Positions 1 through 64,000 of a stretch of DNA of 64,000 nt are shown here, piece by piece. The DNA comes from Sabellastarte sp. h YS-2021. Its lineage: Eukaryota; Annelida; Polychaeta; Sabellida; Sabellidae. The DNA is taken from contig OZ024929.1 of assembly GCA_964017235.1 (NCBI GenBank), positions 60,669,603 through 60,733,602 on the forward strand, written 5' to 3'. Within the stretch, counting starts at the first letter, position 1. Every line of letters starts with the position of its first letter. The notes under the pieces are model-generated. The model was not told the origin of the DNA. It made no database searches and saw only the letters and a program-made list of their open reading frames with translations. Both the position numbers and the translations under genes were made by a program.

Positions 1-19
1 ACCGGAATCCCTAGAAAAG

Positions 20-480
20 GTGATTCCAGTCCCCAGGTCCTTACACCCACATTTACAATGGTGGCTAGAAGAAAAGAATGTACTCATAGGCCAACCGTTA
101 CACCCAGTAAAACATGCTCTGCAAATTTTTACAGACGCATCAAAAGAAGGGTGGGGCGCTCACTTAAACGAACGCACTGCAAGAGGAATCTGGTCCCTGC
201 CAGAAAGCAAACTGCATATAAACTACCTAGAACTCAAGGCAGTTTTTCTAGCTTTAAAAGAGTTCCAAGATCTCTGCTCAGACAAGGTAGTACTGATAGC
301 GACAGACAACACTGCAGTAGTGTCGTACATAAACAAGGAAGGGGGCATGAGGTCGGTTAGGCCAGACCATCCAGACAGAGTGGTCTCTCCTTCCAGTGGT
401 TTTTCAAGCAATATGCAACAGGTGGCATCGGCCTCAGATAGACCTTTTTGCCACCAGATTCAACAACAAGTTGCCTCAGT
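20..480 (+). pseudogene. DIRS A RNase H domain
   Basis: The translated segment shows the RNase H acidic residues in family context: the D of FTDASKEGWGAHL, the E of NYLELKAVFLAL and the D of VLIATDNTAVVSYIN. In living elements this domain degrades the RNA strand of the RNA-DNA hybrid during reverse transcription. The same three motifs recur in the DIRS copies near 21.4 and 33.9 kb, so the call rests on internal homology as well as motif recognition. The copy is broken. Confidence 0.88.
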
Positions 481-489
481 TTGTGTCAC

Positions 490-1845
490 CAGTACCGGAC
501 ACCATGGCCACTGCAGTGGATGCACTCAGTCTGTCATGGGACGATCTGGATGCGTATGCATTTCCACCAGCAGCCATATTGGGCAAAGTAGTGGAAAAGT
601 TGGAGAACACCCCATGCAGAAGGATAATCCTGATTGCCCCAGGGAGGCCAAACATGACTTGGTTTTGGGACCTACTAGTTATGTCCAGTCAAATTCCTCT
701 GAGCCTACCAATTCTACCCAACCTACTTACACAACCCTTCAATCAGATCCCTCACAGAAATCTGACAAACCTGAACCTCCATGCATGGCTCCTAGAGCCT
801 CAGCAATCAAGGAGCAAGGTTTCTCTGAGGCAGTGGCAGCAAGAATTGAGGCTCCTCAAAGAGGATCAAACAGATCAGTCTATGAGGCAAAGTGGACCAT
901 TTTTACAAAGTGATGCATCACTAATAAGGTGGACTTCAGGGCACCCCCTGTGAAGTCAGTAGGTGACTTCCGTATGTACCTGTTTCAGGACAGGAAGTTA
1001 CAGCCCAGCACCATTGATGGTTACAGGTCTGCCATTGCTGATAAATTGGGAAGCTCATCCATTAACATCAGCAAAGATGAAAATCTCACTCGTCTCTTGG
1101 ATAGTTTCCACAGAGACATACCCAAAGGCCGGAGGGGAATCCCCTCCTGGAACCTCTCCTTGGTTTTACACCAGCTAACAAAGGCTCCTTTTGAACCAAT
1201 TAAAGAGGCCTGACTTTCAAGACAGTTTTCCTCTTAGCCCTTGGGTCGGGTAAACACAGAAGTGAGATACACGCTTGGCAAAACAAAAACATCAGACACC
1301 AGTCTGACTGGTCCAAGGTGTCCCTGTACCCATCACCCAGCTTTCTTTCTAAAAATCAGCTGGCCAAAGAGGGTCCAGATAGTGTGGCCCAGGTGGTTAT
1401 TCCAGCACTGGCCCCAACTCTGGATAGATCCCTGAAGTCTGACAGGTCCCTCTGTCCGGTCAGAGCTTTGCGCTACTATTTGGACAGGACCTCAGACCTC
1501 AGGAAGAATAAGGAGCTGGTATTTGTCTCCTTCAAGGAAGGTTTCGACAAAGACTTCTCACCTGCCACTATCTCCTCATGGATCAAGCAGACTGTGATCC
1601 TATGTTATGAGCTCTCTGATTAGGAGGCCCACACTTTACATCAGATCAAAGCACATGATGTTGAGGGCCTTTGCTGCTTCCAAGGCCTTCCAGTCGGGAG
1701 TGTCCTTACAACAGATCTTATCAGCCTGCCACTGGAAGTCACATAACACCTTCACACAATTCTATATGAAGGATGTGGCTTGGGCTGATACAGAGCTCTA
1801 CCATCTGGGACCTGTAGTGGCTGCCCAGCAGATCCACAAATAACC
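490..1845 (+). pseudogene. DIRS A linker and tyrosine recombinase
   Basis: The first part carries the conserved DIRS linker (YAFPPAAIL, then LIAPGRPNMTWFWDLL). From about 780 it turns into a phage-integrase-type tyrosine recombinase: an N-terminal SAM-like half (RKLQPSTIDGYRSAIA) and a catalytic half ending in RAFAASKAFQSGV, ACHWKSHNTFTQFYMKD and a PVVAAQQI tail. The family nucleophile is the tyrosine in FTQFYMKD. The enzyme would join a circular cDNA to the chromosome. The domain is spread over several frames and is not functional. Confidence 0.88.
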
Positions 1846-2209
1846 CAGATATAGAGGAGATTCTGTACATATGTAAATAGTTTGTAAATATAGTTTAAAA
1901 AAACCTCTGACGTGCTTCCTTTGGGAGGTTCATTTACTTCTTATGGGACTGAGCTCATCCCTCTCTTCCCCTACCTCAGAGCAGGTCTGTTAAAAAGTGG
2001 GGGGGAGTCGGTTTGGACCAGTTATGCGGTCTCTTATAACCGACTATGGCCTTAAGGGTGTCCTGACCACAAGGTCAACCCAGGCCTGAAAATAAAATTT
2101 TTGTTAGTTCTGTTTATGAGTTCATCTAAGTCCCTAGTAACTTACCCGCCAACCAAGCGGTAGTTATTCAGCAATTGTCCATTGGATAAGATGTATTAAC
2201 GCAATAAAA
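1846..2209 (+). repeat. DIRS A 3' untranslated tail and terminal repeat
   Basis: Non-coding DIRS tail. The last 33 bases (GTCCATTGGATAAG at 2,177-2,190 through GCAATAAAA at 2,201-2,209) match the inverted 5' terminus of the related minus-strand DIRS F at 62,649-62,681. That match marks this as the inverted terminal repeat. A 60-base stretch near 2,100-2,150 (CATCTAAGTCCCTAGTAACT) recurs in the tail of DIRS I at 55,680. Confidence 0.8.
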
Positions 2210-2549
2210 TTGCAAATTTAATAAATAAATTAAATTTTTATAAGTTAATACCCTATCCAATAGACACACAAGACCCTCCCACTGACCCCACTATCAGTTT
2301 ACTAGGGGTCTAATAGGTTTAGACAACGAAAAAGATGCTATGACATCACGCTGTCTAGACAGGAAGGAAGTATGATGCGCCACCTGGCGAGTGCACAATG
2401 GGACCGGCCAGCCTGTGAGGGCATTATGCACTCTTATAAGATGACTTTTTCTGTCCTTTGGCGGGCCGGTCTGCGCCAACCGGATTAGCAATTGTCCATT
2501 GGATAGGGTAATAACTTATAAAAATTTAATTTACTCATTCAATTTGCAA
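2210..2549 (+). repeat. DIRS 3' inverted module 1 (340 bp)
   Basis: A 340-bp unit with AT-rich inverted ends: TTGCAAATTTAAT at the left, AATTTGCAA at the right, with ACCCTATCCAATAG mirrored by CCATTGGATAGGGT further in. Its body (GAAAAAGATGCTATGACATC, then GGACCGGCCAGCC and GGCGGGCCGGTCT) matches the 5' leader of DIRS F at 62,490-62,660. Relative to the adjoining DIRS A, this leader copy is inverted. Equivalent modules at 18,080-20,199 and 63,071-63,369 have the same design with other DIRS subfamilies. It could be a terminal part of the element or a separate foldback derivative. Confidence 0.8.
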
Positions 2550-3240
2550 GTTTTAGCAGATTCTTTGTCAAGGAAGACAAAGTGATTCAATAAAAAAGGG
2601 TTGTTTCAAACTGAATGTTTTTTAAATCATAAAATTCTCAATAAAATCTGCCTTCAAACAGTGGTGGATTTGTTTTTGCAGCAGTTGATTACAAGCTTCC
2701 AGTGTATTTGTCTCCTGTCAGACTTGGTAAGTGGATGCATTGATTTCCCTTGTCAGGGTCTGGGTGGCTATGTGTTTGTCCAGTAGCCTTGGTCTCTTAG
2801 GTGATTCAAAGATGACCGCCTCCAGGTGCAGAATCATCATGATTGTACCGGGGTGGCCAGGGATGTCTGGGTTTTGGGATCTAGTGGATCTATCCAGAGA
2901 ATTCCCTCTAAGACTTCCCTGGTGGGTGAATCTGTTGACTCAGCCATTCACCAATAGGCTTCACAACAACCTTGCATATCTGAACCTTCATGAGTGGCAT
3001 CTGCAGTCAGTCACGAATATTCAGGAGTATTCTCCTTGGTAGTAGTAAAAGCGAAATAAGGAACCTCAGAGAGGTTCAAGGAGGATCTATGAATCAAGGG
3101 TGTGGTCTGGAGAGGCGTACATCTCAGACTCCACTATTCTAAATGCTGAAAATTTCCTTAACTATTACTTTAAGGAAAGATTTTCAAACCTTCTGCTTTT
3201 GCTGCTTGTAGAATAGCAATTTCAGAGGGACTAGGTTTGA
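2550..3240 (+). mobile_element. DIRS-like fragment (RNase H end and linker)
   Basis: This strongly decayed DIRS piece starts in the end of RNase H (ADSLSRKTK, compare ADKLSRHNQ in DIRS B). It runs through the linker (CRIIMIVPGWPGMSGFWDLV, PFTNRLHNNLAYLNLHEW) near 2,830-3,005. The last 200 bases are probably recombinase-derived but I cannot align them confidently. It is an old fossil with many interruptions. Confidence 0.7.
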
Positions 3241-4692
3241 AGGGTTATGAAGTCTCTAAGTTCTTGAGCTGAATAGACTGTTAGCATATATCTCAAACAG
3301 TTCCTTAGGAGTTGTTTTGGGTCACACTTGCTCTAACCAAACAACCTTTTGAGTTTTTTCGGAAAGCTTTTTTGAAAATGTTAATTTTCAAGACAGTCTT
3401 TCTTTTGGATTTGGCCTCACAGTAAGAAGAAGTCATATTTATTGTTGGGCCTATTCTTCCTTTAGTTATAAGAGCGTAGGTCACAAGTAACACTTGATCT
3501 ATTGGCTCAGTTGCCTTTGGATGGTTTTTTAAGCGGGTTGCATGTAACCAATTAGATTGATGTGTCCGACGTCCATCTGTCCGTCCCCATTTTCGTTTCC
3601 GGACTCTAACTCGAAAACGCTTTGTCCGATCAAATTCCAACTTGACAGGGAGATAGATCACCATCATAGCTAGGTTCCTTTCAAAATTAGTGGAATTCCG
3701 TCTAGATCCACAGTTCCTTAGGAGTTGTTTTGGGTCACACTTGCTCTAACCAAACAACCTTTTGAGTTTTTTAGGAAAGCTTTTTTGAAATTGTTAATTT
3801 TCAAGACAGTCTTTCTTTTGGATTTGGCCTCACAGTAAGAAGAAGTCAAATTTTTTGTTGGACCTATTCTTCCTTTAGTTATAAGAGCGTAGGTCAAGTA
3901 ACACTTGATCTATTGGCTCAGTTGCCTTTGGATGGTTTTTTAGGCGGGTTGCATGTAACCAATTAGATTGATGTGTCCGACGCCCATCTGTCCGTCCACA
4001 TTTTCGTTTCCGGACTCTAACTCAAAAACGCTTTGTCCGATCGAATTCCAATTGGTGTAATTCCGTCTGTTCGTTTGTCCGTTTTTTGTCTGTCTGTCCG
4101 TCAAAATTTCCGTTTCCAGACTCTAACTCGAAAACAGTTTGTCCAATCGAATTTCAACTTGACAGGGAGATAGATCACCATCATAGCTAGGTTCCTTTCG
4201 AAATTGGTGTAATTCTGGCCGTTCGTTTGTCCGTTTTTTGTCCATTTGTCTGTCCGTCAAAATTTCCGTTTCCAGACCCTAACTCGAAAGCGGTGTGTCC
4301 AATCGACTTCAAACTTGACAGGGAGATAGATCACCATCATAGCTAGGTTCCTTTCAAAATTTGTGTAGTTCTGTCTGTTCGTTTGTCTGTGTTTTGTCTG
4401 TTTGTCCGTCAAAAATTTCAGTTTCCGGACTCTAACTCGAAAACGGTGTGTCCAATCGACTTCAAACTTGACAGGGAGATAGATCACCATCATAGCTAGG
4501 TTCCTTTCAAAATTTGTGTAGTTCTGTCTGTTCGTTTGTCTGTGTTTTGTCTGTTTGTCCGTCAAAAATTTCAGTTTCCGGACTCTAACTCAAAAACGGT
4601 TTGTCCAATCGAATTCAAACTTGACAGGGAGATAGATCACCATCATAGCTAAGTTGCTTTCGAAATTGGTGTAATTCTGTCCGTTCGTTTGT
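3241..4692 (+). repeat. Tandem repeat array, about 154-bp unit
   Basis: A satellite-like array. The marker CTTGACAGGGAGATAGATCA recurs at about 3,642, 4,159, 4,313, 4,467 and 4,620, giving a 154-bp period in the right half. The left half contains a larger duplication of about 412 bp, because the segment beginning TTCCTTAGGAGTTGTTTTGG at 3,301 is repeated at 3,713. Each unit also carries GGACTCTAACTCGAAAACG and the pyrimidine-rich GTCCGTTCGTTTGTC. Open frames across it are by-products of the repetition. Confidence 0.92.
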
Positions 4693-4985
4693 CTGTTTAT
4701 AGCATAGATACAATTATGTAACCTAGATTACAAGTTTTACATTTCTTAGCACGTCTAACACATTCACCTTAACTTGGTGACCTAACATTTCTTTCCTTGT
4801 TTCTTAATGTAATTACAGCAGTCGCTAACCTTATTGCTGCCTGCGCAACCCGCCTTTTGGGACATCTTTGACCCTCTTGTCCAGCTCTTTAGCCTCATGT
4901 GGACAACAGTTGATTTAAGATGGCTTTCTGTGTCCTGTTAGGCCTTTGACATACAAGGTGGATAAGACAAAATGACTTAAGATGG
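4693..4985. other. Intervening AT-rich sequence, nothing identified
   Basis: No gene, repeat period or element end is visible here. It lies between the 154-bp array and the next recognisable DIRS recombinase fragment and is probably decayed DIRS sequence. Confidence 0.4.
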
Positions 4986-5709
4986 ATCAGTATGTTTTTG
5001 TTGCCATCAAGAAAGGTTTTATAAAGATATCTCCAGGGCAACTATCCCATTTTGGCTTATTCGAAGTCAGATTCTGTGCCTCAACAACAGTGTCAGGTCA
5101 AAGCTCATGATGTGATGTATGTGCATCTTACACTTTTAAATGTGCTGTTTCTGTACATCAATTTTTGGATGCATATTACTGGAAACCCTAACATTTTTAC
5201 CATTTTCTGTCTGAAAGTTCTCTGTTGGCTAGTGGTCAGTTTTTGAAATTGGTTCCTACAGTTTGTTACTTTATAAGTATATGTTTTATACTTATATTTG
5301 TACTTGTGTATGCATTTGCATGTATGTTTGTCATACTGTATGTATTTCTATTAGACAGCAGTGTCAGCTTCATCCTGACTTCTAAACAATTTTTCATTAT
5401 GCTGATGACACTTCCAAGTTTAGTTTGACCTGGTGTGTGTGTTGGATGTATTACAACATAGATACAACATTCAATTACAGCACAAACACTGTCAGCATTT
5501 GTGAGAACTAAATACTACCATTTTGGGGGTATTGTATGGTATGTTGTGAATGTTTGAAGTTTATATGTTGTTGAATGCATGTAAATTTCAATGTAAAGTT
5601 CTCATGTTTAGTTGTAGGCAAGGTAGAAGTTCTCAGACAGAATTTCTTCCTTCTTGCAAGGCTGAATTCAGCTACTTTTAGGAAATAGTAAGGATATTTC
5701 GCTATAAAA
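4986..5709 (+). mobile_element. DIRS-like remnant G (recombinase scrap, tail, terminus)
   Basis: Near 5,000-5,130 the sequence retains a scrap of DIRS recombinase (VFVAIKKGF, then CQVKAHDV, compare LVQVKAHDIRAF in the 43-kb copy). About 500 bp follow with no recognisable feature. It ends in a terminal repeat of a fourth subfamily, TTTTAGGAAATAGTAAGG to GCTATAAAA at 5,709. The position and form match the other DIRS 3' ends. The copy is old and heavily broken. Confidence 0.6.
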
Positions 5710-5992
5710 TTGGAAAATTTAATAGTAATTTATTCTTATTAGAAATACTTGCTATTCCTAACACGTGGATGTCCCTCCCGCATCCCCACAGGTCATTCTT
5801 TTACTTGCAACAAAAATAATGAAGTAAACAATGTGGTCATGTGACCTAAGGACAGACTACTGTAACCCAATGGCTTGGTAAAAGTTGTTAGATAAACTTA
5901 AAAATCACATCTCTGAGTTGGCCATTGGGTTGGATGGCTCCAACAAATAGCTACTGTTAGGAAATGATAAGTATTTCTATTAAAATTTTAAA
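5710..5992 (+). repeat. DIRS 3' module 2 (about 283 bp)
   Basis: It starts TTGGAAAATTTAATAG directly after the terminus of DIRS G. It has inverted ends: AAATACTTGCTATTCCTAACA on the left is mirrored by TGTTAGGAAATGATAAGTAT and CTATTAAAATTTT on the right. The overall plan is that of module 1, with a different subfamily sequence. I could not match its body to a 5' leader, because no 5' end of this subfamily lies in the window. Confidence 0.65.
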
Positions 5993-6134
5993 CTAGAATA
6001 TTGCTTTGAAAGAGAAAAAGAAATTGTTTTTCCCTGTGTTTAATATATTTTTCCATTTATCCCCAAATACAAGGTTTCATAGATGAATGTGTATTTTTGT
6101 TGTTGTTGTGTTGTTTTTTTTTTGGTTTTTGCAT

Positions 6135-6690
6135 TTTTACGCAGAAATTCAAGATGGCTACCAAAAGTGGCAGGGAAACGACTTTTGAGAAAACTTGCCA
6201 GTAAAATCTGCAGATATCCTGTGGGTCAAAAATTTCGTCGAAATCCCTCAATCTCTCTCCATTTCCAAAAATTCAAGATGACCGCCAAAAATGGCAGGAA
6301 AACGATTTTGGGGAAAGTCGCCAGTACACTGCATATACCCGGTGGGTCAAAAATTTCATCGAAATCACTCTAGCTCGCTCCGTTTCCGAGATAAACACAT
6401 TTTTTGCACTTTACGCAGAAATTCAAGATGGCCGCCAAAAGTGGAGGGGAAAAATGATTTTTGCAAAAAAATGTTGTCACAATCGCTCTATCTCACACCA
6501 TTTTTGAAACGCGTTTTTGCGTTTTACGCAAAAATTCAAGATTGGTGCCATAAATGGCGGGAAAAGGATTTTTGGGAAAAGTCGCCAGTAGATACTGCAG
6601 GTAACCTGGGGGTTAAAAATTTTGTTGAAATTGCTCTAGCTCGCTCCGTTTCTGAGATAAACGCATTTTTGCATTTTCAGCATTAAGAAA
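6135..6690 (+). repeat. Tandem repeat, about 115-140-bp unit
   Basis: Four diverged units each begin near AAATTCAAGATGGCCGCCAA-type sequence, at about 6,148, 6,281, 6,421 and 6,535. They continue through GGCGGGAAAACGATTTTTGG and a CGTTTCCGAGATAAACGCA-type stretch. Spacing varies from 113 to 140 bp. The repetition explains the overlapping open frames here. I see no coding signal. Confidence 0.85.
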
Positions 6691-7060
6691 AATTGTGACA
6701 TTTAGTTAATCGTTAATAAGTCAGCCATTTTGTATTGGATCACTTCCAAAAGTTAATGATTTTCAGACATCTATATAATGAACCTGCTTGCCAAATTTCA
6801 TGTGAATAGGTGAAGAGCTTTTTAAGTTCTCATCCAGACAAGCACACCCTTTTGAAAAACATGTTTTTGGTCATGTGACTTCTCTGATTGGTTGAAATGT
6901 CACGAAACCAGGCTACTGCATACCTGTGCTAAATTTGAAGAGAATCCGCCCAGTGGTTGCCGAGCTATAAGCAACAGAAAAGCGGGAGCCGGCGGACCCA
7001 CTCTCTCTCCCCTCTCCCCCAAAATACAAACAAGCATCCCATTACTATTAAATTTTCCAA
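6691..7060. other. Unassigned sequence ending in a DIRS-like AT-rich end
   Basis: Mostly unrecognised, including a GC-richer stretch with CTCTCTCCCCTCTCCC. The final 20 bases at 7,041-7,060 (ATTACTATTAAATTTTCCAA) match the AT-rich inverted end of the DIRS 3' modules (compare 20,183-20,199). The sequence then changes abruptly into a DIRS body at 7,061. It is probably the distal end of a further, diverged module. Confidence 0.45.
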
Positions 7061-7904
7061 GTTTATACAGGACTGCTGACTGGGAGCAAAGAGACTGTTA
7101 ATGTGTTCCAATCACCAGAGACTTTAGGTTTAACCAGAAAGACAATAGAATAAGACACAACAGACTTTAAGTGTAAACTCACCTGTTGTAACTCTTGCAC
7201 AAACTGCAAAAGGGCAGTCGCAAAAGAAAGACACAAGTCCCGTTGTAAATTGTTATCAGAAAGTCAAGTATGTGGAAGATGTTTCCTGTGTCACTCAACT
7301 TTCTTTTGCAAAACCTGTAACCAAGGTTCCAACTGTTGTCCTAGATCTACCTGTAGGGGCAAGACTACACGAGTTTAGGGAAACTTGGAAAGAATCCTCA
7401 AAGAAGGCTACACTCTTCCCTTACTGACCTGGTCAAACTTGACAAAGGTCACAAAGCATCATAAGCTGCTATGTCATTCTCCACAGGAACTCTACCTATT
7501 GGAGGCATTACATCAGTTTATGAAAAAAAATGCAGTAGAGCTGGTCAAAAAGCAGACTTCTTTGAGCTTCTTCAACCGGCTATTTTTGGTTCCCAAATCC
7601 AACAACCAGTGGAGACCTATACTAGACTTGAGCAATCTGAATCAATTCCTCAAAGCAGAAAAATTCAAAATGGAGACACCAGAACCATGAGAACCTCCCT
7701 TCAACAAGGGGAGTGGGTGACCTCAATAGACTTCAAGGATGCCTGCTTCTACATACCAACACAGGAACAGTCCAGGAAATATTAAGGTTTCATATGCAAG
7801 GTCGGTCATATCAGTTCAAGGCACTGCCATTCGGACTGTCCACAGCTGCCATGGAGTTAACTGTTATAGCAAAGGAGGTCAAACTGATGGCGTTTTTTAC
7901 ATAG
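7061..7904 (+). mobile_element. DIRS-like fragment H (cysteine cluster and reverse transcriptase)
   Basis: The piece carries a cysteine-rich segment at about 7,160-7,370 (CCNSCTNC, CGRCFLCHSTFFCKTC). The N-terminal half of a DIRS reverse transcriptase follows: FNRLFLVPKSNNQWRPILDL, FKMETPE, DACFYIPTQEQSRK and the FGLSTAAMEL turn. The same order is seen in DIRS B near 22.1-22.8 kb. The fragment stops in the reverse transcriptase at about 7,904, where satellite-flanking sequence begins. It is broken, with about four interruptions. Confidence 0.85.
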
Positions 7905-7977
7905 GTAGGCACTGTGTCTGTGCATTGTTTGATGTAAGCTTTATTGTGTCACCAGCATTTATGCTGCGTGGCATATA

Positions 7978-8164
7978 TTTATTTATTTATTTGGAGTTGC
8001 AAGGGCAGAGGAAACCAGTACATACAGTTCGTCAGGGTTCTGTACTGTAAACTGCCGACCAACGGCAAGCAACTACCAGCTTTCCCACTTGAGGCCATGT
8101 CGGGAACCGAACCCCTTCCTCAGAGGTGGGAGGCGAGAGTGTTACCACTCTGCCACCGTGGCCC
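7978..8164 (-). mobile_element. tRNA-derived SINE
   Basis: Read on the minus strand, the element starts GGGGCCACGG. It has an internal RNA polymerase III A box (TGGCAGAGTGG, about 8,144-8,154) and B box (GGTTCGGTTCC, about 8,102-8,112), a tRNA-unrelated body, and an (AAATA)n-type tail at 7,978-7,995. It is flanked by imperfect 14-bp target duplications, CTGCGTGGCATATA at 7,964-7,977 and CTGCGTGGCACATA at 8,165-8,178, which differ at one position. These are the marks of LINE-mediated SINE insertion. The single mismatch suggests a fairly young copy. Confidence 0.9.
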
Positions 8165-8178
8165 CTGCGTGGCACATA

Positions 8179-11085
8179 GGGATTGCTTCGTCATCCAATT
8201 TTGTGGCGTCTGTCAGCAACGTCGTCTGTTGTCACATTTTGTATTCCGGACAGTATCTCAAAAATGGCTTGTCAGATTTAATTCGAATTTGGCATGTGGA
8301 TGTAACTGATTCTGAGGGTGTGCTGTATAATTTGGTGACCTTAAATTCCCACCAGTAAGATACTTAGACTCAATTTAAGTTTTTTTTTGTTTCCGGACAG
8401 TATTTCAAAAATGGCTTGATGGATTCAATTCAAATTTGGCATGTGGCTGTAACTAGTTTTGAAGGTGTACCTTATTTTAAGGTGACCTTAAACTCACACA
8501 TATAAAAAACTTATGTCCAGTTTTCATTTTTTCTTTCTTCATGGAGTATACTGAAAATAACTTCAGAAATTTCATTCAACTTTTGCATGTTTATGTAACT
8601 GGCCATAGGTAAGTGCCATAATATAAGGTGACCTTAAACTCCCAGTAATAACAGAATTATATTCACTTTAAGTTTGGTAATTTTTGAACAGTATTTCAAA
8701 TATTGTGCAATTCTAGGCATATTTTAGTTGTGGATGTAACCAACCTTGAACAGAACCTTCACAAAAAGATTACCTTAAACTCACTACAATATACAGCAGT
8801 CCAAACAAACTTTTGAGTTTAAGGTTGGGACAATATTTTTGGTGTTTGGAAGATATTTTATATGCTAATTAGGACTTTTTACATTGATATTCATCATGTA
8901 CATATATCTCCACCAAAATTGGTCCCTTTTAAGGTTATAGTAAATTTCTGATATTTTATAAACTTATGAGTTTAAGGTTGTATTAGTTTGTGTCACTAGC
9001 AGCTATGATGGAAAACATACATGGTCAGTGTCATTGTCCCACTTACTTTCCAGACAGTATCACAAAAATGTCTTGATGAATTAAATTCCAATTTGGCATG
9101 TTGATGTAACTGTTCCTCAAGGTGTGCCCTATTTAAGGTGACCTTAAACTCACAGTAGTAAGATACTTATATTGAGTTAAAGGTTTTTCCTTTCCAGACA
9201 GTATCTCAAAAATGGGTTGACAGATTCAATTCAAATTTGGCACGTGCTTGTGACTGGTTTTCAAGGTGTGCCCTACTTCAAGGTGACCTTAAACTCTCAT
9301 GTATTAAAAAGTTATATTGAATTTACATTATTTTTCCATAGAGTATACTGGAAATAACTTGAGAAATTTCATTCAAATTTTGCATATATATGTAACTGGC
9401 CACAGGTAAGTGCCATACAATAAGCACTGGATGGATGATTCATGATGGATGAAATTCAAATTTGGCATGTGGATGTAACTGGTACTCAAGGTGTGTCCTG
9501 TTTTAAGGTGACCTTAAACTCCCACTAGTAACATACTTATATTGATTTTAAGTTTTTTTCCGTTTCCAGACAGTATCTCGAAAAGGGGTTGAGGGATTCA
9601 ATTCAAATTTGGCATGTGGTTGTAACTGGTATTCAAGGCGTGTCCTATTTTAAGGTGAGCTTAAACTCCTATGTATAAAAGAATTATGCTGAGTTTAAGC
9701 TTTTTATTATTCCATAGAGTATACTGAAGATAACTTAAGAAATTTCATTCAAATGTTTGCATGTATATGTAACTGGCCATAGATAAGTACATATATTAAG
9801 TTGACCTTAAACTCGCAGTAATAACACAATGTCAGTGTCGTCGTCACACTTCCTTTCCAGACAGTATCTCAAAAATGGCATGATGGATTAAATTCATATT
9901 CGGCATGTGGATGTAACTGATGATCAAGTTATGTCCTGTTTTAAAGTGACCTTAAACTCCCACTAGTAACATACTTATATTGATTTTAAGTTTTTCCGTT
10001 TCCAGATAGTATCTCGAAAATGGGTTGACGGATTCAATTCAAATTTGGCGTAAGGTTGTAACTGGTATTCAAGGAGTATCCTATTTTAAGGTGAGCTTAA
10101 ACTCCCATGTACAAAAGAATTATGTTGAGTTTAAGTTTTTTTATTTTTCCATAGAGTATACTGAAGATAACTTGAGAAATTTCATTCAACTTTTGCATGT
10201 TTATGTAACTGGCCATGGATAAGTGTCAAATATTAAGGTGACCTTAAACTCCCAGTAATAACACATTGTCAGTGTCGTCATACTTCCTTTCCAGACAGTA
10301 TCTCAAAAAAGACATGATGGATGAAATTCAAACTTGGCATGTAGATGTAACTGATCCTCAAGGTGTGCCCTATTTTAAGGTGACCTTAAACTCCCACTAG
10401 TAACATACATATATTGATTTTAAGTTTTTCTGTTTCCACACAATATCTCGAAAATGGGTTGACGGATTCAATTCACATTTGGCATGTGGTTATAACTGGT
10501 ATTCAAGGTGTGTCATATTTTAAGGTGGCCTTAAACTCCCATGTATAAAAGATTTATGTTGAGTTTCAGTTTTTTTATTTTTCCATAGAGTATACTGAAG
10601 ATACCTTGAGAAATTTCATTCAAAGTTTGCATGTATATGTAACTGGCCATAGGTAAGTGCCAAATATTACGGTGACCTTAAACTCCCAGTAATAGCACAT
10701 TGTCAGTGTCGTCACACTTCCTTTCCAGACAGTATCTCAAAAATGGCATGATGGATTAAATTCAAATTTGTTATGTGGATGTAACTGGTATGCCCTATTT
10801 TAAGGTGACCTTAAACTCCCACTAGTACCATACTTGTATTGACTTTAAGTTTTTCTGTTTCCAGACAGTATCTCAAAAATGGGTTGACGGATTCAATTCA
10901 AATTTGGCATGTGGTTGTAACTGGTGTTCAAGGTATGTTCTGTTTTAAGATGACCTTAAACTCCCGTGTATAAAACAATTATGTTGAGTTTCAGTTTTTT
11001 ATTTAGTATATAGTATAGTTTAGAGTATACTGAAGATAACTTGAGAAATTTCATTAAAATTTCGCATGTATATATAACTGTAGAG
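8179..11085 (+). repeat. Higher-order satellite, three monomers of about 145 bp (period about 435 bp)
   Basis: All monomers share AATTTGGCATGT, GTAACTGG and AAGGTGACCTTAAACTC. Three types alternate. X (CAGTATCTCAAAAATGGC) lies at about 9,857, 10,291 and 10,725. Y (CAGTATCTCGAAAATGGGTT) lies at about 9,567, 10,003, 10,437 and 10,861. Z (GAGTATACTGAAGATAACTT) lies at about 9,712, 10,152, 10,584 and 11,025. X and Y recur every 424-436 bp. The 8.6-9.0 kb part is more diverged, and near 9,420 one unit is truncated. It is non-coding. Confidence 0.92.
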
Positions 11086-12715
11086 GCATGAGAACTTGTA
11101 TGTGATTGCTTTCTTGGCAATTTCTGCAACAAGTGTTTTCATGGCAACACTTTTTCTGTTTCTTGGGCTTTTATTTTGTGGGCATTTAACATTATTCAAA
11201 ACTTTCAAAATATGTTCATTACAAGAGGAACTTGTGATTTGGTTTTAGGCAACATTTGCCAACAGTTGTTGCCATGGCAACACTTTTCCTGTTGTTTTTC
11301 ACTTTTAAATTGGTGGGATCTTTATAAATAAAACCCATCCAAAGATTTTAACCAGTATTTTCAGGATATATTCTTTGCAAGGGGAACTACAAGAGTAGTG
11401 ATGATGCTTTTTTGCAAGTTTTTGGTAACAGCTGTTGCCATGGCAATACTTTTTCTGTATTGTTTTTCAAATTGAGATTTTGTGGGTACTTGGCAACACT
11501 TTCTCATGTTTCTTGGCTTTAAAAATCATTTTGTGGGTTCTTTGCATTCCATAACCCTGCATGGATTGGAGCTGACTAGTTTTTCGACAATACCTGGCAA
11601 CAAGTGTTTCCATGGCAACACTTTTCTTCTGTTTCTTGGACCCATATATAAATATTTTTGTGGGTTCTTTGCATTCCATACCCCTACATGGATTGGAACT
11701 GCTTAGTTTTTTGGGGCAATACCTGGCAACAATTGTCATGACAACACTTTTTCTGTTTCTTCTACCTATATATAAATATTTTTGTGTTTTTTTCTTTGTG
11801 CCCCAGCACAGATTGGAGCTGACTAGTTTTTCGACACTACCTGGCAACAATTGTTTCCATGGCAACACTTTCTTTCTGTTTCTTTTACCTATGTATAAAT
11901 ATTTTTGTGGGTTCTTTGCATTCCAAACCCCTGCATGGATGAGAGCTGACTAGTTTTTTGACAGTACATGGCAACAAGTGTTGCCTTGCTCTTTTTTTGT
12001 TCCTTGAACTTCTAAATAATTTGATTGGTTCTTTGCATTTCATAACCCTGCACGGATTTGGCTGATTAGTTTTCAGCAATAACTTGCAACAAGTGTTGCA
12101 CAAGAGTAGTGATGATGCGTTTTTGCAAGTTTTTAGTAACAGCTGTTGCCATGGCAATACTTTTTCTGTATTGTTTTTCAAATTGTGATATTGTGGGTAC
12201 TTGGCAACACTTTCTCATGTTTCTTGGGTTTAAAAATCTTTTTGTGGGTTCTTTGCATTCCAAACCCCTGCATGGATTGGAGCTGATTACTTTTTCGGCA
12301 ATACATGGCAACAAGTTTTGCCATGGCAACACATTATCTTTTTCTTGGACCTATATATAAACATTTTTGTAGGTTCTTTGCATTCCAAACCCCTGCACGG
12401 ATTGGAGCTGACTAGTTTTTCCACAATACCTGGCAACACAACAGTCTTTGGTTGTTCCTTGAACTTATAAATAATTTGTGGGTTCTTTGCATTCCATACC
12501 CCTGCACGGATTGGAGCTGATTAGCTTTCGGAAATAACTTGCAACAAATGTTGCCATGGCATCACTTTCTGCTTCTTGGACTTACAAATATTTTTGTGGG
12601 TTCTATGGACTCCATACCCCTGCACAGATTGGAGCTGATTAGATATTCGGCAGTACCTGGCAACTATTGCCATTGCAACACTTTTTTTCTGGTTTCAGGT
12701 TGTGGATATAAACAG
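11086..12715 (+). repeat. Tandem repeat array, about 110-130-bp unit
   Basis: Roughly a dozen units contain TTTGCATTCCATACCCCTGC (variants at about 11,543, 11,670, 11,918, 12,035, 12,253, 12,380, 12,490 and 12,605). Each also has GGATTGGAGCTGACTAG, TACCTGGCAACA and GTTGCCATGGCAACA, the last an inverted repeat. Many units carry TATATAAATATTTTTGTGGG. The array follows the 145-bp satellite directly. Long open frames on both strands are repeat by-products. Confidence 0.9.
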
Positions 12716-13260
12716 TCCTGAAGAAGATTTATAGGGTTAAGTGACCTTTCACTCCACAAGATTAGACAATGATCTGGCTTGTTTGCTGTCTCACAAAATA
12801 GCTGACAAATATACGTAGTTCCTTCTTTCCTCCGTGAACAGAGGAGGCAGACAAAACAGGAACTATGTTGCACAGTGCATTAACTTATATGCGCATATGA
12901 CTAGCAGTTTAATAGTAGGTTACCCAAAAGATACTTTATTGAATTTCCTGCTTAGTGCTGGCATATAGTAAAGACTTGGTAAGTGATAACTTCATGTGTT
13001 TGCCTCTCTGTCTGCCTGTGTCCATTTGTCATATCTTGTACATTGGATATTGGTTATATTTTTCAACAAGTAGGAGCCTCACCATGGCTCGGTACTTCTC
13101 AGGGATGGTCTGGATCTGCAAAAATACTGCCAGTCAGCCAACTATTTATGTCCAGCATAATTTTTGTCCTTTAGAATTTCATCTGCTTCAGTCTTTAACC
13201 AAAGCTGGTGACACAGTACCATTCTTCTGAATTCTTGTATGTATGTATTAACATTTAAAG
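12716..13260. other. Intervening sequence, nothing identified
   Basis: No element, repeat or convincing gene is visible. Two overlapping open frames of 63 and 91 codons (12,955-13,230) have low-complexity, codon-poor character and no recognisable motif. Confidence 0.35.
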
Positions 13261-13730
13261 TAAGGGAGTTGTAGATTTTTGTTTTATGTGGTACTGATAT
13301 TTAATGATCTATTTATAGACTAAGGGAAATTCCTCTGGGCTTGTAGAATCTCATTAGTTCTACTATACTGATCTATAAATAGATTTGGGAAAACCCTATA
13401 AGCTACCTGTAGGTTCTAGAACTTCCTCACTTGATCTGGTGCCTGGTATTATGTTCAAGCTAGTTCTTTAAGATTCTAGAATTTCCATAACCATATATAA
13501 GGACTGTACATCTGACCACACATGAACTTAGTATTTGCTGGCTATAAGGAAAGCTACTTGTGTCTTAGAACTAATATCAAGTGGATATAAACTACTTATG
13601 TTGTTGTGAACTTTTACTGGAGTGAACTGGATACATTGTCTGGATAGATTTGCTGTACTTCGGGTATTGCGCATTCATATAACACAGTGGAGTTACTGCA
13701 TTTTGGACATTATCCATATCTTGTAGTGGA
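13261..13730 (+). mobile_element. LTR fragment (5' half), fossil
   Basis: This matches, in the opposite orientation, the part of the 0.8-kb LTR repeat at about 41,750-42,203 (shared landmarks: GATCTATTTATAGACTAAGG, GTAGGTTCTAGAACTTCC, ACTGGAGTGAACTGG). It ends at the same internal LTR position where the second fragment at 13,900-14,220 begins, but the two lie in opposite orientations. That suggests a local inversion. It belongs to an old LTR retrotransposon of undetermined family. Confidence 0.7.
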
Positions 13731-13872
13731 CAGATCACAGTTTTTAGAACTTCCATAGATGGTGACTCTACAAACTCTTTAGCACTAGCCATTTTGAGTA
13801 CTGTTGACTGAAACAAATTGTCAAATCAAATGAATTTTCAAAATGTTAACTGAATGGTTGGATCAAGTGGTT

Positions 13873-13892
13873 GGTTCCTGGACGAGCCCCCA
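13873..13892 (-). other. Primer-binding-site-like sequence next to LTR
   Basis: On the minus strand, seven bases beyond the LTR end (..GTAACA at 13,900), the sequence reads TGGGGGCTCGTCC followed by AGGAACC. This resembles the tRNA-Pro primer-binding site of gammaretrovirus-like elements, where minus-strand DNA synthesis starts. Position and spacing fit an LTR element. The primer identity is inferred from resemblance only. Confidence 0.55.
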
Positions 13893-13899
13893 ATTTTCC

Positions 13900-14220
13900 T
13901 GTTACGGTCACGGGGAAAGCATGGTAGCAATTACCGGTTGCTTTTAAGTTGCAACAGAAAAAGACAAAAAGTTTAACTTAACAAATTTATTTAACAATTA
14001 AAATAATGATTACAGTCAACTGGTATGCTCTGTCCACTGTATCCAGCAATCTGTCCTGTGATCTGTCCAATGTCCATTAACACGGATATCTGCATCCTGT
14101 GATCTGTTCAATGTTTGGTAATATGGAATGTCCTTATCCTGTGATCCCTTTGATATCCAATCACATAAAATGTTTGTATAGAGATATTCAGAGTTTGCAC
14201 AACTGTTTCCACTCCAAGAG
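13900..14220 (-). mobile_element. LTR fragment (3' half), fossil
   Basis: It begins TGTTACGGTCAC and matches 41,358-41,750 through GTAGCAATTACCG, TTAACAATTAAAATAATGAT and GATATCCAATCACA. By the adjoining primer-binding-like site, the LTR sense strand is the minus strand. It is the complement in content, but opposite in direction, to the 13,261-13,730 half. The fossil is moderately diverged from the three copies at 41-54 kb. Confidence 0.72.
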
Positions 14221-15219
14221 ATCACTATCTAAAGTAAACCAATGGCAACCAACTCCAACATCAGGAAACCATCAGCATTAACGGTGGATAACGAGGTTTA
14301 TGAGGCCATCTGTAGTCGCAAACCAACTAGACCTGTCATTGCCACATCACCAAGACAGATCCACCTACCCCCCCCCCAACTACAAAGTTCTAGAGCACCA
14401 AAAACTGTATAAATAATTAAGTCACACGAAGGACTATTTAGTTATTTATTCTTTATTTTTTTACTTTCAATACTAAAAAGTAAAACTAAATAATGTTGTT
14501 TACACACTTTATCCATTGTTCATTTACAATCCGAATTGAAATTTATTATGATAAATAAAATGACTAACCATGGTTAAGTGTATTACTATGGAAATTAATA
14601 AATCACAAACAGGTTTATTGATATTCCTTATTTAAACATTATAATTAGTGCTTTGAGTCCTGTAGTATATGGAGATATTGCGCTGAGTATAAATACACAT
14701 TACACATTACATAATAAATAATGAGACTATATCAATAACCAAGTTGTTTACCTTTTGTAAATAATGCTTCACTAAAAGCAAGGAAATGAGTTACCCATAC
14801 TCACCACTTATTAAATATATTGATTAAATTAATAGTCCAACCATCCTTGTTATTATTCACTTCAAAAGAGTAATAATAATATATAACAGACATTAATATA
14901 CTAAATTTAAGTTTATTGATTCTGTAACTCACCTGGATCCTATAACACCACTAATCATAGGGCCCATAAGGTCAACTCCACCTGTACCTGCACAACCTAC
15001 ACAAAACCGGTTCAGAACTGGTTCAGAGCAGGTTCAACTAGGGGTTCAACCCACCAACCCCAAAAGTACTTCAGGGGGTCCAGATGTTTATAAATCAAAG
15101 CCTCTGATGAGACTGTACTCTGTAATCCAGCAGTCGAAATACAATTGACACAAAGTTAATTATATAAGGCAAATTATATTTTATTTACCTGTCTAAGCAT
15201 AAGCAGGAAGTCACTTACT
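14221..15219. other. AT-rich sequence upstream of the Penelope-like element
   Basis: About 1 kb with no convincing gene. It includes a run of nine C near 14,371 and long AT-rich stretches. The last part may be the 5' region of the Penelope-like element, but I see no terminal repeat to prove it. Confidence 0.35.
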
Positions 15220-15231
15220 TTGGTATTTACT

Positions 15232-15822
15232 ATGAGTGCCCCTTCAATCACTGCTAGCCAGATGAATTTCTGTGATGCCATGTCGCATGTCAATATCAGC
15301 TCCAAACGGAATAGTGGTTATAACACACCTGTCCCAAGAGCAAGAATCTCAGATGAAACAATTAACACCCTGAACTCTGTCAAATCCAGACTCGAACGGT
15401 TCACAGCCAAGAATAACAAACCACGGAAGAGGCACCAAGCAGGTTCCCCTAATACTAGGGACCCAAAGGAACCTTACGTAGATAGCAGGGACAAATACCC
15501 GAAAGAATCCAAACCCATTTACCTTAGGCTTAAGACACTTTACAGGGAAAAGTTATCTCTAGCCTTAAACATTAAAACTATGGAGGGCAAACTAGTCCAA
15601 AATAGTTTCCCTACAAGTATTGGTTTTAAGTTCAATATAAACAGCACCAGAAACCCAGTTCTCAAGGACCTGTGGACAAGATTGATTAGGAAATGCAATA
15701 CTGACATGACACTGGCACTCCTAGATGATCTACAAAAAACATACAACAACACCAAAGCCCAGATTGCTAAAGAGATGACGGATCTGGAAAAATTACAGGA
15801 AATTAAAGAATCTTCTCAATGA
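15232..15822 (+). pseudogene. PLE N-terminal region
   Basis: An open segment of just under 200 codons from the first in-frame ATG at 15,232. It is lysine-rich and partly helical (LYREKLSLALNIKTMEGKLV; LLDDLQKTYNNTKAQIAKEM). It has no catalytic motif. Its place directly ahead of the PLE reverse transcriptase, on the same strand, makes it the N-terminal extension usual for these proteins. A separate short ORF cannot be excluded. A frame change follows, after which fragments continue at 15,941-16,358. Confidence 0.65.
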
Positions 15823-16599
15823 GAAGTTCAAACAGATGACCCCTTCCTTTATGGAGAGGAAGCAATACCAATACAGGGAAGGAAAGAGCAAACCCAAAAG
15901 AAAGAACCTTGTGTGTTGAAGTGTTGAAGATACCACCTTCTTGGAAGACCTCATAAAGGAGGCTAAAAACTCACAACCTGGCATCCTACCTAAAGACACC
16001 AGGTTCGAAAGTTACATTGGACACACTCTAATTAACTTATCTAGTACAACACTAAATGAGAAACAAGTTAGGGCACTAGAAAAAGGTTTAACATTTTGCC
16101 CAACACCTGGCCCACCTGGACAAATCTCAGATTTGGCTAGACTTAAAAAAATTCCATAGAAGACTAGAACTGATGGAATTCTTTAATAGGGATAAACAAG
16201 ATGCACCTGACCCCCTCGATAACCAGAGTATACTAGACTTCATGAACCAAAATGCTGAAGTCAATGAAGAATCCGATATTGAGGATACCCTAAATAAAGA
16301 ACTACAAAAAAACTTCAAACCCAAATCTAGCTGGAGACCTAATCCAGCAGAGCCCTAGACATATTCCAGAGATCTGTTAAACAGGAAATACTCAAAAGTA
16401 AACCTAAATATTCAAAACATAATAACCTATTGAAAAAAGAAAGAATAGGTCTTAAAAATCTTAAGGATAATCCAGATATTGTCATTAAGAAAGCAGACAA
16501 AGGCTCAGCAGTGGTGGTAATGAACACCATTGACTACCTAAGAGAGAGCTACAGACAATTACAGGACACCAATTTCTACCAAAAATACCTGAAGATATA

Positions 16600-17454
16600 A
16601 CCCCTAAAGTTTCAGACAAAATAGCTGAACAGCTCATAAAAATGAGATCATTAGATCTCATTACTGATAAAAACCTCAAATATCTTAACATCAAAAACCC
16701 TACTGAAGCTCGCTTCTACCCACTACCAAAAATCCACAAAAAGGATGCAGTAGACCCATATGCAGTTCCATCAATCACCCAACATCAAATATCAGTAAAT
16801 GTGTTGAAGAACATATTAAACAATATGTGCCCAAAACAGACTCGTATGTCAGAGACATCCAACACTTCATCAGCAGGTTGAAACAATTAGGAAAAATCCC
16901 CTCAGGAGCACTCCTAGTCACTCTTGATGTCAGCTCCCTATACATGAATATACCAAATCGTGAGGGAATCCTTGCAGTTGCTGAACATCTGAGGAGGGAT
17001 CCTGAAAAGCAAAAAAAAATAGGTCCACATTTACTGAAATTACTTGAGTTGGTTCGTCACTCAATGAACTTCAATGGTGACCACTATCTACAAACAGGTT
17101 GCACAGGTATTGGGGACTGCTGCTGCCCCAAATTATGCAAACATATTTATGGACAGATTTGAAACAAGAGCACTCAGTAATTGGCTTTTAAAACCACTGT
17201 TATGGCTCAGGTTCATCGATGATATATTCATGATCTTGACCCATGGTGAAGATAAATTACAGGAATTTATTACCTACCTTAATGGTATTCATCCAACAAT
17301 TAAATTCACACACGAATTTAGTCAGACACACCTGAATTTCCTGAACACTACTGTAAAAGTCGATAAAGAAAAAGAAGTTTACACCTGTACCTACATTATA
17401 CATCTTCACACCATTCCTCAAGCAAAACAAAAGGGCCATATGGACAATTCTTAA
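16600..17454 (+). pseudogene. PLE reverse transcriptase core
   Basis: The motifs are diagnostic of Penelope-type reverse transcriptases: ARFYPLPKIHK (fingers), LLVTLDVSSLYMNIPNREGI (motif A with the catalytic aspartate), GTAAAPNYANIFMDRFE (motif B), RFIDDIFMIL (motif C with the DD pair) and LNFLNTTV. Such enzymes resemble telomerase and prime at chromosomal nicks. At least two frame shifts separate these segments, so the copy is inactive. Confidence 0.9.
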
Positions 17455-17879
17455 GACTTCAAAGAATTAGTACCTATGATGAAGATTTCCAGAGAAATTC
17501 AGAAAAATTGATTATTACCGGAAAAGGGAATACCCAGAAAAAGCTCTCAGAAGGTATTACAAAAGAGCCTCTGAATTTACCCAGGACCAACTCTTAGAAG
17601 TAATCCCAAAGAAGTCATTAAATACTCCAGTTATGGTTACCAACTTTAACCCTAACAACCCAAACATTAAGAATATTATCCACAAAAATTGGAATATTCT
17701 GAGCAACAGCCCAGACTGTGGACAATTATTTAAAAACAAACCACTTGTTGGCTTTAGAAGATTACCAAACCTCAGGGACATGTTAACAAAAGCATCTATC
17801 AGATACCCCCTTTCAACCACAGTTGAACCCCCACCTAAACCACCAGTTTGCACGAGACTCGGCAAATGCACACTGTCCT

Positions 17880-18079
17880 CTGATCAAGAAAATTAAGACA
17901 GTACTATGTAACTTCACTAAAAAGTCATTTCAACTCAAAGATTTACCTAAAAATATTACCTGTGAACTCAATAATAGCATTTACTTAATTTCTTGCAAGA
18001 AATGCCAAAAACACTATGTTAGTGAAACCAGCAAAGCATTTAGAAAGAGAATGTATGAGCACAAATCCTCAGTACAAAA
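17880..18079 (+). pseudogene. PLE GIY-YIG endonuclease, N-terminal half
   Basis: The segment ITCELNNSIYLISCKKC followed by KHYVSETSKAFRKRMYEHK is the GIY-YIG fold as found at the C-terminus of PLE proteins (usual form IYLIxCxxCxxxYVGET). The glycine of YVGET is serine here. In PLEs this nuclease nicks target DNA. The domain stops at 18,079, where the DIRS module end (TGGAAAATTTAAT) begins. Confidence 0.88.
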
Positions 18080-18386
18080 TGGAAAATTTAATAGTAAATT
18101 AAATTTTTATTAGTTAATACCTTACCTAGTGGACAGATGCATTTGTCCGGCACCCTGCCGGTCTCGCCAAACGTTAGAAAAAAACGTCCTGAGCTGGGCT
18201 CTGGCCGGGACCGGTAGTGTCCTGTTCACTCGCCAGGTGGCTGTGTAGCCTCCCTGCCGGTGTACTGCGCATGCTCGCGCATGTGCTCTTCCTCTTTTTG
18301 TTGCCTACCTTAGTAAGTCCCTTTTTGGCTTAGAATAGCAGGGAAGGTAGGGTGGGAATCCCCCTGTCCACTAGGTAAGGTGTTAA
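18080..18386 (-). repeat. DIRS 3' inverted module 3, distal part
   Basis: It begins TGGAAAATTTAATAG and holds ACCTTACCTAGTGGACAG. Its body (CATTTGTCCGGCACC, GTCCTGAGCTGGGCTCTGGC, TGTTCACTCGCCAGGTGGCT) matches the reverse complement of the DIRS B 5' leader at 25,060-25,250 almost throughout. It ends CTGTCCACTAGGTAAGGTG, where the TTAA element interrupts it. Relative to DIRS B the leader copy is inverted and sits beyond the 3' terminus. Together with 20,167-20,199 the module is 340 bp, the same length as module 1. Confidence 0.85.
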
Positions 18387-20162
18387 AGGGCCAATGCATT
18401 GAATTTTACATTCTGACTAAACACTGGGTATATTTCAGTGAGTGTACATATAACCCAAAGAACAGAAAAACAACATCCCACAGTCTGCACAGTTAAATGT
18501 ATACACAAGTTTATCCCCCCATTTCTGCCTTTTCAACAAGTAGGCTGTAAAAGTATGTCAGGTCACAGCAGAAATACACTACGTCATCGTATGAACACAT
18601 TTTCTCTAGTGTGTATGTTCTGCTTGTGTATTGGTAGTGTTTATACACAAAACAGTGTATTAAATTTATTTTGTATTTGGTTTATCTAAAGGTTTATCAT
18701 GTGAAGATACTTCATTATTAAAGAGTTATATAATGCAGATGCATTAAAAATAAAAATTAGAAATAATTTTAGTGATTATAAAATAGATTTAACAAAAAAA
18801 CCATCAAGTTACTATTGAAGTGTACACAATGTTCACAAAATAGATCATCATACAAATAGGCTTTACATCATTTTATTATTAGTTGTGCAAACTGTTTATA
18901 TCAATATACATATCATTATAAAGGCAACCTGTGTTTAAATAGTTGCTTTTTACTAAAAGAATATCATAGTTCTATCAGTTCTATAAGACATGAAAACTAT
19001 TACTAAATTACATTCAGAAAAGCCCCAACAACAGAGTTGCAAAAAATGAATACATTTATATTAGCTAGTGTATGTTTAGCCCATTTAATTTGAAATTTCT
19101 TTTGACAGTAGAACTCTGTCACATGGATTCCTGTAAAGTTGAAGTAAATAATTCCGGTTTCAAGATAACAGTTTCTATTGAAATGTAACTGTATATCTAA
19201 AATGCCTTAAAATATCTTTCTCACACATTTGATATTTGTCTTGAAAGGTTTCAAAGATCTACCAATATGTGAAAAAACTCACATATATTCTGCAATAGAT
19301 TAAACTAATGATGTAAAATAATCTTAAAACTCACACATTCTGGAGAAAAACAGTTAACTTGGTACAGCACTTATTTCAATGTTGGATTACTTAATTCTTC
19401 AATTCTGCTTTTATGACATCTCTAAAAAGTAAAAATATATCCAATGTAGCATATACTTGATATTCTTATCTAGTGCTGGGTTGTGAATTTCTTTGCTTTC
19501 ATTTTCTTTTTCTACATTATCTCCTACAAGATCCCCATTTTCTATGTGGCCGTGAAACTTTTCAGTTGATTTTCCTTATCTTCGAATAATGATCTTACTT
19601 TTTCTTTAAAAAATCATTTTTATCCAAGAACTTAGCTACTGTTTGTTTAAATAAGAATTTCTAAATGTTTCATAGTAAAAACCAAATCTTTTTGACATTA
19701 CATCTGAAATAATAACAGGAATAATTGCTTACAAACAATTTGCATGTTTAAGAAAATGCCAAAGAAAAGAACTCAACTGCTTATAAAAACTAAATCTAAT
19801 CCACCAGTTTAAATATTATTTTCAGATACTGGTGCTTTTTTATTATTGCTTGTTTTATGACGTTGAAAATAAAAATACTGAAATATACTACAAGCAATGT
19901 ATAAACAGTAACAAAACTGAGATTTAAGATAACACATTTTGTACAGTACACCAGTGTGTGTGCATAGATGGGTTCATACCGTGACGTAGCATAAACAAAT
20001 CTGGGGTCAAATGTTCAAATGAGGCAGACTCTTGTTTTCCAAGCTTCAAGTGAAGATTTCAAACATTACACACTTATGTGGGTTTTTTGTTTTTGTTTAT
20101 ATCATTTATAATGTATGAATGAATTAATAGATGAAATTTGTGTTTTTGGTTGCATTGGCCCT
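18387..20162. mobile_element. TTAA-flanked non-autonomous DNA transposon (1,776 bp)
   Basis: Terminal inverted repeats AGGGCCAATGCA (18,387-18,398) and TGCATTGGCCCT (20,151-20,162) are immediately flanked by TTAA at 18,383-18,386 and 20,163-20,166. Removing the element and one TTAA restores the inverted end of module 3 (GGTAAGGTG, TTAA, CTATCAAAATTTAATTTACT), which mirrors the module's other end. The interior is AT-rich and holds no transposase, the longest plausible frame being 83 codons. TTAA targeting points to a piggyBac-type enzyme, but the termini do not start with the usual CCC, so the superfamily is open. Confidence 0.85.
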
Positions 20163-20166
20163 TTAA

Positions 20167-20199
20167 CTATCAAAATTTAATTTACTATTAAATTTTCCA
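20167..20199 (-). repeat. DIRS 3' inverted module 3, proximal end
   Basis: This 33-bp end (TTTAATTTACTATTAAATTT and TTCCA) is the inverted partner of 18,080-18,115. It directly abuts the DIRS B terminal repeat, which starts TTTTATTACGTTAATACATC at 20,200. Confidence 0.82.
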
Positions 20200-20328
20200 T
20201 TTTATTACGTTAATACATCTTACCTAGTGGACAGATGCAGAATAACTACCCAGTGGATACAGGGTAGCCAAATAAGGAGGATTCCTAAGAACTCTAGGTA
20301 ATAACAGGGTGGATCCAGAAATGGTTAA
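20200..20328 (-). repeat. DIRS B 3' terminal repeat and tail
   Basis: TTTTATTACGTTAATACATC, then TTACCTAGTGGACAGATGCA, is the inverted copy of the 5' terminus at 25,235-25,274 (two to three differences in 40 bases). The remaining bases are a short 3' untranslated stretch before the recombinase. Confidence 0.85.
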
Positions 20329-21101
20329 CTAAACCAGCCTATAGGAAAACAGAGCTAACAGAAAGACTGTCTTAAAAGTCAAATCTTTAAGAGAAGCCTT
20401 TTGCATGGGCTCAAAAGGAGCCCTAGTCAACTGGTGGAGTACCAGAGAAAGGTTCCAAGAGGGAACTCCTCGCCTGCCTTTGGGTTTATTCCTATGAAAG
20501 CTGTCCAACAGGCTGGTTAAGTTTTCATCCTTACCGATGTTCAACCTATCATTGCCCACCATGTCCGCAATAGCAGTTCTATAGCCTTCAATGGTGCTAG
20601 GTTGGAGTTTTCTCTCTTTGAACAGATGCAAAAGAAAATCCGCAAACTGGCTCACCTGCGACCTGAAGTCCACCTCGCACGAGTCACACCATTTAACAAA
20701 AATGGCCCACTTCAACTTGTACACAGCTCTGGTTGAGAGTCTCTGAGGAGCCTCAATTTTTGCTGCCACTTCATCAGAGAACCCTTGTTCCTGAATGGCA
20801 GAGGCTCTAGGAACCAAGCATGCAGATTCAGATTGCTGAGGTTCCTGTGATGGAGGCCGTTGAAAGGCTGTGTCACCAGATCCGTTTGAAGTGGAAGCTG
20901 GAAGGGGATCTGAACTGATAGATTGACCAGGTCCCAAAACCAAGGCATGTTGAGCCACCCTGGAGCAATTAGAATCATTCTGCGACAGCCCTGATCCATC
21001 ACCTTGAAGATCACTTGGTTGAGCAGAGAGACTGGAGGAAATGCATAAGCATCCAGATTCTCCCATGGCAGACTCAGGATGTCTACTGGTACCGGTGACA
21101 C
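20329..21101 (-). pseudogene. DIRS B linker and tyrosine recombinase (partial)
   Basis: Minus-strand segment with the linker (NLDAYAFPPVSLL; LIAPGWLNMPWFWDLV) and the N-terminal half of the recombinase (RKLQPSTIEGYRTAIADMVG, NLTSLLDSFHRNKPKGRRG, WNLSLVLHQLTRAPFEP, LTFKTVFLLALFS). The catalytic C-terminal half seen in other copies (HWKAHNTFTNFYLKDL) is not present before the terminal repeat. The copy could not integrate by itself. Confidence 0.85.
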
Positions 21102-21114
21102 AAACTTGGGAAGT

Positions 21115-22061
21115 TTATGATTGAAACGGGTTGCAAACAGGTCTACCTGTGGTCAGTCCCAGTTCGAACACAAGAGATTGAACACCTGCTGAGAAAGGGA
21201 CCACTCTGTCTGGATCACCTGATTGTGTCTGGACAGTTTGTCCGCTATCACATTCAAGTGACCTGGGATGTGTCTTGCCCGTAGGACTATTCCCCTGGGA
21301 TGGCACCAGGACAGAAGTCTCCATAGGAGGGCACAAAGAGAGCCTGATCTCATACCTCCCTCCTTGTTGATGTAGGAAACCACAGTTGTGTTGTCCGTTG
21401 CTATCAGAACAATCTGGTCCCTGCAAAGATGCTCGAAACTCTTGAGGGCCAGAAACACTGCTTTTAGCTCCAAAAAAATTATGTGGAGGTGACTTTCTGG
21501 GTCTGACCAAACGCCTCTTGCCGTGGAGTCCCCTAAGTGAGCGCCAAAGCCTTCGTTTGAGGCGTCTGTAAACACTTGCAGAGCGTGTTGCAAGGGTGCA
21601 ATGGCTGGCCCCGAAGTACATTGCTCTCTCTCAACCACCAATCTAGGGGCAAGGGAATGACCTTTTCGAGAACCTCCGGAACATGCCAGTGTGGCTTCAA
21701 GTGCCACTGGATGGGCCTCATGTGAAGGCGGCCTGACCAAACTTGTTTCTCCGTTGCTATAAGGAGACCTATCAGAGACATGAACTGTCTGATTGTACAA
21801 CAGTTCCGTTCCTTGATAAATTTTAACTTTTGCTTCAGGGTAGACCACCGGTCCTGAGTGGGCAAGACCCGACCGGTCAACAGGTCGAACCGGTAACCGA
21901 TGAAATTGAAAACCTGTTGAGGAGTTAGTTCCGATTTCTTCATGTTTACAACCCAACTCTTGGCAAAGGGCCAAGAGGGTCCGGGTATGTTGTAGGCAAG
22001 TTGGTTGAGCCATCAGCTTGACCTCTTTGACCACTTTGGTGAATTCCAACGGGGCCGTTGC
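21115..22061 (-). pseudogene. DIRS B reverse transcriptase end and RNase H
   Basis: RNase H motifs are clear: FTDASNEGFGAHL, LELKAVFLALKSF, VLIATDNTTVVSYINKEGG and RHIPGHLNVIADKLSRHNQ. Upstream lie the thumb-region hallmarks of DIRS polymerases (FNFIGYRFDLLTGRVLPTQ, LIGLLIATEKQV, HMRPIQWHLKPHW). Broken. Confidence 0.88.
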
Positions 22062-22846
22062 CTAACCAAAGGGAAGGGATGTGAACTGGCAATTGACCTT
22101 GTTCATGTGAAACCTTAAGAATTTTCTGGACCTCTGGGCTATGGGAATGTGGAAGTACGCATCGCTGAAGTCCAACGACATGACCCATTCCCCTTTTTGA
22201 AGAGACAACCGGTCTCTGGGGTCTCCATTTTGAAGGTGTTTGTGGCCAGGAAAAGATCGAGCTTGCTCAGGTCCAAGATTGGACGCCATTTTCTGTTGGG
22301 CTTTGGAACCAGAAAAAGACGGTTGTAAAAAGCCAGAGATGACCTGACAACCACCTTTTCTACAGCTTGCTTTTGTATTAGAGAGGCCAGAGCTTCCAAA
22401 AGAGCTTTGTTTTTGAGGGGACTTGCATATTTGCTCACAATCAAAGGAAAGCGGCTGAGTTGTGGCCTTTCCTTGAAAGGAAGATTGTAACCGTCCCTTA
22501 GCACTGAAACTACTCTGGGATTGCACCCAACCTTTACCAAACTTGCCAGAAGCTCTGAAGCCTTCCCCCAACACTGATCTCTGTGACATGTGGGACATTT
22601 GGAACAGATGGGGCAGAAAGACATTGATTTACACAAGAAACACCTTTGACAAGCTTTATTCTGTTCAAACCATGACCGGAACCTAAGCCTTTTCCTGTGA
22701 ATATTACAATAGGAACAGGATTGACAACATTTATACATGACACATCTTGTTTGCAATTCTGAAACATTAAAGTCTGTTCTTGAGGTGTCTCTCTTACCAC
22801 TTACCCCAACCCTTGACTGCTGAGATTCAACTTGGTTGGAAAACAA
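22062..22846 (-). pseudogene. DIRS B cysteine cluster and reverse transcriptase fingers-palm
   Basis: The segment begins with a cysteine-rich stretch (CCQSCSYC; CQRCFLCKSMSFCPICSKC and PTC) that probably binds zinc. It continues into polymerase blocks: FYNRLFLVPKPNRKWRPILD, TNTFKMETPE, SLDFSDAYFHIPIAQRSRKF and NCQFTSLPFG. The cysteine block ahead of the polymerase also occurs in DIRS H at 7.2 kb, so it is a conserved part of this lineage. Broken. Confidence 0.86.
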
Positions 22847-24982
22847 CTGTAATTGTCATTTATAAGACTTAAGACCACGTGCCTTGGAAAAACAAGGGTT
22901 GGCTCTACCACGTGCATGGCCTCTACCTCTATTTCTGGAAAACTGTCTCCAAGGTTGTTGTTCCTCTTCAGTTGATCCGGAACGTCTCTGATTATCTCTC
23001 CTTTCATAAGGCCTATATCTGAAATTTCCCCTCCAATTGGAGTGCTGGGAGGCGCCTGGATTGGGCCCCGGAGCAGCTCCGGCTGCATCGTGCTTATTTA
23101 TATCCTGTTCAGCAGCGTTGAGCACTGAGTCAGGGAAGAGGCCATAACCAAACATAGGAGCGTTTCTCAGTAAGTTCCACGTGTCTGGCTTCACTACCGG
23201 CTTGACAAATTCTAAATAAGAGTCATGACGGAGAAGGATGAGATTGGCCAGATTCACAAACAAACTGTCCGCCAAGTGCTGCAATGCCGTACCCATAGCC
23301 ATTGAGACGTTTTGGTGGAATGCTAGCAGATCCTAAATATCTTTGAGAGCTTTGGTAACGTCTTTAGGAGCTTTTCCCTGGTTGATCTTGCTGCACAGAA
23401 AAGAGACATTGGAAGTAATTCTTGCAGTTCGGAAGTACAACGGTTAAATCCAGCAGCACTGTTCACCACATAACTTCATTCATGGGCACAATGCTCCCAC
23501 CTTCGCAGGTACTCCTGGGAAGTTGGCCTGGAAAGTGGGCCAGAAGGTGAATAAGAGGAGGCCTTGGTGATTCTTGGGAATTGGGAATTTACTTTAGCCT
23601 CACTGCTACTCCAGCTAAACAGACTCTTCCCTGGTCGGTGCAGCCCATCCTGTCTAAGTGTATGCATTTGGTACCACCGGCTCTGCGACTTGGGTATTTT
23701 AATAAATTGGTCCTTTTTAAGGCCGGCAGAGTCTTGTGCCCTAGAGGGATATCCTTCGGCTACGGTGGTATTGACTTTCTCCAATTTTTGGCAAAGCCAA
23801 TCATCCGGAGGCATGGCAACAGATATACGGACCGGTTTCCTAGGGTGTTTGCCCCTCCATGGATTGTTAGACTTGTCTGGCTCTGGCAAGTCGCTCTCAA
23901 ATACCGGTATGAAGTCCCAGCCCATAAATGAGTGCACTGAACCTGACCGTCTCACAAAAAGTCATATCTTCGGTCTGCTCTTGTCTTTCTAAATTGTCTG
24001 AAGATACTTCACCCTCTTCAGCCAAAGAGTTATCCTCATCAGAAAAGCCCTCATCAGAAACAGGGTGTTTCGGTGGATTCCTATATTCTTGCTCAGGATA
24101 TGTCATAGCACCGGCAGTATCACTAGAAGTAGCAACGATAGGTGCCCTGTTATACTGTGCAGAATGACCAGTGTCCATAGTCCCTTGACCGGTCTGAGAA
24201 ACTGAAGAAATAGTCTGAGCAGCAGGACTGGTAGACTTAAGTTCCTGACCGGTGAAAGATGAAGAAGCAGAAGAAACCGGCCTTAAAACGGGTTCCTGCA
24301 TGTCATCACCCGGACCGGGGATGCTTTTAGCAGAGGCCGGTGGATCAATCACAACAGAGTCTTTGGGTTTTTCACTCTTAGAAGATTTGTGACTCCTCTT
24401 TTTTTATTTAGCCTCAGTCTTTGTCAACTTGATATCCTGCTCTGCCGGGTACACTACCCGACCGGTAGGCCGGGCAGAGGGATCTATGAAAGGCTTATCA
24501 GACAGCACGGGGTGAGATGAAACAGAAGCAGAAGATTTTGGAGTGCTGAAGACATTTTCTCTGGATAAAAGGGCCTCAAAGCACGCGAACTGTTCCGCCC
24601 ATTTATCATTCATGGCCTCAAATTGGGCTGAAGTAACAAAAGACCCTGGAGGGGCAGAGGAAGTAGAGGGAGCAGGTGCGTGCACAGATACCTGCGCTGT
24701 AGATTGATGAGACACTTCCATATCAACAGTACTGATAATAGTCACATCCTTAGGGGACACCAAAGTACCTGCTCTTCTTTCCTTACGGATTTTATATGAT
24801 GGAGTAGACAAAGTCTCATGCTTTCACCCCTCACAAATTAAACAATCTTGTCCCTTGACACAAGGATCATCACCAACCTTCTTATCGTGGCAACGCTCAC
24901 ATTTTTCATGAGAATCAAAGGCGGCCATAGCATGACCGCATGAGCCACGTCTCTGCCCCTTTAACTTTCCTGGTGATGCCAT
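22801..24982 (-). pseudogene. DIRS B gag-like ORF1 region
   Basis: It starts at the ATG at 24,982. The first 50 residues carry a Cys/His cluster: CGHAMAAFDSHEKCERCHDK, then GDDPC and CLIC. A long acidic, serine-rich region follows (for example GFSDEDNSLAEEGEVSSDNL). The later part holds helical sequences (QHLADSLFVNLANLILLRHD) and a basic tail with YRPYERRDNQRRSG and RNRGRGHARGR. The same order is found in DIRS F. Gag proteins package the RNA. The region is broken, with about five interruptions. Confidence 0.8.
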
Positions 24983-25059
24983 GATAATTCAATATTCTAA
25001 TAAACTCACTTTCGTTGTAAAATAACTAGTATAACACAAAAATATTCCAAAATGGTACA

Positions 25060-25274
25060 ACTCCTTTTGCGCCAAACAAAAAGAGGAAAAGCGCATGCGC
25101 AAGCATGCACAGTACACCGGCAGGGAGGCTACACAGCCACCTGGCGAGTGAACAGGACACTACCAGTCCCGGCCAGAGCCCAGCTCAGGACGTTTTTTCT
25201 AATGTTTGGTGAGACCGGCACAGCGCCGGACAAATGCATCAGTCCACTAGGTAAGATGTATTAACGCAATAAAA
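25060..25274 (-). repeat. DIRS B 5' leader and terminal repeat
   Basis: The 5' end in sense direction starts TTTTATTGCGTTAATACATC at 25,274. The leader includes CACCTGGCGAGTGAACAGG and GCGCATGCGC. About 190 bp of it are present again, inverted, in module 3 at 18,125-18,310, giving the unit long inverted ends. From 25,275 the PLE coding sequence continues. Confidence 0.85.
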
Positions 25275-25576
25275 GACTTATCACACCAGTCTCCCGCCAC
25301 TTTAAAAGTGAAGGGCATAACCAGAGAGATAGGGTTTTCTCAGTGTTAGAGTGGTGCACACCAAAATTTGATCACACATGCACATCCAGGCGCAGAAGAC
25401 TTGGCATGGATATTCAAATTACACTGCCTAGCCCCTATTGGCATCAACCAATTTGTTTGAATCATGTAGGTATGATCCGGCTACCTGGCACTCAGTACTC
25501 AATTTCCTATGTAATCATATCATTTACAGAAGAACAAAAACTAAAACTCAAAAACCAATGTACATATGTTTGGTAG
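25275..25576 (+). pseudogene. PLE GIY-YIG endonuclease, C-terminal half
   Basis: Directly after the DIRS B 5' terminus the plus strand reads LITPVSRHFKSEGHN, then VFSVLEWCTPKFDHTC and SRRRRLGMDIQI. This is the usual C-terminal part of a PLE GIY-YIG domain (TPVSxHF..GH, RRxRE/L..W). It continues the domain that stops at 18,079, so the PLE was split by the DIRS B unit. The frame runs to a stop at 25,576. I cannot place the true 3' end of the PLE. Confidence 0.82.
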
Positions 25577-26740
25577 CAAAATATTGAATTCTAAAGACAA
25601 TGAATTAGATCTACTGAAGATGATGTGGAGGCATTCTCAGGCTCTCACGAAGACATTGAAAATGCTGCTGCATAGCTATTTTCCTCTCCTCCACGCCCCT
25701 GATCCCTGCATTTTCTCTGAAAATGGCTCAAGCTGTCCCACCCACTCCACACAAAGCCCTTCAAAGTCGAATTGAAAACAAACTAGAACTAGACCTATGC
25801 ATTGGAGAACTGATGCAAATTTGTATCCACCGGAAATCCAACCACACCAAAAGATTCCCAGCCCATGGTTTCCTATAGATTGGTTTACTATCCAAACCTC
25901 TAGGACCGATAACAAGTGAGTTATAAGCACTTTTAACTTTGGCTATCCTTGTTTGACCTTGAAGGAGGGGTCCAAGGTCAAATCTGACAACATCAGAAGA
26001 TTCGCAGCACATGATTTCCTATTGGTTGGTTTCACATTGCAAACCTCTAGGACCAATAATAAGGGCACTTTTAAAGTCCGCTATGTGGGTTACTTCGGCA
26101 CTCCGTGGATGACCTTGAATTAAGAGCTTCAAGGTCAAATGCATGCAAGGTTGTAGAGGACATGTATATCTGTTATACATATCACCTATGAAGAGATTCA
26201 ACGTTCTACCTATGAGAAACAGCCTGTACAAACATGTAGATTATTCAAAGAAATGCCCGCGGCGGCCATCTTGTTTTTAAGAATGAGGCTATTTTCAGTT
26301 CCAGAGATGCTTGCCCCCTATTGAAGATATCCTACAAATTTGGTGAACCTAGCTGGTGTAGTTTTCCTCTTAGAGCGTTAAGGCCGAAAATCTCTCCGCG
26401 CAGCAGCGTAGCGAACGCTAAACCAAAGTATCTACCGGATGGCTCCGGTGGATACAAAAAACCCTGTGGTCTCAATTAAACAGTCTCCCAGAGACGAAAT
26501 TAAGGCAGTTTAAAACCAAATTCTGAAGCACGGGTGGATCAGATCTTCGCTTCAGATCTGAAGCCTGGTCCAAGCAATTACCCAGATGACTTGCCTTTAG
26601 ACCTGAACACTCAACCAAAACCCTGAACATACGAACACATGGATGAGCCCATGGAGACAGAGTTTTATGGGCCTTCCTTACCACCACAGTTTGGTCAAAG
26701 GCTGCAGTGTGAGATTGGATCAGATCGAACTCCAAACAAT
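25577..26740. other. Unassigned sequence with a short tandem duplication
   Basis: It contains two diverged copies of an about 144-bp unit at 25,846-25,989 and 25,990-26,130. Shared landmarks are CAAACCTCTAGGACC, a GATTTCCTATTGGTTGG-like stretch, and TGACCTTGA followed by CAAGGTCAAAT. Near 26,250 there is a GC-rich GCCCGCGGCGGCCATCTTG. The last 270 bases may be the 5' part of DIRS C, but I could not find its terminus. Confidence 0.5.
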
Positions 26741-27321
26741 CCAAGCGTGTTTGTTCGGCTAGGCTAAAGAAACATTCGGATAAGGGAAAACATAAGCTTC
26801 GGGCGAAATATGTTCCCTCATCTTGTGCCTCAGAAAAAACTGAGGCCTCTGTGCAAGTCAAAAAGTCTTCTAAGGCCAAAGAGGCTTCTTCTGATCAAGA
26901 CAAGCAACAAACAGACCCAGAGCCTGGCTTTTATATGTCTGTATTTATAGGTAGATATGTCTGACTTGCTCTCACAATATGCAAAGGACATAGAAACTTT
27001 TAGGCAGGTTTTAAATCTCCCAGGGACACTATGCCTAGCTCCTCTACCACTATCTGGGTTCTGGATGATGAAAAAGGCCAACAGGATCTTAGGCCAAGGT
27101 GCCCTTCAGCTATGCTTCCACTTAATCATTATCTAAAAGATGAATTTGAAAAATTTGAACAGGACTTCCATCCTGCTAATTTGCCTAAGGGTAAATATAT
27201 CAAACCCCGTGGTTCCACTTCAAAGTGGTACAAAGTGGGACAACCTTGTTTGTAGGACAAATTACAAGAATTGAACACAGGTTTTGCAAAAATCTGCATC
27301 TCCCCTAAAGCCTCAGGGGCC
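26741..27321 (+). pseudogene. DIRS C gag, part before the transposon
   Basis: The translated sequence (DKGKHKLRAKY, SSDQDKQQTDPEPGFY, LLSQYAKDIETFRQVLNL, EFEKFEQDFHPANLPKGKY) aligns with the DIRS D gag at 57.5-58.0 kb (SDQDQPQHDPDPLFY, PSQYAEEVETFRHILNLP, FDKFEHDFLASYLPEGKY). It is a gag-like ORF1 of the subfamily. It ends at the GGCC target duplication of the inserted transposon. Confidence 0.8.
27318..27321. repeat. Target-site duplication GGCC (left)
   Basis: GGCC directly precedes the CACAGTG end at 27,322 and is repeated at 32,134-32,137 after the other end. The related, uninterrupted gag at 57,419-57,422 carries GGCT on the plus strand at the matching point, with collinear flanks (GAGCCCCTATGGGCAAGG on its sense strand). 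The duplication is thus four bases long. Confidence 0.88.
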
Positions 27322-27333
27322 CACAGTGGTTTT
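27322..27333 (+). repeat. Terminal inverted repeat, CACAGTG end (transposase 3' side)
   Basis: CACAGTGGTTTT, identical for 12 bases to the other end. The first seven bases equal the consensus heptamer of V(D)J recombination signals. At 12 or 23 bases further in I see no nonamer-like sequence (TAACTTTAG and TAAAATGGT, against ACAAAAACC), so only the heptamer resemblance holds. Confidence 0.88.
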
Positions 27334-28138
27334 TCTGCTGTAACTTTAGTTTAAAATGGTACACATAAACACACACACACTCAGAGAATACTTGTGTGTG
27401 TTGTTGGTGGTGTAAACAGAGCACAGCTTGTACTCTCACTTGTATGATTTTATGCGGGAGAAATGTCTGTGAAAAAGGTTCTTTATTTTGTTTTTGTTTT
27501 TTATAAAACTTTTTTAGTACACATGAAAAAACAAATTATATGTATTAAAAGCACTATCTTTGTTTAATGCATTAGTATATATATTCTAGTAATTCTTTTT
27601 AAAAACCAAGCTGAAATATTACACATTCCATTCCATGTGCATATGTAAACAGAACAAAATGTGTTGTGAAATAAGTTTTTGGAAAAAATCATAAACTTTT
27701 AATCAATGATTAATTAATGTTGCTCATTTTTGATAAGCATATATGTTATATGTACTTTTTCCAGAATGTCATGGCAATTCAATGGTATCAAATTCAATTC
27801 CCTGAAAAAAAAGCCGCATATTTGTTGTAAAATAGGAAATTAAATGCTAAAACAAAGAGAAAGATTGCATAAAACATAGACAGGACTATAAGTGTATTCT
27901 ATAAGTATCATTGAAAAATGAAAAAGTTACCTATTTCACCTTGTTAAACTTCCTGTTATATCCAATTACAGTTAAACTATCCACATGGTAAATTCATTGA
28001 CAGTCCCTGCTCCGATATGTTAATAATTAGGCACATTATATACAAAATAAATAGTTTTAAATAATCAGTAGAAGAATGTACAGAAGAAATAATTACTGTC
28101 TCAATGAAATATCACAGTTTGAATGGTGCCACCAGGTT
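27334..28138 (-). other. 3' untranslated part of the RAG1-like transposon
   Basis: AT-rich, with a CA/GT repeat near 27,369-27,400. A possible minus-strand AATAAA polyadenylation signal lies at 27,482-27,487 (TTTATT on the plus strand). No coding signal is visible. Confidence 0.6.
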
Positions 28139-29083
28139 TTAATTTTTAACAGTGTTGCTTTTACTTCTTGGTTTAATAATTAGGCTTTGTATTGAGGGAT
28201 TAGTGAGTGTGTGGTGCTCTCTCATTATGAATAGCAATCTCTGTGTAGTATTTGTGACATGACACATATTTCGCTGAATCCTGTTGAACTCTCTATGGAT
28301 GGACTCTCCTCCTTGTTCTCCATGGAGACCCATTCCAAAACCCCATTTACTAATCCAGTCTATGACATGATCTTCCAGAAAATGATGCTTAGGGATGAGT
28401 AAATTTGGAAAGTACTGTCTGTAATATTTCAAGTAATTTTCAATGGAAATTTTGATATCTGGAAGCATATCTTGTGATATTTTATCCATGTGTCCAACTT
28501 TAGTGTGAATGTCAGAGAAATATTGGTTAAGTTTCAAAAATTTAGATGCAGTTTGTTTTGCCCTATCATTTATGTCAGGCTTTCCACTCAGCTCACAAAC
28601 TTTTTCTAGAATGGTACACCATATGTCATCCTGGATATTTGACTTTAAATACTTTGAGCAGTGATTCCCTACAAATGACTTGGAATGATAAGCCTGTTGG
28701 ACAATATTGTGATGCTTTAGTGTAATCTGCACTGCTGATACAACAGGACCAGACTGGACTTGTAGTGATGGTTTACATTTTACAAGTTTCAATTCTATTG
28801 AATCTATGCGGGTTTGCAGTTTCTTAGCCTCCTTCTCAGTCAAGTTGCTGTTTTCTTCGTCTCTTTCATCCCTGAGAAAGCCAAGTGAATTCAGCAATTT
28901 CCTCTTTTCCCTCAACCCTTTAATGTACTGGTGAAATAATGAGTTATCTAGTTTTACCTTTGAAAGTGATATGTCTTCAGCAATTTGAAGATCAATTTGG
29001 TGAAGCTCATTTTCCAGAAGGTCATGGTGTTTTTTCACAATCCCCAGCAGCATATGAAGGTATGGAGGGCAAACATGTTTTAC
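28139..29083 (-). pseudogene. RAG1-like transposon: transposase C-terminal part
   Basis: The open frame of 304 codons from 29,053 is the C-terminal part of the transposase. The stretch upstream of it (VKHVCPPYLHMLLGIVKKHH) is in the same frame after an in-frame TAA at 29,081-29,083. The catalytic glutamate region is GFGMGLHGEQGGESIHREFN. Aligned with RAG1 (EGNESGNKLFRRF), the glutamate at residue 250 of the 304-codon frame corresponds to RAG1 E962. HGEQGGESIH is also the form usual in Chapaev transposases. A coiled, charged stretch (RDERDEENSNLTEKEAKKLQ) lies between the palm parts. It ends at a normal stop. Confidence 0.85.
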
Positions 29084-30172
29084 TTAGACATCCCACATAG
29101 GCCTATGTATCACATTGTTGAAACTGGAGGCAAGTGACAGATTTTGTTTGCCATCCTTCTTGAAGTTCTCATAGTCTTTTATCATTCTTCCAAGTTTTCT
29201 AGCCCTGATCAAACCTCGATAATCAAGTGGAATTTGTAGATCACCATAGCGAATATTGCACCAGAGACAAAAATGTTTGCCTCTTGCACCTGAGAGACCA
29301 TATAGACTAGCCAGAAAGGCATAATCTCCATAAACAAACAACCTTATCCTTTTGTTTTCCCAATACTCCTCTTTAAGCTGGTTTATTTGGCTCTCATGAA
29401 TGGAGCATATCTTGCTCCTATTTTCATAAATGTCTTTGGCAGACATACAGGGATATACTATTGTGTTCTCCTTCGAATTTGGCTTGTCTAAATTGCACAC
29501 TTGGAGGCACAATTTAAAAGAATTGCCTCCATGATCTCCACCTATTTTTACCCATATCTCATCCTTTGGCATTCCATCTCTCCATAGAAGCTTGCCATTT
29601 TGCTTGTAGCCATCAAGTAAGTCCTTCACAAACTTTTGGAGGTTCTTCACATGGACTACTGGTGCAGATGTTTCTGTTAATCCTCCTTTACTATCGTGAC
29701 TTTTGTCATTTCGTTCAATAACTGTTATTTGCTTTGTTTCTAAATAATTTGACAGAATCTTTGATCTTTCAAGTCTTTCCTTTTTCTCACTTTCACAATG
29801 TACTCCAAGTATTCTTGTCAGATAGCGTCTCTGTCCCCTGTGCTGATTCCATGACAAACCGAGAGAAGTTTTCATAGCTAAAGCAACTCTCTTGGACAGG
29901 AAAGATTTTTGTTTTACCCCAGCATTGGAACATATTTTAAGTTTAGAGTTTTTCGAAAGCACTTTAAGCTCAGATGACTGCTGGGCACTGTGTGAATCCT
30001 TACTTTTTCCTGCTACAGCAACACGATACGAGGCAATTTGACGTGCTCTTCTTCTTTTTAATGGAGACGAAACATTGGCACTTTCCTTTCTTGGTTTCAC
30101 TCTTCTTTTCAAAAGTAGTGGTTGACCACCAGTCTTGCAAGCTATGATATTTTCTTTAGCAAAGTTCAGTTT
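29084..30172 (-). pseudogene. RAG1-like transposon: basic region and transposase N-terminal part
   Basis: The 342-codon frame from 30,112 has its first catalytic aspartate in WVKIGGDHGGNSFKLCLQ (residue 193) and its second in LFVYGDYAFLASLYGLSG (residue 263), followed by a CLWC zinc motif. Immediately upstream, and in frame after an in-frame TGA at 30,169-30,171, lies KLNFAKENIIACKTGGQPLL, then a long basic run (KRRVKPRKES). GGxP plus basic residues recalls the RAG1 nonamer-binding region (GGRPRQHLLSLTRRAQKHR). No independent start is needed, because this is one protein with the RING part. Confidence 0.83.
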
Positions 30173-30961
30173 TCATTTTGTTAAATGTGTATGCAACCTT
30201 TCCTCATCCTTGTCAAGTGGTGAGGTGATTGATCTAGAAACTGTTTTATTGAATGTACTATCAGGTGATTCTTCTTGAGTGAAAGTTCCAAAAATCGGTG
30301 ATGTTTGAATTTGCATTTCAACATGAGATTTATTGGGTTTTGGAGTACTATGTGCCTGCTCATGACCTGGAGTTTCAATTATAACATTAACTGACTCACT
30401 GGTGGATTGTATACTTAGAGGAGAGTTGATATCACAGTTATGATGGGACATAAGGTCATAAGACATTGTCTTTTCACATTTTCCACACTTCACAGGGAGC
30501 TTTGTTAGTTGCTTGTGAAATCTTTCATCAGCGCTTTTAACATCACTAGTTGAAACAGAATCAGAACATACTGGACACAAAACAGGGTCACTTTTTTCAC
30601 TGTGGATATAGTTTGATAAGCATTCACAGCAAAAGTAATGATCACACTTGGTTTTTACTGTTGCTAATGAATATAGATCTTGACAAATAGGACACTTGTA
30701 TGTTTCTGCATGTTCAACTGGCACTTTTGTATGATCAATGTGGACTTCCAAATGTGATATATTTGTGTCATGATCGAAAAGCTTCTTTAAAATGTTTTGT
30801 TGAGCTGATTGGCAAGAGGTTTTACTTCTTGGTCTTCCCTTTTGATGTTGTTTTTTTACGTCCTTTGTCAGATTGAGAATCGTATTGTTTGCACACTTTA
30901 CAATCAAATCGCTTGTGGCACTGCCACATGTCTGAAACGATTTTTGCTCTTTCTTTAACAC
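30173..30961 (-). pseudogene. RAG1-like transposon: RING finger region
   Basis: A C3HC4 RING is plain: YKCPICQDLY, VKTKCDHYFCCECLSNYI, LCPVCSD. Human RAG1 at the same place has SCQICEHIL, TNCKHVFCRVCILRCL, YCPSC. Next comes VKCGKCEKTMSYDLMSHHNC, matching the RAG1 finger ZFA ([20 protein letters not shown]). A serine/threonine-rich spacer leads to the transposase. In RAG1 this RING is a ubiquitin ligase; here the role is inferred only. The frame joins the preceding zinc region by a shift at a run of seven A near 30,855. Confidence 0.9.
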
Positions 30962-31133
30962 CTAGATATTTTTCATTATCCAGTTTTGTAGTTTCACAGA
31001 AAACTTTAGCATTTTTCATCTTGAAAAAACAATGGGTGCAGATTTTCTGAGGATGTATTTCAGTGTCTGATGTAACATTTATTCCATAGAAAATGAAAAT
31101 TTCATCTTTGCTATTGACACAAAGTCTTGGCAC
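30822..31133 (-). pseudogene. RAG1-like transposon: zinc-binding N-terminal region
   Basis: The segment reads LQKDKRQVPRLCVNSKDEIF then FYGINV, IHPQKICTHCFFKMKN, and MWQCHKRFDCKVC. Human RAG1 has FRIDV, IHPTEFCHNCWSIMHR, and EWHPHTPSCDIC in the same order and with similar spacing. The shared IHPxxxCxxC and WxxHxxxxCxxC signatures make the homology convincing. The frame is shifted by one base relative to the CRIC segment upstream. The true upstream join lies near 31,180. Confidence 0.88.
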
Positions 31134-31251
31134 CTGCCTTTTGTCTTTCTGTAGACGAGTCAGGACTCTTACTACAGATCCTGCACATATTATCGAGACA
31201 CTTGAAGTGATATTCCATTGTCATTGATTCATTTGGTCTATTTTTTGCCAT
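31111..31251 (-). pseudogene. RAG1-like transposon: N-terminal CRIC segment
   Basis: The likely start codon is the ATG at 31,251-31,249, giving MAKNRPNESMTMEYHFKCLD and then NMCRICSKS. RAG1 has RHLCRICGNSF at the matching place, just ahead of the IHPxxxC motif. The frame stays open for only 46 codons and then meets a stop. The homologous continuation lies one frame over, so a single-base change right after CRIC has occurred. Confidence 0.8.
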
Positions 31252-32121
31252 ATTTCTTAGGCAAAATTATAAATATTAAGAAGTATATAAAGTGATCAGA
31301 GTTATTCTCCAATATTCATTAATCTACATGTAAATAGATTAAAATTTGAGCTAGACACAAATTACATTTAACGATTTAAACAAATCTTTCAAGATTATGT
31401 CAAGAGTATATTTTATTCTATGAAAAGAATAACCAAACAGACATATTTATAAGATGTCATTTTACAAACCATTCTTAAAAATTGTATACCATGAAAAACA
31501 TTGCAGTGTCTGCAATGCCTATTGCTTCAGCAGCTAAAAGGGCCTATGTTTTTATCATATGCATAACAAACACGCAACTTCAAGTATACGCACAATACTC
31601 TGTGTGTAGTGTGATAAATGGGGCTATTAAAATGATTAAACAAAAATAAACAGAAAAGTACCTTGGTGCATGAGAAAGCACAGGATCTGGGCTGTATTCT
31701 GATATAAATTTTACCTTGGACAAAAATGAGGAAACACTAAAACTTACAGGTTTAAAAGAGGTGAAATAATTGTTCATTGGAAACTCAATTCTCTTATGTT
31801 TAGTTCTAGGGATGAATGGAATGTCATCTTTTTTGTTGGTTAATTTTAAAAGAAAGATATTTTTTTTATTTAGTCAAAATAAGTATGTTCTTAGCTTTTA
31901 ATACATATAGGTTTTGCTTAAAAATTTTGGGAATAAGTATTTTTAAAAGTTGATTATAAAAAGAGATCCCAAGTTTGTCAGCTTTTCTTCCACGATAAAA
32001 TTTGTATGTGTGGAGTGTGTGTGTGTGTGTTGTAAACTGCTGCTGTGTAAGTGTTAGCCAGAACTTATCTTTTGTAGGCCAAATAACACAATCCAACTAA
32101 AACACAGGAATTACTTGCTTT
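31252..32121 (-). other. 5' leader of the RAG1-like transposon
   Basis: AT-rich, non-coding, with a GT repeat at about 32,015-32,030 that mirrors the CA repeat near the other end. Promoter elements were not recognisable. Confidence 0.5.
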
Positions 32122-32133
32122 AAAACCACTGTG
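32122..32133 (-). repeat. Terminal inverted repeat, CACAGTG end (transposase 5' side)
   Basis: On the minus strand the end reads CACAGTGGTTTT from 32,133 inward, identical over 12 bases to the left end. The matching bases outside it (GGCC and neighbours) come from the palindromic target duplication, not from a longer repeat. GGCC follows at 32,134-32,137. Confidence 0.88.
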
Positions 32134-32912
32134 GGCCCCTATGGGCAAGGTTCCCCTACATGTACTCAAAGATTTTGAGCATCAGGCAAGGCTAAACCTC
32201 TGCACTGTTAATTTCGCGGCTACTTTTACTAAGATGGCTTCTGTTTGCAATTCCACCATGGAAAAATACCGGGACAGTATCAAGTCTACTGTCATAAGAA
32301 TTAAAAGCCCAATTCAAAAGGGTACCAATCCTGAAAAAGCAACAAAACGTGGTTATGAAACAACCTGTGACTATCTAGATGTCCTGAACAAGAGGATACA
32401 CATTTAGCAGATAGCCTTAGTCTGTCTAAGTAAGGCCTTAGGACACATTCTCTTGAGGGAGTTGTACACTATGGGTATTTCAAGCCTTGTCAGACGTGAG
32501 GATGAAATGACCCACCTTCAACCTCATGGGAGATTCTAGATGTCAGGAATTTAGGAGCTCCCCCTTTTGGCCCGCTCCTTTGTTCCGATCTCAACTGGTT
32601 AAGGGCGGAGAAGAATTCCTCCTTACAAAAGGCACCCCTAAAGTCACTCAGGGTTTTGGACACTATCAAAACAAGCCCTTTCGTAGTTCCCACAATAAGA
32701 AAAGAGGCTCCTACAGGAAATGCCCCTTTGGTAGACAATCCACTCCAAGCAGTAACCAAAAGTTTTCCTCAGGTAGGGGGAAAGCGAAAAACAGAGGCGT
32801 GGAAACCCCTCCTCCCAATGACTACTTAAAAGCCTCCCTCAGTCCACCAGTAGGAGGTTGCTTCCGTTCTTTCAGAAGAGACTGGCTAACAAATTCTCAA
32901 ACAATGTGTTGA
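32134..32912 (+). pseudogene. DIRS C gag, part after the transposon
   Basis: The gag resumes with PMGKVPLHVLKDFEHQARLN, KYRDSIKSTVIRIKSPIQKG and NPEKATKRGYETTCDYLDVL. These match DIRS D (KSSFKRVKSQIQKG, NPEKVARRGYEQACEYLELC) at 57.2 kb. The later part is glycine-, serine- and arginine-rich (FRSSHNKKRGSYRKCPFG), as in nucleic-acid-binding gag tails. Broken. Confidence 0.82.
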
Positions 32913-32924
32913 ACTTTAATACCA

Positions 32925-33853
32925 ATGGTTACATTCTACCAATGGTTCATCACAAAACCAAAATTAGCCAGAGTTCCCCTGATTCACTTAGGAAAGAAGG
33001 ACCATCAAAAAGATCTAGCTCTGGCCTCTTGTATTAAGTCTCTCTTGTCAAAGAACACTATAGAAAGGGTGGAAAATGTAAAATCTCTCTGGTTTTACAG
33101 TTTCCTGTTTCTAGTCCCCAAGCCTCACCAAAGGTGGAGGCCAATGATAGACGTAAGCAGGCTGAACACCTTTCTACTTGTAAAAAAGTTCAAAATAAAA
33201 ACTCCAGAGTCCATCAGGGCCTCTGATTCCAGGGGAATGGGTGTAGACTTGTCAGACACCTACCTTCAAATCCCAATCCATCAAAACTCAAGGAAGTACC
33301 TACGGTATTGCCACAATTCACAGGTGTTCCAGTTCACCTCCTTCCCTTTGGCCTAGCCACAGCCCCACAGGTGATTACAATGATTGTAAAGGAAGTGAAG
33401 ATAATGGCCCTCACAAGGGGAGTCAGACTTCATCAATACCTGGACGACTGGCTGATCAGGGCCCTGTCCCTGGAGAAAGCACAAGTGAACACCCAGACCG
33501 TGGTAGACCTGACAGTCCTTGGGGTGGATAATCAATCAAGAGAAGTCAGAATGTTTGTGGGCTACGAATACCACCTGGCTAAAGCCCTTATAAAGGAGAC
33601 TCAAGAGGGATGGCTCAAACTTCAGGATTTAATCCTACACTTAAAGTCAAAACATGTGACTGCAAGATGTTTGATGTTGCTAATTGGTTTGCTCACCTCA
33701 ACAGGGAAGATGGTCCTGGGGGGACACCTTCACATGAGGCCCTTTCAGTTTCATCTTAAGGAGAACTGGAGATATCCTGTCGTTGGACATCCTCCTTCCT
33801 TGGTGAGAGACCATTTCAGCTCACCTAGAGTGGTGGCAAAATCCTGCAGATGA
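32925..33853 (+). pseudogene. DIRS C reverse transcriptase
   Basis: Blocks in order: FYSFLFLVPKPHQRWRPMID, KKFKIKTPESI, VDLSDTYLQIPIHQNSRKYL, FQFTSFP, LHQYLDDWLI (catalytic motif C as YLDD) and MLLIGLLTSTGKMVLGGHLH with MRPFQFHL. The order and wording are those of DIRS polymerases in bivalves and other animals. Broken. Confidence 0.88.
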
Positions 33854-33854
33854 G

Positions 33855-34270
33855 ATGATGGGCGCAGACCTTCACCCCAAAGATCACAGTATCCAAATCT
33901 TTACAGATGCCTCAAACGAAGGCTGGGGTGCTTACTTAGAGCAAGCCTCTACAAAGGGTCTGTGGTCAGACGGAAAAAAGGCTACACATAAATGTTCTAG
34001 AGTTGAAGGTGGTATCTCTGGATCTGAAAGGTTCAAAGACCATGCCAAAACCAAACAGTGTTGGTTGCTACAGACAACTCAACAGTAGTAGCCTACATAA
34101 ACAAACAAGGAGGAACCCACTCGCCCAAGATGTGTGCTCTTCTGTGGAAAATTATGACCTGGTGCTATCATTACAAGATAACTCTAAGAGCCAGGCACAT
34201 TCCAGGATGCCTGAATGTGATGGCAGACCTACTGTCAAGGTCTAACCAAATCCAGTCAACAGAATGGTAA
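33855..34270 (+). pseudogene. DIRS C RNase H
   Basis: FTDASNEGWGAYLEQASTKG, MLVATDNSTVVAYINKQGG and LRARHIPGCLNVMADLLSRS are RNase H motifs in the family order. Broken, as elsewhere in this element. Confidence 0.86.
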
Positions 34271-34299
34271 CTGCATCTGCAAACAGATCTGTCAAAAGT

Positions 34300-35629
34300 T
34301 TTTTCATGTAGATCTATTTGCCACTCGTCTGAACCACAAAGTTTCATTGTGTGTATCTCCAGTCCCAGATCAAAATGCTTGGGACATCGATGCTCTGAAC
34401 ATAAACTGGTCGGGTCTCACTGTTTATGCTTACCCTCCCATGGCTCTCCTTTATGGGGTGATCCAAAAAATCAGGCAAAGCAGTTTCCTCATCAGTCTAA
34501 TAGCTACAGGCTGGCCAGGGATGCCGTGGTTTTGGGACCTAGTGCAGCTCTAAACAGACATCCCACTGCAGTTAACACTCCAGTCAACAACTCTTCTCAA
34601 ACAGTCCCACAACCAAGTGTTGCACAACAATCCTCAACATCTCAACCTACATGCCTGGTGTCTAGGAGTTGACTGCTCCAAGAACAAGGCTTCTCTGTGG
34701 AAGTGGCAGAGAGAATTGCTGCCCCTCAAAGATCATCAACAAGGACCATCTACAAGTCAAGGTGAGCCCTATTTGAGAAATGGTGCAGAGAAAATGCGGT
34801 GGATTTCTCCACTCCCTCTGCGAAACAACTCTTAGACTTGCACCTATACCAAGACCTAAACATACACCGTTCGACCATTGATGGTTACAGGATGGCCAAT
34901 GCTGACACCTTGGACCCAGAGGGTCTCCATATTTCTATAAGCTCTGACCGTAACAGGTTACTTTCTAACTTTCACAGGGATCGACCAAAACTTCCAGGAA
35001 TATTGCAAAGTGGAATCTTTCTGCTGTAATTAATGTTCTCACAAAAACACCCTTTGAAAGACACAGACCTCCAACATCTTACTCTCAAAACTGCTTTCTT
35101 GCTAGCTTTGGCCTCCAGCAAGCATCACTGCAAAATTCATGCCTGGATTGTGAACAAAGTATCTAATCTAGGCCAATGGGAAAAGGTAGCTTTGTTCCCC
35201 TCTTCACATTTCATAGCCAAAAACCAATCAATGAGAGAGGGTTCCCAAAGTGTGTCAATTCAAGGAAGACAGGGCCCTATGTCCTGTACGGGCGCTGAGG
35301 TACTATCTGGATCGAACCAAAGACCTGAGAGGGTCTCAATCCCTACTTTTTATTTCCTTCAAGAAAGGACATACCTCAGACTTGAGACCCGCTACATTCT
35401 CTTCTTGGCTAAAACAAACTATCCTACTTTGTCACAAACAAGCAGATCAGCAATCCTTGGACTTGGTCCAAGTTAAAGTGCATGACATTAGGGCCTTTGC
35501 GGCCTCTAAGACCTTTTACGGTGGGGTTTTGGTGGACCAAATCATGCAAGCTTGTCACTGGAAAGCTCACAACACATTTACAAATTTTTACCTCAAAGAT
35601 CTTACTTGGTCAGATAACGACAACAATAT
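34300..35629 (+). pseudogene. DIRS C linker and tyrosine recombinase
   Basis: Linker motifs (LTVYAYPPMALL; LIATGWPGMPWFWDLVQL) lead into the recombinase: NIHRSTIDGYRMANADTL, LKTAFLLALASSKHHCKIHA, KVHDIRAFAASKTFYGGVLV, ACHWKAHNTFTNFYLKDLTW. HDIR is the HxxR box, and the tyrosine in TNFYLKD is the family nucleophile. The LINE sits immediately after the reading frame at 35,630. The segment from about 34,620 onward recurs at 42,206 and 48,770. Confidence 0.88.
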
Positions 35630-38600
35630 CTAATCTAATCTAATCTACTGCTTTGCAGGCGCAATATCTTCCCCATTAAGGGGAACTCAGTGCGCTAGCT
35701 AACAAAAATCATTTCTTATAAGGAGAGTCGAGGGGCGTTCAAGGTCAGTGTACCAGGTTTGTGGGTGGGACCGAGAGGGAAGGAGACTAAGTTGGGAAGC
35801 TAGAGTTGAAAAGGTGGGTTTTGAGGTGTTTCCTGAAAGATGCGACAGAGGGACTGTTTCTTATTTGGAAGGGGAGAGAGTTCCAAAGAACTGGGGCATA
35901 GTGACTAAAAGAATTTGAGAAGTGTTTAATTGATTTATGAACTCTACGGTCAAAAGTGGGGGTATGAAGGAACTTGAGTTTAGGGGTACTTCGTCTAGTA
36001 TTTCTAAAGGAAGTGTAGGGGTGGATTAGTTCTCTTAGGTAAACAGGCTGACCTTGGTTGAGGATTTTGTATGTAATGAGGCCTATTTTGAATTGTACCC
36101 TATACCTAACTGGAAGCCAATGGAGTTCTTTCAGTTGAGGGGTGATGTGAGAAAATTTTGAGGAACGGGTGACAACCCTGCAGAGTGAGTTTTGCACTAG
36201 TTGCAGTCTTCTTAGCTCAAAGTCTGTGAGTGATAGAAACAGGGAATTGCAGTAGTCCAATCTGCTGCTGACCAAGGCATTGGCTAAAAGAACTGATGTT
36301 TTAAGGTCTAGAAGGGGGCGTATTCTGTAGAGGTCTCTAGCATGAGCTCTAGTGGACTTTATGACCTGTGACACATGGTCGGAGAAAGTGAAATTGGAGT
36401 CAAACACCACTCCGAGGTTCTTGACACTTTGTGCTGGTGAGACCTGATTACCAAGAATATTGATTGGAAAGTGAGGAAGGAGTTGTTTACGATTGTTTTT
36501 CGAACCTATCAAAATGAACTCGGTTTTATCAGGGTTGAGTTTTAATTTATTTGTGAACATGAAGTTTTAGATGTTGTTTAGGCAATTTTTTAGTTTTTGT
36601 ACAGAGTGAGAAAAATTTGCTGGAGAGAGTGAAATGTATAACTGAGTGTCATCGGCGTAGAAATGGTAATTGATGCTACTGTGAGATTGAATGATGGAGC
36701 TGATTGGGTTGGTGTAAAGGGAAAAAAGAATTGGACCAAGGACGGAGCCCTGGGGGACCCCATGCTGAAGGGCAACAGGATTTGAGAGTGTGCTGCCTAC
36801 CTTGACCGAGTGTGTCCTTCCCGACAGGTATGATTTGAACCAGCCAAGTGCCAGTTCACTGATTCCAGGAGTATAGTGTGATCAATGGTATCGAAAGCGG
36901 CGGGGAGATCTAGAAGGGTGAGGGCTGTAACAGACCCTTTGGCCATATTGAGAAGAATATCATTATGAATGTTAAGGAGGGCACTTTCAGTAGAATGGTG
37001 TTTTCTATAAGCCGACTGGAAGGCAGTCATCAGGCCGGCTTCATCAATGTGAGTATGTAGCTGGGCTGCTACTACCCTTTCAAGTATCTTTGAAATAAAG
37101 TTTAGATTGGAAACAGGCCTGTAATTTTTGAAAACTTCCTTGTCTAAGGATGATTTTTTGAGAATTGGGGTTACATGGGCCTGCTTAAAGAAATTAGGAC
37201 ACGTACCTTGTGCTAGAGAGGCGCTGATTATAGAGGTGATGGGGGTAATAAGAATATCCAGGAATTCAAGAACAAGAAAAGTAGGCCAAGGGTCAAGGGA
37301 ACATGATTTAGTGGGAGAGTCTTGGATGATTTTGGTGACCTGCTCTTCAGTTACAGCAGAGAAAGAGGCGAATGTGGGTGGAGGAGAGTCTGGGGTGATG
37401 TGTCGGAAATTGAGTGAGGTAGAGAAAATTGAGTGTATTTTTTCAATTTTTTCTGTAAGGAACTCGACAAATCTGTCAACCAAAAGCTTTGGGGGTTTAT
37501 AGATGGTAGAATCTTTGCTGGGATTCTTGTGTAACACATCACCCAGGACTCACCATAGTTTTTGTGGGTTGTGGTGATTGTCCTGAATTTTTTCTTTGAG
37601 GAATTCAGATTTGGCCTGCATGCAGATTTTATTATACTGGTGGACTTTCTGCATGTATTGGGATCTATTGAAGATAGATTTATTTCGGCGCCAAATACGT
37701 TCAAACAAACGCTTGGTCTCGTTTGCCGCAATTACCGTTTCATTAACCCATCCTGGGATGTACTTCGCCTTGATATTTTTGGTGTGTGGTGGTGCATATT
37801 TGTCAATAAGGGTGGACCAAGTAGTATGATATTGTTCAGAAAGAGTGTCGGCTTCCTTGGAAGGATTATTAAGTAGTTCAGAAGCGAGGAGATCTGTTTT
37901 CAATTTGTCTTTATCAATTTTATGGTATTTACGAAAGGTGACAGTAGCCTTGGTTTGGGTTGTAGGGGTTGAGAGATTAAGAGTAAAACTAATTGAAAAG
38001 TGGTTGGAAAAGGCATCAGTGGTATGGACATTGGAAATATAGTCATTGTTAGATTTGGTTAATACCTGGTCAAGTGTATGTCCATGAATGTGAGTTGGAA
38101 AGTTAACTTTCTGAGTTAAATCAAATGAATCAATCAAAGAATGAAAGGTTTTTGAATTTGAACATGTTGTTTCGAGGTGAAAATTGAAGTCGCCGATGAT
38201 CACCAGATTCTCCGTGGTATGGTGAATATCCTCCAAAAGTGACTGAAACTGGTCAAAAAAGGATGTAGTACTGGAGGACGGAGGTCTATATATATTCAGA
38301 AGGTAAAAGGATTCTTTGTGAAGGGTTATCTTGAGGAGGAAATTTTCGAAAGTGGTGCAGGTCTTTGTTGGAACTACGGAAGGATCCAATCCGTCTTTGA
38401 CAAAAAAGCCCAATCCTCCACCGCGACGGGCCACTCGTGGCTGTTGATAGAGTTTGTAGCCTGGTGGGGTAATTTCGGACAGATTTGCACTTGTAGTGTC
38501 AGGTCTTATCCAGGTCTCAGACATGGCGAAGAGATCGGTGTCATTATCAAAAATAAATTTTGCAATGGCAGGATATTTGTTATATATTGATCTAATGTTT

Positions 38601-39156
38601 GCATAGGTGACCTTTGGACACCTGGGTGGTCCTGGGTTTGGGTTTATGTCACCAGCAAGCAGGAGTAGGATGAAAAGACGGAAAGGTGGTAGGGCAGGTG
38701 GAATTGAAATTGTAGATTTGATGATAAAATGTAGACAGAAGGTGGTGGTGGGGGGTTTGAAGGGGCAGAAACTGACGACATCAGGGCACTTAATGCTTGA
38801 GTTGCTATGGTGCTGATATGAAGCAATAACTGGTTGGATTGCCAGTAAAAAATAAAGGAAAATCATGTTTGAGGTCTTTAGAGTGGATTAGAGTGGTTTG
38901 GTGGGTTTGAGTTTTGAGTTTGATGATCCCCGATAACGGGGAATGTGAGCGATAAAAGGGGATCAAACGATAAAGTGGGCAGTTTGCATGTGTAAATATC
39001 AATTAACTATGTCAAAAGGGGGTAGATTAAAAAGATTATTTTATTAGTTCTTTCAATAATAGCACCAAGGCAGACGTAAAGTGAGGTTATTAAATTTTTA
39101 ACTCTATCGGATCTGATTTTCAAAAACGGTACTTCCCTGACGGAACCACGCCACCA
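35630..39156 (-). mobile_element. CR1/L2-type LINE, near full length
   Basis: A 3.5-kb non-LTR retrotransposon on the minus strand inserted in the DIRS C tail. The DIRS sequence on either side (ACAACAATAT before, AAATATGTATCTGG after) implies an AATAT target duplication. The 3' end has four GATTA-type units (35,630-35,646 on the plus strand, CTAATCTAATC), as in LINEs whose 3' ends are short tandem repeats. The 5' leader spans about 38,867-39,156. Its single ORF joins an AP endonuclease to a reverse transcriptase. Confidence 0.9.
35787..38866 (-). pseudogene. LINE ORF: AP endonuclease and reverse transcriptase
   Basis: Residues 72-80 (GDINPNPGP) form a 2A-like motif. The endonuclease follows (VTYANIRSIYNKYP, MSETWIRP, LVIIGDFNFHL, HTLDQVLTKSN, FSNHFSISF). 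The polymerase has VTPILKKSSLDKEVFKNYRP, AFQSAYRKHHSTESALL, LTLLDLPAAFDTIDHTILL, GVPQGSVLGPILFSLYT and YHFYADDTQLYIS. The C-terminus SVASFRKHLKTHLFN is typical of CR1/L2. A TGA near 37,549 and a TAA near 36,568 lie in frame, and one frame shift lies near 36,860. With only three lesions, the copy is fairly young. Confidence 0.9.
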
Positions 39157-39635
39157 AATATGTATCTGGTCCAGTAGTAGTGGCTCAACAAATCCTAGAC
39201 CCCCCCTCAGACTAGTCATCCTCAGAAAGAAAAGAAGGGGGGCACATCCACTGCAGCTAAGTCTTCAGGAGTCTAATCCCAAGGTCTAGGTATATGACTA
39301 CCTCCTCAGGATGTTTGGTAAGGTATTTTATCTTTTATTTCATTTAACAGTATTTACAATGCATAATGTATTAGGTATTTATTAAGGTGATCCCATAATC
39401 TCATCATAAGGGTGTCAAGTTAATGAGATTTTCAAGCCCAATGCTTGTTTTCATTCGTGGTGAAGCCCTTGGGGCTATATATCGTATAAGTGAGCACGGC
39501 TGCACTTACTCCTTCAAAAATCCAGACATCCAGACAGTATTAGTACTGTCATTCATTCAAGTATTCTGGTTTTTGGCATCTTACAGCAGGCCCAGTTCCC
39601 GGAACTGGGGCATTGTAAGCGGGACTCAGACTGGT
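39157..39635 (+). mobile_element. DIRS C 3' tail after the LINE
   Basis: The tail holds CTGGTCCAGTAGTAGTGGCT, CAACAAATCCTAGACC and GGAGTCTAATCCCA, and ends near CTCAGACTGG. It is collinear with the tail of DIRS E on the minus strand at 63,510-63,860, which continues to a terminal repeat. Here the similarity ends at about 39,635, so the terminal repeat is missing. Confidence 0.8.
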
Positions 39636-41357
39636 ATATTTGTTTTATTCGTTAGTTTCCTCGCCGCCGCATTATGGTCTCCCTCGAATATCTCCCTTAT
39701 TATTGGAAGCTTTTTAACCATATTTGGCAGTTATATACCTTAGGCATGGGAAAAGTTTTCCACATGCTTAAATTTGACCTTTCATCTTTATCAAGGTCAC
39801 ATCATCAAAAAATCGTTTTTTTTGGGTACACCCGCCCGTCATCGCCGCTCAGGAAAATCTACTGACCGCAGAGGCTTGTAATTATACACACATGTTCATA
39901 CTACCAAAAACAAGAACTGATTAGATTTTGGGAATGATCCGATTGAAAATGACTGATTTATGAGCGATTTTCTCACAGGTACCAACCAGAAGCTTAAAAT
40001 TCATGTGAACCCCCTATTATCTTCTTAAGTATTGCATTTAGAGCCATAAAATGTATTGGGAGGTAAAAATCAGGGCCAAACTGGGGTCATAAAATAGCCA
40101 ATTTTGACATTTTTCCTTATATCTCCTTTATTTTTGGTTTTAGACCTTTAGAATCTGTTGAGAGGTATTGGGAAACCATATATGTAAAGAGTCAAGATAG
40201 CCAATCAGATATACCCCCTGACACCCCCTTATGGGTCAAATTAGGGTAATAAAATAGCGGATTTTGTGTTTTTGTCTTATATCTCCTTTATTCTTGCTTT
40301 TAGAGCTTTAGAATGTATTAAGAGGTATTAGGAAACCTTATGTGAAGAATCTAGATAGCCGGCCACGTTTACCCTTGCCCCCCCCTTATGGGTCAAACTG
40401 GGGTCATAAAATAGCCAATTTTGTGTTTTTGCCTCATATGTCCTTTGAATTTTTGCTTTTACAGCTTTAGAATGTATTAACAGGTAGTTGGAATTCGTGG
40501 AGAGTCTAGGTAGCTGGTCAAATTAGCCCTCTGACCCCCTCTTATGAGTCAAACTGGGGTAATAAAATATCAATTTTTCTGTTTTTGCCTCATATCTTCT
40601 TTATTATTGGTTTTACAGCTTTACATTGTTTAAGAGGCAGTGGGAAACCATATGTGGAGAGTCTTAATAGCTGGTCACAGTGGGGTCATAGATTGCAATT
40701 TCTACCTTAATATTTCAATATTAATGATGTCATTATCTTAATGTTATTTTCATATCTCAGTGCAAAGGGTGTAACTTTTTGAAATTGCAATATCAACTTA
40801 TACATACTATTCAATTTTCTGACAGGGGTCTTGAATTTTTATGGAAATACAAAATGTCATTTAATTAACTGTAGAACATACAGTGATTTTAGCAAATTTT
40901 ACATCTGCTGCTCAGTAAAGTTGCTTCAAAGTTGAGTTCATCATACAGAAAAGGTCGTTTATCCCTCTCATTATTGCTTCTTGGGCTTTCAACCCAGTTT
41001 TGTGGTCACACTACTCCATATATGGAGAGTCTATATAGGAAGTCAGGTTTGCCCTCTGACCCCTTCTTACGGGTCAAACTGAGGTCATAAAATAGCAGAG
41101 TTTCTTGTTTTGCCTTATATCTACTTTAAAATTACTCTTCTTACAAACTATAGCATTTATTAAATTAACTTTACACAATTTATGACCATGGAAAACAAAA
41201 TAAAGCTTACATTTTTCTTTCATGTTAATGCATAAACTTCCACACTGTCTGCTTAACTTTAGCTTCTTCTCTCAGCACTGCATGTTTTTTTTTTTGAAAA
41301 ACCTTTTTCTACTTTATACTATAAAGCATGACCTTTTGGGATGCTTTGTTTTTGTTA
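39636..41357 (+). repeat. Unit 1 linker with about 157-bp tandem repeat
   Basis: From about 40,010 to 40,690 the sequence repeats GGGGTCATAAAATAGCCAAT, ATATCTCCTTTATT and GCTTTAGAATGTATTAA at spacings of 156-160 bp (starts near 40,083, 40,243, 40,400 and 40,556). A further lone unit lies near 41,090. The rest is AT-rich with no coding signal. The whole linker recurs in units 2 and 3. Confidence 0.85.
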
Positions 41358-42203
41358 TGTTACGGTCACAGGGCAAGCACGGTAGCAATTACCGACCACT
41401 TTTAAGTTGTAACAGGAAAAGACAGAAAGTTTAACTTAACAAATTTATTTAACAATTAAAATAATGATTACAATCAACTGGTATGCTCTCAATAGTACAT
41501 ACAATGATACAATAATGAAACCAATCTGACCTTACCACTGTAACTAACAGTTAAGTTTGTACACTGTATCCAGCAATCCGTAATGTGATCCATCCTGTGA
41601 TCTGTCCTGTGACATATATCTGTATCCTGTGATCTGTTCAATGTTTAATAACATGAAATTTCCTTATCCTGTTATCCTCTTGATATCCAATCACACAAAA
41701 TGTCTGTATAGAGACATTCAGAGAGTTTGCACAACTGTACTGTCTACTCCAAGATATGGATAATTTCCAAAATGCAGTAAATTCACTCTCTGTTATATGA
41801 ATGCACAATGTTCAAAGTACAGTAAATCTATCCAGACAATGTACCCAGTTCACGCCAGTAAAAGTTCACAACACCACAAGTAGTTTATATCCACTTGATT
41901 TTAGCTCTAAGACACACATAGCCTTCTTTATAGCCAGTGAATACTAAGTTCACTTGTGGTTAGATGTATAGTCCTTATATATACTTACAGAAATTCTAGA
42001 ATCTTGTAGAACATAACAGCTGTCACCAGAGGCAGTGAGAAAGTTCTAGAACCTACAGGTAGTTTATAGGGTTTCCCCAAATCTATTAATAGCATCACTG
42101 GGGTTAGCCTAGAGGGATTCCCCCAGTCTATCAATAGATCAATAAACATTGGTAACACATAACACAAAAATCAATAAATCCCTTATTTTAAATGTTAATA
42201 CAT
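41358..42203 (-). mobile_element. LTR-like repeat, copy in unit 1 (fossil)
   Basis: An about 0.84-kb repeat. Its plus strand starts TGTTACGGTCAC and contains GGTAACA at 42,151-42,157 and GTTAATACA near its end, so the minus-strand sense form begins TG and ends CA. A primer-binding-like site next to the related 13.9-kb copy supports the LTR call. No internal retroviral-type genes adjoin it, so it is probably a solo LTR carried along by the tandem duplication. Confidence 0.65.
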
Positions 42204-42205
42204 AC

Positions 42206-43231
42206 AACAATCCTCAACATCTCAACCTACATGCCTGGTGTCTAGGAGTTGACAGCTCCAAGAACAAGGCTTCTCTGTGGAAGTGGCAGAGAGAATTGCT
42301 GCCCCTCAAAGATCATCAACAAGGACCATCTACAAGTCAAAGTGGGCCCTATTTGAGAAATGGTGCAGAGAAAATGCAGTGGGTTTCTCCACTCCCTCTG
42401 CGAAACAACTCTTAGACTTGCACCTGTACCAAGACCTAAACATACACCGTTTGACCATTGATGGTTACAGGACAGCAAATGTTGAAACCTTGGACCCAGA
42501 GGGTCTCCATATTTCTAAAAGCTCTGACCTTAACAGGTTACTTTCTAGGTTTCACAGGGATCGACCAAAACTTCCAGGAATATTCCAAAGTGGAACCTTT
42601 CTGTTGTACTTAATGAGCTCACAAAAACACCCCTTGAGCCTATGAAAGACACAGACCTCCAACATCTTACTCTCAAAACTGCTTTCTTGCTAGCTTTGGC
42701 CTCCAGCAAGAATCGCAACGAAATTCGTGCCTGGGTTGTGAACAAAGTATCTAATCTAGGCCAATGGGAAAAGGTAGCTTTGTTCCCCTCTTCACATTTC
42801 ATAGCCAAAAACCAACCAGTGAGAGAAGGTTCCCAAAGTGTGTCAATTCAAGGAAGACAGGACCCTGTCCTGTACGGGCCCTGAGGTACTATCTGGATCG
42901 AACCAAAGACCTGAGAGGGTCTTGATCCCTACTTATTATTTCCTTCAAGAAAGGACATACCTCAGACTTGAGACCTGCTACACTCTCTTCTTGGCTAAAA
43001 CAAACTATCCTACTTTGTTACAAACAAGCAGATCAGCAATCCTTGCACTTGGTCCAAGTTAAAGCGCATGACATTAGGGCCTTTGCGGCCTCTAAGGCCT
43101 TTTATGGTGGGGTTTTGGTGGACCAAATCATGCAAGCTTGTCACTGGAAAGCTCACAACACATTTACAAATTTTTACCTAAAAGATCTTACTTGGTCAGA
43201 TAACAACAATATGTATCCGGTCCAGCAGTAG
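42206..43231 (+). pseudogene. DIRS tyrosine recombinase, unit 2 copy
   Basis: More than nine-tenths identical by eye to 34,628-35,629. Key segments are RSSTRTIYKSKWALFEKWCR, NIHRLTIDGYRTANVETL, LASSKNRNEIRAW, KAHDIRAFAASKAFYGGVLV and HWKAHNTFTNFYLKDLTW. Broken, with a few interruptions. It begins abruptly at the LTR boundary, so linker and polymerase parts are absent. Confidence 0.85.
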
Positions 43232-43390
43232 TGGCTCAACAAATCCTAGACCCCCCTCAGACTAGTCATCCTCAGAAAGAAAAGAAGGGGGAGGCTGCAG
43301 CTAAGTCTTCAGGAGTCTAATCCCACGGTCTAGGTATACGACTACCTCCTCAGGATGTTTGGTAAGGTATTTTATCTTTTATTTCACCTT

Positions 43391-44148
43391 TCACCTTTTC
43401 AATCCTCCACCGCAACGGGCCACTCGTGGCTGTTGATAGTTTGTAGCCTGGTGGGGTAATTTCGGACAGATTTGCACTTGTAGTGTCAGGTCTTATCCAG
43501 GTCTCAGACATGGCGAAGAGATCGGTGTCATTATCAAAACTAAATTTTGCAATGGCAGGATATTTGTTATATATTGATCTAATGTTTGCATAGGTGACCT
43601 TTGGACACCTGGGTGGTCCTGGGTTTGGGTTTATGTCACCAGCAAGCAGGAGTAGGATGAAAAGACGGAAAGGTGGTAGGGCAGGTGGAATTGAAATTGT
43701 AGATTTGATGATAAAATGTAGACAGAAGGTGGTGGTGGGGGTTTGAAGGGGCAGAAACTGACGACATCAGGGCACTTAATGCTTGAGTTGCTATGGTGCT
43801 GATATGAAGCAATAACTGGTTGGATTGCCAGTAAAAATAAAGGAAAATCATGTTTGAGGTCTTTAGAGTGGATTAGAGTGGTTTGGTGGGTTTGAGTTTT
43901 GAGTTTGATGATCCCCGATAACGGGGAATGTGAGCGATAAAAGGGGATCAAACGATAAAGTGGGCAGTTTGCATGTGTAAATATCAATTAACTATGTCAA
44001 AACGGGGTAGATTAAAAAGATTATTTTATTAGTTCTTTCAATAATAGCACCAAGGCAGACGTAAAGTGAGGTTATTAAATTTTTAACTCTATTGGATCTG
44101 ATTTTTAAAAACGATACTTCCCTGACGGAACCACGCCACCAAATATGT
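43391..44148 (-). mobile_element. LINE 5' fragment, unit 2
   Basis: This matches 38,409-39,156 of the full LINE: the leader and the first part of the ORF, including the GDINPNPGP motif and the start of the endonuclease. It is cut off at TTTTCAATCCTCCACCGC (43,396 onward), the same point as in unit 3. At its leader end the DIRS tail resumes exactly as in unit 1, so the fragment was copied together with the insertion site. Confidence 0.88.
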
Positions 44149-47100
44149 ATCTGGTCCAGTAGTAGTGGCTCAACAAATCCTAGACCCCCCCTCAGACTAG
44201 TCATCCTCAGAAAGAAAATAAGGGGGGGCACATCCACTGCAGCTAAGTCTTCAGGAGTCTAATCCCAGGGTCTAGGTATATGACTACCTCCTCAGGATGT
44301 TTGGTAAGGTATTTTATCTTTTATTTCATTTAACAGTATTTACAATGCATAATGTATTAGGTATTTATTAAGGTGATCCCATAATCTCATCATAAGGGTG
44401 TCAAGTTAATGAGATTTTCAAGCCCAATGCTTGTTTTCATTCGTGGTGAAGCCCTTGGGGCTATATATCATATAAGTGAGCACAGCTGCACTTACTCCAG
44501 ACATCCAGACGGTATTAGTACTGTCATTCATTCAAGTATTCTGGTTTTTGGCATCTTACAGCAGGCCCAGTTCCCGGAACCGGGGCATTGTAAGCAGGAC
44601 TCAGACTGGCATTTGTAAAACATTCAAACTAATCTAATTAAGAGTCCCTGAAAAGGGCACTTATTTGTTTTCGCGTCACTTTCCTGGCTGCCGCATTATG
44701 GTCTCCCTCGAATATTTCCCTTATTATTGGAAGCTTTTTAACTATATTTGGCAGTTATATACCTTAGGCATGGGAAAAGTTTTCCACATGCTTAAATTTG
44801 ACCTTTCATCTTTATAAAGGTCACATCATCAAAAATTCTTTTTTTTTGGTACACCTGCCCGTCATCGCTGCTCAGCAAAATCTACTGACCACAGAGGCTT
44901 GTAATTATACACACATGTTCATACCACCAAAAAGAGAACTGATTAGATTTTGGGAATGATCCGATTAAAAATGACTGATTTATGAGCGATTTTCTCACAG
45001 GTACCAAGCAGAAGCTTAAATTCATGTGAACCCCCTATTATCTTCTTAAGTATTGCATTTAGAGCCATAAAATGTATTGGGAGGTAAAACTCAGGGTCAA
45101 ACTGGGGTCATAAAATAGCCAATTTTGACATTTTTCCTTATATCTTCTTTATTATTGGTTTTAGACCTTTAAAATGTGTTAAGAGGTATTGGGAAACCAT
45201 ATGTGAAGAGTCAAGATAGCCGGTCAGATTTACCCCTGACACCCACTTATGGGTCAAACTAAGGTCATAAAATAGTGGATTTTGTGTTTTTGTCTTATAT
45301 CTCCATTATTCTTGCTTTTAGAGCTTTAGAATGTTTTAAGAGGTATTGGTAAACCTTATGTGAAGAGTCTAGATCGCCGGCCATGTTTACCCTTGCCCCC
45401 TTATGGGTCAAACTGGGGTCATAAAATAGCTGATTTTGTGCTTTTGCCGCATATGTCCATTGAATTTTTGCTTTTACAGCTTTAGAATGTATTAACAGGT
45501 AGCTGGAATTCGTGGAGAGTCTAGGTAGCTGGTCAAATTAGCCCCCTGACCCCCTCTTATGAGTCAAACTGGGGTCATAAAATATCAATTTTTCTGTTTT
45601 TGCCTCATATCTTCTTTATAATTGGTTTTACAGCTTTACAATGTTTAAGAGGCAGTGGGTAACCATATGTGGAGAGTCTTAATAGCTGGTCACAGTGGGG
45701 TCATAGATTGCAATTTCTACTTTAATATTTCAATATTAATGTCATTATCTTAATGTTATTTTCATATCTTAGTGCAAAGGGTGTAACTTTTTGAAATTGC
45801 ACTCACGACTTATACATACTATTCAAGAAGGCAAAATACATTCCTATTTTGTTGTCATTATCTAAAATTATGATATGCATCAAATTATGCTTGTTTTATT
45901 GCAAAAAAACTGGGTCCAAATATTTACAAACTTATTTCAGTGCAGCAGTTTGATAATGACACATTCATAAATTCAGATTTTCAGCTCATTATCACTTCTT
46001 CTGACTTCCATTCTTCTGCAGTAAACTAATAACTGAGCAATGCAAACATATTTTTACTATGTCCCTTATTTATACATAAAATCTACATATCACTGACACT
46101 TCAACAGAGCAGAGATAATGATAACATCATACTCCTTGTATGAGCATTTCTTCATGCATAAACTAAAACAGGGGGAGTGGGGTGTTGGGGGAGACAAACA
46201 CATTAACTATTGATTTTATCCCTTATCAGCATATACCCAGTGAACTAATTCTCTGGGGACTTATTAAAGACTGGCAATTATATATAAATAGAAATGAGCA
46301 TTATTCGTAAGATATAAATAGGCTTGTGGGAACATTGACCTTTTATTTACTCATTGGGATAGATGTCTTCAGAGCATTGTATCATAAACTTCTTGCCTTT
46401 CTAAAGGCTCAAATTTTCCTACGCCTTTTTCTAAAATATAAATACATATATGACATTTAACAGTGAAAAGCTGTTTCATGTAAAAACATCAAAAAAGGTG
46501 CTAGAATCTGAGAAAGGCTTTTATTGAGTTGCAACTTCCTCCTTAGCAAATTTTCCTTTAAATGCCTGATATATTAGTAAGACATTGATATTCATACTGA
46601 CATAATATTTAGCATCAAGATTGAAAAAGTTTTTTTAAACCAAGTTGATTCATGAATTGATCTGGTTTACAAAACTTGATTGGCAAATTACTTCAGTTCA
46701 CAATTTTATGATTCCTTGCACCCCTAGTAGTAAGGACTCTTCTGAAAAGAAATTTGAATTTTCAATATTCTGACAGGGGTCTTGAATTTTTGTGGAAATG
46801 CAAAATTTATTTAACTGTAAAAAATACAGTGATTTTAGCAAATTTTACATCTACTGCTCAGTAAAGTTGCTTCAAAGTTGAGTTCATCATATGGAAAAGG
46901 TCTTTTATCCCTCTCATTATTGATTCTTGGGCTTTCAACCCAGTTTTGTGGTCACGCTACCCCATATATGGAGAGTCTATATAGGCAGTCAGGTTTACCC
47001 TCTGACCCCTTCTTACGGGTCAGACTGAGGTAATAAAATAGCAGCTTTTCTTGTTTTGCCTTATATCTACTTTAAGATTACTCTTCTTACAAACTATAGC

Positions 47101-47304
47101 ATTTATTAAATTAACTTTACACAATTTATGACCACAGAAAACAAAATAAAGCTTACATTTTTCTTTCATGTTAATGCATAAACTTCCACACTGTCTGCTT
47201 AACTTTAGCTTCTTCTCTCAGCACTGCATGTTTTTCTTTTCAAAAACCTTTTACTACTTTATACTATAAAGCATATGACCTTTTGGGACGCTTTGTTTTT
47301 GTTA
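44149..47304 (+). repeat. Unit 2 second DIRS tail and linker
   Basis: The DIRS tail runs to about 44,612. The linker then carries the 157-bp tandem repeat at about 45,040-45,715, followed by AT-rich sequence. The stretch 45,826-46,760, which is present in unit 3 but not in unit 1, has no coding signal that I recognise. Confidence 0.75.
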
Positions 47305-48151
47305 TGTTATGGTCACTGGGCAAGCACGGTAGCAATTACCGGCCACTTTTAAGTTGTAACAGGAAAAGACAGAAAGTTTAACTTAACAAATTTATTTAAC
47401 AATTAAAATAATGATTACAATCAACTGGTATGCTCTCAATAGTACATACAATGATACAATAATGAAACCAATCTGACCTTACCACTGTAACTAACAGTTA
47501 AGTTTGTACACTGTATCCAGCAATCCGTAATGTGATCCGTCCTGTGATCTGTCCTGTGACATATATCTGTATCCTGTGATCTGTTCAATGTTCGATAACA
47601 TGAAATTTCCTTATCCTGTTATCCTCTTGATATCCAATCACACAAAATGTCTGTATAGAGGTATTCAGAGAGTTTGCACAACTGTACTGTCTGCTCCAAG
47701 ATATGGATAATTTCCAAAATGCAGTAAATTCATTCTCTGTTATATGAATGCACAATATTCAAAGTACAGTAAATCTATCCAGATAATGTACCCAGTTCAC
47801 TCCAGTAAAAGTTCACAACACCACAAGTAGTTTATATCCACTTGATTTTTAGCTCTAAGACGCATATAGCCTTCCTTATAGCCAGCGAATACTAAGTTCA
47901 CTTGTTGTTAGATGTATAGTCCTTATATATACTTACAGAAATTCTAGAATCTTATAGAACATAACAGCTGTCACCAGAAGGAGTAAGGAAGTTGTAGAAC
48001 CTACAGGTAGTTTATAGGATTTCCCCAAATCTATTAATAGCATCACTGGGGTTAGCCTAGAGGGATTCCCCCAGTCTATCAATAGATCAATAAACATCGG
48101 TAACACATAACACAAAAATCAATAAATCCCTTACTTTAAATGTTAGTACAT
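47305..48151 (-). mobile_element. LTR-like repeat, copy in unit 2 (fossil)
   Basis: Collinear with 41,358-42,203 and highly similar. It starts TGTTATGGTCAC on the plus strand and contains GGTAACA ending at 48,105. It is followed by a linker different from that after unit 1. Confidence 0.65.
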
Positions 48152-48620
48152 ACATATAAAGCTTAGATTAAATAATGCACAGACACAGTGCCTATATATG
48201 TTGCACCTCGCCCCTTAAAAAAATGTTGGAAGCCAAGATTTTTTTTCAACAAATATAGATAAACACAGGTAATAACTTTTCACAAAGCATATTTATCTAA
48301 ATACAAAATTGGTACCATGTATAACCTTTATAAAATTACTAATCATAAGTGTACAAATTACACTTTAAATACAGCTTCTGGACAATCTCACATCTGAGTG
48401 ATATTGCACAGGTCTGTCCACTAAAAATTTGTCATATCCAGTGTATGGAATAGGTCTGTACTTAAATAAATCTATTTATCTAAATACAAAAGTAAAATTG
48501 GTACCATGTATAACCATTATAAACTTACTAATCACAAGTGTACAAATTACACTTTAAATACAGCTTCTGGACAGGGCGTATCTGTGTGGATGCCATATTT
48601 TATTTAACAAGTCCTATTAA
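48152..48620. repeat. Linker with an about 100-bp direct duplication
   Basis: Two copies of a segment with TATTTATCTAAATACAAAA, TTGGTACCATGTATAACC and TTTAAATACAGCTTCTGGAC lie at about 48,288-48,384 and 48,472-48,574, separated by about 90 bp. It is AT-rich and non-coding, and not found elsewhere in the window. Confidence 0.75.
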
Positions 48621-49770
48621 AATCAGGCAAAGCAGTTTCCTCATCATTCTAATAGCCACAGGCTGGCCAGGGATGCCCTGATTTTGGGAACTAGTGCAGC
48701 TCTAAACAGAGATCCCACTTCAGTTAACACTCCAGTCAACAACTCTTCTCAAACAGTCCCACAACTAAGTGTTGCACAACAATCCTCAACATCTCAACCT
48801 ACATGCCTGGTGTCTAGGAGTTGACAGCTCCAAGAACAAGGCTTCTCTGTGGAAGTGTCAGAGAGAATTGCTGCCCCTCAAAGACCATCAACAAGGACCA
48901 TCTACAAGTCAAAGTGGGCCCTATTTGAGAAATGGTGCAGAGAAAATGTGGTGGATTTCTCCACTCCCTCTGCGAAACAACTCTTAGACTTGTACCTGTA
49001 CCAAGACCTAAAGATACACCGTTTGATCATTGATGGTTACAGGATGGCCAATGTTGACACCTTGGACCCAGAGGGTCTCCATATTTCTAAAAGCTCTGAC
49101 CTTAACAGGTTACTTTCTAGCTTTCACAGGGATCGACCAAAACTTCCAGGAATATTCCAAAGTGGAACCTTTCTGTTGTACTTAATGAGCTCACAAAAAC
49201 ACCCTTTGAGCCTATGAAAGACACAGACCTCCAACATCTTACTCTCAAAACTGCTTTCTTGCTAGCTTTGGCCTCCAGCAAGCATTGCAGTGAAATTCAT
49301 GCCTGGGTTGCGAGCAAAGTATCTAATCTAGGCCAATGGGAAAAGGTAGCTTTGTTCCCCTCTTCACATTTCATAGCCAAAAACCAACCAGTGAGAGAAG
49401 GTTCCCAAAGTGTGTCAATTCAAGGAAGACAGGACCCTATGTCCTGTACGGGCCCTGGGGTACTATCTGGATCGAACCAAAGACCTGAGAGGGTCTTGAT
49501 CCCTACTTATTATTTCCTTCAAGAAAGGACATACCTCAGACTTGAGACCCGCTACATTCTCTTTTTGGCTAAAACAAACTATCCTACTTTGTTACAAACA
49601 AGCAGATCAGCAATCCTTCAATCCCTCTAAGGCCTTTTACGGTGGGGTTTTGGTGGACTAAATCATGCAAGCTTGTCACGGGAAAGCTCACAACACAGTT
49701 ACAAATTTTTGCCTAAAAGATCTTACTTGGTCAGATAACGACAACAATATGTATCTGGTCCAGTAGTAGT
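48621..49770 (+). pseudogene. DIRS linker and recombinase, unit 3 copy
   Basis: The linker end (LIATGWPGMP) and recombinase (RPSTRTIYKSKWALFEKWCR, KIHRLIIDGYRMANVDTL, LKTAFLLALASSKHCSEIHA) are close to the unit 1 and 2 copies. It is broken. Its extra 5' sequence, compared with unit 2, shows that unit 2 and unit 3 do not share a left boundary. Confidence 0.83.
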
Positions 49771-49929
49771 GGCTCAACAAATCCTAGACCCCCCCAGACT
49801 AGTCATCCTCAGAAAGAAAAGAAGGGGGAGGCTGCAGCTAAGTCTTCAGGAGTCTAATCCCAAGGTCTAGGTATACGACTACCTCCTCAGGATGTTTGGT
49901 AAGGTATTTTATCTTTTATTTCACCTTTC

Positions 49930-50534
49930 ACCTTTTCAATCCTCCACCGCGACGGGCCACTCGTGGCTGTTGATAGAGCTTGTAGCCTGGTGGGGTAATT
50001 TCGGACAGATTTGCACTTGTAGTGTCAGGTCTTATCCAGGTCTCAGACATGGCGAAGAGATCGGTGTCATTATCAGAAATAAATTTTGCAATGGCAGGAT
50101 ATTTGTTATATATTGATCTAATGTTTGCATAGGTGACCTTTGGACACCTGGGTGGTCCTGGGTTTGGGTTTATGTCACCAGCAAGCAGGAGTAGGATGAA
50201 AAGACGGAAAGGTAGTAGGGCAGGTGGAATTGAAATTGTAGATTTGATGATAAAATGTAGACAGAAGGTGGTGGTGGGGGGTTTGAAGGGGCAGAAACTG
50301 ACGACATCAGGGCACTTAATGCTTGAGTTGCTATGGTGCTGATATGAAGCAATAACTGGTTGGATTGCCAGTAAAAAATAAAGGAAAATCATGTTTGAGG
50401 TCTTTAGAGTGGATTAGAGTGGTTAGGTCGGTTTGAGTTTTGAGTTTGATGATCCCCGATAACGGGGAATGTGAGCGATAAAAGGGGATCAAACGATAAA
50501 GTGGGCACTTTGCATGTGTAAATATCAATTAACA
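49930..50534 (-). mobile_element. LINE 5' fragment, unit 3
   Basis: It matches 38,409-39,005 of the LINE and starts at the same breakpoint as unit 2 (CACCTTTTCAATCCTCCACC). The open minus-strand frame 50,392-49,928 includes GDINPNPGP and the first endonuclease block TYANIRSIYNKYP. It is shorter at the leader end than the unit 2 fragment. Confidence 0.88.
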
Positions 50535-53500
50535 TCCGCTGCAGCTCAGTCTTCAGGAGTCTAATCCCAGGGTCTAGGTATACGACTACCTCCTCAGGAT
50601 GTTTGGTAAGGTCTTTTATTTCATTTAACAGTATTTACTGTGCATAATGTATTAGGTATTTATTAAGGTGATCCCATAATCTCATCATAAGGGTGGCACG
50701 TTAATGAGATTTTCGAGCCCAATGCTTGTTTTCATTCATGGTGAAGCCCTTGGGGCTATATATTGTATAAGTGAGCAAGGCTGCACTTACTCCTTCAAAA
50801 ATCCAGACATCCAAACGGTATTAGTACTGTCATTCATTCAAGTATTCTGGTTTTTGGCATCTTACAGCAGGCCCAGTTCCCAGAACTAGGGCATTATAAG
50901 CGGGACTCAGACTGGCATTTCTAAAACATTCATACTAATCTAGTTAAGAGTCCGTGAAAAGGGCACTTATTTGTTTTCGTGTCAGTTTCCTCGCTGCCGC
51001 ATTATGGTCTCCTTTGAATATATCCCTTATTATTTGAAGCTTTTAAACCATATTTGGCAGTTATATACCTTAGGCAAGGGAAAATTTTTCCACATGCTTA
51101 AATTTGACCTTTCATCTTTATCAAAGTTTCATTATCAAAAAATCTTTTTTGGGGTACACCCGCCCGTCATCACCACTTGGGAAAATCTACTGACTGCAGA
51201 GGCTTGTAATTATACACACGTTCATACTACCAAAAACGCGAACTGATTAGATTTTGGTAATGATCTGATGAAAAATGACTGATTTATGAGCGATTTTCTC
51301 ACAGGTACCAACCAGAAGCTTAAAATGAGCGATTTTCTCACAGGTACCAACCAGAAGCTTAAAATTCATGTGAACCCCCCTATTATCTTCTTAAGTATTG
51401 CATTTAGAGCCATAAAATGTATTGGGAGGTAAAAATCAGGGTCAAACTGGGGTCGTAAAACAGCCAATTTTGACATTTTCCCTTTTTTCTCCTTTATTAT
51501 TGGTTTTAGACCTGTAGAATGTGTTAAGAGGTATTGGGAAACCATATGTGAAGAGTCAAGATAGCCAGTCAGATTTACCCCCGTCACCAGCTTATGGGTC
51601 AAACTAGGGTAATAAAATAGCGGATTTTGTGTTTTTGTCTTATATCTCCTTTATTCTTGTTTTTAGAGCTTTAGAATGTATTAAGAGGTATTGGGAAACC
51701 TTATGTAAAGAATCTAGATAGCCGGCCACATTTACCCTTGCCCCCCCCCCCCCCCCCCCCGTTATGGGTTAAACTGGGGTCATAAAATAGCCGATTTTGT
51801 GTTTTTGCCTCATATGTCCTTGGAATTTTTGCTTTTACAGCTTTAGAATGTATTAACAGGTAGTTGGAATTCATGGACAGTCTAGGTAGCTGGTCAAATT
51901 AGCCCTCTGACCCCCTCTGACTGGGGTCATAAAATATCAATTTTTTCTTTTTTGCCTCATATCTTCTTTATCATTGGTTTTACAGCTTTACACTGTTTAA
52001 GAGGCAGTGGGTAACCATATGTGGAGAGTCTTAAGAGCTGGTCACAGTGGGGTCATAGATTGCAATTTCTACTTTAATATTTCAATATTAATGATGTCAT
52101 TATCTTAATGTTATTTTCATATCTTAGTGCAAATCGTGTAACTTTTTGAAATTGCACTCATGACTTATACATACTATTAAAGAAGGCAAAATACATTCCT
52201 ATTTTGTTGTCATCATCTAAAATTATGATATGCATCAAATTATGCTTGTTTTATTGTAAAAAAACTGGGTCCAAATATTTACAAACTTATTTCAGTGCAG
52301 CAGTTTGATTATGACACATTTATAAATTCCCATTTTCAGCTCATTATTACTTCTTCTGACTTCCATTATTCTGCAGTAAACTAATAACTCAGCAATGCAA
52401 ACATATTCTTTACCATGTCCCTTATTTATACATAAAATCTACATATCACTGACACTTCAACAGAGCAGAGATAGTGATAACATCATACTCCTTATATGAG
52501 CATTTCTTCATGCATAGACTAAAACAGGGGAAGGGTGTGTTGGGGGAGACAAACACATTAACCATTGATTTTATCCCTTATCAGCATATACCTAATGAAC
52601 TAATTCTCTGGGGGCTTATCAAAGACTGGCAATTATATATAAATAGAAATGAGCATTATTCTAAATAGATATAAATAGGCTTGTGGGAACATTGACCTTT
52701 TATTTACTCATTGGGATAGATGTCTTCAGAGCATCGTGTCATAAACTTCTTGCCTTTCTAAAGGCTCAAATTTTCCTACACCTTTTTCTAAAATATAAAT
52801 ACATATATGACATTTAACAGTGAAAAGCTGTTTCATGTAAAAACATCAAAAAAGGTGCTAGAATCTGAGAAAGGCTTTTATTGAGTTGCAACTTCTTCCT
52901 TAGCAAATTTTCCTTTAAATGCCTGATATATTAGTAAGACATTGATATTCATACTGACATAATATTTAGCATCAAGATTGAAAAAGTTTTTTTAAACCAA
53001 GTTGATTCATGAATTGATCTGGTTTGCAAAACTTGATTTGCAAATTGATTCAGTTCACAATTTTATGATTCCTTGCACTCCTAGTAGTAAGGACTCTTCT
53101 GAAAAAAAATTGAATTTTCAATATTCTGACAGGGGTCTTGAATTTTTGTGGAAATGCAAAATGTCATTTATTTAACTGTAAAACATAGTGATTTTAGCAA
53201 ATTTTACATCTACTGCTCAGTAAAGTTGCTTCAAAGTTGAGTTCATCATATGGAAAAGGTCTTTTATCCCTCTCATTATTGATTCTTGGGCTTTCAACCC
53301 AGTTTTGTGGTCACGCTACCCCATATATGGAGAGTCTATATAGGCAGTCAGGTTTACCCTCTGACCCCTTCTTACAGGTCAAACTGAGGTCATAAAATAG
53401 CAGCTTTTCTTGTTTTGCCTTATATCTACTTTAAGATTACTCTTCTTACAAACTATAGCATTTATTAAATTAACTTTACACAATTTATGACCATAGAAAA

Positions 53501-53663
53501 CAAAATAAAGCTTACATTTTTCTTTCATGTTAATGCATAAACTTCCACACTGTCTGCTTAACTTTAGCTTCTTCTCTCAATGCTGCATGTTTTTCTTTTC
53601 AAAAACCTTTTACTACTTTATACTATAAAACATCTGACCTTTTGGGACCCTTTGTTTTTGTTA
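50535..53663 (+). repeat. Unit 3 DIRS tail and linker
   Basis: DIRS tail to about 50,912, then linker. A 40-bp direct repeat ending GTACCAACCAGAAGCTTAAA occurs near 51,290-51,365. The 157-bp repeat runs at about 51,380-52,060 with a C run at 51,741-51,760. The remainder is AT-rich and without genes. Confidence 0.75.
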
Positions 53664-54462
53664 TGTTATGGTCACAGGGCAAGCATGGTAGCAATTACCG
53701 GCCACTTTTAAGTTGTAACAGGAAAAGACAGAAAGTTTAACTTAACAAATTTATTTAACAATTAAAATAATGATTACAGTCAACTGGTATGCTCTCAATA
53801 GTACATACAATGATACAATAATGAAACCAATCTGACCTTACCACTGTAACTAACAGTTAAGTTTGTACACTGTATCCAGCAATGCGTAATGTGATCCGTC
53901 CTGTGATCTGTCCTGTGACATATATCTGTATCCTGTGATCTGTTCAATGTTCGATAACATGAAATTTCCTTATCCTGTTATCCTCTTGATATCCAATCAC
54001 ACAAAATGTCTGTATAGAGATATTCAGAGAGTTTACACAACTGTACTGTCTGCTCCAAGATATGGACAATTTCCAAAATGCAGTAAATTCACTCTCTGTT
54101 ATATGAATGCACAATATTCAAAGCACAGTAAATCTATCCAGACAATGTACCCAGTTCACTCCAGTAAAAGTTTACAACACCACAAGTAGTTTATATCCAC
54201 TTGATTTTTAGTTCTAAGACACACGTAGCCTTCCTTATAGCCAGAGAATACAAAGTTCACTTGTGGTTAGATGTATAGTCCTTGTATATACTTATAAATT
54301 CTAGAATCTTATAGAACATAACAGCTGTCACCAGAGGCAGTGAGGAAGTTCTAGAACGTACAGGTAGTTTTTGGGTTTCCCCAAATCTATTAATAGCATC
54401 ACTGGGGTTAGCCTAGAGGAATTCCCCCAAGTCTATAAATAGATCAATAAACATCGGTAACA
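53664..54462 (-). mobile_element. LTR-like repeat, copy in unit 3 (fossil)
   Basis: Starts TGTTATGGTCACAGGGC on the plus strand and ends at GGTAACA. Unlike units 1 and 2, the shared 45 bases beyond GGTAACA are missing and new sequence follows at about 54,468, so the tandem block ends here. Confidence 0.65.
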
Positions 54463-54485
54463 CATGACAACTCTAAAGAAGGAGG

Positions 54486-54657
54486 TTTAAGTGGCATTAA
54501 ACTATGGGGTTCACCTTTCTGTTCAGGCACCGGCCAGCACTAGACCTCTATTTTTCTTGAATGTTGGCAGGGCCTGCGGCTTCCCGAGATAGCATTCAGT
54601 TCCACATGGTAAGCTTGTAGCTTATAAATGCTACATTTAAGTAATTAAAATGTTCAA
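54486..54657 (+). repeat. DIRS leader-type fragment with AT-rich end
   Basis: Contains CTCTATTTTTCTTGAATGTT, GCATTCAGTTCCACATGGTA and the AT-rich end CTACATTTAAGTAATTAAAA plus TGTTCAA. The first two match the DIRS D leader at 58,838-58,900. The end matches module 4 at 63,347-63,369. It is therefore one end of a DIRS 3' module. At 54,658 the sequence switches to a DIRS recombinase. Confidence 0.72.
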
Positions 54658-55705
54658 GTTTGGCTCCTAGAGCCTCAGCTATCAAAGAGCAAGGCTTCTC
54701 TGAGGCATTGGCAGCACGAATTGAGGCTCCTCAAAGAGGATCAACCAGATCAGTTTTTGAGGCAAAATGGACAATTTTTACAAAGTGGTGCCTCAGTAAT
54801 CAGGTGGACTTCAGGGCACCTGCTCTAAAGTCAATAGCCAACTTCCTGCTGTACCTGTTCCAGGACAGGAAGTTACGGCCAAACACTATTGATGGCTACA
54901 GGTGAGCCATTTCTGACAAATTGGGGAATTTGCCCATAAATATCAGCAAAGATCAAAATCTCACTCGTCTCCTGGATAGTTTCCACAGACACAGACCCAA
55001 AGGTAGGAGGGGGCATCCCCTCCTGGAACCTCTCCCTGGTTTTGCACCAGCTGACAAAGGCTCCACTAGAACCCCTTAAAGAGGCCTATTTGAAACATTT
55101 AACATTCAAGACTGTCTTTCTCTTAGCCTTGGGTACGGGTAAACGCAGGGGTGAGATCCATGCTTGGCAAAATAAGAACATTAAATATCCGTCAGACTGG
55201 TCTAAAGTCTGTCTTTACCCCTCAACCAGCTTTCTTCCCAAGAACTAGCTGGCCAAGGAGGGTCCAGACAGTTTGGCCCCAGTGGTTATACCAGCCCTGA
55301 CCCCAACTCTGGATAAGTCACTTATGTTTGATAGGTCCCTATTTCCGGTCAGAGCTTTGCACTACTATTTGGACAGAACCTCAGAACAAGGGGTTGGTCT
55401 TTTCTCCTTAAATAAAAGCTTTGACAAAGATATCTCCCCTGCTATTATCTCTTCAAGAGACCCTCACCTTTCATTGCTTCCAAGTAATTCCAGTCCGTAG
55501 TCTGCTGTAGGTTTATTTTCTGGGACTGAACCCGTCCCTCTTTTTCCCTACGGGTCGGTAAAATAGGAGGTATGCTGGTATATTCCCGGCAACCAGGCAC
55601 TGTTAACCAACCATAGGCCTACAGGTTTCCTGATTCTAAGTCAACCTATGCCTGAGAATATTTTGTTATTATTTATGGGTTCACTTAAGTCCCTAGTAAC
55701 TTACC
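54658..55705 (+). mobile_element. DIRS-like fragment I: recombinase and tail
   Basis: The recombinase (APRASAIKEQGFSEALAARI, RKLRPNTIDGYR, LTFKTVFLLALGTGKRRGEI) resembles DIRS A more than DIRS C. The tail (55,500-55,705) ends ACTTAAGTCCCTAGTAACTT and matches DIRS A near 2,110-2,145. The tail is cut at 55,705, where a minus-strand DIRS begins. Broken, about five interruptions. Confidence 0.83.
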
Positions 55706-56540
55706 AGCCTTCGTTTGAGGCGTCTGTAAAGAGTTGGGTACTGTGGTCTTTGGGATGAAGGTCTGCACCTTTCATCACGTTTGTGGGATTCTGCCACCAC
55801 TCTAGGTGTGCTGAAATGGTTTCTGTAAAAGGAAGGAGGCTGTCCAGCGACTGAGGATATCTCCAGTGCTCCTTGAGGTGAAACTAAAAGGGCCTCATGT
55901 GAAGGCATCCCTCCGGGACCATTTTCTCCATTGAGGCAAGCAACCCAATTAGCGACATCAAACATCTTGCAGTTTTGACTTGAGTCGTAGGATCAAATTC
56001 TGAAGTTTGAGCCATCTCTCTTGAGCTGGTTTTACAAGGTATATAGATGGTATTCGTAGCCCACGAAGGAAACACCTGAGTTGGTTTTAGTTCGTATTTC
56101 TCCTGATTTATTATCCACCCCAAGGCCTGGGTTAGGACTAACACGACCTGAGTGTTCACTTGGGCTTCTTCCTGAAACTGGGACAAGATCAGCCAGTCGT
56201 CCAGGTATTAGTGAAGTCTGAGTCCACTCGTGAGGGCTATTAGCTTCACTTCCTTTAGAACCATTGTAAACACCTGTGATCTGTGGCAAAACCTTACGTA
56301 TTTCCTTGAGTTTGGGTGAATGGGGATGTGAAGGTAGGCACCTGAAGACACCAATTCCCCTGGAATCAGGGAGGTTCTGATGGACTCTGGAGTTTCCATT
56401 TTGAACTTTTCTACAAGTAGAAAAGTGTTGAGCCTGCTTAAGTGTATTACTGGCCTCCACCTTTGGTGAGGCTTGGGTACAAGAACAGGCGACTGTAAAA
56501 CCCGAGAGATTTTACATTTTCAACCCTTTCATTTTCCACC
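55706..56540 (-). pseudogene. DIRS D reverse transcriptase and RNase H start
   Basis: Recognisable blocks are VQNGNSRVHQNLPDSRGI, LHIPIHPNSRKYVRF, VLKEVKLIALTSGLRLH, FVGYEYHLYTL, MSLIGLLASMEKMVPEGCLH and MRPF. The beginning of RNase H (FTDASNEG) lies at the truncation point. Broken. Confidence 0.8.
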
Positions 56541-56721
56541 CTTTCTGGATACAAATGGCCAGAACTTGTTCTTTTTGAAGGGCCTTGTATCCTGACTGAA
56601 TCAGAGGGACTCTAGCTTTGTTTTTGAAACGAATGGAAGAACGTATCCATTGGTGATAATGTTAAACACGTTGTTTGAACATTTGTTTGCCAGTCTCTTC
56701 TGAAAGAAAGGAGAGAACCTC

Positions 56722-58540
56722 CTACTGGTTGACTGAGGGAGACTTTTGAGGAGTCATGCCCTCGCCCCCTAGAATGGGGTCAAAAATGACCCTTGGAGCC
56801 TCTGAAATTCGGTTTCCCCCTACCTGAGGAAAACGATTGCTTACTGCTTTGAGAGGAGTTGCCCCCATAGGGGCGTTTCCTGTAGGAGCCTCTTTTCTTA
56901 TTGTGAGGACCACGAAAGGGCTTATTTTGGTAGGATGCGAAACCCTGGGCATCTTTCGAGGTGCCTTTTTTGAGGAGGAAGTCTTCTCCCTCCTTGACTG
57001 AGAGTTGATTAAAGTGGAAGGCCAGAAGGGCGAATTCCTGAGTTCTTGGCGACTTGTTTCCCCTAAATGTGGTAGAAGTAGGGTCATCTCGGCCTCACGC
57101 CTAAGCGGGCCAGTGTTACCCATGGTGTATAGCTCCCTCTGGAGTATATGAGCTAGGGATTTGCTCAGGCAGGCAAGTGCTCTTTGTTGAATAAGAATTG
57201 TCTTATTGCACAGCTCCAAATATTCACAGGCCTGCTCATAACCACGCCTGGCTACTTTTTCAGGGTTGGCACCTTTCTGGATTTGAGATTTAACCCTTTT
57301 GAAAGAAGACTTCAAACTGTGTTGACACTTCTCCAAGGTGGAGTTACATGAAATTGATAGTGGAGAGGTTCTGCCTAGCTTGATGTTCCAGAACTGGTAG
57401 GGGAACCTTGCCCATAGGGGCTCCAGAGGGTTTAGGAGATACAGATCTTCGAAAAGTCTGTATTCAACTCCTGGATTTTGTCCTCATAACAAGGTTGTTA
57501 CCTTGTACCACTTTGCAGTGGAGGGAGGAGGTTTAATATATTTACCCTCAGGTAAATAAGAGGCCAGAAAATCATGCTCAAACTTATCAAAGGCATCTTT
57601 GATGTGAGAGCTAAGTGGGAGCATAGAGGAAGGGCCTCTTGGCCTAAGATCCTGTTGGCCTTTTTTGTCATCCAGGCCCAAAACAGAAGTGGAAGACTTG
57701 GGCATGGTTTCCCTGGGATCAGGGAGATTAAGAATATGTCTAAAGGTCTCCACTTCCTCAGCATATTGAGAGGGCAAGTAAGCCATGACTACTTCCCTAT
57801 AAAAAAGTGGGTCTGGATCATGTTGAGGTTGGTCTTGATCAGAAAGGGCCCTAGAGGGCTTGGAAGACCTTTGTATGTGTACAGAGGACTGATCCTCCTC
57901 TGAAGAAGATGGCTGAGATAAGTATCTAGACCTAACCTTGTGTTTTCTTTTATCTGCATGTTTTTTGGGTACGTAAATTTGTCTTGGAGAGACTTCATGG
58001 CCTCAAGCATAGAAGCCTGGCCTGGAAAACCCCCATTTGCTCTTGCAATTGGATGTTAAACTGAGAACCCAGGGATTTTTCAAGTTTGGACTCGATTTTC
58101 TGTTGTAAAGCTGTACCTGAAGTAGGAGGGACAGTTTTAGCTGTAGTTTTTAGAGATAATGACTTGAAACGCAGGGCCTGGGGGCGTGGTGGAGAAGAAA
58201 TAAATTGTCAGTAACACCCTCAAGGTCTGCCTGAGATCCAGTAAAGGATTCCACATCCTCATCGCCCAGCAAATCGAGTTCATCATCTGCCTTCATCGAG
58301 TTCATCATGTCTGCCTTCTGTTTTCTTGAATACTGTTTCCTGTTTTTAATTTTTAGCATTTGTTCGTCCGAGAAACCAGAGAAAATGTCACAGAGATTCT
58401 AAAGTAACACATGGGTCATCTCCGCTATTTGCTTCCCTACAGGAAGGGCAACAATTGTGGTTATCAAATGGAGGACAGAAGTGTCCACACTTCAAAGATC
58501 TAAGTTAATCTTTGCTTGTTCTTTGGGTATTGGAGGACAT
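56722..58540 (-). pseudogene. DIRS D gag-like ORF1 region
   Basis: Reads from an ATG at 58,540. An early Cys/His cluster (KCGHFCPPFDNHNCCPSC, then GDDPC) corresponds to that of DIRS B. Later blocks are MAYLPSQYAEEVETFRHILN, KDAFDKFEHDFLASYLPEGK, NPEKVARRGYEQACEYLELC and a basic, glycine-rich end. This is the copy used to align DIRS C. Broken, about four interruptions. Confidence 0.8.
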
Positions 58541-58749
58541 TTTTACTGCAGTGAAAACGCGTAAAAAAGCCTGAACCGAGAAAACTCACAAATCACAAAA
58601 AAGTAAAGAAATACTTATCCTTTCAAAACGGAAGTTTCACAGAATAGTCTATATCATTAATAAAGTAAAATAGCCAAGTTATAACATCCAACAATACATA
58701 AAAACTGGGAAATAAAGTAACATATAAATGCGCAAAGGAAACGCTTCCA

Positions 58750-58922
58750 AATCACACGGCCAACAAGAAAAGGAGAAAGAGTTGAGAAGAGTTCCATGAG
58801 AGTACAACCTGAGGCTACAGCCAACTATACATGTCTATTTTTCTTGAACGTTAGCCGGATGCCTGTGGCCTCCCAAGGTTAGCATTCAGTTCCACATGGT
58901 AAGCTATTGTAGCGTAATAAAA
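58750..58922 (-). repeat. DIRS D 5' leader and terminal repeat
   Basis: Contains GAGTTCCATGAGAGTACAAC, CTGAGGCTACAGCCAACT, TCAGTTCCACATGGTAAGCT and the terminus GCGTAATAAAA at 58,922. About 150 bp of it recur inverted in module 4 at 63,110-63,260. Confidence 0.82.
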
Positions 58923-59360
58923 TAGCTATTGCTCAGCTATGCAATGAGCTACAGGTCTGCAATTTCACTATGTTACATCTGATCCAAAAGTAGTGAATAA
59001 CATATTCAAACAAAATACTCTAAATGCAATAGTTTTCAAGTTATAACTGATTTACTCAACAGTGATAAGCTCAAAGTAGCTATTACCCAGCTATGCAACG
59101 AGCTACAGGTCTAAAATTTTACTATGTTATAGCTGACCCAAAAGTAGCTGAATAACATATTTATACAAATTTCTCTAAATGCAATAGTTTTTAAGTTACA
59201 AGTGATTTTACTCGTGATGGAAGTTACTGAAAATTCCAAAAGTAGCTATTACTCACCATGTTGTAGCTATGGAAAAAGTAGCTGAATAACATATTTTAAC
59301 AAAATGCTCTAAATGCAATACTTTTCAAGTTATAAGTGATTTAGTGGATGATTTCATAAA
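58923..59360 (+). repeat. Tandem repeat, three units of about 155 bp
   Basis: Units begin near 58,923, 59,076 and 59,240 and share TAGCTATTACTCAGCTATG-type sequence, AGCTACAGGTCT, GAATAACATATT, CTCTAAATGCAATAGTTTT and CAAGTTATAA. The third unit is shorter at its start. Non-coding. Confidence 0.85.
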
Positions 59361-59790
59361 TTTTAATGCATTAAAAATTATTTTAAAAATTCATAAAAAA
59401 ATAATTAAGAAAGATCCAGGTCTGACACTCACACAAAGGAATCTACTTGTGGCCTAGTACACATGTGCAAGATATCAGAAAATTTCCTGCAATAGTCACT
59501 GAGAAAATTGTGATAAAGTGTTAAAATTTTTATACTTAGGGTGGTACCTCACTTATAATGGCTCAAGCAAACAGACGAACAAACAGATCTGCATGTCTTG
59601 AACAATTTTTATGCTAGATAGATAAGCTATCTTTTAAAAAAACAGCATGTCTCTGGGCCTTGTAGTTTCGGAGAAGTCGCTCATGCATACGTACATGCCG
59701 CAGAGTGGCAACATAAAAATGTGGGGCATGCGCAGACGATTTTTGTAGCAGACTGGTGACTGAAATTGGAATTAAGGAAAACATTTTGTA
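59361..59790. other. AT-rich intervening sequence, nothing identified
   Basis: No gene or repeat recognised. A short sequence near 59,560-59,590 (GCAAACAGACGAACAAACAG) recalls the pyrimidine-rich GTCCGTTTGT blocks of the 3.2-4.7 kb array in reverse orientation, but too little remains to assign it. Confidence 0.35.
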
Positions 59791-59942
59791 TGTGGAATTT
59801 CACAGTACACGCGCCAAACGAAAAAGATGTTATGACGTCAGCTTGTCTAGTAGGAAGTATGTGGCACCATCTGGGGAATGCACAGTACTGGGACCGGATC
59901 AGCAATTCTCCATTGGATAGGATGTATTAATGTAATGAAAAT
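59791..59942 (-). repeat. Isolated DIRS 5' terminal fragment
   Basis: GAAAAAGATGTTATGACGTC, GTCTAGTAGGAAGTATGTGG, CTGGGACCGGATCAGC and CCATTGGATAGGATGTATTA match the DIRS F 5' end (62,490-62,681) and module 1. No DIRS coding sequence adjoins it on the inner side, so it is a lone terminal piece or the remnant of a module. Confidence 0.75.
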
Positions 59943-60399
59943 AAATATTTAGTACTGCATTTGTCTAACAAATAAACCGCAAAGAAATTAATGAATGAAG
60001 TGAGTTCGTGAGACTTCAATGAAAAAGATAAGGTTGCAATTTCCGGGGGCATTTTCCAGGGTTAAAAATATCCGACTTTCCGAGTTTAGTATGTCTTCAT
60101 TGGAGAAAAGTACACAAAAGTCCAATTACGTCATTAGAGAAATAAATTATATTGCTTATCCAATGAAATCCTCAAGTGTTGCGCAGTCACTGTTAGTGTA
60201 AAATTGTTGTCTGTGCATGATTTCTGCTAGTCATTGTCAAATAAGTCGCAAAAAAATAATGGATGAAATGACCGCCCACGCATACCCAAAACTCGAACAC
60301 AAACACACTTTACAGTTTCTTGGCTCCCAGCCAGCAGTCTTGTCTGTAGCACAATTTCACAGTAATTGTCATTGGCTGGTCGGGATGAATACTGAGATT
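59943..60399. other. Unassigned sequence
   Basis: Two plus-strand open frames of about 60 codons occur but show no family motif or splice context. I do not call a gene here. Confidence 0.3.
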
Positions 60400-62360
60400 T
60401 CCCCTTGATTCTCTTGCCCTGATTATGTGTACTAATGTTTTTCCAGGTGGGCTTGTTGGATTTCCTGTTGTCTGACTTTCTATCTAAACGTTTGTAAGGG
60501 TGGTAGCGACCCTTCTTGTAGGAAGCACTTGAACGTTACTTGTAATAACTTGCAATATCCTCTTCCGCTCTTTTAATGACATTGTCCGGAAAAGAGCACT
60601 CAGCTGTAGTGGAGCAGTTCTCAGTGCAGCCGTGTTGGGCTTGATCCCAGACTTCAAATGTGACAAGTAAGAGTCCCTGCTGATTAATGTCAGGTTTGCC
60701 ATAGATACAAAGAAAAAATCGCTCAAATGTTCGATCGTCTTGGCCATGGCTTGACTGATACTAGCATTAAAATCCATGAGACATGGCAGTTTGTCAGTGG
60801 TTGTCGCAACTTTGGAAGCAGATTTGTCTTTGCTTTCTGTCCGGATTGCCTTGAGTAGTGTTTGCATGTTCTGCTGTACCTTGAACAGACATTGGTTAAA
60901 ACCGGCAGCCTGATTACAGATAACTGAAGCTTCTCTTGCAGACTTCTCCCACTTGCGTAGACTTTCTTGAGAGATAAGACGCGACTGAGGAGGGTTTGAA
61001 GTGATACTGGCCTGTTTGGCAATTCTGAGGTAAGTACTCTTCTGTATGGAGGCTTCAATGTTCCAAGGTGACACAGCAGTAGAGTCAGCTTTCTGGTTGG
61101 AATACAGACCATACCACTTGTTCTGCGACTTCTCTGGTAAGACAAACTGGTCCTTGAAGAGACCCCCGGCCTCAGAGCTGCCGGAAGGGTAACCTTCAAC
61201 CAAGGTGATGTTCAGTTTACCGAGTTTCCTGCACAGCCAATCATACGAAGGCATCTGAACCGAAACTTTCCCTGGATTCTGGACTTTAGGGCAGGCAAAA
61301 GGGTTGTCATCTGACGTGGTAACACTAGAGTCTATATCCGGGATGTGTGTAGGACTAAATCCCTCTCATAGACTGTCTGAAAGTCTTTTCTTCAGAGAGG
61401 GATTGTTCCGGGTCAGTGATGATGACATCCTGGTCATCAGATAACTTCCCTTCTTCAACATAAATGTCTAATGGAAGCTGGTCAGACCAATCACTATCAA
61501 AGTCCGAGCGCAGACACACTGTCCTTTCTGGTCAGTTCAAAAGCAGTTTTACTGGTGGATTGTCTCTGTAAAACAGGAGGATCAGTACCAGTTGACTCAG
61601 TAGTCCTTGGTCAGTCTGTCGTCTGAGGCCGGTTGGTCTGAGGTCAGTCAGAGTGGGATTTGCTGGCAGACTGTTGTTTTGCAGCAGGAGGATCAGTACC
61701 AGACAAATCAGAAGTAGGTTGGTTGATATGCTGAGGAAGAGGTTGCTTGGCCAGCTTGATGAAAGATTCGGTCCTGACCACACACTGGTGGAGAGTGACT
61801 GGGTGCCACCTTAACAGTCTAGAAGGTTGGTTCTTGTGGTCGGTCGAAAGTTCTGGCATGAGCAGCGCTTCCAACTGGTTGAAACTTTCCAACCATTTGT
61901 GATCAAGTTCATCAATCCTGGAGTCGATGGAAGCTTTGGCCAGTCAACTATCTGTAAAGGACTTGTGCGGTTTGTCAGACTTGACCAACTTGGAAGTTGA
62001 CGTGTTCTCTTTCTCCACTTTCTTCCTCTTCTCAGCTGGTGCACTCCAACCAGGGGACTTAACAGAGCCCTGGCCATCCACTACCCCCACAAGTACCGGA
62101 TCCACAAGGGAGGCACTGACAGTGTCTTTGGGTTCTTTACTGGGGGTGGTAGTCCTTAGAATCGCATTTTTCTTTCAACTTGGAGTAGAAAGTTGAGAAC
62201 GCTGTTTAGGGGTCAAAATACTGCAAAAGTTACAATCACTGTTTTCAGATTTCTCTACACAAGGATCTGGGGTTTTACCTTTATCGCGACACATCGCAAG
62301 TAGCTGTGGGTATCAAACACAGCCAGAAGATGGCCACATCCTTCTCTCTTCTGCCGAGGC
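60400..62360 (-). pseudogene. DIRS F gag-like ORF1 region
   Basis: The best block, 61,254-60,484, reads MPSYDWLCRKLGKLNITLVE, KSQNKWYGLYS, LISQESLRKWEKSAREASVI and LSDFFFVSMANLTLISRDSY. DIRS B gag has MPPDDWLCQKLEKVNTTVAE, SQSRWYQMHTLRQDG, TSQEYLRRWEHCAHE and LADSLFVNLANLILLRHDSY. The early Cys/His cluster remains visible near 62,330 (CGHLLAVFDTHS). These two gag genes define one lineage distinct from DIRS C/D. Confidence 0.82.
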
Positions 62361-62459
62361 GACAGCCATATTGTTCTACACACTGACAAATATCCGTAGA
62401 TAACAATAAAAGTTAAAAGTTTGCACTATTATCACAAAAATATCCAAACTTCCAACAGC

Positions 62460-62681
62460 TTGCAAAAATCCGTCTGCACAGTGAACGGGCCAAATGAAAA
62501 AGATGCTATGTCACTCTTGTCTAGCCAGGAAGGAAGTACTATGCACCCCCTGGTGAATGCACAGCACTGGACCAGCTGGTCGGTGGAAACACAGGACAGC
62601 TTTTTCTGTCATTTGGCAGGCCGGTCTCCACTGACCAGATCAGCAATTGTCCATTGGATAGGATGTATTAATGCAATAAAA
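62460..62681 (-). repeat. DIRS F 5' leader and terminal repeat
   Basis: Contains GAAAAAGATGCTATG, GTCTAGCCAGGAAGGAAGTA, CATTTGGCAGGCCGGTCTCC and CCATTGGATAGGATGTATTA. It is the reference for recognising the inverted leader copy in module 1 (2,210-2,549). Confidence 0.83.
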
Positions 62682-63070
62682 GTTATATTTAAAGCACACA
62701 TAACTGCATTTTAGTTCTGGATATGTTTCATATACACATGAAGATTTTACAGTTTGGTGTATACTAATTCACAGGAATCCAGTATTCACTGAATTTATGT
62801 TTTCGGGACCCAGATTATTAATTTCCTTCCATCAAAACACTCCCCTGGAGGGGTGGACATGGTAAAATCTAGAAATTGGCTTCACCAACTAAAATAAACA
62901 AGCAATCAGTGCCCGTGAACGGGCTCTGTGTCAGCTAACTGTGTGTTTTGAGTTTCAGAGTAGAAGAGAAAGAAGAAAAGGACACAAAAGTTGTGCCCTC
63001 CAAATGGTATTCAGAAGTAAAGTACCAAGTTAACTGTCAAGGAGTAAAATGTAGGTGGAAAACATCTTTA
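62682..63070. other. Unique sequence with a possible host exon
   Basis: This stretch matches no repeat in the window. At 62,953-62,958 TTTCAG forms a plausible splice acceptor. The following plus-strand frame is open for 41 codons with a protein-like composition (VEEKEEKDTKVVPSKWYSEV, KYQVNCQGVKCRWKTSL). I do not recognise the family, and a chance frame of this size is quite possible. If real, it would be the only host exon in the window. Confidence 0.3.
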
Positions 63071-63369
63071 AGCAAAATACTGTAAATCTAAATTTATTTT
63101 ATAAGCTACAAGCTTACCATGTGGAACTGAATGCTAACATGGGAGGCTGCAGGCATCCGTCCAACGTCCAAGACAAATGGACGTTTTGAGTTGGCTGTAG
63201 CCTCAGGTTGTACTCTCGTGGAACTCTTCTCAACTTTTTCTCCTTTTCTCATTGCAATTTTGACCCATACCCCTCAGCTGTAATAAAGTGGGGAGGCAGG
63301 GTGGGACTCAGTTCCACATGGTAAGCTTGTACCTTATAAAAGCTACATTTAAGTAATTAAAATTTTCAA
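63071..63369 (-). repeat. DIRS 3' inverted module 4 (about 299 bp)
   Basis: Inverted ends: ACAAGCTTACCATGTGGAAC on the left is mirrored by CAGTTCCACATGGTAAGCTT on the right, which continues into CTACATTTAAGTAATTAAAA and TTTTCAA. The body (GAGTTGGCTGTAGCCTCAGG, TTGTACTCTCGTGGAACTCT) is the inverted leader of DIRS D (58,750-58,900). It abuts the DIRS E terminus at 63,370. Confidence 0.82.
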
Positions 63370-64000
63370 TTTTATTGCGTTACAATAGCTTACCATGTGG
63401 AACTGAAAGCTGAATCCAACCGCTCGGTGGAGGGATTACAGCTGAGACTGGAAGAAGTAGTCAATTTTTCTTGGATTTTGAAGTATTAGAATAGAATGAA
63501 TGTTTAGAAATACCAGTCTGAGTCCCATTTACAGTGCCCAAGTCCCGAAGACTGGGTCTGTAGAGAGCCAAAAACCTGAAATGAATGAATGACAGTGCTA
63601 AGCCACGATGAAAACAATATCTAGGCTTGGGAATCTCATAATTTTGCCACCCTAAAATGAGGTCCTTAATACATAATACAATATATACTGAAAAAATAAA
63701 AAGACCTTACCCAACATCCTGATGAGGTAAACTTATACCTAGACCCTGGGATTAGACTCCTGAAGACTTGGTTGCAGTGGATGTGCCCCCCTTCTTTTCT
63801 TTCCGAGGATACCTGGTTTGAGGGGAAGGGTCTAAGACTTGTTGTGCCGTCACTACTGGACCCAGATACATATTGTTGTCGTTGTCTGACCAAGTAAGGT
63901 CTTTCAGGTAAAAATTAGTAAATGTTTTTTGAGCTTTCCAGTGACAGGCTTGCATGATTTGGTCCACCGATACCCCATCATAAAAGGCCTTAGAGGCCAC
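63370..64000 (-). mobile_element. DIRS-like retrotransposon E, 3' end (fossil, runs off the window)
   Basis: The 3' end of a minus-strand DIRS. The terminus TTTTATTGCGTTACAATAGC starts at 63,370, followed by a tail collinear with that of DIRS C. The end of the recombinase (FTNFYLKDLTWSDNDNNMYL; ACHWKAQKTFTNFY) is at 63,752-64,000. It shows where the complete 3' terminus of this subfamily lies. The remainder of the element is outside the window. Confidence 0.86.

Follow-up and report, generated by a model that had tools for sequence, protein, structure and literature searches.

Evidence for a Chapaev-type transposon with the domain order of RAG1 in the genome of the polychaete Sabellastarte sp. 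h YS-2021

The window analysed in this work (64,000 nucleotides of contig OZ024929.1, positions 60,669,603 to 60,733,602 of assembly GCA_964017235.1) contains what is, with a probability of about 93%, a recently inserted and now broken copy of a Chapaev-type transposon, in which a single protein follows the domain order of RAG1. The evidence came from the ends and 4-bp duplications of the element, its many copies, some of them with unbroken frames, sequence homology between its N-terminal half and the non-core part of RAG1, and a core whose predicted fold resembles that of RAG1. The element (27322-32133) was larger than the stretch 28139..31251 that had originally been noted (Table 1).

All motifs quoted in the initial annotation were present on the minus strand and in the order claimed. 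The protein-coding region (31251-28139) was spread over three frames: frame 1, from the ATG at 31251, started with MAKNRP followed by CRIC; frame 2 (31220-30822) held IHPQKICTHC and MWQCHKRFDCKVC; and frame 3 (30877-28139) ran from the RING to the gene end, interrupted by in-frame stops at 30175-30173 and 29086-29084. The Chapa domain presented a frameshift at either end. Pfam recognised the RING (9.1e-7) and DUF1280 (1.1e-19) in pieces of the window; this, together with two copies from the same genome holding the whole order in one frame, indicated that the order of motifs is beyond chance. The proposed fusion in one protein was borne out by these two copies (L004, 1038 aa, and L003, 1023 aa, each with all domains in order in a single open frame), whereas the window copy itself is not in one frame.

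Table 1. Features of the transposon and of its insertion site (positions in the window).
Feature	Position	Strand	Evidence
Whole transposon, Chapaev type, 4812 bp	27322..32133	-	Terminal inverted repeats, 4-bp duplication, ends recurring in other genome copies
Target site duplication GGCC, left	27318..27321	.	Removal of one copy gives open frame across site
Target site duplication GGCC, right	32134..32137	.	Removal of one copy gives open frame across site
Left terminal inverted repeat CACAGTGGTTTT	27322..27333	+	Repeat search
Right terminal inverted repeat CACAGTGGTTTT	32122..32133	-	Repeat search
Transposase gene start, frame 1, first zinc motif CRIC (RAG1 C1)	31115..31251	-	Frames; intact copy elsewhere in genome
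Chapa domain, frame 2: IHPQKICTHC (C2), MWQCHKRFDCKVC (C3)	30822..31148	-	Frames; relatives' profile match to RAG1
C3HC4 RING finger	30566..30694	-	Pfam zf-C3HC4 9.1e-7; structure of intact-frame copy matches RAG1 (1rmd)
Second zinc finger (ZFA-like)	30430..30495	-	RING+ZFA profile covers RAG1 1rmd 15-108
Premature in-frame stop TGA	30173..30175	-	Frame reading
GGQP motif, opens basic region	30119..30130	-	Occupies place of RAG1 GGRP
GGDHGG, proposed first catalytic Asp	29525..29542	-	Motif
YGDY, proposed second catalytic Asp	29321..29332	-	RAG1-like spacing: CxxC lies 19 residues downstream
CLWC zinc pair, C(2)C	29258..29269	-	Motif
Premature in-frame stop TAA	29084..29086	-	Frame reading
HHFLEDH zinc pair, H(4)H	28367..28387	-	Motif
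HGEQGGES, proposed region of catalytic Glu	28301..28324	-	Motif
Gene end TAA	28139..28141	-	Frame reading

A repeat search gave inverted arms at 27315-27333 and 32122-32140, which contain the terminal repeat together with the GGCC duplication. When the flanks were joined with one GGCC removed, an open frame crossed the site (LNTGFAKICISPKASGA/PMGKVPLHVLKDF...) and continued into the right-hand frame; the insertion presumably hit the gag region of a DIRS-like element, and Pfam found no domain in the three target frames scanned. The nine insertions of the family with both ends, window included, all had the termini CACAGTG..CACTGTG. No frame outside the transposase gene exceeded 97 aa, and hence no RAG2-like gene was found within 27322-32133. 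The terminal heptamer CACAGTG is identical to that of the V(D)J signal (RSS), and RSS-like ends were considered and rejected: the heptamer alone fitted, the nonamer at 12 or 23 bp from it gave 1 to 3 of 9 matches, and 7 of 9 required a different spacing or the opposite orientation.

Repeated fragments that we assume to be DIRS-like, from frame motifs such as LFATR..VSPVPD, appeared elsewhere in the window (351-953 +, 20329-24823 -, 32138-35633 +, 42253-42645 +, 48825-49630 + and 56032-58002 -); Pfam found RT_RNaseH (1.4e-5) in 21153-22061 and nothing in four other such pieces scanned. A LINE (36797-38887 -, 43350-43766 - and 49928-50413 -) displayed reverse transcriptase (2.5e-12) and endonuclease (6.5e-9), its 5' part occurring twice more in shortened form. 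Tandem arrays at 40073-40646, 45094-45692 and 51439-51737 consisted of units of 157-160 bp that resemble one another and begin with GGGTCAAACT, and those at 9441-11080 and 4050-4698 had units of 434/145 bp and 153 bp.

In the 1.786-Gb assembly (647 contigs), the 362-aa piece encoded at 29084-30172 found at least 120 matching stretches, the nearest with 97-98% identity. Twenty regions were fetched, nine belonging to the family of the window and eleven to other families. Both ends were present in eight of the nine (L016 had no 5' end), and of the nine insertions that, window included, had both ends, eight showed perfect 4-bp duplications by eye; L009, the exception, had no matching 4-bp flanks. 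Pairwise differences within the nine ranged from 0.45 to 3.06%, which indicated that the family is young. The same domain order recurred in families of about 60, 56 and 50% identity; L021 and L022 have frames from ATG (1030 and 1023 aa), and L025 has one of 1046 aa from a TTG. In two of these families, all five insertions for which both ends were seen (L018, L020, L021, L025 and L027) ended in CACAGTG or CACAGTA and were flanked by 4-bp duplications, which brings the total with such duplications to 13 out of 14. Copies with the same ends were found on several chromosomes. One region, L010, carried about 250 bp extra near its 5' end (~1380-1629 in coding orientation).

Database relatives (n = 19) included Nucella and Branchiostoma sequences; none was found in viral_contigs (query P0001) or in prokaryote genome contigs (query P0002). 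P0003, on a 1.31-Mb contig, was near-identical to the L021 family in the tree and probably stems from this species or one very close to it. In Nucella lapillus, the predicted gene ACOMHN_030946 (P0013) encodes a Chapaev transposase along with a RabGAP-TBC protein, as a result of either an intron insertion, a model error or a host-transposase fusion.

The N-terminal half had been proposed to match RAG1 beyond a generic RING, and profile comparison upheld this: the three best matches of a profile of ten relatives, window excluded, among all PDB chains were RAG1 (1.3e-10, 7.4e-7 and 7.4e-7). The alignment spanned the first CxxC to the third, pairing them with C110/C113, C175/C178 and C210/C213 of the central non-core domain. 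For this domain (residues 87-217), the available text of PMC3124419 describes two zinc ions, DNA binding and a role in nuclear import. Profile-profile comparison of Chapa with RAG1 gave 97.8-98.2% over 100 columns, and a local alignment of the whole proteins chose the same part (110 columns, 96.0%). Shuffled Chapa profiles reached at most 22.9 (n = 40); 3 of 200 scored above the real alignment, as did one in a separate 30. The highest outlier inspected was a 9-column alignment at the end of the query profile, and its counterpart for the RING a 4-column one; these two were taken for an edge effect of the program. By homology to RAG1 residues 80-260, the protein contains a Chapa zinc domain. The accessible part of PMC4411706 ties this domain to the N-terminal part of RAG1. 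Kapitonov and Koonin (2015), in the portion available, apply the name Chapa to an N-terminal part of RAG1 that also occurs in TransibSU and in Chapaev elements, some of which they report to have a RING after it.

Pfam RAG1_imp_bd was over the cut-off in P0017 (7.2e-6) and P0005 (2.6e-7, its residues 5-122 aligning with 90-221 of the profile), under it in P0004 (0.0012) and P0012 (0.08), and absent from the remaining relatives scanned (E up to 0.1), from four proteins of this genome (E up to 1) and from P0001 and P0002 (E up to 10). A six-frame search of the complete assembly with lungfish RAG1, in which 44 of the 60 candidates from the first look were scored, yielded seven matches (6e-6 to 6e-4). 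They all fell in RAG1 residues 154-375 and adjoined Chapaev core matches. This indicated that, at this sensitivity, the 1.8 Gb hold nothing closer to RAG1 than Chapaevs; no RAG1 gene was seen by this search, which would speak against a jawed vertebrate as host. PF12560, PF12940 and the molluscan haemocyanin profile PF14830 had no match in the genome, which carries little weight since control genomes were equally silent; PF12560 failed to find even the Chapaev copies.

The module common to Chapaev and the central non-core domain of RAG1 could possibly be a ZAD-type domain, although we hold this for rather less than an even chance. ZAD is a dimerising module of insect zinc-finger architectural proteins. 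The next PDB match of the Chapa profile after RAG1 was Drosophila LD30467p (7po9_A, E 0.016), which we take to be a ZAD. Pfam zf-AD (PF07776) matched the window piece, P0004, P0011, P0017 and P0018 at E up to 0.05, the best score (20.7 bits, P0011) lying below the curated cut-off of 28; it was absent from P0001 and P0002 (E up to 10), from P0005, P0006, P0010, P0012 and P0016 (E up to 0.1) and from L004, L021, L022 and L025 (E up to 1). Folded alone from five sequences, a shallow alignment, the Chapa domain reached a pLDDT of 43.8, and the ZAD reading rests on sequence. Within the literature searched, no paper combined RAG1 with 'zinc-finger associated domain' or ZAD. If the reading were true, the RAG1 N-terminus and the ZAD family would come from one module, perhaps transposon-borne.

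The RING was less specific in its likeness. Both the window RING alone (4.8e-8 vs. 1.8e-4) and the RING+ZFA profile (9.8e-8 vs. 4.2e-7) matched BRCA1 better than RAG1. Shuffles with a query of three RING rows reached at most 20.8 (n = 40), and 1 of 200 exceeded the real alignment; the query in the 30- and 200-shuffle tests (9 rows in the former) was coverage-cut and may include rows without RING. Among the 11 relatives with an N-terminus, Pfam detected no RING in 9, the other two being P0001 (over the cut-off) and P0005 (by alignment and a weak Pfam match of 0.016). A tree built from 24 cores joined P0001 and the families of this genome in one RING-bearing group, with RING-less P0002 as its sister; RING-bearing P0005 was placed amid rows lacking the RING, on a branch without full support (86/95). 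The RING label required two changes on this tree, with seven rows of unknown N-terminus omitted, L024 scored as RING despite one changed RING cysteine, and P0003 so scored because it is nearly identical to L021. Two changes fit the remark, in the available text of Kapitonov and Koonin (2015), that a RING occurs in two Chapaev subgroups. The patchy RING, the two label changes and a RING similarity not exclusive to RAG1 are what would be expected if RING and transposase had been joined late and independently of RAG1, the likeness in order being convergence on a useful pairing. We regard such a history as unlikely, though well short of negligible; most likely, Chapaev and RAG/Transib elements inherited the shared architecture from one ancestor, the RING having been lost or gained later.

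The predicted fold of the core was RAG1-like, in line with the suggestion of a distant relationship, and as modelled the core shows a relation to RAG1 that its sequence barely reveals. Between D644 and HGEQGGES at 978, the 1038-aa protein has CLWC at 663 and HFLEDH at 958, that is, the C(2)C and H(3-4)H of CMCT transposases between second Asp and Glu. Scores against RAG1 stayed below the shuffle maximum for the DDE part (22.5 vs. 25.4, 40 shuffles), GGQP-to-end (27.3 vs. 28.0, 40 shuffles) and the D2-CxxC part (22.8 vs. 26.1, 30 shuffles), and the GGQP part gave 18.48 vs. 18.4 with 40 shuffles and 17.9 vs. 25.4 with 30. Only the whole core (27.5 vs. at most 26.7 in 100 shuffles; probability 2.4%) and its last 151 residues (25.9 vs. 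at most 21.6 in 200 shuffles; probability 16.5%) exceeded all shuffles. The idea of another RAG1-like fusion element was upheld in part: domain order and non-core homology agreed, and the likeness of the core sequence to RAG1 is marginal.

A RAG-like (RAGL/ProtoRAG) or Transib element, i.e. a close relative of RAG1 instead of a Chapaev, would share the RAG1 domain order and a RAG1-like predicted core, but we consider this very improbable. RAGL target duplications are of 5 bp and those found here of 4 bp; the Pfam RAG1 core (PF12940) was unmatched in all four long-frame proteins of the genome (E up to 1), the Pfam RAG1 family also being absent from P0001 and P0002 (E up to 10); and there was no RAG2-like partner. 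The silence of PF12940 in the genome adds little. Transib, in the descriptions available, has no N-terminal part and makes 5-bp duplications. RAGL transposons (BbRAGL and molluscan RAGL; PMC7204232; Martin et al. 2020) have, in the available text, N-terminal zinc motifs, a RING and a RAG1-type core, as here, together with RAG2L and a Cx2Cx3GHx4C tail, whereas in the present element the transposase frame is the only long one and the core is followed by no cysteine. Finally, a host gene with a RAG1-like N-terminus beside an unrelated transposase, fused by annotation or assembly artefact, would account for the split frames of the window copy but has a negligible probability, given, barring assembly errors, single frames over all domains in L003, L004, L021 and L022 and same-end copies on several chromosomes.

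Panchin and Moroz reportedly described N-RAG-TP from Aplysia californica in 2008, and Kapitonov and Jurka are said to have described Chapaev transposons with Chapa domain and RING in 2007. N-RAG-TP, second-hand in the accessible parts of PMC8355894 and PMC2996935, is likewise a transposon protein resembling the N-terminal part of RAG1. By description (Kapitonov and Koonin 2015, in the available text), such Chapaevs share the Chapa-type zinc domain, RING and core in the same order, and CA..TG ends and short duplications belong to the wider CMCT group. The consulted part of a 2025 paper (PMC12730594) gives for this group 5'-CA..TG-3' termini 'in most cases', duplications of 2-5 bp and C(2)C and H(3-4)H between second Asp and Glu, with all of which the present element agrees. 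Vertebrate RAG1 shares the order C1, C2, C3, RING, ZFA, GGxP and DDE core with C2C/H2 zinc site, as well as the predicted fold; it differs in that its core sequence is barely similar and in that here the protein belongs to a transposon with 4-bp duplications, no RAG2-like gene, and ends with the heptamer and no nonamer at 12 or 23 spacing.

As a Chapaev-type element, the transposon would encode a single protein made of a three-CxxC zinc module (Chapa, corresponding to the RAG1 central non-core domain), RING and second finger, basic GGQP segment and DDE/RNase H core. By analogy with RAG1 and Transib, the transposase would be dimeric, its core with the C2C/H4H zinc site cutting at the CAC ends and pasting with a 4-bp stagger. 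As reported for RAG1, the Chapa module may help with entry into the nucleus and with binding to DNA, and the RING may serve in dimerisation and ubiquitination.

Chapaev-type elements are already known; the added observation is that of several Chapaev families in one genome, some with an unbroken gene. Chapaevs with a RAG1-type N-terminus have nearly the whole RAG1 architecture outside RAG/RAGL, and several families, with some copies less than 1% apart and some unbroken frames of more than 1000 residues, offer material on the role of the non-core half of RAG1.
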